Origin: Siphlonurus alternatus
Taxonomy: Eukaryota > Arthropoda > Insecta > Ephemeroptera > Siphlonuridae
Direction: 5' to 3'
Assembly (NCBI GenBank): GCA_949825025.1
Contig: OX463778.1
Span: forward strand, 44,122,646 to 44,186,645
DNA: 64,000 nt
The position numbers and the translations under genes were made by a program. Of this stretch, positions 1-64,000 are shown piece by piece. How positions within the stretch are numbered: position 1 is the first letter of the stretch; each line of letters begins with the position of its first letter. Under the pieces are notes generated by a model that had not been told where the DNA came from, ran no database searches, and was given only the letters and a program-made list of their open reading frames with translations.

Positions 1-66
1 ACTGTAAACAAAATTTTGATGAAATAACTTTTTTCATGAGGACTTAAATAACTTTAATTTTCACAG

Positions 67-3000
67 GGTTGATATGGAGCTTATGTGTGCCCACCTCTTC
101 GAACGAGCTGAGAAGATCATGAGGAAGTGCCTGGAAGATTCAAGTAAGCATTTGTTTGTACTTATGTACCTACTGCCTGTCCAACTTTTTATCTTCACTG
201 ATGTTTTTGCAAATGGTTGGTATTTAAATAAAATCGTGTTGTGTAAACACATTTTTAAAGAGTACAAAATCATTTTATTTTTTAATTATATCTGCTTTTA
301 TAATTTTAAATTTTACAAAAACTGTGTACTCTGCTCTTTTTTTAATGTATTAAGTTAGTGAACATCATTTTTAAGCATAAGAATTGGCAATGAGGTTCTT
401 TTGCTTATGCAGGGCTTCGTCCTGAGGAAATCCACTCGGTGGAGCTGGTGGGAGGCTCCAGCAGGGTGCCTGCCCTGAAGCAACTTATCTTCACTGTGTT
501 TGGCCACCACCCCAGCACCACACTGAACCAAGACGAGGCGGTGGCTCGTGGCTGTGCCCTGCAGTGTGCACTTCTCTCCCCAGCAGTGCGAGTGCGAGAA
601 TTCAGCATTACGGACATTCAGGCGTACCCAATCAAGCTGGTGTGGGACCCAGCCATGGGAGAGGATGATGCGTGAGTTGAGAACACCTGTTAACCGTTTT
701 TCATAAATATATTATCTTAAATGTAATTGTGGACAAAAAGTGCCAAAAAAAATAAGTTTTATGTACATTAAATTTTATAAATAATTGTGTCATCATTGTG
801 ATTTCAGAGAGATGGAGGTTTTCCCTCTAAACCACCCAGTTCCCTTCTCGAAGATGCTCACTTTCTACAGAACAGGACCTTTTACATTGAGAGCTTTCTA
901 CCATGGTGATATTCCGTATCCTGATGCTAAAATTGGTAAGTTGACATCATCTGTAGTTGGTAAAATAGGTCTGACCTGTGGTATTCTCACAGGTGAGTTC
1001 CATGTGCGTGACGTGAAGCCCTCAACAACTGGTGAGAGCCAGAAGGTGAAGGTGAAAGTGCGTGTGAATATCCACGGCACCTTCAAGGTGGCCCAGGCCT
1101 CCCTGGTGGAGGTAGCCACTGCTGAGAACTCTGCTACCGAGCCCATGGAGGTGGAGGCCAACCAGAGCCAGGATGCCAGCGACACACAGTCCAGCCCACA
1201 GAAGACAGAGAATGGACCGAAGGCTGATGACGTGAGTGGTGCCTCAGAATTAATTTTCCTAATATACAATGTATAAAAGTGAAGGAAAATAAACCATTTT
1301 GGTTGTAATATATTTTATATTTAAAAAGGAAAGGATAGGAATAACCAGCAAGGCCTTACCGATCGAGAAATCACATTCACTCGAAAATTAGTTACATTTT
1401 GAAGACGTTTCGCATCGTTTAGCTTGCTAGTATGCTTCATCAGTTCAAAGAGAAGAATTTTCGAGTGAATCTGTAACCGCAAGGTTATCTCGTTCTGTGA
1501 CTTCTCGATCAGTAAGGCCTTGCTGGCTATTAAAGGAGGGGAACCGCTTCAGCTTTTATATTTTTAATGTTTTGTAAATAATGTCAAACTTACTTGTGCA
1601 CCAAAAAAAAAGTCACCACCCTCCGCCTTCCACCAGTTCAGCAGTTGAAATTCAAAAAGCGCGCCAAAGAAAATTGGGGCTTATGACGTCATGATCAACG
1701 ATTGGTTGCGTTTAATCAATCATGGCGCTTGACGTCATAAGCCCCAATTTTCTTTGGCGTGCTTTTTGAATGTCAACTGCTGAACTGGTGGAAGGCGGAG
1801 GGTGGTGACTTTTTTTTTGGTGCACAAGTAAGTTTGACATTATTTACAAAACATTAAAAATATAAAAGCTGAAGCGGTTCCCCTCCTTTAATATACAATG
1901 TAGGATTCCTTTGTTCCTGCTTATACCGTGAGTAAAGCAAATATAGACTCTTATTTTGATTACTTGCACATGAAGACTTCCAAACAAGTTGCTATTGTCT
2001 GTGATGTTATCAGTTAGTCAACTATTATCTGTACGATTATTTTTAAAGTTGTTGAATGATAACTACAGTATGTATTTTGCAGTTGAAATTTTCATTGCCA
2101 TTTGTTTTTTGTGCATTACTAATTTTAAAGTTGATGTAAATCATGAGCACTTAGGATCAGTGTTAGGTTTGTTTCGTTTCCTGTTTGACCTTGCAGCTTA
2201 CGGTTCAATTTTTTGTTCAGGGAGAGCCAACTGATGATGTTCCTGAGAAGAAGAGCTCTGGCAAGAAGAAGACGATCTCGACAGAGCTGTCTGTGGAGAG
2301 CAAAACTCACGGCCTTACAACTGAAGATATCAACGGATGTCAAGAAATGGAGGTAAGTGTCTAAGAAATATTGTGTACCCCTGATTATATGATTATGATG
2401 CTGATAAAGATCTAACATGTGTTGTAGTTAAATGGAATCACTAAAAAAATTGTGATTTTAGCTCTAATTGGTACCAGGTAGTACCTATTTTTTAATAAAG
2501 CTACAGGGTAACTGATTTAATTTCTAATGCTGTATATTATACTAGAATGTATTATTGCATGTAAAATTCAACAGAATTGTTTGTCAAATTTAAAAGTAGT
2601 GTTTTGAAATGGAAGGGCAATTAAAAAATATTGCACAAAAAATAGACTTCTGACTAATTTCCATGTTCGGTATGCAGTTGCAGATGATTGCAGAAGACCG
2701 CCAGGAGAAAGAGCGAGTGGATGCTCGCAATGCCCTCGAGGAGTATGTGTATGAGCTGCGTAGCCAGCTGAGCAGTGAGGACGAGCTAGCACTGTTTGTG
2801 GAGGAGTCGGAGCGATCGTCCCTGGGACGAGCCCTTGAGGACATGGAAAACTGGCTTTATGAAGAGGGAACAGAATGTATGAGACAGGCCTACGTCGACC
2901 GCCTTTCGCAGCTTAAGGTATGCTTACTATCATCTGCTATGTATTTTTTGGTATTTTTCTTAAGGATGCATTCATAGCTCTGAATCATATCACTCTACAC

Positions 3001-3986
3001 TTGTTTTTAATCTGACTACTGTACGTAATTCAAGTGTGAAGCAGTCTCATTTTTTTTTATGATTACATACTGTATATTGGCTTACTTTATTAAAATTTAC
3101 TTTTAGAATATAAATTTCCATGTTGTTATTCTAGTTATTCTTTAAGGCCATTTCATAATTCATTTTTTTTTTTTTCATAATATATATGTATATTTTTTTT
3201 TGTATAATTTTAAATTTGTTTCATTTATTTATAATATTTGCTATTCCACCAGACCCGAGGAGACCCAATCAAGACTCGTCGGTGTGAGAGTGAGGCTCGC
3301 CCTGGAGCGCTGGAGGAGCTGAGTCACTCACTGCAGCTGGCTCGCAAGGCCCTGAGCGTGGCTACAGCAGGAGAGGAGCGTTACAACCACCTCACGGCAG
3401 AGGAGTTGTTGCGTGTGGAGCAGGCTGTGGAGAATACCACGCGCTGGCTGGAGGAGCAAAGGACCCTGCTGGCCAAGGCCCCGCGAACCCAGGACCCACC
3501 AGTGCTTGTCACAGCCCTCCGATCAGAGAAGCATGTTAGTTACAAGTTTATTTTTATACTGTTTTATTATTGAGAAAATTTTCAATTTCAAATAGTCTAT
3601 AGGACCTCTGGCTTAAAACCATTTTGGATACTGTTGAAGATAAATCTACGAGATTTTGTAAAATTTTTAACATATAGGATGATGTGGTTTGAAACATCAA
3701 TTTGCATTACATTTGCTGAAATTTTGCTGAAATTTAAATGCTGAGAGAGTACACTTTCTTCCCAACGATCACTGAAATTATAAATAATATATTTTGTGTT
3801 TTACTTTTGTTGCAGACGTTTGACAGCCTTGTAGGTGGCATACTGAACAAGCCCAAGCCCAAGGTAGAGCCCCCACCTCCCAGCAAAGAGGAGGCCCCAG
3901 CCTCAGAGCAGGGAGCCCCCCAAGGCAATGGTGGTGATCCCACCTCCCCACCCACGGGTAACCCCGTCGAGATGGACACAGACTAA
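67..3986 (+). CDS. HSPA4: Heat shock 70 kDa protein 4 / Hsp110 family chaperone, 3' eight exons (5' part outside window)
   Basis: Hsp110 proteins are cytosolic nucleotide-exchange factors and holdases that work with Hsp70. Exons read from splice sites and frame: 67-143, 413-671, 808-935, 993-1231, 2221-2352, 2678-2917, 3253-3534, 3816-3986 (stop TAA 3984-3986), giving about 508 C-terminal residues of a family usually near 800-840. The end of the ATPase domain is clear ([16 protein letters not shown], then [16 protein letters not shown]). Next come the Hsp110-type substrate domain ([26 protein letters not shown]), an acidic Lys/Ser-rich loop, the helical lid ([29 protein letters not shown]) and a Pro/Lys tail ([12 protein letters not shown]) ending VEMDTD. 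These match HSPA4 rather than Hsp70, which lacks the loop and has a different C-terminus. Intron 936-992 is only 57 nt and has no in-frame stop. Intron 1232-2220 holds two foldback elements. The N-terminal ATPase half lies before position 1. Confidence 0.95.
1341..1532. repeat. Short inverted-repeat element in HSPA4 intron
   Basis: The left arm ATAACCAGCAAGGCCTTAC (1341 on) is matched in reverse complement by the right arm ending GTAAGGCCTTGCTGGCTAT near 1530. Inner segments around GATCGAGAA and CACTCGAAAATT also pair. It looks like a small non-autonomous foldback transposon directly abutting the next palindrome. Superfamily not assigned. Confidence 0.7.
1531..1890. mobile_element. Near-perfect 360-bp palindromic MITE in HSPA4 intron
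   Basis: TAAAGGAGGGGAACCGCTTC at the left end is mirrored by GAAGCGGTTCCCCTCCTTTA at the right end. Pairing continues through almost the whole element, leaving a loop of a few tens of bases near 1700 flanked by TGACGTCA. No coding capacity is seen, so it is a non-autonomous foldback DNA element. Mismatches between the arms are few, suggesting either a young insertion or arm homogenisation. TAA/TTA ends suggest a short AT-rich target site, but a duplication is not certain. Confidence 0.8.
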
Positions 3987-6553
3987 GACTCCTCCTTCCC
4001 TGCCTTCTCGAACCTGCTTCACTTTCCCCCACCCCAAACTACTGCCACCCTCTTATTATTTATCTCTCGTCTACTGAAGAAACCTCAAACTTAACATCCT
4101 AACTATTTAACTAGGCTTCGGCATCTTTGTTTAAATGGAAGGTAAAGTGCATTTTACATTAAATAAACTTTGTAATTTTTCTGCTTTACAAAATATTATA
4201 ATCACCACTGTACTAAATCAATATAAATGTAAGTTTTAATCCATAACTTACATGTAAAAATTAAAAATACAGTATCTGTCATTATTTATTCTACTCGTTA
4301 TCTTAATATTTTAATGACATTCCAAATCTACTAAGTATTTTGTTGTAAGATCAACAAAAAAATTTTCTTATAATAAGTAGCGAGAGATTTTTCCTTGTCA
4401 AATTTGAAATGCAATATTTCAACAACAATATGCTGTCTCACAAGAAAATACCGTGAGCATTTTTATTAGTTGAGATTTAATCTTGTAAAGATCAAAGTAC
4501 TTATTTGTAAAGTCAGTGCCATAAGCCCGGCAAAGTGTTTTTTGCTCGCATGTAAGATTTATTGTTGTCTACATTAATTTATTTAAATATTAAAATGCAA
4601 ATGAAAGCAATAGAAAATAAGCGAGCATTATACCTTTTACGTAACTACCATTGTTATAATATGTGGAGTGCAACAAAATTTTGATTTATGACATAGATAG
4701 ATTTTTTTTTCTTCTCTCGTTTTAATCTAGAATTGCCATTGCTTCTCTTGGGTTGTTGATTGATTCAACCGTGGCCTAATCACTTGTGAACCAACTATAA
4801 TTTTTTTAGTCTTTCAAAGTTATTGGTCATTGAAAATTTAAAAAAAAAAATAGCCAATTTTGTATCAGAATTTAGGTTTCATTAAGCCTTGTACATTGCA
4901 AATTTGTCAAAAAATCTTGTTCAATAATAACTTACTAAACCTCTGTGCAATGTATGCCAATAACGCCTTATTAAAGTACTGTTTATTAACTTTACACTCT
5001 TGCTATGACAAAAATCAAGCATAGTTAGCATTTGCTTGTAAATGCTGTAGCTCCCAAGTGAATTTGTTTAAAATCATTGAATAAATCAGCTTGTAGCTGC
5101 ATTGAAACATATTTCATACTGTTCTATAAAAGTTATACATAGTTATAATTTTTTTAACTTGTTTTTATTCAAATATGAACCTGAGTATTTAAACAGTATG
5201 AATAAAGTTATCACAAATTAATTTTGAAGAGCAAACTTGCACAGTAGATGGTTAGAATATTTATATATACAAGGCAGGTTCGAGAAATCTTCTCTGATGC
5301 ACATTTATATAAAAAGCTAAAGTAAAACACTAAAAATATATTTTCAAATGCACTCTCCCCTTCCATTATTCCCACTTTATTTATGTAGGTTGGTTTGGAG
5401 ACCTAGAATTGAGAACTGGAAACTACGGCAAAAGACTGCTGCATATCTATGTAGTATACATAGAATGTATACTTGTTTGATTCATATATATTTGTTTTTG
5501 TTATATTGTTTCTTATATCATTACTACCCCTTCGTTGTTTTCTCTCGTTGTTGTCAAGAAAATATGTAGTTTTTGTGATGTAGTTTTCCCACTTCTCAAT
5601 TCTCACTCGCTAATGTCTTGATTATCAGTGTGTTTATTACAAGTATGTAGTAACACATTTTACCTAATTAAGTTTAAGATACAATTGTGCTGATGTGGGG
5701 GATCTATGATCCCCATAAAATGTTTTGACTAAATGTCTTGACTGGAGGATGGAACAGACAGATGTGTTTAAGCCAATGTAGTTTGAAACTTTTTGTTTAA
5801 AATTTTAATAAATAAATTATGTCTTTTCTTTCCTAGAATAATACAATAAAAAATATATATCTTGAGGTTATTTTTCATATTCGTTTAACAACAATGAGAA
5901 TTCCAAAGTAAGCAGAATAGTTCCTTGTATATTTGCTATTGCATTTTACTAATTATTCAAAGTAAGAGAAATTTAACAAAGGCAGAAGAGATTTTTTGTT
6001 CAATTTTTTGGCTTGTGATGCTCCCTCATGTTCGCATAAAAACTGGAACTATAGGCGCTGATGTTTTCTCTTAAGTTTTTGTCTGTTAAATGTTCTGTCC
6101 AATAAAAAAGAAGGAACTACATTTCAATTTATTGTTTTGTTTTTTTATTTTATACAAAACACCCATTTATAACTAGAAAACTTTTTTTGCTTTTTACTAT
6201 AATTATTTGAAGGTTTCTAATAAAAAGAAAATATAAAGGAAAAAAAATAGAGACTTGTAACTTTTTTACTACTTTAAAAATATAATTAATATATTTAAAA
6301 AAAAATCAGTAGCTTTTTCTTGCATGCTCTTGAAGTACTGACATAAAACCTTGACATATATATCTTTATAATTTGACCTGCTGTGATGCCCATTCTCAAA
6401 GTTCAGTGACCTCTTCGTTTGTGAAAATACATATTCAGTGGAGATAAAAGATTATCTTGATGGAGCTCATTGCTTCCAAGTATACATTCATCCCTACCAC
6501 TTAAAACTTATTGTCAGTTGGTAGTTGAAATAGAAGGAGAGAGAAGCTCAAGT
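3987..6553. other. HSPA4 3' UTR and AT-rich spacer up to GLB1
   Basis: HSPA4 3' UTR sequence follows the stop, with the first AATAAA at 4162-4167. The remainder is AT-rich with several further AATAAA-like sites and no convincing ORF. Position 6440-6553 precedes the GLB1 start and is probably its promoter and 5' UTR; a GATAAAAG at about 6445 is TATA-like. Confidence 0.5.
4162..4167 (+). terminator. Polyadenylation signal AATAAA of HSPA4
   Basis: Canonical AATAAA about 176 nt after the HSPA4 stop codon. It is the first perfect hexamer in the 3' UTR. Later hexamers could give longer 3' UTRs. Confidence 0.5.
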
Positions 6554-9500
6554 ATGTCACTGCTGCAAAATATTCTTCTGTCTTCACTGCTCTTGCTTAC
6601 TACAGTGGTAAGTTTGGTTGATTTAAATTCTTGGTATCTTTCTTTATTAAAATTTACATACTTGGCCAGATGTAGGTCGATATGTTAATTGCTTTTTGCG
6701 TATATAAGTTATTTTACTTAACTACTTTACTTACTTACTTGTTAGTATGCATATATATAGTATATATTATAAGTTTTTTTTTAAATGCTGTGTTATCAAA
6801 AGATTGAATAAATCCATTCTATATTATATAAATTATTTACCATATTTACTTGATGCTCCTGCTAGTTCACATTTTATAAAATACAGACTATATATAGGAG
6901 ATTATAATATACTATAATGTATCTAAGCATTAAAAATTAATAAAATACAAGGTTATATTATAATTAATCTATGTGTGAGGATTAAATTCTGTTTTCTTAA
7001 AAAAATATATATTTTAGTCACATTATTATTTTGAATTAATTGTATAATGCGCATTATACAATTCAGTATATATACTAAAATATAATTGAATTATTTTAAG
7101 TATTAATTTTAAACTTGTCATCAAAGTTATATAAGCCCGATAAAAAATTGCGCACACTTTTAATAATAAAGATGAATTTATACTATTTATAGAGATGTAC
7201 GTGTCCCTCGCAACTTGAGCAAACCCCGAAATATTTTTTAAGGCAACATTGTATAGTAAAACTATTAATAATTATATCTACTGAACATCACCTGTGATTT
7301 TTGCGAACGTCGGCAGTATGGGGCATTTTTTTATATTTTTATTTTTAGGCAGTTAATTTCGATGCCGCCAATATATAAACTCGTAAGTATACAATACAGA
7401 GTTTATATTTTTTTTCCCTACCCTATTTATAATATGTTTATTTTTCCTTGTTTTTTTCGTCAATGCTCTATTTTGAGTATTTTGTTAAATTATTTTTAGC
7501 ATGATGTATTATACGTACTAATTAAATTAGTATAAAAGATCGTGACAACGCTGAAAGTTAATTTTATATAATTATATGCAGAACTATAATAGGTATTAAT
7601 AAAAAAATGTATAATTTTAATCGTCTATATATATTATTATTATTATTATTATTATGGGTTTTTTAACTCCCAACCTATATAGTTGGGGTGGTTAAGCGCC
7701 AGCACCGTGCCCAATTGGGCCAAGATGAAGGCGCCCGCTGATCCTGTTGGGGATGTACGATCCAGCGTCTCCTACTCAGCTGCGGGCAATGAGGGCTTCC
7801 CGGGTTCACCCGCAAATAGCCCATCACACAGCCTTTCGGGCAGGTCCTCTCCTAGGCACGGTGGGACACATTTCCGCGAGCTCTCTTGGTGCTGGATGCC
7901 TTTAACGGTTTAACCACCCACGAATAAATTTTGACTAGACTTTGGGCTTAACAGGGCACTTATTGTTATTTTTTTAAGAAGGAAATTACAACCCATATTT
8001 TGGGTTTCCGAATTTATCTCTGTATATTTGTATATAACACATAATATATGTTGTTATATATATTGAAATATTATTATATTATATACAATATGACATATGG
8101 AACAATAATATATAAATATTTGTGACACTTTGACATTATCAAAAGTGTTATACTTAAATTTTAGTTATGCCAGATATTAAATATTTATATTTATTTATTT
8201 TTTATTTTTTTATTATTATTATTATTATTTTCTTTACGATTATAGCTATAATATAACTGATTTCAGATGGCCGAGAGGGAATTTCGCATCGATTATGAAA
8301 ACAATCAATTTCTACTAGACGGAGATCCATTCCGATATGTTTCTGGTTCTTTGCATTACTTCAGAGTTCCGTCAGTGTATTGGCGTGACAGACTACGCAA
8401 GTTAAAGACTGCTGGACTTAATGCAGTTTCAACGTAAGCGTGCGTAATTAATGCAAAAGGACGAGGGTGTATATGGTGATATCTGCATGCTGGTATCTTA
8501 ATATGTGCTAATTTATAATAATTAAGTCAAATATATATACCTATATAGCGTCTATTCCGTCTGCATAAATATATTATATGGCTATATAATATATATATAA
8601 CTTAAGTTTTTTTTTTTTTTTTTTTTTTTTTTTAGATAGCATGAATTTTCAAAGGTAACTTTCAAAGTTTAATTAAGTTTTATAAAAGTCAATGAATACT
8701 AATTAAACTACTTATGCATGAATGCCATGTATTCATATACATATAATAATATATATGTAGATAATATTTTGTTTAATTGTTTTCAATAGGTACGTCGAAT
8801 GGAGAAGCCATGAAAAAGCCCCAGGATCATTTAATTTCTCAGGAGATCTCAATGTGGTTCGATTTGTCAACATTGCTGCTGAAGAGGGTCTCTTAGTTTT
8901 GTTACGTCCAGGACCTTACATTTGTGCCGAGCGGGATATGGTAATTAACAAATTACTACATAATATATTAATTATTATACCATATACCAACAATTAATTG
9001 AGGGATTAATTGGCATGCGATCACATTATTTATTAAAATTTCCACTATCATGGTCAATGATCAGTTTCTTATATTTTTAAAACTAAATTTAAGGTAAATA
9101 AATTACTCTATTTTTTTACCAGATTAATTTTGTTTATTTTTATTTTTGTATCGCCATGCAGGCCCTCGTTTATGCAGTGTTTAATATTTATAATTTATAG
9201 TATGTATTTATAAATAATCATGCAAACAAACTTTTTTTAATATTGTGTATATTATGTCATGTGTCTAAAAAATTATCATAGGGTGGTTTGCCTTCATGGC
9301 TGCTTCAAGAAAATCCACAAATGCAATTAAGGACAAATGATGCAAGTAAGTTTCATTTAATGCTTGTGTTAATTATATTAAATTTACTTTATTGACTAAA
9401 TCACTTTCGGTTCATTTTAGCTTTCATGTCGTTTGTTCATCGTTGGTTTACTGTTCTGATGACAAGAATGTCACCTTTATTGTACGGAAATGGAGGTCCC

Positions 9501-12500
9501 ATCATAATGGTGCAGGTATATTATTTTTTGTCACTTATATTGAATTTCTGGATTTGCATATATAGTGCATTTTTTAGTCTAAATGCTTGTTCTCATAGGT
9601 CGAAAATGAGTATGGAAGTTATCCAGCTTGTGATTTTATTTACACCTCAACCCTGAAAGAAATGCTGCAGTCTCATGTCGGCAGTGCAGCGGTCTTGTAC
9701 ACCACAGATGGAAACTCTGCGTCTTATTTGAAGTGTGGCAAAATTGATGGCGTTTATGCCACTGTTGATTTTGGAGCATGTAAGATATTATTTCAAAAAC
9801 TGCATTTCTAAAAATGAACTCAATTTCACTATGCTTTTTTAGTTCCTAGTTTAAAATGTATATAATATAATTATTCGGAAATTCATGATGATATAATTAT
9901 GTACGTACTTTACTACTTAATTATATTTTCGGATATTATGTGTAGGTTGTCTGTACTATCACTTCAATTATGTTATTAAGACAATTTGAGTGAATTAAAT
10001 CGTTAAATTTAATATCATTGCAACCATGAATTAAATAAAAAATATTATAATAAATAATATGAAATATTTTTTCATCCGCTTCTGCAAACGAGTAATTAAG
10101 TTATATAATGTAGCTATCAGAAAATTCCATATTTTACGCTTTATACATATGTAAATATCACAGTCCTAAATATTGATTTTTTTTTTTCAATTGATTTAAC
10201 ATAATTTACACTTTAAAGCAACGAACGTGACCGCTTCATTCGAGGCGATGAGGAAGTACGAGCCACGTGGCCCTCTGGTCAACTCCGAGTTCTACCCCGG
10301 CTGGCTAGACCACTGGGGTGAGCGCCACGCTACCGTCTCCACAGCCAACGTGGTGCGCACTCTGGAGCAAATGCTGGCCGTCAATGCTTCGGTCAACTTC
10401 TACATGTTCTTTGGGGGAACAAATTTTGACTTTGCAGCAGGTAAACTATTATATCGAAGTAGTAAAATTTATAATATTAATATTTTCAATTTCAATGTTA
10501 TTATATTATGTACAGGAGCTGATATATTGGACCCAACTTTTAAAATTGGTTACAACAATTACATAAGTTCAAAGAACATTGGTATGAATTTGTATGAAAT
10601 TATTATTGCATGATTAAACAACGAATTATTATTATTATTATTATTATTATTTGGAAAGTGTTAATTGCAAAAGATACTCAATAATTTTTCACCGTTGATT
10701 TGAGTTTACAGTTGATATATACAAGTAGTTCAAAATGAAATTATTTAAAATATAACTGAATTTGGATTTTCTCAAATCTAATTTGCAATAATTTCACTAT
10801 CGTATTATAAAATACGTTTAAACCTTCATTACTTAATTAAGTCTTTCGTGAACTTAGGTGCCAACTTGGGCAGCACTTACAGTCCGCAGCCTACGTCTTA
10901 CGACTATGATGCTCCTCTAACCGAGGCCGGGGACCCAACAGATAAATATTTTGCTCTGCGTGAAACAATTACGAAGGCAAGTACTGGTTTTAACAAAATA
11001 TTCAGAAATTATAATAATAATAACAACAATAATTTTTTCAGTACCTGCCCGTGCCTTCTAGAGACCTCCCTCATCCATCGCAGAAAGGGAATTACGGAAC
11101 TGTCGAGATGAACCATGTTGGATCTCTATTCAACCTCAAAGCAAACCAAGAACCGATAAAAACAACTTACCCTGCTACTTTTGAAGAGTTGGGATTGGTA
11201 AATTAAAAGGACCTGTTCTACTCGGCAACATTTATTAACTATAGTTCTTATTACACTGGCTCTAATTAATGTGGCACTGGCCTTGCTCACGCGTGAGCTA
11301 AATTTCAAAAATAATTTGTCCACTCGATTTGGTTCGGCCCCCTTCGCACAACCACAACCCGGCCGATCACTCTCCTTCTAATTTTTGCCTCAACTCTCAA
11401 ACAAATAAGGAGCAATTAATGTCCAGGGGGGGAGGGGGGGAGGGGGGGAGTAATTAATACTTAAAAAAAATTAACTTCAAAATTCAAAAATTCAAATTCG
11501 AGGGATTATATATATATATATATATATATATTATTATATATAATAAATTTTAATTATTGTTTATCAAATTTTATCTAAATATATAGCAGTTTCATCGTCA
11601 ATATGCATAAAGAAGCATGACTGACATTTTAATAATCGATAAACCCATGCTGCTATGTCTTCTCGGTTTTCAGTGGAGTGGATTCGTGCTGTACACAACT
11701 GTGGTGAGCCAGTGCTTTCCAGACCCTTCACTTTTGAGCGCCCCTGATGTGCGTGACAGAGCGCAAGTTTTTATCAACAAGGTCAGAGTTAGTGAAATAA
11801 TTTGTGAAAATATGAATTATCCAAGCGATGATATTTCAGGGCTTCGTTGGAACTCTGAGTCGTATGCAGAAGATTTATAACATGCCAGTTCTAGCAGTAC
11901 CGGGAGATGAAATTGCTCTCTTAGTTGAAAACCAAGGCAGAGTGAATTACGGTTATGGTTTAAATGATTTCAAGGTAATATAAAATGTCATTTTTAATAT
12001 ATATAGATATATACAATAATTTTAATTTATTTTAATAAACTTATTCTAGGGACTTTTAAAAAATGTTACCCTGGATGGCGAAGTCCTTAAAAACTGGACT
12101 ATTTACAAATATCCTTTAGAGAGTTATGGCACTGAAATTCAATTAATTGAGAAAGCTCGTAACCATAATCCAGTTGCTGATGGTTATACAAATCCCTCTG
12201 TTTACTGGGGTGAATTTAAGTTGCCAAATAACGTCACTACAAATCCTCCTCCGGATACTTTCCTTGACCTTGGTGGCTGGTTCAAGGTAAATGTACCTCA
12301 AGAAAGTGCAGGCCAGGCTGAAATTTAAGTCTCATTGTTCTACAGGGCGTTGTTTTTATCAACGGGTTCAACTTGGGTCGCTACTGGTCAGTGGCCGGTC
12401 CTCAGCAGACGCTGTACCTCCCCGGCAGTTTGCTGAAATTGGCGCCTGCCACCAACCGGATTGTACTGGTCGAATTGGAGCGGGCACCAATCCCTTGCAG

Positions 12501-12579
12501 AGAACGAGCATCAGCATCAACTATGTGCAACGTACGCATGCGAACAGACCCCGTCCTGGACACTGCGTGTGCAGTCTAA
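6554..12579 (+). CDS. GLB1: Lysosomal acid beta-galactosidase, GH35 (GLB1-like), complete
   Basis: GH35 enzymes remove terminal beta-galactose from gangliosides and glycans in the lysosome. Exons: 6554-6607, 8267-8433, 8790-8940, 9282-9345, 9421-9515, 9599-9779, 10219-10440, 10858-10976, 11042-11197, 11674-11781, 11840-11974, 12050-12286, 12346-12579; about 640 aa, near the 677 of human GLB1. Exon 1 encodes a signal peptide ([17 protein letters not shown]). The mature start resembles the family ([14 protein letters not shown]). The GH35 signature [14 protein letters not shown] spans the exon 5-6 junction, with the proton donor at about Glu181. The nucleophile lies in NSEFYPGW at about Glu261; the spacing of 80 equals the human Glu188-Glu268 spacing. 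Later motifs are [25 protein letters not shown] and [12 protein letters not shown]. Intron 10977-11041 uses a GC donor (AAG|GCAAGT). Intron 1 is 1.66 kb and carries a GC-rich insertion. GLB1L paralogues are the alternative label. Confidence 0.93.
7677..7925. repeat. GC-rich insertion of repeat character in GLB1 intron 1
   Basis: A roughly 250-bp block about 55-60% GC sits abruptly inside a strongly AT-rich intron, right after an (ATT)n tract. It contains phrases such as GGTTAAGCGCCAGCACC and GGTGGGACACATTTCCGCG, and a 76-codon open frame with no recognisable protein. It is probably a SINE or the end of a retrotransposon; class unknown. Confidence 0.35.
10516..10581 (+). other. Possible 66-nt cassette exon of GLB1
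   Basis: Between core exons ending at 10440 and starting at 10858 lies a segment bounded by TACAG|GA and TTG|GTATGA. It is in phase 1 on both sides, is 66 nt long and has no stop. Inclusion would add 22 residues (starting [11 protein letters not shown]) just after [10 protein letters not shown]. Skipping it gives the arrangement usual in GH35. It is AT-rich, so it may be a chance open segment or a minor isoform. Confidence 0.3.
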
Positions 12580-12732
12580 CAATTAACCTTATAATATGCT
12601 TATATTATACGTTTATACGTTATTTGCTAAAATACTTATACAGAGAATTTATCATTAATTTATAAGTTCGTTGTTTAATTGATTGTTATTATTTTATAAA
12701 ATAGAGAAAAAAATAATGTAAACATATTATGT

Positions 12733-12738
12733 AATAAA
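12733..12738 (+). terminator. Polyadenylation signal AATAAA of GLB1
   Basis: Perfect AATAAA about 154 nt after the GLB1 stop. From here to 13527 the sequence is AT-rich with no ORF of note. Confidence 0.5.
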
Positions 12739-13527
12739 AATTAATCATTATTAAAATTAACTTAATGCATTGTGAATCATAATTAATGCTATCATGGGAT
12801 TTTAATGAAGTTCTTTACTGTATCAAAGAAAAAGAAACTATGAAATTTTGTTAAAATTGATTTATTTTCTGCAAAAATAAAATATTGCAACTTAATAAAC
12901 ATAAATTTGAAAGTGTTTGAAAGGAGAGGGGCTCACTTTAAAAGTAAAATAATTAGTAACAATTTGTAACAGAGTAAGGAATACTCGAATCATTAAATAC
13001 AAAGTGCCCACATGCAGTAATGTTTACAATCTCTACGTAATCTCGATGTGAATTTCAGGAGTTACACACAGCCAACTAGATTCCTTTTAAATTATTGAGT
13101 GTACTGTACAATATTTACATTATTAATAAAAATAAAATAACCTAACAGTAAAATGTTTTTATAAGGAATTTGTCACTGCACTTTTCATGTGCAACTTTTT
13201 AAAACAATTTATAGCATGTTAGAAATGTACGACACGTACACCATTTATTTTTAATTTCTTATGGAAGTGTACACAAATGCAAAAATTAAGATAATACACC
13301 AATAATGTAATGTGAAACATTTTTTATTTTAATTAATTTATAAAACAAATAATTATTATAGCAGTCACGAATGTATAGCAATAGTTTACCATGCAGTCAC
13401 ATTGTGTTACAGTCACTCTATCTCCATATGATATATAGTCACAAAATTAATAACAAAAGTTAAATTAAATAATTATTTCAATTACTCTTTTACGTATAAT
13501 TAAGTCACTTTCTTTTTAAATTAAATG

Positions 13528-13533
13528 TTTATT
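13528..13533 (-). terminator. Polyadenylation signal of secreted-peptide gene A
   Basis: TTTATT on the plus strand reads AATAAA on the minus strand, about 180 nt beyond the stop of gene A. Confidence 0.4.
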
Positions 13534-13714
13534 GCTAAATTTCAATAATCACTATAATTATCTATTTTAAACACAGTTATTTTTTTTTTACAAAAATTTA
13601 CAGCTAAATTAAACACAACCGTCTTAAAAATCTCTCGTTGTTCACACTACCGAATGACAAGAAAACAGTAGACTTGTGAGCTAGTTGGTGGAAGTATCGA
13701 TGTAACAGAGAGAT

Positions 13715-16607
13715 TCAGAGACCAACAATGCGCGAGCCGACATTGTTGAGGGACTCTGAGACGCGACGCAAAACCCGTCGGAACAAGTTGCCGGGGTACT
13801 GCGAACAAAGTAAGAAAAATTTAATACCATCTTATAATTAGTTTCATGTTTCATTAATGGTTAGTAGGATTACGTACTTTTACATGCTTATTATTATTAT
13901 GCAATACTGATTTGATTAATTTAGCAATGTATGTAAAGTATATACTGTATATACTTCCTTGATTGGGCTTTAGTTAAATGAAAAAAATAATAATATAATA
14001 ATAGTAATAAAGAGTATGCATTCACGAAAAAGTTACCCAGAAAGTTATCCACGTTTCTCACTAACCGCGATTAGCCCCAAAATTAATTCAATGACACTAT
14101 AAATATAAATAAATACAATGACAATATTCATTAATAAACATGGTTTTAGTGTGAAACCTAGATAAACTACTCTCTTCGTGAATCGCACACCCAATATAAA
14201 ATATGATGAAAATAAAAGTAAATTTCTTGTAATTGGATTTTAAATTACAGAAAGTCATGTCCAGGAAGTACATTCAAATATGATATTGTTATACTTTCTC
14301 TTCACATCGAATGATCGCGTACTGCCGGTTGAATGCTATCGGTTCACAGGGGCAAGCAACCCGCATTACACAAACGTCCGAGGAGTTGCCTAACCTCAAG
14401 GATGATAGACGAGAAATAAAATTTAAAAAAATAAACTTTTAATTGCTCATTTAATTTATAAATTTGATGCCTATGAAACTTTTACAAACAGAAGATTCCC
14501 ATAGGAAGTAGATGAGTGTCATTTTAGTTGATTTTTAAAGTGAAACTTTGCAGAACGATGTGTCTTCAAATAATTAATGAGTTTTCGCATTGTCTGATCG
14601 TTTAAGCATGACGTAAGACAATTCTTTCAGCATAAAAATTGAATCTCAAAGCTTGGAAAATAAATAAAGATTATTCCATTTGTACGGAGAGTAATTAGGG
14701 CAAGAAGTTGTGGCAAGGCGGATACTAAATAAATAAACTTATTAAATCTTTGAATAGATTTAAAACAAGTAATCTCTTTTTTAAAACTTTAAAGTATTAA
14801 TAAAACAAACAAAAAATGGCAATTAGTGTACAGCTATCATGTCAAATAAGGGATAAGGACAGTGCATATATAGAACAAGCTCGTTCTGTCCGATGGTATT
14901 CAACGTCACTGGAATAAATATTGACTCACGCTGACTGCCGAGCTGAGAAGCTGGGTGAGGGACTCAGTGCCGCTGACGAGGCCTCGTCCCACGCTGCCCA
15001 GCACGTCGCCCTCATTGCCGTACTTCTCCTCCTCCTTGATCGTATCCACCAGCGGCTTGGGCTGGAAGAGAGCGGGCACCAAATTTACTACCTCTGACCT
15101 TGGCACTAATTACACATTTAGAAGCCGGTATTACACAATTAAAATATATTTATTGCATTCAATTTTTCCTTATAAGAAAACTTCAAATCCACTTGTCTTG
15201 TTTCTGTAGAAATGTTTTTTTTTTTTGTTTTTTTTTTTTTTAATTACAAAATGTAATAACAACTTCAGTCTGATGTACGTGGAATAAAATCATACCCTCC
15301 ATTTAAATGAATAACAAAGAAATTTAATTAAAAATTAAATTTTATTAAATTTCTTAAATGCTTTCACTTCAATTAAATAATTATATATGCATGCAGTTAT
15401 GCACTTTATTATATTATATACGCATACTTAATTATAATATAGTAATTTTAATCTGATATAGTTGTATACGGAGTTCGTTTAGTTTTATTGAAATATAGTA
15501 ATATATTGTCATCTATTAACATACATAATTATTTATATTATTTTATTTATTATTATTTATATATTTTTTTTAATTTTACAAATTTTTAAAACATTAATTA
15601 CATTACATTTTTATTACATTTCAACTGTCATCACAAATTTATTTTACTCTTGAGGTATAATGTTATGTAAATACATATTTAATGTCAGAGGATTGGAGCA
15701 ATGCAATAAAATTTGATGCGAGTTAAAAAGACAAGTGCAGAAAATCATATTGGTTGATTTGGTTGAGATAATTAATTGTCCGACATTGAGGATTGTTATC
15801 AATTAAAATTATTAAATCAAAATGGCATAATTTTAATTATTATATTCATTTTATAGATCATACATAAAAAAAATTGTTTGGGTATAATATATATGTGTTT
15901 AAATTAATTAAATTTAGGAAAACTAATTTTAATTAGAATTAAGTATGTTACATTTTTATGTAATAATTAACGTGATCCATGCTGTACAGCCTATGATCGA
16001 AATAAAAAATTGAATTTGAATTAATTACAAGATTTACAAGTTCCTTTATAAGTTATGCATGCTAACGTCTTACCTCTAAGTAATTGTACAGAATAGACTG
16101 AACAGGGTTGAGTTTTGTAGATTGTGGACCGTCGATTGACAGAGACGATGTCTGGGAATCATAGAAAATAATTATTACTAAAAGAATAAAATCGCACAAA
16201 AATGAATACAATATAATAATTTTTATTCTAATATACATGAAATAGCAATTAAATGCTAACCTTTTTATTTTTATTAAATGCCATGTTTGTTTTTTTAAGA
16301 TATCATGTTAAATTAATCTTCCTTTTGTCGGCATATTATATTTTTAAGAAACAACAAAATTGAATTATTAAATTCAAAAGTTGTAGTTCAGCAAATTTTT
16401 AGTGCATAAAATATAAATTCATTTATTAAAATAACATGTAATCTTAAATTATTCATGTACAATAAACTTAACACAACTGAATAGGTAAGTGCTTACGTCA
16501 CGCTTTTTTATGTCTTCCGCCGGTGCCGCGAGTGTCGGGGGCGGGAGGAAGGCGGAGGCGGCGAGCAGCAGCCCCCAGCACGCGACGAGCGCGCGACCCC
16601 ACCGCAT
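13715..16607 (-). CDS. Small secreted protein, family member A (134 aa, cationic C-terminal helix)
   Basis: I do not recognise this protein. Minus-strand exons: 16607-16497, 16151-16074, 15061-14930, 13798-13715, all phase 0 with GT-AG borders (donors GTAAGC, GTAAGA, GTGAGT). The product starts with a signal peptide (MRWGRALVACWGLLLAASAF) followed by a short Pro/Ala segment and IKKRD. The middle exons end in hydrophobic helices (PVQSILYNYLE; SLTQLLSSAVS). The last 27 residues begin YPGNLFRRVLRRVSESLNN, a basic amphipathic helix with five arginines in the whole tail and no cysteine. The ATG lies 8 nt after a splice acceptor (TTGTTCCAG), and a probable non-coding exon is at 18294-18485. Gene order and shared features link it to B, C and D. 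An antimicrobial or membrane-active role is possible from the helix alone; a prohormone is another option. IKKRD could be a dibasic processing site. Confidence 0.75.
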
Positions 16608-18293
16608 CTCTCTGTCTGGAACAAAAGCTCCACCGGGTCATTTCTCCACTCGTGTCGTAACACGGACACACGTACTCTGGTGTACGTGACTACTTGAAAT
16701 TTCGGACATTCATGGCATGACAATTGAAATGGTGCTGGTGAAATTGTCTCGGGATGACAAAGCATTTTCACTACAGTTATATTTAATAAAAAGTTACGAT
16801 TTTTTTTTTATCTTCAATTTGTTTTGGATGTGTTAGGGGAAAAAGAAGGTAAAACATCTGCTTTGAGCATTACCTGTAGATGAAATTGTAACTCTGAAAT
16901 AAACAGGGAACTATAGAATTTATACTACATTATATAATATAATAATGTATTAAAATTTAAATAATAAATCAAATGTAAAATTTTCTTTCAGTGCATAGTA
17001 CTTCATATTATTGCATTATAATTTCTATTTTAGGAATTTACCTAAAGGTATTAAGAATTTATTACAGATAATTTACATCCCGGCCCGCATCCCTCTGATT
17101 TGTTATGCTATAATAATGTAATAAGGGATTATAATTAGCAAACTTTTCAAGTCATTATGTGCGACTAACTTAAAAGGACATATAAATTTACAGCACAAAA
17201 GATTAGAAAATAAAGTAATCATACTTAGACATGCGTTTCGTTACGTCAGAAATTGTGTAATGGGATTTTATCTAACGCTGCACGCTTATATAGCGTCATA
17301 ATTTAAATTTAACTTTCCTTTACGGAGCAGAACACTACAATTACGTAAAATGAAGAAAAATGTTTATTTTTTTTAATTGAAACCTTATCCCATGTATTTT
17401 ATTTGTGTTTGTTTTTTCTCAAATTAAACTGGCATAAAATAATATTTTGTATATGTTTAAAAAAATATTTATTTTAATGTTGGTTTCAACACAAACTACA
17501 GCTTTTAAAGACAAATTCAAAGATTTATCTAAATAAATATTTAATCCACCTTCTGCAAGTGGTTTGACATGTTTTATGTGTTATAGGGGAAAGTTTCTGA
17601 TCAGTGTAACGTGTAAGATTGAGCCATAAAAAATATTGTAGAAGCCAAGTGTGTGTTTACGACAGTGGAATGATGAAATATGCCGTTATAGTTTATTATC
17701 TAATAGAGAACAGCTGGACTGCATGTCATATATATTATATCACGTATTTTCATACACTTATTAATTACTTATCTATGAATATATCAAACAGACGCAAAAT
17801 TATGAGCATGCAATTCAATACTCTACAATTATTATACAAGACCTTATAAAAATATAAATGTATTTGCTAAAATCTGGTTAAAATGAAGAATTCCCTTGAG
17901 CAATTAACCAATTGAAATGTTAGATATTTATTGAACATTTTTTTATTTCTTATTTTTTCAATTTGTTTAAATGATATTGCTGACCTATATTAAAATTTCA
18001 CATGTTGTAATATTTGCCATTTAATATTCATGTATTTCTAATTTCTCTACGCATGTTAATTAAGTTATTATTTCATAGAACACTTAGTAAACATTATTAT
18101 TATCAACAAGAAATTTTACTATTTATTGCTTTTTTCTTTTCTAATAAGTTAAGCTAAATATATCTATTGTTTTTTTTAAACATTAAGACTTTAATTACCA
18201 GCATAAGAACATGTATTTTAGGTGAAAGTCCATTTAGCGAGTTATGTCACTGCAGTTTTTGCTGGATGTGACGGCTCTACCTTATATACTTAC

Positions 18294-18519
18294 TGTGTGG
18301 TTGTGTTGACTTGCAGCCGGGGGGTGTCCCGACGGTGCTCACGCGTTAGTATCCTCGTGTTCTTGCTGCCACTACACACAAGAAGTGCACACCACTGAGG
18401 AGCAGTAAGCACTGAGTGACCAGTAGTACCCCTGGCTCCAACAGCCCCGTATACACGGTGCAACACTACTTCGGAGAAAGGTGAAAGTTCCGCATTTGCG
18501 CGCGCGACCTTCTTTTAGA
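18294..18519 (-). promoter_or_regulatory. Probable promoter and non-coding first exon of gene A
   Basis: On the minus strand a TATA-like TCTAAAAGA (18519-18511) is followed by a GC-richer segment that ends at a good donor, CACACA|GTAAGT, at 18294/18293. It points to the acceptor 8 nt before the ATG of gene A, giving a 1.7-kb 5' intron. No long ORF is present in the segment, so it is read as 5' UTR. The start site near 18485 is inferred from the TATA distance. Confidence 0.5.
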
Positions 18520-19519
18520 TGCGGCAAACCAATCAAATTGCAGACCAACATAACTCACTTTCCCTTACTTCTACTTAAACGAGTAGATTAGGTAGCAATG
18601 TATAACTCCCTCTTTCTCTCTCCTCTTCTTAAAAATATTTCCTCGAAGTCAAATTTTATTATTATTAATAAGATGTTTATATATCTTTTAAAAAAATAAT
18701 TTCTTTGCTTTTCTAATGTGAAGATTATGTAATTTATTTTTTTTTTAAATTGGTTCTATTATTTAAGTTTTTAAATTAGTCAAATTTGACACCAAAATAA
18801 TAATTTTCTTTCCTTGGGCGGAAGAATTACAATTATTATTTTTTTATAAAAGTAAATTTTCTGCATGATGTGACTAAAAAATCAAAATTAATGTTTTCAA
18901 TATATCTTTGTTATTTAACCTTGCTAATATAGCACTATGTAAAAAGATTATATTATATAAAATAGTCAATACCATGAAATTCAAGGATACAGACCGTAAA
19001 TTATGTAACCTCACTTAAAACATAAAATTATATTTATATTACATAATTATTGTTTTGAAATTTCATAAAATAATAATAATTATCGTTTTATCAGACTTTT
19101 ATTTCATTAATAGATGCATACATATAGAACTGTATTACAATTCTCAGTATACATTGCAGGCATGAATTATTATGGAAACATATATATATATATCTCTACA
19201 GAAACAACTAAAGATATAAAAATGATATAATTTACTACACAAAATCTAATTAAACAATTTTGATGTTACAAAATTTACAAATTAAAAATAATATACAAAA
19301 ATGTAAGAAAAACCCACACCTCTTGTAATTCCTATTTTTCCTTTTTATGTGATAAGCTTCATCTTCTGAAATACAGTGCAATTTCCTTCCGTATCTTCCC
19401 TATAATATACATAAGTAAAAAATTCCACAATTTTTAACAAAAATTTCAGCTCTTTAATTGGTGACGGCTATGAATGGTGCAGGACAGTGAACCTCGAGAG
19501 ATTATACAAAGGGGGCCTC

Positions 19520-21036
19520 TTATCTGGAGGCGGTGGTGGTCTGAGCCACGGGGGTGGAAGCGGTGGCGTTCAGAGCCGCGGCATGTCGGTTGCGCTGAGA
19601 AATGTTGTTCAGCAGCTGATTCACCGCGCGCAGGGCCGCGATCGGGATCTGAAGAAACAACCAATTAAACAGTGCACTCAAATAAAATTAATTTCAAGAA
19701 TACGACACAGATGCAGAAATGAAAAGGAAAAAAAAAAAAAAAAAGTAATATATGAATTTTATGTATAATTATACTACAGACACAATTATAATGAACTCAA
19801 GGATTTACATGGCACCATTATAGCTCAACCGTTTGCATAAAAAATTTACAGCCCAGGTTTTTCTGAATTCTACTATGTTGTTTGTTTGTTTATTTATTTT
19901 TTGCTACTCAATTTATTTCAATTACAGACTTTTAAAAGTTAAAATTTATAAGCGTATAATAATAAATAGATTAATAATAATGCTATTTCTTTTCATTCTT
20001 AGAAATTATGATAATAATTAAATTATTTCATTTTTTTACGATCCAATCTTACATTTAATAGAAAATTATGCAAAGTATAAGAATCTTTTTAGTCGTGACA
20101 CCTGCAGAAAATTGGAGAGATTGCAGGTGTGCTTAACCTTGACCTTCCGAAACTCTAATTAAAATGTTTATTGAGCGTTAGGGGAACAGTCGCCTTCGTC
20201 TTGCATGTTTCTCGTGCTTGTAGACACGACAATAAATTAATATCAAGCAACAGAAAACAATGATGTCAACGTAATTATAAATATCACATTTAGTTTTTTA
20301 AGGTAAACATGAAAGGACATCCAACCTGCGGAAAATTAAAGATAATTACATTTTTTACAGTTTTATAAGTCGTTTTTTTTTTAATAAAACCTTTATACCG
20401 TGATCGAGGTAAGTCCTCCAAAATAATTGTTAATAATTATTTTTTTAAATATTTTTTAAAGTATACACAAAACTGATGGATTACATATACATTGGATTCG
20501 TATGGTTCTTCATAATGTCAGGAAGTAATTTATACAAGAAAAATTTATGACGTTGCTTGTACCGCTATTCAGTACATTTAGCTCTCATGAGCAGGCTATC
20601 AGCATGACTACTACTATTTAGCACCTGGAGGGTTTAGTTGGAGGATGTTGACCCACCTGAATAAAGTCGTCAATTATGCGCGTGAAAAAGTCCATGGTGG
20701 GTTTTATGGATGGTGCCTTGGTGGTTTCAGACTGATCGGTGACAGGTTTTTCAGTCGTCGTAGAGGAAGGTAACGTCTGTTGAGGTCTGCTCGGCAAGGC
20801 CTGTAAAGATTTACATAACTGTGACATGGATTCATTTTGACAACTCACTAATTAAATATATTATAGGGTTTCTCGATGAGTAAATTTTGCAGAGTGAGTG
20901 GACAGAAAAGGTCACTGACCGGTTGTTTCTCCTTTGGGATGACGTCATTGTCGAGGTCCGGGAGCTCCTGGGCGGTCGTGACCGCGGCCAACAGCAGCAC
21001 GCTCAGTAAAATCAGAGGACGGGCAGGGGTCACCAT
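19520..21036 (-). CDS. Small secreted protein, family member B (129 aa, Thr/Ser/Pro-rich middle)
   Basis: Function unknown. Exons on the minus strand: 21036-20920, 20800-20657, 19648-19520, all phase 0; donors GTCAGT and GTGGGT, acceptors TTTACAG and CTTCAG. The signal peptide is obvious (VTPARPLILLSVLLLAAVTT). The mature part has an acidic start (ELPDLDNDVIPKE), a Thr/Ser/Pro/Lys segment (SSTTTEKPVTDQSETTKAP) likely to be O-glycosylated, then FFTRIIDDFIQ at the exon end. The last exon opens IPIAALRAVNQLLNN and ends in an Ala/Thr-rich tail after RNRH. The FFxxI..-exon border-IPIxxL.AV..LLNN arrangement is shared with member C. The ATG follows the acceptor TTATAG directly, so the 5' UTR is in another exon, probably 24328-24530. 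Two Asn-x-Ser/Thr sites (NIS, NAT) are present. Confidence 0.75.
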
Positions 21037-24000
21037 CTATAACAAGCACATGTTACATCGTTTTCAGTTTTCATTGTAGCCTTGTCAAGTAAAAAATTAT
21101 CATCGGAGTCTTAAAACCATCCAAAATAATATCTTATACAATCTGCATTGTGTTAAATCTTTTTAAAAACTGTTTACCACATTTAATGCATTTAAAGACT
21201 TTTGAGTTAGACAGTTTATTTATCATATATTTATATTGATTGCATAAAATAAGTTTATTCTCTTCTTGAAGTTAGATTTCTCTGCAATCTGGTATATCAT
21301 GGTATCATATATGACAAAATATAAAGTGTATGCAGATTTCAGGAGACTTTAACGAGAGAATGATGATTAAAAAAATCTGAAATAAAATAATGATATTGTT
21401 CGAAGTATCTTTCTATGTCAAACAATATTTTAACATGCACATCATAAATTAAATTCTTTAATAAAACAGATGATAAATCATAGAGAATATATTATTATAT
21501 TGCAATTATTAACTATATAGCAACTATTTTTGTGCAGAAAATATACCATTTCAATCGTTTTAGTTGAGGATCATTAATATTTCTGTCAGACATTGCGATT
21601 TCCTCATAGTAATTTAATTAAGCAAATTTCAAAACAATCCTCAACCAAGGTACAATATTTGCGTCACCTTAATAATATTAATTAATGCGGTAAGATATAA
21701 TCGTAAAAGTTGGGACAACGTGACTGCTGCCGGCAAGAAAAAATTGCAAAACTATTATTATATGTACTGTTATTTGATATAGTAATCAATAATTTGTTCT
21801 AACAAGATATCAAAATTACTTAAAAAGAATTTTTTCTTTAAATATAATTTATCATTGGTAATAATTAATATATAATTTTTTAAAGTTCAAAATGTAATAA
21901 TTAACAGCTCATGAAAATTTCTTAAAATTACATAACTCTTTGTAGTTATATAAAAAAATTGTTACACGTTTTACCCAAGTAGTACACGTTGATGATAAAC
22001 ACATAAGAAATTTAATTATCATGATTAGTCCTTCAAACGTGTTGATGGTGCAATATAGTTATCTTGGTTCGATGCATGCTGTTAACTTTTTTTTTTTTTT
22101 TATTAAATTTAATGCTTTCATATTCTAGCTCTAGTTATTCTAAACATATACATATTTTTTTTAACATATTCATAATTAAATCCATAAATTGGCCTAATAA
22201 TTGTGATTTCGGTATAATTCAATTTGGTATTTCATAATTTTTGCTCAAATTTCCTTTCTTCACAGCCGTAAATAAGAGTAAATAATATGCTGAATATAGT
22301 ATACTGATGATAATTGAAAATGTATATATTATAGTTCTTAACAATTACACATAGAGTACATGGTTTGGTACATAAAATGTAGGAAATGATGAGATGTACT
22401 GGAATTAATTATTTACCAACACTAATGTTGACTCAAGTGTGCTCCTTCTAATTCAGTTATAAAAATTGAGCGACTTCATTACCCCAATAATCTAGTTTTT
22501 TTATGCGATGTTGTTATAAGATAAATACATCAAGATTTATAATTTATTGTAAAATGCTATGATTTTTATAAAGTTATAAACGAATTAAAAAAAAAAATAA
22601 ATCAGTTCTGTAAATCCCCATATTCAGAGAACTCTAGCATATAGTATAATGTTAGCGATACTTATATTAATTATAACATTTATAAACCTGTATATTTAGT
22701 TGCTTATATATAGAGCTATAAAAATATTGTTATAGTTTTCTTGATCTGTATAATGCAATTGTATATATTATAATAAAATTATGTTTTACGATAAACATAT
22801 AAAAATGACACAACATTTTATCTGAGGAGGAATAATAATTAAAAAAAACAAGGTTTATATCAGAATAAACTATACTTTACAATTTTTTAATAGAAAAAGA
22901 AATCTACTTTTTCTTGGAGGTATTGAGTCATATATGATTAAGTAGCGTACTGTTATTTGATTATTATATAGTGATTCATCGCAACTTAACCGTAAAGTCT
23001 ACAACGGTTTGCTGAATCAAGGAAAGTACTGATTTAATTAATTTTAGTTGAGATTTCGAGATCAGTATAACACCTGAATACAGCATCAATTATAAGCACA
23101 TGCTGACATACAATTAAGTATAGCAGGGAAAGCCCACTTTTTTATGTAGTTCATATTGGTCTTAGTCAACACTCATGACATCATATATTATAATGTGAAA
23201 GGGTAAAAAACATATTGAAATGGTGAATATTGCAGCACCGCCGCCCTCGACCGATAACAATATGTTACAGCCGTGGCGTGTGGCTGCTAACGCCCAAGTT
23301 CTGCACGTGTTACTACAAGGAAGCAAAATGAAACTTGAAAAAAAAAAAAATGATAATAATAATAATAAAAATAATTAAGTACAGAAACAAAAAAAAAATA
23401 CAAAAATCACTGAAATCTTAAAAAAAAAAAAAAAAAAAAATCTCTGCCCCAAAAATTTATTAGGAGCTATTCACAAATAACTTAATTGACACCAAGTTAA
23501 ACCTTAATTCGTATTTTTTTTTCTAATACTCGATGTAATATGAATTTGGAATTTGTACTAACAATTTTTATATTAGAGACTTTAAAATAGTCTGTGTGAA
23601 TAAATACCCCCCGCCCATTTCCCCATTTTATGTAATTAAAATTTATGTTCTATCTTTAAATATAATCATATTATATATAATTAAACTTATTACTTTTATT
23701 TTCGTTTGCATCGGATCGCAATAAAATTTATAAACCTGTATTGTTAATACCATAAAATAAAATGCTATTACACTCTGTGAGATTAAAATTATTCTTTTCT
23801 GTGAGGAAAAACCCGCGATATGTTATTTTTTCTGCTATAGCCTGTATGACGTAAAAACTAGTGCAAATTATAACAGATGCTCATGTGTTTTTTGTTACAA
23901 AAATAAAACATTTTTATGAAACACAAGGTCAAACGATCCATGCCTATATCTATTTACGTCATACAAAACCACCTGTGTAACATAATATTATTTATATTTT

Positions 24001-24327
24001 TTCAGAGATCTCAACGCAAGATCTTGGCAAAGTCTGAATAAGATTTATATTTATGACAAGTTATTATAAAATACATCTTAGCAAAGTGGAGGTGAAAAAA
24101 AGTAGGAAAAACTGTATTTGAATAACAATCTGCAAATACTGACTCAGCAAAAAAAAAAAAAAAAAAAACTTTTGATTATATAAAGAAACAGACTATTAAA
24201 TTGATTTTAAGTTTTTAGATTTTATAAACAAAGAAAATTTATATAACAAAAGAACAAACCACAAACTTTTTCTATTTTATAAGAATGATTTGACGATATA
24301 TAATTCCGGTATGACGCGTTACCTTAC
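21037..24327 (-). other. 5' intron of gene B (AT-rich, no gene seen)
   Basis: 3.3 kb of very AT-rich sequence with homopolymer runs (A/T at about 22090, 23340, 23425, 24150). A GC-richer spot near 23236-23310 (CACCGCCGCCCTCGACC) has no ORF or splice context that I can support. Confidence 0.4.
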
Positions 24328-24569
24328 CTTGTATTTTTTTATCTGTGGTGCTGCGGTTGGAACGAAGTCTGCTGTTGTAGCGCTGCAGTGGGAATGCCCT
24401 GTTGATGATCGATCTAGCTCGGTCGGCGGCGAGAGGAGCTGGCGGGGAGGAGCAGTGGCCCTTTCACTTAGCAGTCTTAGCACCCGGCCACCACCGCTAC
24501 CTGAGCTGCCTCCGCCATGCATGCAGCACCGTGCACTACTCGCGGCTCAACACCCGTTATAATAATAAA
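24328..24569 (-). promoter_or_regulatory. Probable promoter and non-coding first exon of gene B
   Basis: Minus-strand TTATTATTATAAC (24569-24557) resembles a TATA box. It is followed by a GC-rich segment ending at the donor TACAAG|GTAAGG (24328/24327). A 67-codon open frame crosses this segment but runs through the donor and shows no known motif. Together with the ATG that directly follows the acceptor at 21036, it is best read as 5' UTR. Confidence 0.5.
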
Positions 24570-24719
24570 AATATCATTGTTGTAAGTCAAGCCAGCTCAC
24601 TGCTGCTTAGCAATATGGAAGGTCATCAGGATCGACACTGATGGTTACTTCCGTACACGTATAATCTAGAAGCATCGAGTAATTAAACAAAAATCTCATG
24701 TGTTCCATAGAAAAATTAC

Positions 24720-24720
<1 letters not shown>

Positions 24721-24770
<50 letters not shown>
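24721..24770. repeat. (TA)n microsatellite
   Basis: About 25 uninterrupted AT dinucleotides. Confidence 0.95.
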
Positions 24771-24772
<2 letters not shown>

Positions 24773-25881
24773 ATAATTTGAAGCCTTGAAAACAGTTTTT
24801 GTTCTGTATTTTATACTGGACAATTTTGGAGAAATTTGCCACTTGCAGAAATGTTAAGATAACTATATAAACTTTATACTTCATGTATGAACAGAGAATT
24901 TATTATATATATTATATATTTTCATTATACGTGGTTTGGATATGCATTTAAATTAAACGTCAAATTTAATTCCCAATAGCAAATCGTAAAAAAAAAAAAA
25001 AAAAAATTAAAAAAAAATCACGACCTTGACTCGATTGTTGCGTAGCAGCATGTTAGAAATTATAATAATTATACTGTATATAGAGTGTGTTTTTTGTGCC
25101 ATATATAGCTTAATTTAACAATAATCCTAATTTTGAAATGCATAATATAGTAGCTGAATAGAACTAAGGTGCTTTTTGATGAGCAACAAAGAAATGAAAA
25201 TATCACACTGCATAAAATGAGAGCCCGGTGATCAAAATATTTAAAAGCAATATTCACTTTTTACACTTTACAGTGCAACCTTTACCTGCCATGGTTTATG
25301 AATCTGTTTGATCGAAAAAACCCTCTTGATTGTGATGTAAATTTTTAATTTTAAACAGGTGTATGCTAATCTGATCCTTTTTAGAACTTATTTTGCTTAA
25401 TAAAATATTTAATATTTTGCCACAATAATTTTCCATGTAAGTTTGACCTCCTGAATATTTTTAAAAATATTTTACTTCAAAGTGTACCTACAAGTTTACA
25501 GTGAAGTTTATTACAAAGTATAAGGAAACAAGTACGCTTGAAAATATGTAGTCGTTCTCCTTGAATCCAAGTTCAGGGCCACACAATCCTCTTCTTTAAC
25601 ACTCCCTTCACGAATGTTTATACCGGGCAAAACCAATAAATACTATAACTTTTATTATTTTACCACCATAGCGCTTCCAACCTACATGCAATGGATGTCA
25701 TAAAGGGATCACAATTTTATAAATTGTTTTACATTTTTGTAGCATGTATTATATTTTATATACTCAGGTCTTGGAATGCAGTATTTGAGTTTGCGTATAA
25801 TTAAAAACAAAAAAAAAAGAAAAAAATGGAGTTTATAAAAGGAGGCATATAAAAAAATACACTATATTAAGTATTATCATA

Positions 25882-26022
25882 AAGGGGCATTCACAAAGTC
25901 TTAAGGACACATTTAAGGCTCGATAATTTAAAGCTTGATTTTAGACGTGTTTTTTAGACCCAAAATTTCTGGTCTTAAATTATTGACTTAATTGTGGCCT
26001 TAAGACTTTGTGAATGCCCCTT
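25882..26022. mobile_element. Foldback MITE with GGGGCATTCACAAAG termini
   Basis: AAGGGGCATTCACAAAGTCT at the left is reverse-complemented by AGACTTTGTGAATGCCCCTT at the right, with inner pairing around CTTAAG. The ends resemble those of the element at 38366-38543 (GGGGGACATTCACAAAG), so the two form one family. Confidence 0.75.
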
Positions 26023-26096
26023 ATAATGTCGATTGAATTTATTTTAATTAAAATAATTTGTTATTATATACTCTACACTTTTCTATAGTATGAAAA

Positions 26097-26422
26097 TGGA
26101 GTACCGATCTCAATTTTTTTTATTGCAGAAATGGATAGAAGGTGCAAAATTATGCTACTCTGATTTTTTTTCAGATTTTTTAGAGCCCGGCAACTATTTT
26201 TTAAAAATTATTGAAAGTGCAGAAAAAGTGCCGCCTCTTGCCGCCTCTCTTAATAAAAGATAGGACCCAAAAGGGACGTGGATTCGAACCCGACCTCGCC
26301 AAAACTTTTTAGCAATACTTCCCGGTTCCTAAAAAAATTTGAAAAAAATTAGAGTAACATAACTTTTCATCCTCTATCCATTTCTGTTATAAAAAGTTTT
26401 GAGGTCGGTAGTCGGTACTCCA
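26097..26422. mobile_element. Foldback element family X, copy 1
   Basis: Ends TGGAGTACCGA / TCGGTACTCCA. Subterminal arms carry the family phrases TTATTGCAGAAATGGATAGA and TTTTTCAGATTTTTTAGAGC in both orientations. The interior has a GCCGCCTC repeat and a tRNA-B-box-like GATTCGAACCC. The same interior occurs inverted in copy 3 (39475-39795). Confidence 0.8.
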
Positions 26423-27723
26423 ATTTATAACAAAACTTTTATACTTCTCCCATCTGCTTGATATATATTATAGAAAATAGTAGTGGAATTCTTTATATTA
26501 TCTTAATTACGTCCCGATGAAATAATCAATACATCTGACAATAAAAAGGACAATCTTGTAAGAAGTCAATGTGTATTAATATTTATTTGGCGATAAATAT
26601 TTAGTCTAGATTCTCTCTTTTAGAACTTCTTTTCCATAAAAAATATATCAGTTGTTAAATGCTATTGATTAAAGTTAATTGATTTCCACATAAAGTTTTT
26701 ACAATTTAGTACACATTTTTGATTGAATAAATGAAAAAGTGCAACCCTAAAAAAAGTAATATTATACTTATTTTTTAGAATTTATTTCAGTCATTAAATT
26801 TCATTGATTGAATCAATATTGCAACAGTTAAATACGATACATACGTCGTCATTTAATACATTGATACTCAGGCATGCAGAATCATCTTCAATGAGTGTGG
26901 TTTTCCCCATGACGTTGAGAAAATTCATTACGTCAATTCATCAATAAATAATTTGCTCTCACTATCCAGAAGTGATTCTTAGTTTCAAGCCAGCGGCATG
27001 ACTCTCTCACGTTGCTTCCTCGTCTCTCCAGCAACTTGCGCCCAAGTGAGAGTACACTGGGTACACAAAAACAGGTCTTTCAACCTTCCAATCGTTGTTC
27101 AGATACATTATTTTTTTCATATCTTCAGATTATATACATTTAATTTTTTTTTTCTTGTGTATTTCCTGCGTAAATTATGTTACAATTACAAAGAGTTTAA
27201 AAAAATAACAATGATCATTGATTTGGAAATAAATTACAGGAATTACAATCCCTCTTTTCTTTTATGATTATAATCTTTGGATAATATTATGAATACTAAC
27301 TAATGAATTATTAATACATAATTATTAATAATCAGTATAATACATCGTACAGGTAAAGCTAAAAAAAATGGTTTTAATTTGGGCAGACATTTCTCCAGTG
27401 AAGTGTGGATCCTCACTTGATTATTACTAAATAATATCCATGATCAGAAAATATTATAATAATAATTAAAGCACTTACAAAATCAATAAGTAAATTTCTT
27501 GCTTCGAAGTTATGCAACTTTTTCAGCAACAAAATTGATCAAACAATGCTGGTCAAGAAGCATTTCTAAATAGAGGTGCTATTTTTTATAATTCAATTCC
27601 TATATGGATATTAGATTAGGATCCCAAAAAGATCTCAAAATATTAAATTTGTCCAGGAGTTATTGTTTTTCTCTAATGACTTGAACTTTACTTCTAAATT
27701 CACATTCTAATAAATGACTGATT

Positions 27724-27842
<119 letters not shown>

Positions 27843-28150
27843 TTTGTGTCTTTATGTACTATATTAGATGAAAAATTAAGTTATTCTGAGCCAAGTTAAA
27901 ATTGATGAAATTGATGTTCCTCGGTACGAGTTTTTCAAACTCTTGGGGTTTACACTGTAATTTTTATATGTAAAATTCTGATGTCGAATTCTCTGAATAA
28001 ACAAATAAAAAACAAAACAAATAAACAAAACAAAACACGCACAGTGATGAGTTGCAGTGCTTTTATTTTAGAATAGGCTTTAAATTTTATTCTTATTGGA
28101 ATGCAATAAAATTCATTATTCAATTATGCATTTTATTTTAATGTAAATGA

Positions 28151-28546
28151 TTAAGGGTAAGATAACACGAACAATCGATTGTTGTAGTCCCATTTGATTA
28201 ACATGTAAACCTTAGCAACCTCATAATGATTCTGAATTTTTTTTTTAGAGACAGTTCTTAAATTGGCACCAAAAAAATATGGAAAAAATTTCAAAACAAT
28301 CGGACGATCCAATTTTTTTAAATTAATATTTTAAATTTTCAGTATAATATATAGGGCTTTCGCATGGAGACCTAAACTAAGAAAAAAAGAATTGGATCGT
28401 CCGATTGTTTTGAAATTTTTTCCACATTTTTTTGGTGCTAAGAACTGTCTCTCAAAAAAAATCAGAATTATTATGAGGTTGCTAAGGTTTACATGTTAAT
28501 CAAATGGGACTACAACAATCGATTGTTCGTGTTATCTTACCCTTAA
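28151..28546. mobile_element. TTAA-flanked foldback element (piggyBac-type target), copy 1
   Basis: TTAAGGGTAAGATAACACGA at the left mirrors TCGTGTTATCTTACCCTTAA at the right. The arms are about 185 bp, with a loop near 28330-28370. Flanking TTAA on both sides fits the piggyBac-type target duplication. No ORF, so it is non-autonomous. Related ends occur at 48368, 50033 and 60477. Confidence 0.8.
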
Positions 28547-30066
28547 TGTAAAAGAACAAAAATATAACAGTAGGATTACGTAATCCATGTACGTATAATT
28601 CATGTCGTATGTGGTGACAGAAAAATGGAGTACACGTATCAATACTACTTACATGATGCTTAAAACTCTTATTCTTATTAAGCTATATAATTTAAATCTT
28701 CTACAAGGAGTGTGATTAAAATGAGCAAAGTGCTGTTTTGGCAGACTTGGCAGAGTACCAAAAGAAGATAAACTGAAAGCTATATTTTTTTTACATCAAG
28801 GTAATAAAATTTTAAAAGTAATTTCAAAGCATGGCATTAACTTAAAAAAATAAAATAAGTTAAGTTTAAAGGAAAAGTCATCTCATTTAAACGATGAACG
28901 TATTAAATTTATGAAATTATATTAGGTGCTTTAATATAAAGTTTATGCTTTATTTTTAATATCATTAAGCTTGTTTCTATATTTCTATATGACTTATTTG
29001 AGCTTCAATAGTAAATCATGTGGGTGAATGTATGCATTTTGTGTATATGGACTTTCGTCTTTTACATTTTTACATTTCACCAATTGGGTTTTGGGTATTT
29101 ATTTATAATTATTTTTCCCTCCAAACTATGTATTTTTAACCCAATAAACAATTATTATTATTGGTCTATTATACATATATATAATATACATATTATTATG
29201 TATTATGTAACCAAAATCATTATAACAACTTTATTAATTTATCTAAAAAATAACACACACATTGATGTATAAATGATATTGAAATATCCTCAATTATTAT
29301 CAAAATCACAATAATATAAAGAACTTATTAGAGTGTGGCTTTACAAATACACGAAATAAACTGAACGTGCTTCATAATTCATACGAAAATAGTTTTTTGA
29401 CTTATGCTCTCAATCTTGTGTGATGACCTTGTATTATTTAAAATGAAAAAAAGGTAAAAAAATCAAGTTTATAATGTCTGGAGAAAGGCGGGTGCATTGT
29501 GAACCACGTTTCTGTTGCAACCAAAGAGCGAGGCAGCGGTTGACCATCGAAACTTCGCGCAATAATTGCGTGGATTGCCGTTCACTGTTACGTAACAATT
29601 TACTCAGCTTTATGTGTAATTTAGGATGAAATGAAAAATAATTATAACATACATGAAAGTGGTTTTTATAAATATTTTATTAGAAAAAAATACAAAATAC
29701 ATAATTATACTTATTACATGAAACTGGTTTGATCTCAGTATTAATCAAACTGTTCATTAATTTTTAATTCCGTAATTATTTTAAATTCATGGATTGCAGA
29801 GGTAGGTAAAGCCATAATATTATTATTAAATGCATTGTAATTTTAATTACTTTAAATTTAAATTCCTGTCAAAAATATATATATTATGGCTTAATTTTAG
29901 TGTTAATTATGTTTAAGACAATATAATACACATAATTATAATTTTTTTTTTTAAATATTACTTTTCTTTGAATCGATATTGTTTGGGGAAAAAAAAAAAC
30001 ACAACAGTACGGCAATTTTGAGACTTGATGTTCCAATACTGCCGAATTTGCTATGATGAAGAGATT

Positions 30067-31509
30067 CTAAGAGCGTGTGCTTCCAGACTCTTGCAGCTGG
30101 GATTGTAAGTTGTTGTTGCCGTTGTTCAGAAGACGGCGCACGGCATTCAGGACGGAGATTGGGATCTGCAGGACACAGTTTGGGTTAAAATTCAACCATT
30201 CGAATTTATTGCAATGAAATAGTAATGGAAATTCGTTACTTCAGAATGTAAAGCTATATAGTATAGTAAGTCCATGAAATTTATTGTGGAACTTTGGCCC
30301 TTAAGCTTTATTACATAAAAATTTAGATGGAAATTTTGTACCTATTAGGGGATATAGAGAATATAATCTATAGTTAGTTAATGGAACTTAATGGAGTATT
30401 GTCCTCAATTTTTTTATTGCAGAAATGGATAGAGTGTGCAAAGTTATGCTACCCTGATTTTTTTCAGATTTTTTAGAGCCCGGGAAGCATTTTTAAAAAA
30501 TTATTGAAAGTCCTTTTTGTGACGTCACGCGGCGGCAAGTCCTATCTTTTTCTTAAGGAGCGGCGTCTCGTGACGTCACAAAAATAAGTTTCAATAATTT
30601 TTTAAAAATAGTTCCCGGGCTCTAAAAAATCTGAAAAAAATCAGGGTATCATAACTTTGCACCCTCTATACATTTCTGCAATAATAAAAAAATGAGGTTA
30701 ATACTCTATTATACTATACTTAAAATGCATGGTCGTTGTACTTACAAGTTAGTCGCGTGCCATGCTTAATTATACGAATAGAGAAAATCTAAGTATCGTC
30801 TTGATAATTCTAGACACGTCTGCGCAGTGAACTTACTTTCATATGCAAGAGTCATTGGGAAAAGTGAGAGCGTTGACACGTCCATAATATACTTACGTTG
30901 AAAATGTCGTCGAAGAAAGAATTAGTTGGGTTATCATCACGTGGTGGTACCTCCTGTAAACATAACAAAGATTATCAAGTTGGAGCTACTTTATGTAAAT
31001 AGTCATTAACCTTGTATTTTTAATTTGGTTTTAAGTGGTTTTTAATAGTTGAAATTAAGACATTAAGCTAAAATTAGAATAAAATGAAATATATGGCGTA
31101 AAACTTGGTTAAACATAAAAGTTTTTTTTTTTTTCAGTTTTGAAACTTAATTTTGGTTACACAACAGACAAAAACAATCGCAGGTAATATTAAATTCAAT
31201 AAAATTTGAAGTTAAAAAATGTTTTACTAAATAGTATAAATAGCTTATTTTTCAGTGTTATTAAATCATAGATTTTTAATTTACGTCCAATAATTTTGCA
31301 ACAACAAGTTTGACTTTTGAGCCAGCCAATATTATTGAAAACTAGTTTCACAATAGCACCAAAGTGATATTATGACATTCAGCGCAGAGTTTCAACCAGG
31401 TCGATCTCCCGTGGGCATGACTTACCGGGTTCTGGGGCATGGCCAAGGTAGCGGCCACGAGGGCCAGCAGGAGCAGCGCGCACGCCAGACGGGAGCTTAC
31501 GAGAGCCAT
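30067..31509 (-). CDS. Small secreted protein, family member C (79 aa)
   Basis: Function unknown. Minus-strand exons: 31509-31426, 30953-30897, 30165-30067, all phase 0, donors both GTAAGT. Exon 1 is a signal peptide (SSRLACALLLLALVAATLAM). Exon 2 of only 19 codons ends NSFFDDIFN, and exon 3 opens IPISVLNAVRRLLNN before an Asn/Gln-rich tail ending STRS. The exon 2-3 junction aligns with member B without gaps: FFxxI.. then IPIxxLxAVxxLLNN. The ATG is 2 nt after the acceptor GTTGCAG, and a candidate non-coding first exon ends with the donor CACAG|GTGAGT at 33148. There is no cysteine and no obvious dibasic site. It is the shortest member and shows the minimal plan: signal, acidic spacer, two helices. 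Confidence 0.75.
30391..30710. mobile_element. Foldback element family X, copy 2
   Basis: Left ATGGAGTATT and right AATACTCTATT flank the shared subterminal phrases TTATTGCAGAAATGGATAGA and CAGATTTTTTAGAGCCCGG. The interior differs from copies 1 and 3 and carries GTGACGTCAC on both sides of GGCGGCAAG. It lies in the intron between exons 2 and 3 of gene C. Confidence 0.75.
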
Positions 31510-33147
31510 TTCTGCAACAATCACGTCAAAATCAACCCGGGTGCCAGCGGTCAGCATGCACTGTATTTACGGCTGTTATCATAGAGGGAGGAGACGAGAA
31601 AAGTGTGCAGGAATAAATTTTTACGTTCGTTCAAAGGCAGTGTTGCATAAGGATAATTTAACTTTTGGACTACGCCTAACATTATTTTTATTAAAAGTCA
31701 TCAAATGAATCCCCATTAAGCACCCTCATGCGAATCTAATGAATGTTAATTATATATTAGGAAGCAGGAGATCATTATTGTTCTCATAAAAGAGTGTCAA
31801 ACTTTTATGTTTTTGAATTTATATTATTATTAGCATAGAAAAAAGGCTAATGTTATGTATGATGAATTTGTCTAACTGAGACGAAACCCTTAATTATTAT
31901 CTTATTGGGCATGCTTGCAACGCACGATATTTATTTATTTAATAAAAATTAGATTATAAATCTTGAAAACTGAAATTAAAACAAATTAAACAAATAATTA
32001 AAATAACCCACTAATAATGAGTACAGTTGTTAATCAGCGTCAAGCAATTGTCGGCTCAAGGCAAGATTTTATTAGCCAATTTTTGTGCAGTCTATCAAAG
32101 TCTGAGATTTTAAATTTAACATTGAATTTTAAATGGCTTACCTGGTAGAAAATTAACATACATCGTTAGTAAAATTTTGAAGGATATTCTTAATTAATTT
32201 GTAAAAGGACAAATTTAATAAAAAAAGTCATATTAATTGACTTAAGCCAGACAATTTATCTGTTAATTGGTTGAAAAATTGTTTTGATAAGAAAATGCTG
32301 CGACGCTTATTGAGCTCAAGGGAGTACGAAGCATGCGATCCTAAAACAAGGACGCTCAATGCAGGAAGTGTGAAGTATCAGACGTGATATAGCTTTTTAA
32401 ATGTAATTCAATTGCGCAATTACAACAGAGAAAGCGTATACCATAGTAATAGAGAACGATTAAACAATTCAATTTATATTACTACGACAGCATAAAAATG
32501 CATTGTAAGATTTTTCTTATATAAACCCCTTGCATGTATGCAACTTTTTCTACATTTTTAAAAATAAAGAGAGACTTGAACAACCGCAACATAAAAATAT
32601 TTTAAAATCAAGCATTTATTTATTTTATTGGAACATTTGGTTGTACGTAGACAAACATTGATCAAGTCAAGATACTTTTCTTTCTGTAACTAATATAAAC
32701 ATTATTTAAAATAAACCAAGTTGATTTTGCATTTTAAAAAAAATATTATAATTTTCTTAAAAATATTAACAAAATTATTGTATATTAAGAAAGGTAGGTT
32801 AATTAAATTATAAGTCACAAATTATGTACCGTACAATCAATGATACAAATTAAATGAAAGGACTGCAATTTGTTTTCATTATTGAAAGGATTGTTTATAA
32901 TATTGATATATTTATAATATTTATTTATTTGATCATATTTATTAAATATGATAAAATAAATATACTTTACGTTTTTAAAAATAAATAATTGAATTATCAT
33001 ACTATTTGACGATTTGATGAATCTTGAGACTTGAGATTAATCGCAATTTCAATTTACCACATAATATTTTATCATAAAAAGTATATAATGTTATATTATT
33101 ATACACTCAAGAACCAAAAAGCGTGCGCCATCAAAGTGAACACTCAC

Positions 33148-33433
33148 CTGTGGTATCGAAGGAGGTTTGTCGAATGAGCAGTTCAGTGCTGCTCGCGGTG
33201 GTTTTCTTAGCTTGAGACGCCGGGGCCTGGTGCGTGGAGGGGGAAAAAATCTCCCTCGCATTAAGCACCAAGGTCCAGCAATCTCTGCATCCTCTTCCAC
33301 CACCACCTGGTGCTCATTAACGTCCTCGAACTCTTGAGTGCATTTCCTAATGATATTAAGGAATGCAGTCTACTGCATCGATCTGACTCATCAATCTCAG
33401 AAAAATTATAATACACCTTTTTTATATAACGTC
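33148..33433 (-). promoter_or_regulatory. Probable promoter and non-coding first exon of gene C
   Basis: Minus-strand TATATAAAAAAGG (33433-33421) is a good TATA box. About 250 nt downstream a GC-richer segment ends at CACAG|GTGAGT (33148/33147), pointing to the acceptor just before the ATG of gene C at 31509. The segment contains a 71-codon frame without known motifs. A further intron inside it (acceptor-like TCCACGCACCAG) cannot be excluded. Confidence 0.45.
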
Positions 33434-33831
33434 ATGCAGCAAAAAATGCATGAACTTCTCCTTAAAAGCTTTAAATTCGAGCACATGCTTATTCTTTTTT
33501 TGACAGCGATTATAGTGAGATGATTACAGCCTTTGTATGAAACCACATAAAAAATAACATTAAAAAAATGCGTATTTTTTAATCTAATATGAGATTGAGG
33601 TTTCATTGTGTCTAGCTGAGTCTTTCAAGGTTACAAAGTTGATGAAAGTGTACGAAAACGTGAGACAACCAGAGCCTTAATTACCCCTGTTGGTTTGTTG
33701 GATTTTATGATGCTGCAACTCGATCTGTATAATATAATTATAAATATATATACACGACACAAATTTCCAATCCTTGACGAGTAAATAATAGTAACTTGAT
33801 CGTCTATAATAATTCTATATCCAGTTGTGCG

Positions 33832-33897
33832 CTCCATTCAAATAAAAATATTAAAGTCCATGTTAAAGTCGGATTGGACATTTTTATTCGAATGGAG
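33832..33897. repeat. 66-bp foldback relic
   Basis: CTCCATTCAAATAAAAAT pairs with ATTTTTATTCGAATGGAG around a short loop that itself contains GTCCA/TGGAC. It looks like a very short MITE or an end-to-end remnant of one. Confidence 0.55.
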
Positions 33898-34877
33898 TGT
33901 ACACCTGTACACCTTATAACTTCTTTAGATCGATATTATGACTTGCCTGAATGAATATAAAGAGACTCATTAATTGTCAGATTAGAAGTAATAAATCTTG
34001 ATATTTCAAGGTCAATAGTTATTATTTTTGTTTCCGTGTCTTGAAAGTTGAAACTCATTATTATTAATTTATTTATGATCATGCAGCCATATTAGAAATA
34101 TAATATTGATTTCTATGTATAATAATAGATACCAGATACAGGTAGTTTTTACGTACTATTAAAATCCACTTGAGTTCTATAATGAGTCTGGAAACTACTG
34201 TATATCCCAGGCTGTGATTGCCGGCCGTTTTATTATACATGCAGCAATGAAGAAAATTTCCGTATATTTATGCATACTAGCTTGACCGCGACGTGCGTCA
34301 TTCAGTAATACTCTCTATGCAGTTGGGACGTAATTTTCCATCGTACTAGCTTCTGCATTCTGATTGACATTGAATATGGAGAACAGGTATTTAATTATGA
34401 TGCAATATTTCCTACCTGCATAACAAGTTTTTGCATTTCTTCCTCATAAAGAAGAAAAAAAATATATATTGCAGTAATTTATTTCTTTTCAATGAAACTC
34501 ATACTGCTTCAAAGAAATGGTATATACAATAAAGAAAAGTACAGTATATAATTAAATATACATATTTCAGTTTATTTTTTAATTTTTTATTAAATACAAT
34601 TAAAATAATTAAATATTAAAATTATTTATTTTGACAATAAAATTATTTATTGTAAAATAATATTCCAAATTGAGGAATTCCACATTGTCAAAATTATCCT
34701 AGATAAATTAATTTTTTAGGCAATTAAGCCTTTTTTTATTTGGTATTTCTAGAGGACACTTCAGAAGCTCTAAATTGAATTCTATTTTATTCGTACTATT
34801 ATGAGCTCTAATGTAGTTTTCCTTTCTCTTTTTTCTACGGTCAAGTTATTGCAGCTGGCTGGACCTTGGTCACGTGG

Positions 34878-36395
34878 TCAGTGCGAGCTGGGGTGTGGAG
34901 CGAGAGAGAAGAAGCGCGAGAGGAAGGCGCGTCCAAGCTGGTACTTAATCTGAAACACAAGCACGCAATCGGAACATTAATGTGCGTAATTATTTGTCAT
35001 TCACGTCGTTGTCTCTTCAATGCATTCAAATCACCGCTGATGAGTTCTTGCAAAACATCATCCTATCATTATATATAGTACTAAATAAATAAAACATAAT
35101 AATTATGTATTTGTATATTATATAATATATATATGGTCATGTAATTAACTTGATTATATTCGTAATAATAGTTTTAACAAAATAATTGTTTACTTCCCGG
35201 GAATGCAATTATAAAAAAATATTATAAATTATCTATAAGAATTGTTTCACGAAGGATGCATGTTAAAGATTTTATTATTTTTTACTTTGTTGTATATATT
35301 ATTAAATGTATCATTATTATTTATTATATATCTACTTATTATTATACAATGAGTCATATATTTTTGACGTATAACTTATAGTAGTTTATATAACAATTAA
35401 TAATCATCGAGATCAACTTTTTTTCTTATTTTTTACAAAGACTGCAATTTATTATGCAGAATCCAGCTAGTGGTAAAGAAAAGTGTTGCAAAACATTAAA
35501 GTGGGAAAAAAGTGCATGTAGCGTTTCTGTTAATCACTCCTTTATAACGATCGATGTGTCCATATATATCGCAATGTAGTGAATTAATTTATCATAACTC
35601 TTCGTATCTTTCATTTGTCTGTGGCCTATTTTTGGCTCTATAACTATTTTAGTTCTTAAACAGTGGATAATAGTTAGAAATATTTTACATTTCATGTTAG
35701 TAATATACGTGTATACTCATGGACAAGTTGGTGAGGTAACTCGAGACTGTTTACTTTCTCGTATAGGGACTGACCTACAGTTGTTGATTACGACAAATTA
35801 ACACAATCTTATAAGTAGATCGCTTATAAATGAAAAATGCATACAGAAGATAAATCCCGTTATTTTTCAGATATATCTAAAATGCATAATGCAATATTAT
35901 TTTTAGCTGCAAAGAAAACAGTTCACTAATTAATACAATCGACTTCTTAAAAAAATTTAAATATTAAAAACTGCATACTGCATGCTTGTTATGAATAGCT
36001 AACTCACTCTGCTTAGTAAATCAAAATGTGCAAAATATATATAGATAAAGCAAAATAAAGAAATTTTTGTCAAACTAACTTATTTAGCAAAACTGCATGG
36101 AAATATTTCATGAACTTTTTGCAAATTGTCTGTTGATATTTAAGCAATTGAGACTCACGTCGATGATGTCTGCAATGATGTGCGCCAGAGGACTCGCCCT
36201 GGTGGGTCTCTCGACGCCTCCCTGTCTGGTGCTGGCCGCGCTCTCCGAGATCAGGTCCAGTTCCTTGGCCAGCAGGGTGTTGGAGAGCGCCTCCCCGGGA
36301 CCCCCCTCGCTCTGTGACACGGGCTGTGAGCCCACCCCACACAACAGCACCCCGACACTGAGCAGCAGCACACACGCACTCACAGAACTGGCCAT
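34878..36395 (-). CDS. Small secreted protein, family member D (102 aa)
   Basis: Function unknown. Two coding exons on the minus strand: 36395-36159 and 34949-34878, phase 0, donor GTGAGT, acceptor TGTTTCAG. A signal peptide (SVSACVLLLSVGVLLCGVGS) precedes a Gly/Glu/Ser segment and AHIIADIID at the exon end. The last exon encodes IKYQLGRAFLSRFFSLAPH, again a basic amphipathic helix at the very C-terminus. It lacks the LNN motif of A-C, so it is the most divergent member. GTTGTTGCAG|AGATGG at the ATG is almost the same as in gene C (TTGTTGCAG|AAATGG). A TATAAAAG also lies about 31 nt upstream of the ATG, so two modes of initiation are possible: splicing from a distal exon, or a proximal promoter with almost no 5' UTR. 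Confidence 0.7.
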
Positions 36396-36418
36396 CTCTG
36401 CAACAACCTCAGCCTCTG

Positions 36419-36426
36419 ACACTTTT
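36419..36426 (-). promoter_or_regulatory. TATA box close to gene D
   Basis: Minus-strand TATAAAAG, about 31 nt from the gene D ATG. If functional, transcription would start nearly at the ATG. It may instead be a chance match within the 5' intron. Confidence 0.35.
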
Positions 36427-37680
36427 ATACTGATCGAGAATCAAGGCTGATCTGATCGACCGGGGAGAGGAGGGTCACACATATTGCACTGCCAATAACA
36501 TTTTTTTCACTTCTTTGCAAGAGAAAAAATACGTCGTGTGTTTAGTGTTCCATGCGAGTTATCGTCTGCTTTTTGGATTTAAAAATAATGCATGAATTGA
36601 ATACCATGATCACTGTTCGGACATTATTTATTTAAAAAATAATATAATCAATGAAAATTTTAACATTTTCGCAAGTTTTATTTTTCAGTGATAGTGATTG
36701 CTTACTTATAATTATATTTTTGCAAAATTGTATACGTATAATACGTAATACATTATATGATTCTGTATGACGTACGTACTTTATTTTTAAGTTAAAAAGT
36801 GGTTATGCATGACAGGTATGAGGTCCTAAAAACACAAATAATTTATGGCTGAGTTGGTATGTTATTATACACCTACATATCCCACCACAAATAATACGTA
36901 ATGGATGCTGATGCAGGTAAAAATAATAACTGGAATTTCCCACCTTCTCAACCTTGAAAAATATGAATTTAAACTGCAAATATATTATAAGAAGAAAAAA
37001 AAAAAAAAAAAACGCGCGTCTCTTTCCTGAATAGACAAAGTATTGTTTTGTTTTTTTATTATTGCTTATACGTATATAAAAAAGTACTATACGTGCATTA
37101 CATTCATAATTGCACCAGTATATAATTTAATATATATCTTTTTTAAAATCAAGTTCCTACACAATTTAATTACACTGAACTCGTTGTAACATGAACGTCC
37201 TAATATAATATAAAACAATTCCTTACCGATTTTTTTTTTATAATTTAATTATTGAGATAAATTGATAAATAGCATAGTTAAGTATAGAAAATTGCAGAAT
37301 ATGATGCGAGATTTATTATAAAAATTATATTTAATTATATTATTTCATTATAAGGAATTTATATTATGGCATGCAATTTTATGATGCGTTTCACTTATAT
37401 TTGTTTTCTACCAAGCCGTCGATGGTCATCATGTAAGTTGCTTTTGCTGCAATGCTCGCGGCTCATCATGCAGGAGCATGCATGCAAGGGCGGCGACTTG
37501 CGTGCAAATATATAAGAGCGGATTGCATTGACCCCATAGCGTCGTATTAGCGGCCGCGCGACGATGCAGCAAAAAGGTAAAAGCATATAATATATCTTGA
37601 ACTTCTCATTTATCAATCTTAAAATGATTTGAAAGGGCACGTGTTTAAAATTTGAACAAACATTATATATATATAATATA
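36427..37680. other. AT-rich spacer upstream of gene D
   Basis: No coding sequence supported. A GC-richer patch at 37425-37560 carries TATATA-like signals on both strands and could hold a distal non-coding exon of gene D, but its only donor (TTG|GTAGAA) is weak. Confidence 0.35.
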
Positions 37681-37917
37681 CAGGGTGTCCCAAAGATCTT
37701 TAGATTTTTCAAACACATGCACAAATAACAAACAAACAAAATTTAATATTCACTTTATATACATCAAATTAAAGCTCTGAATTTAACATTTTCAAAAATG
37801 TCAACAGAAAAAAAAAGAAAATGGGAATGGTGATTTTTCTTTTTTACCCGTTAGAAAGCAAAATGTGCACTTTTTTTCGAAATCACAACTGCACTTGCAC
37901 CTGATTTTTTTTTTGCA

Positions 37918-38192
37918 TCAATTCTCATGCTTGTTGATTTTTTTCTCAAAGGAAATGCAACAATGCTTCTCTAAATGGGCACCATTGGTGGCTCGCCCAG
38001 CAAACATCCAGTCCCTCCTAGAGCTCACGCCACTCATTGCATGCGCAGCATGACAGGCATGGTGGACTGGATCGTGGTGGTGATGCGCTGCTTTAGCTCC
38101 AGCACGTCTCACACTGGAATTGTGAACGCGGTGCCTTCCACTTGATAGCTAGCCCCATAGGAAGAATTCTGAAGGAGTAAAGTCAGGGGACC
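37918..38192 (-). pseudogene. Decayed mariner-like transposase fragment
   Basis: The minus strand at 38191-38152 reads SPDFTPSEFFLWG, the third-aspartate block typical of mariner/IS630 transposases, followed at once by a stop. Further on, in another frame, comes DWMFAGRATNGAHLEKH, resembling the C-terminal NGxH block of these enzymes. Frame changes and stops show that it is dead. Confidence 0.65.
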
Positions 38193-38365
38193 TGGGGATC
38201 TATGGTGTGGAGTCTCAAAAAAACCTATTCAAAGGTCTATAGGAACACTTCGTCCACAAAGCGACGCAAGAAACAGTGCAAAAAGCTCCTATTTTGTCTT
38301 CTAACGGGTAACAATGAAAAATAAACTTTCAGATTTTTTTTTCTGTTCACTTTTTTTAAAATGTT

Positions 38366-38543
38366 GGGGGACATTCACAAAGCACTTTAACCCCCACTTT
38401 AGCCCCGATTTTTAACCCTGGTGCTAAACATGGTGCTAAACTATGAGCTTAACATGGTTAGCCCCTGATTTAGTACCATGTTTAGCACCAGGGTTAAAAA
38501 TCGGGGCTAAAGTGGGGGTTAAAGTGCTTTGTGAATGTCCCCC
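38366..38543. mobile_element. Nested foldback MITE with GGGGGACATTCACAAAG termini
   Basis: Almost perfect 178-bp palindrome: GGGGGACATTCACAAAGC at the left and GCTTTGTGAATGTCCCCC at the right, with a short loop near 38450. It is inserted in the right arm of the mariner-like relic, so it is the younger insertion. Same family as 25882-26022. Confidence 0.8.
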
Positions 38544-39474
38544 GTTAAATCCAGTCGAGCTTTAATTTGATGTATATAAAGATAAAGTGATCGAACATTA
38601 AAAAATAGTTAAAATACCAAACGGTTGTTATTTGGCTTTGAAAAATCTAAAGATCTCTGGGACACCCTGTATATATATTATATAATATATTCCCGTATAT
38701 ATCATGTATATATATAACGCTAGTTGGATGATACATGATATATAATGGAGGCTTCAAGTGATGCGCTTTCGCTGCGCAACTGTTTGTCGCTAAGGTCCAT
38801 CTTGCACTTGAAAATGAAGCAAAGTGTTTTTTTAACTTTTCTCGGTTATAAATCAAGTAAAAAATCTAAATCTTTAATTATCTACTTTATTTTTCAGTTT
38901 GGACCAAAGTTCCGTAAAGGAATTATCCCTGAAAAATCTTATTCCTGGTGAAAAAACGAATTCACGTTTTTTTTACATAGGTTTGGTATAGCGGGTGGGA
39001 TCACCGAAAAATCAGCTGACTTGAAGCCTCTATTATAATAGGGAAACCTTTAAGGTATTTATATAAAATCATATTCACAATGAAAAGGATCGAAATAACA
39101 TATATATAATATTTTAGCCCTTAAATATTTTAATGCTAAATTTTGGTATCAAATTCCAATAAATTTGGTAGTTATAGTATTTGGTATAATTTCTAGAATT
39201 TAATATATAAATTGTATAATAATATGCTAATTAAGTTTAAGTTCTTTGTATGAGTTATTATATAGAATGTGAAAATTAATATATATAATACCCTTTGTAA
39301 ATCATCGATCCTTTGATAATTATATTTTCTGCACCCGACCGAGCTTTTAATATGCACTTGGACATAAAAGGTCGATTGGATGCGGAAAGTGTTCACGTAC
39401 TGTGGGCTAGCTACATTAACCAATAACTTACTATATATACTGTGGGCAGGCGCGGGTTTACGAACGAACAGACC

Positions 39475-39795
39475 AATGGAGTACCGACCTCAAAATTTTT
39501 TATTGCAGAAATGGATAGAGGGTGCAAAGTTATGCTACTCTGATTTTTTTCAGATTTTTTAGAGACCGGGAAGTATTGCTAAAAAGTTTTGGCGAGGTCG
39601 GGTTCGAATCCACGTCCCTTTTGGGTCCTATCTTTTATTAAGAGAGGCGGCAAGAGGCGGCACTTTTTCTGCACTTTCAATAATTTTTAAAAAATAGTTG
39701 CCGGGCTCTAAAAAATCTGAAAAAAATCAGAGTAGCATAACTTTGCACCCTCTATCCATTTCTGCAATAAAAAATTTTGAGGTCGGTACTCCATT
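39475..39795. mobile_element. Foldback element family X, copy 3 (inverted relative to copy 1)
   Basis: AATGGAGTACCGACCTCAAA at the left and TTTTGAGGTCGGTACTCCATT at the right (read as arms). The interior GGTTCGAATCCACGTCCC and GGCGGCAAGAGGCGGC is the reverse complement of that in copy 1, 13 kb away. Overall identity between the two copies appears high. Confidence 0.85.
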
Positions 39796-40016
39796 AGTTT
39801 TAGTTCACCCTGAAGTTAGGCAACTTAATGTTCAGCACAAAAAAAAAAAAATAATAATAATAAATAAATAAAATAAAATAAAAAATAGAGTGGAATAATA
39901 ATTATATATATATAGATATATATATAATATTATACAAATTATATATAGGTATAATACTCTCTGATGTCAATATAATTATACATTATAAGTGATCGAGTTT
40001 TAATTATATAGCTCCA

Positions 40017-40194
40017 TACCCTAGTCGAAAAGTAAGAGTGCTAAGTGATAATTTGAGCAGTAGTCAAGTAGTTGACTACTTGTTTTTAAGTAGTCAACTA
40101 CTTGTTTTAAGTAGTTGACTACTTAGAAACAAGTAGTCAACTACTTGACTACTGCTCAAATTATCACTTAGCACTTTATTTTTCGACTAGGGTA
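40017..40194. mobile_element. Palindromic element built of AGTAGTTGACTACTTG units
   Basis: Ends TACCCTAGTCGAAAA / TTTTTCGACTAGGGTA. Inside, AAGTAGTTGACTACTT, itself a palindrome, is repeated at least four times in alternating orientation. The whole block can fold in several registers. Confidence 0.75.
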
Positions 40195-40378
40195 ATTTTT
40201 CTTGATTTATAAATAACTTAAATAATCTAATCTGCAAAAATATAATCATTTATATAATCTATTTATAAAATATTATATATAATTATATTTTATATGAGTT
40301 ATTAATAAAAAATATAATGTATATTATAGATGCGTGATGCGATACGTATAATAATCCATCAATGTTTTAAATTTATAA

Positions 40379-40708
40379 TGGACAACATACATGAAAAATT
40401 TTTATTGCAGAAATGAATAGATGGTACGAAATTATATACTCTGAATTTTTTCAGATTTTTTTGAAACCCGGAACTATTTTTAAATAATTATTGAAAGTCC
40501 TGTAATTTCAGTTGGCACCCCTGCAGCCTTAATAAAAAGGATAGAGACTGGACGCCTATTGACGCCTCCAGGGGGCGTGGCCGCACTTTCAATAATTATT
40601 TAAATATAGTTCTGGGTTTCAAAAAAATGTAAAAGAATTCAGAGTGGCATAATTTGGTACCCTCCATTCATTTCTGCAATAAAAAAATTTCATGTATAAT
40701 GTTGTCCA
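40379..40708. mobile_element. Foldback element family X, subfamily 2, copy 4
   Basis: Ends TGGACAACATACATGAAAA / TTTCATGTATAATGTTGTCCA. Subterminal phrases GCAGAAATGAATAGA and TTTCAGATTTTTTTGAAACCC match family X, but the termini and interior (GACGCCTCCAGGGGGCG) differ, defining a second subfamily. Confidence 0.75.
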
Positions 40709-40924
40709 TTATATAAATTAATTTAATTTTTTAATTTATATAAATTAATTAACAATTAAATCGATCATACAAAATAATTTTATTTTTATTGTATTTTAAA
40801 ATTAAATATTAAAAATCATAATATAAAACATATGGAAAATTACAGAATTATACAAATATAAAGAACAGAATCTTATCTGTGTATCTGTGTCTGTGTTCAC
40901 TAAATAAAATGGATAGAGCATAAA

Positions 40925-42230
40925 TTATACATGAAAATTTTTTATTGAAGAAACGATATCGAGAATAGAGGGCACCAAATTATGCTACTCTGAATTTTTT
41001 CAGATTTTTTTGAGACCCGGAACTATTTTTAAATATTAAAAATTTATTGAAAGTTCTGTAAGTTAAGGTGGCACTCCTGAATCCTTAATAAAAAGGATAG
41101 GACCAATTAAAAGACGCCTATTTGACGCCTCCAGGGGGCGAGGCCCAGTGGCGTAGCCAGGATTTGCCAAAGGGGGGGGTTCTTCAGGATAAATATTGAG
41201 AACAGCTCACTGGGGGGTTTGGGGGGCGAAGCCCCCCAATAGCCCGCCGCAGGCGCGATTTTTTTAAGGACACGCCCCCTTTTTAGGGTAAAATAATGGA
41301 AAAATACTATTATATTAGAGCTAGGATAAAATATATGGCCTGATGCAATTTTTTTTAACAGTTTATATTTTTTTTCACCCCATTTTTCAATTTCTTTTGA
41401 ATACGTGCGTATAATAAATAAAGCTTTGAGTAAAGGCTCATTTCCATGGAGCGATGTCGAGCGAGGCTTGGCGGGGCGAGAAAAGCGCACTTGCTTCAAT
41501 CTCGTATGGCGGCCATGTTGGCAAAAAAACGCCCCCCGCAAGGCGAGGAAATTCCGAGCCTTTTTAATTAAATCAAGTAATTTATGTAACCACTTTTATA
41601 TTATTTTTATAGAGTCAGTGTACGTGTCATTTAATTGAATTTGATTTTTAAAATTTATTTAATAATCCAAGTTCACATCATTAAGATATTGTAAAAAATA
41701 AATAAAAAAATAAAAAAGGGAATTGCTTCTCTTATTTTTGTTAAATTTTGTCTGCACCGGGCGCGTGGAGCAGCCAATTAAATGAAAGTGCGGCACACGT
41801 GAGAGCGTTTTAATTTATACAATAGTAGTTATATGCACATGCAGTTTGTAAGGGAAATAAAACATTTATTTATGAGTCGCACTTTTTCCTGTTAAAATTA
41901 GAAACTAACTTATAATTTGTTTATTTTAAAGAAAAGACTACTTGATACTTGATACCCCTAAATTTCAATTTTTTATTTAACTTATTTTTTCAAATTTATA
42001 TAATTTTTCCTTTTTTCTTCTTATATCCAGTCATTACTCGATCTTCATGGGGGGGGGGGGGGGGTTTAAACCCCGAAAACCCCCCCCGTGGCTACGCCAC
42101 TGGCGAGGCCGCACTTTCAATAATTATTTTTAAAAATAGTTCTGGGTTTCAAAAAAATCTGAAAAAATTCAGAGTAGCATAATTTGGTACACCTTATATT
42201 TAATTCTGCAATAAAAAAAAATCATGTATA
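40925..42230. mobile_element. Foldback element family X, subfamily 2, copy 5, split by a hAT-like insertion
   Basis: The left part (TTATACATGAAAA to GACGCCTCCAGGGGGCGAGG) and the right part (GAGGCCGCACTTTCAATAA to TCATGTATA) match copy 4. They are separated by the 957-bp element at 41146-42102. Confidence 0.75.
41146..42102. mobile_element. hAT-like non-autonomous transposon with perfect 8-bp target duplication
   Basis: Termini CAGTGGCGTAGCCAGG and CGTGGCTACGCCACTG are inverted repeats of the widespread hAT type. The flanking octamer GCGAGGCC is present at 41138-41145 and again at 42103-42110. Subterminal sequence contains GGGGGGCGAAGCCCCCC. A 144-codon minus-strand frame (41541-41107) crosses the terminus and shows no transposase motif, so the element is non-autonomous. 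Confidence 0.9.
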
Positions 42231-42587
42231 TGATGTCCAATATTATTATATTTTATTTTGGTTTGTATATATAATAATAATATATATGTACGTGTAATAT
42301 ATAATCAATATTTTTTCTTTTATTTTTTAGGTTATTATTATATAATATTTTATAATCTATTCTGTACACTGTATTTGTGTTCAATAAACAATTTATTTAT
42401 AATATTATTAATTAAAGAACAAAATCTAGTGATGCTAACATTTGGATGGCTACACTGCTTGCTTAATTTCAGTAAAATTCCTAAAATCCATTCATCACTG
42501 CGATTTTAAAGGGGGGGAGCAACTCCATTGAGCCTTGAAAGTTTAAGTGCGATGTTGCCAAACTGTACCAATGAATCGGGAGAATGA

Positions 42588-42625
42588 GGTCACGTGATCA
42601 TAACAGGAAGTAGCCATCTTGGATT
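42588..42625 (+). promoter_or_regulatory. Promoter-like cluster: E-box, ETS-like and YY1-like sites
   Basis: GGTCACGTGATC (CLEAR/E-box-like), then ACAGGAAGTAG (ETS core) and GCCATCTTGG (YY1-like) lie within 40 bp, in a locally GC-richer segment preceding the plus-strand gene at 43601-48276. The match is by eye, and no start site is proven. Confidence 0.4.
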
Positions 42626-42964
42626 CTCCGTCAGCTCCAGCGTGGACGCCACGACGCCAGCGTGGAAGTTTTTAATTAATTAAACGTTTAATCATCAATT
42701 CTTTTCATATATTCTTATTCCTTAACACAAATTCGACCAGGGAGTATATTCTTGTTGTATTCGTTGTTATATAGGGAGTATATTCTTGTTGTATTCGTTG
42801 TTATATTGTGTGTCAATTTTCCTTGGATTCTCCGTCAGCTTCAGCGTGGACGCCAGCGTGGAAGTTTTTAATCAATTAAACGTTTAATCATCAATTCTTT
42901 TCATATTTTCTTATTCCTTAACACAAAGTCGACCAGGGAGTATATTCTTGTTGTATTCGTTGTT
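42621..42964. repeat. Tandem duplication, period about 204 bp, with an inner 32-bp duplication
   Basis: GGATTCTCCGTCAGC, GCGTGGAAGTTTTTAAT and CGACCAGGGAGTATATTC recur at a spacing of 204 bp (42621 and 42825). Inside unit 1, GGGAGTATATTCTTGTTG is repeated again about 32 bp downstream. Units differ by few substitutions, suggesting a recent duplication next to a promoter-like cluster. Confidence 0.8.
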
Positions 42965-42977
42965 AGCAAAAATCTGA

Positions 42978-43121
42978 AGCAAAAATGATGTGGGCAAGTA
43001 TTCCTTTTTGAGAAAAACGGTGAGGGAGTGGAATTTGTTGGATTCTGGGCTTGTGGATGCTCGGAGTGTTGGTGGGTTCAGGGAGGGGCTGAGAGAGTCA
43101 GCCGCAAGCAAGCGAGCCACC
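42978..43121 (+). pseudogene. Non-LTR retrotransposon reverse transcriptase, C-terminal tail relic
   Basis: The plus strand reads NDVGKYSFLRKTVREWNLLD, the typical end of LINE reverse transcriptases (KYSFFPRTxxEWN). The frame continues about 28 codons (to ASKRAT). A stop just upstream (TGA at 42975-42977) shows truncation. Clade not assigned. Confidence 0.65.
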
Positions 43122-43600
43122 GTGGTGGAATACCCACAATAGCCGCAAGCAGTGGTGTATGTATGTAATGTGTGTACATACTGCTATTTTAATCTTAATC
43201 GTTATATTGTGTGTCAATTTTCCGATATTTTTTATGATGAATATTAGATAATTATGCATACCATTTTCATCTAGCCCCATGTGCTACGGGGCCTACGGGG
43301 CCCTTCCTTTGTTCATACAGTATATTATTATAATTTTGATTTTTAACGATCTGCGGCAAATGTGGCTATACCATAATACAGTTCATAGATTTTCCTTCCG
43401 ATATTACAGTAAACTAAAACGAGTTCTGCTATACTGTTGGCACTGTTGGGCAATGAATTACTATAAATATGTGGTATGCAGGTTTTCAAGAACTTTTTCA
43501 GCACAGATTATTTTAATGTGGGATTTGTTTCAGTAAAACTAAAATCAATTTTTGAGGAGATTGAAGATATTGTATGCATTTGATGCATACCATTTTTCAG

Positions 43601-46600
43601 TTCAATCTGTCTAGCATACATTTAGGGTCTTTTGACCTTGCATCTGAAAGTCCCAAAGATGTTTACATGAATTGTAAATCTTTGGTGCATTATGCATACA
43701 TAAAAGATTTAAATCCAACATGCAATTTATACATATCCAATTTGACAGATGCTGACATTCCTGATGTGGGTCTTCAGCAAGGTGCAGTTTGTCCGGATGC
43801 AGCTTCTGTGGATCTGAAAAGGAGTAGATTCCTCGCCCTGAACGCTGCAATGATCTTCAACATCTGGCTCAAAGGTTAGTCAAGAATATTAAATACTGAT
43901 GGAAGGTCAGTTCATAAATTTTAATATGTACTGTAGTATGATATATGTATACATACTATAGTTAATGTTTAACTTGGTTTTTGCCGTGTTAACGTCTTCA
44001 GTTAATGGTGTGACTCGCCTTGTGAGCTTATGTAAAAAGATACTTGGCTGGCTGAGCACATCAGAAAGCCACACAAGCGTTTACGACTCATGCAGGCCTT
44101 AAAGCGCAGCCCATAGCCCGTCTTTGGTTCAACCTCGGCACATTGATGTGTGCATTATTATATTTGTGATTTATGTCATTAATGAGCAGTTCAAAATAAC
44201 TGTTTAAGTGCATGTAATAAAATAATTCTGTAGAGAGAATTCATAAATAAAGTCAGCTTTACTTTATTAACTTTATTTACATAATCTGCGACCAGAGACC
44301 CTACAGAGACCTCCGTGTCTAATGACCAGGAATTTGATAAGAGTTTTGCTGTTTTCTGAGAGTGGCGGCGCTGTTGAATGTTTGGTACGGACTGGTTCTT
44401 TCTGGATAAAATTGTGTGCGCAGCCAGCGAGAATCGGGCTGTGCCGCTGCGATTCAATGGCACCGCCAGTCTCAGTTACAGTAAAGCTCGGCCAAGCTGG
44501 TCAAATTTCTGGCCATAAGACACGGAGGTCTCTGTAGGGTCTCTGATCTGCGACTAGAAATTTTGTGTTATAATTAACTTTACCTGCTTGACAGTTCTAT
44601 TTCTTATTTCTGTAAAATACTAATCTTTTGTACGTATTCATGTATGCATGTTGTATTCAACAGTTTGTTACCACTTTTTGGGTTACTTATTTTTATTTGT
44701 CTTTATAATAGGTCTGTTCGTAAACCCTGCTCGGTGTACATTTCCTACACCCAATCGACTTTATATCCCATGTACATAAGGTCGTTTGGGTGCAGAAAGT
44801 GTACACCGAGCAGGGTTTACGAACAGGCCTAATACTTTATATCTTTCATTTTTATTATTATTATTATGTTTTTCCCCCCCCCCTCATTTTATTGTATTAT
44901 TTAACGTAATAGTTAATTATTATTAATTATGATGAAGGTTAATCTAGCAGACAAGGTTTTGATGTAACATTGGAAATTAAAGGCCCTATGATCATTTCGC
45001 AGTATGAAGTCCACAATAGACGACTTGCAAAACCCCATTTTTAGCAAAAAGTAAACAAACAAAAATGACCCCAGTTCATTGTTGTTTTGATTATGTGTAT
45101 AAATTTTGCTTATACATTGGACCTTATGGGAAATTGACGATTTACACACAGATTTCAATATGTTACAAACCTATGATTCTAAATATAAAAATATCACCAG
45201 AATCTGCAGTTCTTGGCCATTTATAATGCTGAAATGTGTATCAGAAGAAGTTTTCTTTACTTTAATATGGTAAATTTTATATGATACCAAATCAGTCAAT
45301 TGCATGGGGAAAGATACGTAACTAGGCAAACTCCTTCTTCTTCTTCTTACAATTATTGGAAGGAGCCTAAACGGCTATAATTCCACGTACTGAGTAACTT
45401 GGATCAATTTTATAGTTGAACTGTTTTTTGCAGGGTCTTGTAAAGGATAATGGACGAACAATGGATAGGATGATGATGGAATGTGGGATGCAAGGTGATG
45501 ATGGAAGTGGTACCTATATGCCCACCACGTGTTACCGTGGGTGAACCAAAACCACACAAGGAATTGGTTGGATTTTAGGACATTGGGTTGACGTTGTGGT
45601 TTTGGGTGCAATAATGTAGGTTGATGATGCAGGCGACAACATGCAAGGAATGGCAGGAATTTGAAAGATTCTCAACGTGTTGACTCCTGTGGGCCGACCG
45701 AAGAGCAGGGTCAAAGTAGGATTATGTGGATGCGGTGAGGCGAGATGATGATTTATGAATCAAATTGACTGGGGATAGACGATTAATATATAGAATAGGA
45801 TAGGAATATTTACCAGGATAGGACAAACAATTTGAGCGGAGAGTCATGTCGGCGTTGCTCACTCTGGCGCGCCATCTTGATCTCCCTAGGCAAACTCCAG
45901 TTTGTTGATTTTAACTGTTGCAATAATCAACAATCTGGAGCTTCCTTGGTTACGTATCTTACCCCATGCAATTGGCTGATATGGTATCATATTAAAATTA
46001 CTATATTAGAGTAATGAAAACTTCTTCTGATACGCATTTCAGCATTTAAAATGGCCAAAAACTGCAGATTCTGTTGATATTTTTATATTTAGAATCGTAG
46101 GTTTGTAACATTTTGAAATCTGTGTGTGAAAATCGTCAATTTCCCATAAGGTCCAATGTATAAGCAAAATTTATACACATAATCAAAACAACAATGAACT
46201 GTGGGCCCTGTGGGGTCACTTTTGTTTGTTTACTTTTTGCTAATAATGGGGTTTTGCAAGTCGTTAATTAGTATTGCCTAATATATTAGTATACGGCTGC
46301 ATAAAAAAATTGTTCCACCAGCAATAATAACAGAAATAATAGCCGATGAAAAGGCACCTGTGACGCCTGTGACGTCATTTGTACCCATACTGCGGCGACG
46401 GTATAGGGAAATCCCTGCAAAAGATAGGTTCACTCTAGCTGCAACCACGGACATAATTTTAATTCTAGAATGTTGAAATTTTACAAGGGCAGTTTTGATA
46501 CTATTTGTCAAATATCCTGAAAGAATTTTGCTGTTGACGTTCACACAGACTGACTTATTGTAGTAGCAATATAAGCCAAGTATTTAACATGGTTTTCCTT

Positions 46601-48276
46601 TGCAACATTTTTCTCTTCTTGCTACTGCAATAAGTCAGTGTTTGTGAATGTCAACAACAAAATACTTTCAGGATATTTGACAAATACTATTAAGACTGCG
46701 CTGGTAAAACTTCAACATTCCAGAATTAAAATTATGTCCGTGGCTGTAGCTAGAGTGAACCTATCTTTTGCAGGGATTTCCCTATACCGTCGCCGCAGAA
46801 TGGGTACAAATGACGTCACAGGTGCCTTTTTATCGGCTAATATCTCTGATATTATTGCTGTCGGAACAAATTTTTTATGCAGCCGTATCATACTGAGGCA
46901 ATACTAACTGTGGACTTGATACTGTGAAATGGTCATAGGGCCTTTAAGATACGTAATCAAAATTTTTAGGTGCAAGGGCGTATGTGAGGCTAACATAAAG
47001 TTCGTCTATTTTTTCTCATTTCACCCATAAAATTATTTATTACTTGCACCTGAATAATCATTTGAACTGTACATGCCAGACAATTACAAATAACCTATAG
47101 CAGGTGCCATAATCGTTTGAATGTCTGCCTATTTCCCGGAAGATCCATGATTCCTTGCCCTGACCAAACCTTCATCTTATCCTTCCACACCTGTACTCAT
47201 GGATGGTCATAGAATTAGCCCGTTTGTGAGCCCAGTGAGCACAGTGTGCAAGCATCTTGGAAGACAACCGCATTGTCTTAGAGAGCTGGCAGGTGTCCCT
47301 CAAAGCAGGGTTGCTTCCATACCTAGAAAAACTCTGAGGAATTTAGGGCACGTTTGAATTTATCTTACCAACTCTGAGGGCAACAGATGAAGTGCGCTAC
47401 ACTTGAGGGTTTCGAACTAAACCATCCTGAGGAAATTGACAAAGTCTATGCTTGACAGCTCAAAAGACTAGCTTAAAAAATATATATAATAATATTTATA
47501 TAAATATAAAAAATAAAAAAATAATAATAATAATAATAATAATAATTAATTTTTAATTTCTATCAATCAATACAAGTGTACTTATGTTGCAGGTAAAGCC
47601 AATGCCCCTGAAAACTTCCTTCGCTTTGGCAAACAATTACCATCTTTTGGCGAGGATTTTTTTTTTTTTTTTTTAAGACTTTTCATTACATAGTTCAGAA
47701 AATGAAATGGTAAACTATTGAAAAGTGTCCTGTAATTAATAATTGATGTGGCAGGTGGAGTAAGAATCTGAGTGTGAATAGCATTATGGAATAGAAATGT
47801 TGTTCATTGCACTCTTAACTTGAAAAAAGAAAGCCTTATGATTTACAGCTTTGGTGAAACAGCTATACACATACATACATTTTTGCTTCCTAAAGTCCAA
47901 CCCTAGCGTCCTCGTCGCAGGAGGTGGGCAGAGAAAATATTATTGCAGGTTATTAGATTTTATGTTCTTGTGGAGCTACTTTAAATATGATAGATTAAAT
48001 ACAGAATTTATCATACAAATAAACTATGTCATCTGCAGTAATATTTCCTCTGGCAGATAGGGCTCTGGCTTATACATACATTTTTTGTTAAATACTTTTA
48101 CAGCCTATTTGACAGGATCAACACCAGAGCAGGGAAGGGACCTGCCTAAGCGTGAGATGTGCTGCACCCAGGAACGCCTGGAACTTAACTCCCCCGTAAT
48201 GCTCTCCTTTAACATGCTGTTCTTACTGCTGCTCTGTGTGCCACAACTTCAAGCGAGTTCTACACTCATGTGGTAA
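43601..48276 (+). CDS. Unrecognised gene, last two exons: Cys-containing domain with hydrophobic C-terminus
   Basis: I do not recognise the protein. Exon 43601-43874 (acceptor TTTTTCAG, donor GTTAGT, phase 1) encodes NLSSIHLGSFDLASESPKD, then a Cys-spaced stretch (MNCKSLVHYAY; NPTCNLYISNLTDADI; GAVCPDAASVDLKRS) and FLALNAAMIFNIWLK. Exon 48104-48276 (acceptor TTTACAG) continues AYLTGSTPEQGRDLPKRE, MCCTQERLELNS and ends in a hydrophobic run (VMLSFNMLFLLLLCVPQLQA) plus nine residues. This looks like a C-terminal membrane anchor or GPI signal of an extracellular protein; one NLT glycosylation site is present. Upstream exons are not found with confidence. A segment at 47593-47650 (AG|GTAAAGCC, reading KANAPENFLRFGKQLPSFG) is in phase but lacks a GT donor. 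The intron carries several transposons. Confidence 0.55.
44293..44545. mobile_element. Pack-MULE-like element: 28-bp TIRs, 9-bp target duplication, gene-like interior
   Basis: CAGAGACCCTACAGAGACCT begins a 28-bp terminal repeat that recurs inverted at the right end. ATCTGCGAC flanks it on both sides (44284-44292 and 44546-44554), the 9-bp duplication usual for Mutator-like elements. The interior is not palindromic, is GC-richer, and reads MAPPVSVTVKLGQAGQISGH from 44458, resembling a tubulin N-terminus (VxVxLGQCGNQIG, delta-type). Confidence 0.75.
44710..44830. mobile_element. Short foldback MITE
   Basis: AGGTCTGTTCGTAAACCCTG at the left and CAGGGTTTACGAACAGGCCT at the right; arms about 50 bp; TA flanks. 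A degraded relative lies at 39325-39474 (CGACCGAGC ... GGGTTTACGAACGAACAG). Confidence 0.75.
44978..46947. mobile_element. Large foldback element with a second foldback inserted in its right arm
   Basis: The left arm 44978-45325 (TTAAAGGCCCTATGATCAT, TTGCAAAACCCCATT, CATTGGACCTTATGGG) is repeated inverted at 45950-46263. It resumes at 46908-46947 (GGTCATAGGGCCTTTAA) after an interruption of about 640 bp. The loop, about 600 bp, has no recognised gene. Confidence 0.75.
46268..46907. mobile_element. Inner foldback element with coding-like arms
   Basis: Ends TTAGTATTGCC / GGCAATACTAA; arms about 290 bp around a 50-bp loop. Each arm carries an open frame of close to 90 codons (minus 46544-46278, plus 46638-46907). 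The two translate to nearly the same peptide, for example ARVNLSFAGISLYRRR. This follows from arm identity and does not by itself show a gene. Confidence 0.75.
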
Positions 48277-48367
48277 AGTCCATCAACACATGTTTTGCTT
48301 CATCTCAACATCAGGGAGCTGTTGGTCTGGCCAAGATGGCTAAATAGGTACTTCTTTTAATCCCAGG

Positions 48368-49035
48368 TTAAGGGGAAGGTAACACGCCCAATGTTAAAAA
48401 AAAATCCCTTACAGGAAATTATATATTGGAATGTATTATTATGTATTATGCAGGGAGTGGAACCGGTCGCCTTTTTAAGCGGATCCGAGATCCGGATCCG
48501 CTTGTTTAAAAAGCGGTTCCGAAAAACCGGTTCCCGATCCCCTTGTTTAAAAAGCAGATCTGAAGATCCGGATCCCCTTTTTAAAAAAGCGGTTCCAAAG
48601 ATCCGGATCCGGATCCCCTTTTAAAAAAAGCGGTTCCGTTTGGATCCGGATCCGGATTTCCTCGATTTTTAGCGGTTCTCAACCGGGATCCGGATCCGGT
48701 TCCACTCCCTGATATTATGTGTTAATTATAATTAGAATTTTTTTTTAAAATGTTCTCCTCTACATCCCCTATCAGTAGTTAGAATATCAGGTATAAAAAT
48801 TCGAGCTAGTTGTTTAGTTATAAATTTTTAAAGTTGGCTAATATAACATGGAAGTTCCATTTGCCCATGTTAAAGTAGTCAACTTTAAAACTTCTCATAA
48901 CACAAACTATCTTGAATTTGTATACCTGATATTGTAGCTACTGATAGCGGATGTAGATGAGAACATTTTGATTTTTTTTCATAATTTTCATGTGTGGATT
49001 TTTTTTTAACATTGGGTGTGTTATCCTCTCCTTAA
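48368..49035. mobile_element. TTAA-flanked foldback element, copy 2, carrying a nested hAT-like insertion
   Basis: TTAAGGGGAAGGTAACACGC at the left and GTGTGTTATCCTCTCCTTAA at the right. Inner pairing includes CATCCCCTATCAGTAG and CAACTTTAAAA. The nested element at 48451-48711 splits the left arm. Located just after the unrecognised gene, perhaps in its 3' UTR. Confidence 0.75.
48451..48711. mobile_element. hAT-like MITE filled with GGATCCGGATCC-type repeats
   Basis: Ends CAGGGAGTGGAACCGG / CCGGTTCCACTCCCTG. Flanks GTATTATG and ATATTATG are an 8-bp duplication with one mismatch. The interior is a degenerate tandem of TTTAAAAAGCGGTTCC and GATCCGGATCC units about 45-50 bp apart. No ORF of note. 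Confidence 0.75.
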
Positions 49036-50032
49036 ATAGCCACCATTATTATTTTTTTTTTTCCCCATGCAGTCATTGATTAATCTTCAAAAGGGGATGG
49101 GTTAAACTGTGGCTGCTGAATTTAGTAAATAATTAAAGCTACAGTACTTCAATATTTATAATACTTGTATACTTAAATATAATTAATGTAAATTTTAACT
49201 ACAACTCTCTTACCAGTGATGTGTGCATTCTGGAGTGGAGCGTCTCTTGCTTACATGCAAATGGTAACTTAAAATGCTTTGATGTTTATACAGCATTTAC
49301 TGTACTGTATAGTAAGTGACTTCCTTTATTGTACTATACTGTAGACTCGGACTGTATGATGCCAAGTGTGAATATACTAAAACTATACACTGACTAGTTG
49401 AGAGCGTCATGGTGTAACTTAATTATAATAATGAACTGCGAGAGTGCTTGGGGACAAACATAGTACACTGGCTTACTTTTTATGTTGTTATATGAGAATG
49501 ATTCTCAGCTGATTTTAATCTAAATTAATTAACATTATACTGCTTTCAGTATTTTTCTTCCGTTTAAATTGTTTCAATTAATTTATTGTAAAATGTTCTT
49601 GACTGTATATAACAAATAAAATGCAATTAAATGGTAAAATATTAGTTTCTTTTTAATTGCACAATACTTATGGCAGCAATAATAATTATATTTTAAGGAT
49701 ATCGAGGTGTTTTATAATTAGAAACTTAGTTAAATTAAATGGAAAGTTAAATGTCGCACTTTCATAAAAAGAATTATCAGAAAAAATATGCAATTGTGCA
49801 AATTAAAGTCCTGAATTATAAAAAATCAATTTCTTCATACACATTTTTGTATTGATGTAGCAGGAACATTCAGTACCCTCTTCTAAAATAAAATTTGCCT
49901 AGCACTCTGCAAATCCTTCTTTTTTTGCAGCAGGTGTCTTTCATAATTCATTGACACTACTATTTCAAAATTAACTAATACTTAAATTAACATTAAGGGG
50001 GAGGGTGGTGATATTTTTTTTACTATATATCA

Positions 50033-50634
50033 TTAAGGGTAAGGTAACACAGGTAACACGCCCAATGTTAAAAAACAATCCCACATTTTTCCATGTTGAA
50101 GTAGTCAACTTTAAAAATAATTCATCAGAGAGCAGTGTAACTTAATTGGCACCTTTATATTTTCATTTGTGCAGTAGAAAAAAAAAATCATGCAGTTTTT
50201 CCAATGCATTATCACTAAGATATTGTCAAAACAGCACTATTATAATTACAGAATGAATCTAATTGTATTTATTTTGCATTTTTGAAAGAGAACTTACAAA
50301 CTCAAAAGCACCAATAAATATTTATTACTACCACAATTTTAATCCTGATAGAATTTTTAAAATACAGGAATGTCTTAAAAAAATAAAAAAAAATCTTATA
50401 TCAAATGTATGTAAAACAATTGTTAGTGTTTCCTAACAATATTTAATAAAAACATGGGCAATCATCTATTTAAAAAAATTAACTCAAAAACTAGCTCGAA
50501 TTTGTATACCTGCATATTTTATAAGGGGTGTGGAGGAAAACATTTTAATTTTTTTTTTCCATAATTTTCATGTGTGGGATTTCCTTTAACATATAAATAT
50601 ATATTGCATGGGTGTGTTACACCTTACACTTATG
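50033..50634. mobile_element. TTAA-type foldback element, copy 3, partly decayed
   Basis: TTAAGGGTAAGGTAACAC at the left, with an extra duplicated GGTAACACGCCCAATG. The right end GGGTGTGTTACACCTTACAC has lost the perfect TTAA. Shares CAACTTTAAAA and GTATACCTG with copies 2 and 4. Confidence 0.65.
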
Positions 50635-51123
50635 AAAGGAATTCCAGTTCATTCATTGAAAATAAAGACATAAAATCATCTTAAAATCATTACAGTAAAA
50701 ACTGGAGTACTTTTTTTTAATATAACTGATCGAAGTGGAAAAAGAAACTAATGTTGGTGATGCATATAGCCATGCATGCAGGTTATATATCATAATAATC
50801 ATTAAAAAAAAATACTAAATAAAAAATTATACTTTATTTCTACACTAAGCATATGCTAAACTTGCCCTAAATTAAGACATTTATAGTTTTTTCTACTATA
50901 CATTTATTTTTATAATAGTTTGAGGGAGTATAATTCATTGCAATGTTTTTAAATTATGACTTAAAATTAATTGCTATAAAAGCTTGTAAAATAATGACAA
51001 ATAACATAATATATATATCTTAAAGGTTAAAACAATATAGAAATTCCAATGCAAAAATTTAAATAAATAGCATTTTCTTTTCCCTGCTTTATATAAACAC
51101 ACACACACATATATATGTGTGCA

Positions 51124-51125
<2 letters not shown>

Positions 51126-51183
<58 letters not shown>
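51126..51183. repeat. (TA)n microsatellite
   Basis: About 29 TA units with (CA)n/(TG)n flanks. Confidence 0.95.
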
Positions 51184-51188
<5 letters not shown>

Positions 51189-52054
51189 GTGTACGTGTGT
51201 GTGTGCCATGTACTTTATTTAAATTGATCATTTGTAATTATAACCAAATTTTGTTAAGGACTAGCTGCAATGACAGTTATAGCTAGTACATTCATTTTAA
51301 CTATTTTAAGGCATTTATATTTATACAATTCAAAAAAGGCTTATTAGAAAAATCAAATTACATCATATATAAAGTTTGGGCATAAGTTTTATGGTAATTC
51401 CCTTATATATCTCTATAGGCAACTTAATTTAGAGTCATGATGAATATATAATCAAGTTAAATAGATTTCAGGAGAAAAATAAAATGTCAAAATTAATTCC
51501 AGGACATTTAATGCAACTATATTATATATATAATAATTATATAATTATATTATTAATCTAATAAATTTCGTGCAATGGTTATAATTATAATTTATATATA
51601 TATGGATTTAATTATGCGTAAACGTTAATATTTAATTATTAATTTATTGTATATATGCCATTGCATGGCATCACAGAGTCTGAGAGTTCGGACAATTAAA
51701 GCCCAAAATTAACAATTATTTCGATCAGGCTTAATTTTCTCATTAAATTTTGATCATTTTTTCTAGAAAGTGCACCCGGAAAACAAAAATTAACGCCTGA
51801 TGAGACACATATTTTAATTAATATTTTAGGCCGCACGTGCATCAGTAAATATTAAATTTATATATTGATTCGAGCAATTTTATAGGTTATTATTATAAAT
51901 TTCGGACTTCACGAAATGAAGGCAAAAACCGAAATACATATATAAATATATATATCTGAGCTATTATATCTTTATTTAATTAATATTACTATTATTATAT
52001 TATCACGTACGTATATATATCAGTGTAAATTATAATTAATATATTATTATAATA

Positions 52055-52059
<5 letters not shown>

Positions 52060-52122
<63 letters not shown>
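52060..52122. repeat. (TA)n microsatellite
   Basis: About 31 TA units within very AT-rich sequence. Confidence 0.9.
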
Positions 52123-52127
<5 letters not shown>

Positions 52128-52312
52128 GTTAACTCTTATATAATATTAATTTATTTGGTATATACATGGCACATTTTATTAATATGCATATATAATACGT
52201 ATATATACGTATAATACATCATATATATAATATATATTAAATTATACAGCATATTTTATTATATTAAAATTATTTTCTACATAATTATATTCTCGATCAT
52301 ATTTTATAATGG

Positions 52313-52316
<4 letters not shown>

Positions 52317-52382
<66 letters not shown>
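52317..52382. repeat. (TA)n microsatellite
   Basis: About 32 TA units. Confidence 0.9.
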
Positions 52383-52388
<6 letters not shown>

Positions 52389-53500
52389 TAAGGTTAATTA
52401 AATTAATTAATTGTTTCATGCTTAATTTTGTACCACTAATATATATATATGACACTAAACTTATATTATGAATTATACATTTTGTTTTTTTAGCTAGCAG
52501 AAATTAATAAGAAACATATATGCCTTATTACTTTTATTATTATTATTTAATTATAAAGATGAATTGTACGTATAATCCTCTATAATATATATAGCTATAA
52601 TAGAGGTACGTGTACTATATATAATAATGCAAAGTTTATACGCTGTAGCGAGCTATTATAGGCTTAATATTTGCATGAAATCATGACAGCTATATTATAG
52701 CTAGCAAAATTAATCGATCGTTGCAAATTTTTTATTAGGAGCTAGCTATAAGGTGACGATCCATGAACTTATTAATTAAAATTAAATTATAACATATAAA
52801 AGTGCTTGCATGTGTGACGAAACTCACGTTTAAGTATTATATACAAAATATTTTATTGCATCATGCATGCATGCATATAGTCCATATACTTGCTTAATTA
52901 TATATATTTTCATGCATTATTGATTTTATTATTATTATAGTGTTAAGGGTTATATATATTTATTTTTTTCCACTGACGCGACATTAAAATTTTCTATCCA
53001 TTATCAAAATTATTACGTATCGGTATTAAAAATAAAAATTATATAATATACATATCGGCCGGATCTTTAAAAGTCAAGCGCGCCTGTGTGATGTAATTAT
53101 ATTAATTATATATTATAATCTTAATTTTTTATCTTTGTTAGCATTAAGTGAGGTAATTAATTAAGACTCATCTATTAATCAATCAAGAATATCAAGATCG
53201 AATTATATACATGAAATTAATTAAGGAGACAAATTTCCTAGCTGTTATATATAACATATATATATAGAGGTCGAACTTTGGAGAGGATAAAATAAATAAT
53301 GTGTTTGAATCTCGTGCAACTCGCCCATCATGCCTTGCACTATATCACTCCCATGACGCATTGCGTTCCATGAAGGCATGATGATAGACCCGACAACGCC
53401 GCCACTTTTTCGGCTCAGTTACACCCACTTATCCTGCTCCCCTCCGACAGATTCGCACTATGATGTGATCAAGGAGGATAGATAGGGAGGACCATCTTAC

Positions 53501-53623
53501 CTGTCCATCAATGCTAATCAGCGATTCAAACCTGTGTTCAACAAAGTTCAAACAATTTGCAGAAACAACCACTCCAAAGAAATTTTTATGAAGCTCGAAT
53601 CTTTTCTTTGCAAGTGCTGCCAT
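53501..53623 (-). CDS. Possible first coding exon of an unidentified minus-strand gene
   Basis: Minus-strand ATG at 53623 in a fair context (CAGATGGC) opens 41 codons (MAALAKKRFELHKNFFG...) and runs to a donor ISIDGQ|GTAAGA. The exon is less AT-rich than its surroundings. No homology is recognised and no downstream exon was found in the AT-rich sequence below 53500, so this may be a chance frame or a gene remnant. Confidence 0.25.
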
Positions 53624-53902
53624 CTGGTGGCCACCATGGTGTCCCTGGTCTCGAAATTTACTTGCATCAAGATTGGTCTTACACGAACTTTATTATTTTA
53701 TGGAATAAATACAAACATTCAGAAGTTATGAGTTACCGCACAATTTTTTTTATATTTTTTATAATCATTTTGTAATCAGTTTGTGTTTGTTGTTATAATA
53801 ATTCAAAACATATTGCAGTGACATGTGAAATATGGAGACCGCCATTTTGATTTAAACAAAACTTACAAGTCATATACTGAAATCTCTTCTCCCCCTTGTA
53901 AC

Positions 53903-53987
53903 CTTGGGCATAGCTCGTTTGGAAAAGCGCTCGACTTCAAATCTGAAATCGCTCAGCGACGTGGGTTCGAATCCCAGTCGGGACGGA
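53903..53987 (+). repeat. tRNA-derived relic or SINE head (pol III A and B boxes)
   Basis: TAGCTCGTTTGG is A-box-like and GGTTCGAATCC is a perfect B box, with a TCAAA-containing loop and a variable-arm hairpin (TCGCTCAGCGA) between them. The 3' side TCGGGACG has no matching 5' acceptor strand and the anticodon stem is mispaired, so it is not a functional tRNA. A T-run follows at 53992. It may be a SINE. Confidence 0.5.
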
Positions 53988-54334
53988 GGACTTTTTAATT
54001 ATTTTTTAATGCTTCGTTTCACTCGGTGATATCATTCAACCATTATTTCATTATAAAAATTATTTTTAATTAATAACTAATCCACGCATGATAAAGAAAA
54101 TAATAAAATTAAATTAAAAATTGTTTTTACACTTATAAATTTTCGTTTGAATACTTGAATCTTGAATAGCATTATACCGATAGAAAATATTTATGAAATA
54201 ATAACTAAAAAAAAATATCCTTGCAACACATCGGCATCAAACCTGGGTCTCCAGGTAGATTACGTATAAATAATATAATTCATTAATATGCATCTCGTAT
54301 TAACTATCAATTCTCATTCACGGGATTACACTAC

Positions 54335-54550
54335 AGTTAATTTGACATTACATCCGGAAGTAGCCGGAAGTATCAAATTTGTGTTTTTCTGTTTGTAATT
54401 CAGTTTTGAAACTTTACAAAGTGGTTCGAAGTAGAAATACCGACCTATGTGTGAAATTGTATCACTCTGAAATATGAATAGAATTATTTAAAGACCAGAA
54501 ACATTACACTTCCAGCTACTTCCGGATGGAATATAATGTAAATTGGACTA
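54335..54550. repeat. Foldback relic with CCGGAAGTAG ends
   Basis: TTACATCCGGAAGTAGCCGG at the left is partly reverse-complemented by CAGCTACTTCCGGATGGAA at the right. The arms are imperfect and no ORF is present. Confidence 0.55.
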
Positions 54551-54650
54551 TACGTAATATTAGCGGGAATATTGCGGAAGCGGAAGTTTCGTTTCCCGTT
54601 TCCGGCGTTTCCGGTCATCTTCGCAATCGCGCCAATCTTCAAAAGAATCA

Positions 54651-54861
54651 CGGACCAAATACCCCCGGACGAAATACCCCCGGACCAAATATCCCCGCCC
54701 GGACCGGACGAAATACCCCCGGACGAAATACTCCCGGACGAAATATCCCCGGACGAAATACTCCCGGACGAAATACCCCCGGACGAAATACCCCCTTGTA
54801 AGTGGAGAGGGGCGGCCGACCAACACGGGAGGGGAAGTTGACTTTATTTATAAAATTTTCA
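54651..54861 (+). repeat. 15-bp minisatellite (GGACGAAATACCCCC) with unique flank, copy 1
   Basis: About nine and a half units of GGACGAAATACCCCC, alternating CCCCC, TCCCC and CTCCC endings. They are followed by TTGTAAGTGGAGAGGGG and GAAGTTGACTTTATTTATAA. In frame the array reads GRNTP pentapeptides, a consequence of the 15-bp period. An inverted copy lies at 58571-58790. Confidence 0.85.
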
Positions 54862-55038
54862 CAACAAATATATATCATATATAATATTCAAAGTATATTA
54901 TTTATAGTTAATGCCGTATCAAGATCTCAAATTGCGTATTTAATTTTACTATACCAAAACATACTCAAAATTGTGCCGCAAACAAACGATTTTTGTATAT
55001 ATATATATATATGCTATGCTTACTTTGATTGTGCGGCA

Positions 55039-56465
55039 ATCCCCAGTAGCACAGCAACGTGGCTGCCACGTGGTAGCCACGTTGCACAATGGTTGCCAAT
55101 TGGTTGCCAGGCAACGTGGCTGCCACGTGGCGGATGTCCCATTCGGAGAACCTGAGGCAACGTGGAGGCGGGCAACGGTTTGGCAACCAATTTGTTTTAT
55201 GGTCAAAAAGTAACTATAGAAGCGGTCACCTATCTAACTACTTACCTTAATCTACGTTGCTGAACTTCGGTAATCACTGTTGATCATATACTTACCATTA
55301 CACCGCTTCGTCTTTCTTAATAAATTGAAGATTATTGAGGTATATAAAATCAATAAAAGTTATGGGAAAATGACCAGGGTGCATTTCAATGTAATGTCAT
55401 ACAAATTTCGACCCTTGGGTAAAATTTGAGGGCGGTTCAATTGGTGACCCTTAAATTTGCGACCCTTTGACCCTTAAGGGTCAAAAGACCCCTAAAAATT
55501 TTTTTTTCGGAAAGAATGCAAAATTGAAATTAGTAATGTCCTTAATTATTTTTAGAGCTTTAATTCACACATTTTAAGGGTCGACCCTTGGGGTCTAGCA
55601 AGGGTCATTTTTAAAAGAATACAAAAAAATATATTTTATGAAATGTGACAAAAACTATGATGACTACAGGTTCAGCATTAAGTATTTTTGAGGAAGTAAT
55701 CATAATGACCCCTTAAGGGTCGACCCCTAAAATATGATAGTAAAATTTAATTATTTTTTAACTTTTTTTTTCATTTCAAAAAATTAGTATGCTTTGCTGA
55801 CATTATTTTTAATTTCTTTTAATATGACCCTTTCAGGGGTCGACCCTTGATATTTTTCAATTTAACATAAATTTTTAAATAAATTCTGGCAAAAACTACG
55901 AGGACTACAGTTTTATGGATCACTGTGTGTATTTGATGATGTAACCATTATAATGACCCTTTAGGGGTCGACCCCTAATTTCTGAGAATTAATAGAATTT
56001 TCGATTTTCTAATATTTTTTTCATATTTTTAATTTTAACATGCATTTCTGACTTAAATTTTATTGTGACCCTTTCAGGGGTCGACCCTTTTTTTTTCGAA
56101 AGAAATGCTTTAAACTTAATTCTCCATGGCATATAATATGCCACAATGGTGGCTAAGGAGACGTTTTTGGGCGATTCGTTGCCAATTTGTTGCAGCGTGC
56201 AACAATAATGCAACGGTTTCATGAAATGGTTGCAACAACGTTGCGTATGTAACCACCACGCAACGTTGTCATAAAAAATCCTTGTTCATAATAAATTGTA
56301 AAAAATTGTAGTGAAAAATACCATTTAGGTATTCAAATTACATTTTAAGAGCAATTTTGGAAAAAAATATTGGTTGCCAAATCGTTGCCAATTGGTGGAG
56401 CGTCTCTAAAGCAACGGTTGGCAACTAATTTGCAACCATGTCTCCACCAATGTGCTACTGGGGAT
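55039..56465. mobile_element. 1.4-kb TIR element with GGGTCGACCC palindrome array
   Basis: Termini ATCCCCAGTAGCACA / TGTGCTACTGGGGAT. Subterminal parts are rich in GGCAACGTGG, CCACGTGG and TTGGTTGCC motifs in both orientations. The centre (about 55400-56095) holds five GGGTCGACCC palindromes at about 55577, 55711, 55838, 55967 and 56078. They sit in a degenerate tandem of about 250 bp with recurring CAAAAACTA and GACTACAG. No transposase is visible. Confidence 0.75.
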
Positions 56466-56536
56466 TATATTATAAATTGTCTCAGCGTTTTGCAGCAAGA
56501 TTTTGAAGGTTTTTAAACGATTTTAGGTTTTTAAAC

Positions 56537-58070
56537 CTAGGTATGTGCCCCTACCGATTTGAGCAAAGCCCGAAATTAACAAATATTTCGGGCTTTGCTC
56601 ATTTAAATTTGAACATTTCTAGAAGTGCTCAAATCGAAAAAAGCAATCCCCGACGAGAAGTTTTATTTCGGGGTTTGCTCCTTTAAATTTGCTCATTTCT
56701 AAAAATGCCCAACTCGAAAAAAGCCACCCCGACGAGAATTTTTATTTCGGGCTTTGCTCACTGTTTTGATCATTTCTAGAAGTGCAAATGAAAAATAATA
56801 GCTAGAAATTGCGCCGTATTATAGCAATAAATAATAAAATAATGTAAATTTAATAATATTTTAATTATATCACTTTTTTAATTTATTGATAAACATACAA
56901 ATTTAACATTAATAGCGTGTATAGTATTTTTTTTTATTAAAACATTTCTTTCTGTATTATTCAAGTCATATTGAAAAAATACGATTTTTTCACACTGAGA
57001 GACACTTTCAATTTTTTTATTATTATCATTTTTTATAATTAAAGGTATGATTACAATTTATATACTCTAGCAATGAATTCCAGGTAGCAGATGAACAATT
57101 TCTAAGTTCAGATGACGTACCACACATGACAAAGAAAAGAGTGTCTCAGATCAGCAGCAGCATTAGCAAATTCAAAGCAAGGTTTTGTGTTTTGCAACGC
57201 AACTATAAGAAAGGTTGTCAATCTAAAACATGTTGTGCAAAGAAAAAGTTTAGATGAAATTTATAATGCCATGATAGTAATCCCTGCAAAAATAAGTCAA
57301 GTTCAGGTAATAATAAGATCAGGTAATAATCAGGTATAATATTTATTTATTTTAAATTAATAGGTTTGGTACTATCTTGAGGAGCTCTGTGCTTCTTAGC
57401 AAGTTCTGTAAATTAAGTTAAAAAGATTTTATAATATATCAGCTGTAAAAAAAAAAAAAAATTAAATTAACTAACATAAAATATTAATATAAAAAGTGTG
57501 ACAAAATCGTATTTTTCAGTATGACTTGAATAAAACAGAAAGAAATATTTTAATAAAAAAATAATCTACACGCTAATGCTAAATTTGTATTTTTGTTACT
57601 TAATTAAAAAAGCGATGTATGTAATTAAAATATTATTAAATTCACAATATTTTATCATTTTAATTATTTATTACAAATTATTACTATAATACGGCACAAT
57701 TTCCAATTATTATTTTTCACTTTGCTTTGAGCACTTCTAGAAATGATCAAAACAGTGAGCAAAAAGCCCGAAATAAAACTTCTCGTCAGGGTTTGTATTT
57801 TTTGAGTTGAGCACTTCTAGAAATGATCAAATTTAAATGAGTAAATTTAAGCCCGAAATAAAACTTCTCGTCGGGGTTTGCTTTTTCCGATTTGAGCACT
57901 TCTAGAAATGGTCAAATTTAAATGAGTAAATTTAAGCCCGAAATAAAACTTCTCGTCGGGGTTTCTTTTTTTCGATTTGAGCACTTCTAGAAATGTTCAA
58001 ATTTATATGAGCAAAGCCCAAAATATTTGTTAATTTCGGGCTTTGCTCAAGTCGCTAGGGGCACACCTAG
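56537..58070. mobile_element. 1.5-kb foldback element with arm-internal tandem repeats
   Basis: Ends CTAGGTATGTGCCCCTA / TAGGGGCACACCTAG; arms about 490-580 bp. Each arm contains three to four copies of an approximately 85-bp unit: TTTCGGGCTTTGCTC, ATTTCTAGAAGTGCTC, GACGAGAAGTTTTAT. The loop (about 57030-57480) is unique and keeps a decayed coding tail. Confidence 0.85.
57126..57310 (+). pseudogene. Decayed Cys-rich C-terminal tail of a transposon protein
   Basis: In one frame the loop reads NYKKGCQSKTCCAKKKFR, a stop, two codons, a second stop, then CHDSNPCKNK. This spacing matches the Cys-rich tails (KGCxxxxCxC...CHxxxxCxNK) seen at the ends of many transposon-encoded proteins. Two stops show that it is non-functional. 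Confidence 0.45.
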
Positions 58071-58570
58071 ATGTGCGCATTGAATTCGGGCTTTGGTGCC
58101 AACACATATAAATAGAAAAGGAAGGAATAAATAAGAAAATAAATAGAACAAAAAGTAAATTAAGTTTCTTCAGGAGGGGTACACATGCTACGTTAAGTGT
58201 TCACGGCACCTATAGCACCAGGGGACCAAAAACAATAAAAAATATTGCAGTTTTAATTTTTAGACCTATATACCAATCGAATCAAAATTAAAAAATTACA
58301 CTAAAAAAACTTAATTAAATTTTTTTTTAAAGTAAAAAATTATATAGGGACGATTTTGAAAATTTTTGGTTAAAAAAAATCTAAAAAAAATGCAATAAAC
58401 ACTTATAATTAACATGCATAAAATGTATCGTATCAAAATATATTACACATTAATTTTAATTTGATATGAATGATATATGATAAATTAATGCAAAATGTAT
58501 TGGCCTAACGTTACTAACTTCCTTCTTTAATACGACGCGTGTGACGTCAGACAAACGACAGAAAAACAGA

Positions 58571-58790
58571 CTTTATAAATAAAGTCAACTTCCCCTCCCG
58601 TGTTGGTCACCCACCCCTCTCCACTTAACAAGGGGGTATTTCGTCCGGGGGTATTTCGTCCGGGAGTATTTCGTCCGGGGATATTTCGTCCGGGAGTATT
58701 TCGTCCGGGGGTATTTCGTCCGGTCCGGGCGGGGATATTTGGTCCGGGGGTATTTCGTCCGGGGGTATTTGGTCCGCTTACCCTTCAAAA
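58571..58790 (-). repeat. 15-bp minisatellite with unique flank, copy 2 (inverted)
   Basis: Reverse complement of the arrangement at 54651-54861: CTTTATAAATAAAGTCAACT, then CCCCTCTCCACTTA and about nine units of GGGGGTATTTCGTCC. The copies lie in inverted orientation 3.7 kb apart and bracket the two elements at 55039 and 56537. Confidence 0.85.
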
Positions 58791-59363
58791 GACGTGTTGT
58801 GTGGGAGGAATTTATTTTATCAATTTATATAATTTATTTAGTAACAAATGAAAGAATAATAGTACTGAAAAATCAGAAATAAATCAAGTAATAGGCTTGT
58901 AGAACTTAGAGATCATAAAGATCAAAATAAAGGCATAAAATAGCAAATTGTCTGAAAGCCGTATCCTAACGCGGGTTAATTTCGAGACCAGGCATCGATC
59001 CGACAACACTGTCTCTCCGTGTACATCTTGCATCACCGTACAAAAACAGCTGATCGAACACAAGCTGGCTTCTGCCACGCCCTCTCTCTTCCCACTCCCT
59101 ATGTATTCTCCTTGGATGTGATAGTGCATCACATCACTGCATCATCAGCATATTCAGCATCAGCTGTTAGTGACATATTGAATATTAAAATGCAGCTAAA
59201 ATTTTAGTCCGATTCACTATGTATTTGCGCCATTTCTACAACATCTATGCACATTTCAAACTAATTATTTGATAAATTAATTAGTAAACTACACTTTTTC
59301 CATCCTAAATTGTGAAATATTTATTAAAAAACACTTCATGCGAGGGTTTGAAAATTCTTTGTC
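58791..59363. other. Upstream region of TECPR1
   Basis: AT-rich with a GC-richer island at about 58965-59165 that may be the promoter or a 5' UTR exon. No TATA box or coding sequence can be supported. Confidence 0.35.
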
Positions 59364-59893
59364 ATGCCAGGCACTTCACTGTTTGGTGTTAGTGCTGAAG
59401 GACGAGTATACGTTTTATCTACCTGTGGTTCTAGGTGGCATGAACTTGATTATCTAGGTGTCGAATTTAAGCATGTGTCAGCTGTGCCAAATTGTGTTTG
59501 GGCTGTCGGAGGAGACCGTCAAATCTATTTGCATGTCCATGGACTTGACATCCCCATACGAGTTAAAGAAGAGTCTTTTGAAAATCAGGTATACATCATA
59601 TGCTATTTTCAAATATTTGTTAACTTAAAAGACTGAAGAGACTTAATAAAGCATACTACTATTGTATATTATGTATTGTTTTAGCGTTGGCTGCCGTTAG
59701 ATGGATTCAGTGCTCGCCTTCTACCCACTGATAGATTTCATTTCTCAAGTGAAGATGGAACTGTTGACCGATCATGGAACCTTGTAGAGTTACCCTCCAG
59801 GGCCTGGGCCTGGGAATCAGAATGGCACATAGAGACAGTAATGGATGATGGCCAACCACTTGACCACGAGGTAGTATCATGACTATTATCAGC

Positions 59894-59965
<72 letters not shown>

Positions 59966-60845
59966 TACAGTACAGTATATGATATATAAAGCATTATTTA
60001 CAAAATAAGATAAAAACTGTGCATATAGTGTGATACAGAAGTAAATCATAGCTGTCAGTAGCAATGATCTACAGTACTTACAATTAATTTTTGTTTTAGG
60101 GATGGATGTATTCATTAGATTTTCCAGCCACATATTATCCCCAAAAACAATGGAAATCATGTGTACGACGGAGAAAGTGGGCACGATATAGGCGATATGT
60201 GGCACTTAACTCTTGGTGTGCATTGCCACCATTGCACCGAGATCCCACCCAGGTAAGCTTAAAAGAAAGAAATTAACGAAGAAAAAATAGCATAATATAT
60301 GTGCCTACCTAAATTGATATGTGTCTTCATTATTTGTATCAGGAACCTTTTATCGATGTCAGTGTTGGTGGGCATCAAATTCCAAGCTGTGAGCTTGGTA
60401 CACTTGTTGTATGGGCAATCACAGTACAAGGAAGGGTAAGTTACTATTAAAAATGTTTTCACAATATGTAACATACTTAAGGGTAAGGTAACACGCCCAT
60501 TGTTACAAAAAATCCTTCACATGAAAATTATGAAAAAAATTTTAAATGTTCTTCTCTACATCCCCTATCAGTAGCTAAAATATCAGGTATACAAATTCGA
60601 GCTAGTTTTTGAGTTATGAATTTGTATACCTGATATTTTAGCTACTGATAGGGGATGTAGAGGAGAACATTTAAAAAAAAATTTCATAATTTTCATGTGA
60701 AGGATTTTTTGTAACAATGGGCGTGTTACCTTACCCTTAAGTTTTTGAGTTATGAATTTGTATACCTGATATTTTAGCTACTGATAGGGGATTTAGAGGA
60801 GCGAGAACATTTTCTTTATATATTTTTTTTTCATCATTTTCATGC

Positions 60846-60892
<47 letters not shown>

Positions 60893-63800
60893 TGGACAAG
60901 TTACCTTCCCCTTAAATTTTGTATTTATAATTTTTTCTTTTCAGGTCTTGTTTCGAAGTGGCCTCTCTGCAGTAAGCCCTGAAGGATCTCATTGGGTGGG
61001 AATTCCTCTGCTAGCCCGCTGTGAACCTGCTCAGCTCTCTGTGGGGCCCAGTGGCCATGTTTGGTGTGTGCTTTGGGATGGACGAGTGCTGGTGCGGAAT
61101 CTCATCTCTCGAGACCAGCTGCAGGGTATGTTACCTCCATGGAGTTAGCTGCTAGTAACTAGTTCAAATAAATAAATGTATACTGTACAAAATATTTATA
61201 ATTAATTGTGTATCGTCATTGATTGTAAGCTGTCTTTTAAAGTTTAAGAGATGTGGCAATATAGTTCATAAATCTTCTATTACTATGGGTGATGAATTAA
61301 TACTTTCTATAAATTTAATCTATAGGGAAGAGAAGTTCTGACTTTTGTTTTGTCTCAGGGGAATGCTGGCTTGAAGTCGCACCTCCAGAAGCAGATGGTG
61401 GCACTCGAAGATTGAAACAAGTTGCTGTGGGGCTCAGCGTGGTGTGGGCTGTAGCTTCTGATGGCTCCGTATGGTTCCGGCGAGGAATTAGCATTCCAGA
61501 CAAACCTGCGGGCAACGGCTGGGTGCAGATGGTTGGTGATATGGCGCAAGTGTCTGTCGGCTCAGACAATCAGGTACAGTACCATTGATGTGTCAGTTGG
61601 ACAAACTATGTCAATGCATATATATATTTTATTGACCTACACATTTAGTTCATGGATCAAAATTTAATCTTGTACTTAAAATGAAGAAATTGAAACTATG
61701 TAAATAAAATATTGATTAACTTTCAAATTTATTATTTAAAAAAAAAGTACAGTACATAAATAATTAAGCAGTTAAGTCATAAAATATTTGTCAGTCACTA
61801 ATGTGTATTTTCATGACAGGTATGGGCTGTTGGCTCTGATGACCGTGCCATCTACTTTCGTTCGAGTGTGGTGCCCGAAGAGATGACAGGGCGTACCTGG
61901 CGTAAGGTACAGGCGGGGGTGCGGAGGATCAGGGCAGACCGCGCCTCTACTTGTAGCAGCACAGGCAGCAGCAGCGGTATCAACATCTCAGCACCCTCCC
62001 CCAGCCGTCACCATGTGCACCACCTCGGCATCAGTGCGGCTGTGGAGAAGCCAGGAGACAGCTTCATGCACCAAGCTACCTCAAAGTGTGTTTACAAGGG
62101 CCTTTTAATAATATATACACAGTACACTCTTGTATTTTACGTACAGTATTAACTTAATAAATTAAATAAATATGTCAAGTACTGTACTAATTTAATCAAA
62201 ATTTGAGCACATCTTGGTTATTAAATAACGCAAATTTCTTTAAAAACTATAAAGCAATATACTGTAAATAATTAATTTTATAAGAAGTAACATGCAGCAA
62301 AGTGTTATTTGCATAGAAATTTCTTACTGTACAGTACACCGGTATAATAATATAGAAAAATGCAGTGAACTGTATACAACTCAATTAAATGTACAGAAAG
62401 TGCATTGTCACATGTTTTCAGCGCTGCTCTCCCATCTACCTGTGATGCTGACGCTGATGCAGAGGCTGCAGCTGTTTCTCAAGCTGCGGGAAGTTTGGAT
62501 AACCTCACCATACAGGACAACCAAGCTGCAGACATCTCTGCCCTTCTTGCTGGAGGTCAGGAGGATGGAGCTTGCTCCTCGCTGCCCACACACTACAGAG
62601 GACCTCCTCGGCAACTACGAGCCCTCCGTGATGGATCTCGCAGCCTCAATCAGCTCGAGCCACGTCTCAGTGGCCTCAGCAACGCAGATTCTAACTCTGA
62701 GACAGATAGTGTCTTTGGTGAGGAGGAGGACATGTTCATGTCTGACTTCATGCCACGTCTAGTCCATGAGACCGACGACTTGAGTCAGTTATGCTGGAAC
62801 TGGGTGGCAGCAGGGGCCTGTACAGTAGACCCAATTCTGCCTCCTAACTATTGGTAATGTCTGGAATATTGTGGGTTGTTCCTTTTTTTAAATTCCACGT
62901 TGTTCTAGGTTTCATGATGTAAATCAAAGTAAAAGTCTCAATAAATTGTCAGAACCTTGGAGAAATAAAATAGTTGAAGAATTAAAAACTCGAGATACTA
63001 GAGAATCCAATGGATTTGCTTATTATGAATCTGCTATTGAATTGTAAGTAAATACTGATAATTAGCTGGGAAGTAAGAAGTGTACAGTAAATATTAACAT
63101 TTGAGACTTTCTGTAGGGCTTCGTGGGTGAAGACAGGTCGTGCCAGGGTCATGCTGCCTAAAGGAAGCTCTTACGAAGACTGTGTGGTGGAACTGGAGTG
63201 GGTAGGCTCTGGTGGACTCGAGTCTGCTGGCACCCTGAGCATCCTCTCTCCTGATAGAGCATCAACCAAGGTATGAATTAATTGTTAATTTTGTCGTAAT
63301 TTTTAAATTCAAATCTAGTAATGTACTAAATAGTAAGCAGAACAGAAATTGGTACAGTATTCAGTTTTAAAGCAACTCTAACTGTGTTCACTGAACCTGT
63401 CTTCTGGGTATTATTTATTTATTCATTCATTCATTCATTCATTCATTCATTCATTCATTCATTCATTCATTCATTCATTCATTCATTCATTCATTCATTC
63501 ATTCATTCATTCATTCATTCATTCATTCATTCATTCATTCATTCATTCATTCATTCATTCATTCATTCATTCATTCATTCATTCATTCATTCATTCATTC
63601 ATTCATTCATTCATTCATTCATTATGTTAAAAATTACTGAAATATATTGTCATATTTTTTGCAACAATAAGTACTTGTGTAGGCTGTGAAAATAAATACA
63701 GTATTATGTATTATCTCAATCTAACAAGTAAGTATTCTAAGTGCCAGTGCATGGATTGTTTTAGGTGCAGATGAGCCTGTCTGATCTCGCAGTCGCGATG

Positions 63801-63963
63801 GTGACAAGTGAGCCAGGGCTGCCAAGACTGAGTCTGCACGAGAGCAAGAACGGTGCCAGGCCAACACTTAGCAAAGGTCTACAGGCAATGAGCCGTCCCT
63901 GCATGCAGCTTGTCTTCTCTGCCGAAAAGGATTTGGAAGACTGGCAGGCTAGCCTGAACACAG
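59364..63963 (+). CDS. TECPR1: Tectonin beta-propeller repeat-containing protein 1, first 11 exons (3' part outside window)
   Basis: TECPR1 is an autophagy protein that binds ATG5 and phosphoinositides or sphingomyelin at autophagosome and lysosome membranes. Exons: 59364-59588, 59685-59870, 60100-60252, 60343-60435, 60945-61125, 61359-61573, 61820-62085, 62422-62853, 62909-63043, 63117-63270, 63765-63963; about 746 of roughly 1150 residues. The start MPGTSLFGVSAEGRVY matches the family N-terminus. Dysferlin-type motifs follow: ENQRWLPLDGF, WAWESEWHIE, GWMYSLDFPATYY, SCVRRRKWARYRR. Tectonin repeats are seen in VVWAITVQGRVLFRSGL, VVWAVASDGSVWFRRGI and QVWAVGSDDRAIYFRS. A variable Ser/His-rich and acidic linker (exons 7-8) ends LCWNWVAAGACTVDP. 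The PH domain begins near SAIELASWVKTG and closes DLEDWQASLNT. Intron 4 has a TTAA foldback element, intron 2 a (TA)n tract and intron 10 an (ATTC)n tract of about 206 bp. Confidence 0.93.
59896..59962. repeat. (TA)n microsatellite in TECPR1 intron 2
   Basis: About 33 TA units, 25 bp after the donor of exon 2. Confidence 0.95.
60477..60740. mobile_element. TTAA-flanked foldback element, copy 4, in TECPR1 intron 4
   Basis: TTAAGGGTAAGGTAACACGC / GCGTGTTACCTTACCCTTAA with perfect TTAA flanks. The long arms are almost identical (CATCCCCTATCAGTAGCTAA and its inverse), with a loop of about 20 bp. Non-coding. Its high arm identity suggests it is the youngest copy in the window. Confidence 0.9.
60741..60915. 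repeat. Right half-copy of the TTAA foldback element, adjoining copy 4
   Basis: Starting TTTTTGAGTTATGAATTTG, it repeats the right arm of copy 4, including GTATACCTGATATTTTAGC and TACTGATAGGGGAT. It contains a poly-T run of about 40, and ends TTACCTTCCCCTTAA. It may result from unequal exchange or from an older insertion hit by copy 4. Confidence 0.7.
63419..63624. repeat. (ATTC)n microsatellite in TECPR1 intron 10
   Basis: About 51 uninterrupted ATTC units. They produce a spurious open frame of His-Ser-Phe-Ile repeats. Confidence 0.98.
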
Positions 63964-64000
63964 GTATTTATAATATTTCTTAGTTCCGGAAATAAATTTT

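Follow-up and report, generated by a model that had tools for sequence, protein, structure and literature searches.

Small secreted protein families arranged in tandem arrays are common. In the Hessian fly, the SSSGP genes combine a conserved signal peptide and conserved noncoding parts with a diversified mature part, and their copies sit closely clustered, their noncoding sequence being highly conserved (PMC2955719). In Schistosoma japonicum, another account describes dispersed genes with a common signal sequence and promoter and with different products (PMC3434034). Here, four predicted genes (A to D) are described in the window, which is the whole 64,000-nucleotide stretch analysed from chromosome 1 of the mayfly Siphlonurus alternatus, together with E, a copy of C on chromosome 8. 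Between C and E, the noncoding parts and the signal peptide are better conserved than the mature part, as in the SSSGP genes, but this is not general among A, B and D. Unlike the clustered SSSGP copies, C and E are on different chromosomes, and the likeness is one of pattern only. The same can be said of the Schistosoma genes, which belong to another phylum, while C and E also share later intron ends.

In sequence, the comparison is with uncharacterized proteins that carry an FNIPIS core, namely Periplaneta P0001, the Cimex 'glycine-rich protein 1-like' P0007, the Panstrongylus 'Putative conserved secreted protein' P0013, Neodiprion P0028 and Cloeon P0042. Like B and C, these relatives have a low-complexity spacer, a helix near the C-terminus and a hydrophobic signal-like start (judged by eye), and the intron point is probably identical. 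B and C have a single motif copy, whereas the relatives in cockroaches, bugs and locusts exceed them in length and in several cases have two; the Gly/Ala-rich region of the cockroach and bug relatives is absent from B and C.

The array and its gene models

Genes A to D lie head-to-tail on the minus strand, from the stop codon of A at 13715 to the ATG of D at 36395. The array is flanked on the left by an HSP70-family gene and then a glycosyl-hydrolase-35 gene, and on the right by a tectonin-type gene, all on the plus strand. Re-derivation of the borders gave 12 coding exons, each with a length divisible by three, and eight coding introns, all of them GT-AG. The predicted products are 134 aa (A), 129 aa (B), 79 aa (C) and 102 aa (D) long.

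16497..16607, minus strand: gene A coding exon 1, signal peptide (exon re-derivation)
16074..16151, minus strand: gene A exon 2 (exon re-derivation)
14930..15061, minus strand: gene A exon 3 (exon re-derivation)
13715..13798, minus strand: gene A exon 4, basic amphipathic end (exon re-derivation and helix analysis)
18294..18580, minus strand: probable 5'UTR exon of A, donor 18293, 5' start left undefined
20920..21036, minus strand: gene B exon 1, signal peptide (exon re-derivation)
20657..20800, minus strand: gene B exon 2, Thr/Ser-rich spacer and first helix half (exon re-derivation)
19520..19648, minus strand: gene B exon 3, IPIAALRAVNQLLNN and tail (exon re-derivation, motif matrix, genome pattern search)
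24328..24640, minus strand: probable 5'UTR exon of B, donor 24327, 5' start left undefined
31426..31509, minus strand: gene C exon 1, signal peptide (exon re-derivation, comparison with E)
30897..30953, minus strand: gene C exon 2, FFDDIFN at end (exon re-derivation, genome pattern search)
30067..30165, minus strand: gene C exon 3, IPISVLNAVRRLLNN at start (exon re-derivation, genome pattern search)
33148..33380, minus strand: probable 5'UTR exon of C, donor 33147, 5' start left undefined (end conserved in E)
36159..36395, minus strand: gene D exon 1, signal peptide and spacer, AHIIADIID at end (exon re-derivation)
34878..34949, minus strand: gene D exon 2, IKYQLGRAFLSRFFS and tail (exon re-derivation)

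The base composition of the stretch is about 30% G+C, and most coding exons coincide with G+C-rich islands. The ATG of each of the four genes lies 0 to 8 bases past an AG acceptor-like end, and A, B and C each have upstream an extra G+C island that terminates in a good donor (exon ends 18294, 24328 and 33148, respectively). These islands are probably 5'UTR exons; that of C is supported by the conservation of its end in the paralog E, and those of A and B we infer. An upstream exon was looked for in D and not found, and TATAAAAG stands 34 bases ahead of its ATG. Signal peptides were called from the hydrophobic stretch alone. A scanner for signal-peptide exons recovered just A among the four known genes and is therefore too strict for counting.

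An earlier note on this DNA had proposed the four-gene minus-strand array at 13715..36395 and phase-0 introns throughout, and both stand after the re-derivation (8/8 introns in phase 0). The last-exon starts that it quoted are present in the sequence, with the correction that the string for A begins four residues into the last exon, where YPGN comes before LFRR. The common plan holds as to the signal peptide and phase 0 but not as to a uniform exon layout: coding exons number four in A, three in B and in C, and two in D, in which a single exon holds the signal peptide and the spacer together. The mature helix region had been said to lack cysteine, and none occurs in A to D past the signal-peptide end, the cleavage points being approximate and set by eye.

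Repeats were also observed. Intron 2 of A contains a dispersed repeat of about 200 bases (window 15819-16025) with at least 39 other matches across chromosomes at 84-92% identity. A fold-back repeat is found in intron 3 of C (30389-30712; arms 30409-30534 and 30564-30689, 91% complementary), and a similar element (82%) in intron 1 of E. Nested inverted repeats lie between C and B (28150-28547; 94-nt arms at 98% and 57-nt arms at 95%). An identical 15-base tandem repeat occurs at 54651-54795 and at 58632-58776, the two being oppositely oriented. Between them are 80-85-base tandem arrays, and the stretch 54651-58776 resembles a mobile element whose long ends are inverted. In the mitochondrial contig L030, tandem tRNA-Met/tRNA-Gln genes (four Met and three Gln calls) lie between tRNA-Ile and ND2 at 6077-6878, and a long tandem-repeat stretch is found at 7.4-10.1 kb.

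B and C in a family of insect proteins

The earlier note knew no named family with this pattern, and the Pfam, PDB and literature searches agree with it. The Pfam matches were all at chance level and failed the cut-off (LuxE at 0.013 for C, DUF6893 at 0.21 for B and, for Periplaneta P0001, AAA_5 at 0.097), and the PDB search found no match. Literature searches returned no paper describing a family with the FNIPIS helix, and a string search of 5.39 million open papers gave no occurrence of six motif strings. The single-sequence search with C (11 candidates) gave no match either, and alone it would wrongly confine the family to this one mayfly.

The profile of B and C found three proteins at E<=10, each with two motif copies, of which the best is from Periplaneta americana (1.4e-10). 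A profile search with the four C-termini against arthropod genomes had been proposed as a check; the profiles built on B and C led to an unnamed insect family and not to a known unrelated one. The five-sequence profile (B, C and the three matches) gave 59 proteins at E<=10 among 7991 scored candidates, which were those with most words in common and of limited protein length. The 28 of the 59 matches that carry a species name belong to 24 species, all insects. At E<=1e-3, six orders are represented (Blattodea, Hemiptera, Orthoptera, Phasmatodea, Ephemeroptera and Hymenoptera), and the weak matches in Diptera (best 0.011) and Coleoptera (4.7) have an intact core. The motif core is present in 45/59 matches and occurs twice in 12. 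The common element is an amphipathic helix of about 23 residues, which reads FFDDIFN up to the intron point and IPISVLxAVNxLLNN after it. Some matches (P0015, P0017-P0020, P0022, P0024 and similar) are proteins of metagenome contigs that resemble insect exons read into introns; it looks as if insect DNA within metagenome sets had here been translated into protein entries.

Both B and C carry the motif helix FFDxIFNIPISxLxAVNxLLN. With a matrix built from 46 distinct instances, C scored 61.6 and B 43.9, each reached by 0/20000 shuffles. The instances have a median of 63.7 and a minimum of 47.2, so that C is within their range and B slightly under the lowest, a minimum that is biased because the instances were picked by pattern, P0036 and P0057 looking intron-derived on the left. 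Judged by motif and profile, B and C are members of a widespread unnamed family of predicted insect secreted proteins, the layout of which would comprise a signal peptide, a flexible low-complexity spacer, a helix broken by Asn-Ile-Pro and a short tail. The predicted C protein is a textbook member and has mayfly relatives, being identical at 26/53 positions to a 75-aa Cloeon protein with one motif (P0042). B is identical to the Neodiprion protein at 34/94 positions, a match that is partly low-complexity sequence. The two have an extra turn ahead of DD (FTRIIDDFIQ and FSRVIDDIFN, respectively), and B and the sawfly proteins have VIP and a KP stretch upstream of the helix in common. If these orthologies are true, the split between B and C would predate the parting of mayflies from other winged insects.

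The helix had also been described as split by a phase-0 intron, which is supported in B and C, the gene models of which place such an intron between FN and IPIS. At the same point, an FN or FA end runs into VS in 17/59 relatives, in the manner of a donor GTNAGN that is read in frame. Fourteen of these are of the FNVS type, and the three of the FAVS type are isoforms of one Rhynocoris gene with the run-on after the second motif copy. The 14 matches without the core all stop at FYDNVFN, followed by VS, and in P0036 and P0057 the motif begins after FQ, as an acceptor would read (by eye). From these read-through translations, the intron within the motif is probably old and located at the same point in the relatives.

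In the Siphlonurus genome, an exact DNA pattern for the donor side had one match, C (control 0), and that for the acceptor side had three, in B, in C and on chromosome 7 (control 1). The chromosome 7 stretch lacks exon features and a pyrimidine tract, and its reading meets a stop after ten residues. With these matches, a further canonical copy would not be expected under the two exact patterns, which diverged copies would escape. As queries against the same genome, B and D matched only themselves, A itself and one place at E=3, and C itself, E (E=0.0018) and one place at E=2.6 that sits within a longer open frame and was discarded. P0001 as query gave no match and also missed B and C.

Possible kinship of A and D, and the chromosome 8 copy

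The similarity of B and C after exon 1 was reached by 0/2000 shuffles, and on this alignment their relationship can be taken as beyond doubt. Over the first 15 codons of exon 3, they have a dN of 0.28 and a dS of 0.84. By ordinary alignment, none of the remaining pairs exceeded chance except A-B (17/2000). Anchored at the last splice junction, the scores of the six pairs were reached by 0 to 17 of 5000 shuffles (A-B 3, B-D 9, A-D 12, C-D 16, A-C 17), counts that overstate kinship because the shuffles break the amphipathic pattern. In the motif test, A is borderline (maximum window 106/3000, right half 46/3000, pattern-keeping null 262/20000); it reaches this level only with a four-residue shift (LFRRVLRRVSESLNN), and its intron-anchored window gave 1397/20000. 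The motif was not detected in D (1565/3000, right half 2537/3000, pattern-keeping null 3431/20000), the junction-anchored window of which is the best of its 76 windows (277/20000), nor in E (2911/3000). Helix amphipathicity was reached by 1 (A), 0 (B), 4 (C) and 67 (D) of 500 whole-protein shuffles, and an amphipathic helix was accordingly recognized in A, B and C and not in D.

A and D occupy the neighbourhood and strand of B and C, have a phase-0 last intron and show helix-like ends. On these grounds they are most likely the products of old tandem duplication, their helix having since drifted or been lost, a reading that would be weak for A and without motif support for D. It is a substantial possibility, though below an even chance, that only B and C form a family and that A and D are unrelated neighbours. 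The motif results of both genes fit this, and as queries they match no other place in the genome (A only that at E=3); the shared strand, neighbourhood and phase-0 last intron tell against it, together with junction-anchored scores that shuffles rarely reach (pattern not kept). The strong divergence stated in the earlier note is true of A and D and false for the helix of B and C. Rapid evolution, which it suggested, fits A, D and E but is not the general pattern, and it is wrong for the B/C helix because of the strong conservation in insects of several orders.

The copy E lies on the minus strand at C8:21316908. It is like C in the 5'UTR exon end, the intron ends and the signal peptide (0 to 3/400 shuffles), the latter being constrained (dN 0.18, dS 0.95), and noncoding stretches are 56-66% identical in 60-base samples. 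The mature exons could not be aligned beyond chance (exon 2, 207/400; exon 3, 94/400), nor could the 3' ends over 80 bases past each stop (75/300). Taking the shared ATCTCTTCA-CATAGC string as the starting point brings the 3' ends into agreement (0/400), a match that depends on this anchor because the stop of E comes earlier. E could be a copy whose mature part has been replaced or, given the earlier stop and the unaligned 3' ends, a decaying copy. The strongest C-E DNA match (333 bases, 82%) was set aside as a repeat in different introns, outside the gene frame. Around E, on the plus strand, lie three first exons that resemble one another and belong to a different secreted family (MFAYCLLAALALGAV...; C8:21304862, 21326506 and 21331943), E being placed among them on the opposite strand.

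Possible roles of the secreted helix

All nine motif sequences tested have their best period at 100-105 degrees, as in a helix, and the helical moment was reached by 0 to 28/5000 shuffles in eight of them and by 117 in one. The predicted model of P0001 is poor (mean pLDDT 53, pTM 0.25); at this low confidence, it has two short helices per motif with a break near FNIP in both copies, and strands within the Gly-rich part, and it is uninformative on docking. The favoured function, we infer, is that of a secreted helix which is carried on flexible spacers and serves docking or assembly; this suits a near-neutral to acidic helix, signal peptides and unfolded spacers better than membrane killing does. 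The proteins would be exported and the spacer would remain unfolded. The helix would then dock by its hydrophobic face, its partner being a different helix, lipid or a further helix of its own kind, and the spacer would thereby come to be displayed, or linked, within a layer or fluid outside the cell. Two-helix relatives would be bivalent, and after duplication the mature part of a copy could change with the frame for export and splicing preserved, as may be the case in E. Against docking, membrane-active or signalling peptides may also be suited by amphipathic helices.

The earlier note had suggested host defence, in which microbial membranes would be disrupted after secretion, either by the helix or by the last exon of A, which is basic (five Arg, one Glu). 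Amphipathic helices in A, B and C and a tandem array with diverged members would agree with this, but the mature parts of A to E have net charges of 0, 0, -2, -1 and -1 and are not cationic, the nine motif sequences range from 0 to -3, and the B/C helix is conserved rather than fast changing. Strict NF-kB-like motifs (two in A, one in D and none in B, C and E, with 0.26 expected each) show no consistent excess, and GATA and other sites give no consistent picture. The suggestion is thus unsupported by charge or by such sites, and we regard it as improbable. A similarly small chance is given to signalling-peptide precursors from which the conserved stretch would be cut out to bind a receptor: inspection by eye showed neither regular dibasic sites on the flanks of the motif nor an amidation Gly-Lys/Arg, and the stretch is strongly hydrophobic, against which stand its shortness and high conservation inside an otherwise variable secreted protein and its presence in two copies in 12/59 relatives. 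Rapidly evolving seminal, egg-surface or other reproductive proteins, the second suggestion of the earlier note, are quite unlikely in view of the conserved B/C helix, even if A, D and E differ strongly and if C and E align in signal peptide and intron ends and not in their mature exons.

The best explanation as a whole, which joins the family membership of B and C, the old duplication of A and D and the docking helix, is about evenly poised between right and wrong. A wider account is put forward tentatively, as rather doubtful: the family would extend across winged insects, with an intron-split, Pro-broken helix kept in sequence since before the mayfly split; B-like (sawfly) and C-like (Cloeon, Ephemera) lines would have been distinct by that time, and the array would be an ancient tandem remnant in which A, D and, elsewhere, E reuse the frame for unrelated mature parts.

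What appears to be new is a family found in many insects yet without a name, domain model, solved structure or description in the searches made. Cloeon dipterum is kept in laboratories (PMC6446309). The 75-aa Cloeon relative with one motif, P0042, is directly testable. The near letter-for-letter conservation in cockroaches, bugs, locusts, sawflies and mayflies means that the helix must do something definite. Guarded copies beside drifted ones offer a system for asking what an extracellular helix does, and the array would be useful for studying how secreted genes swap their product while keeping the frame.
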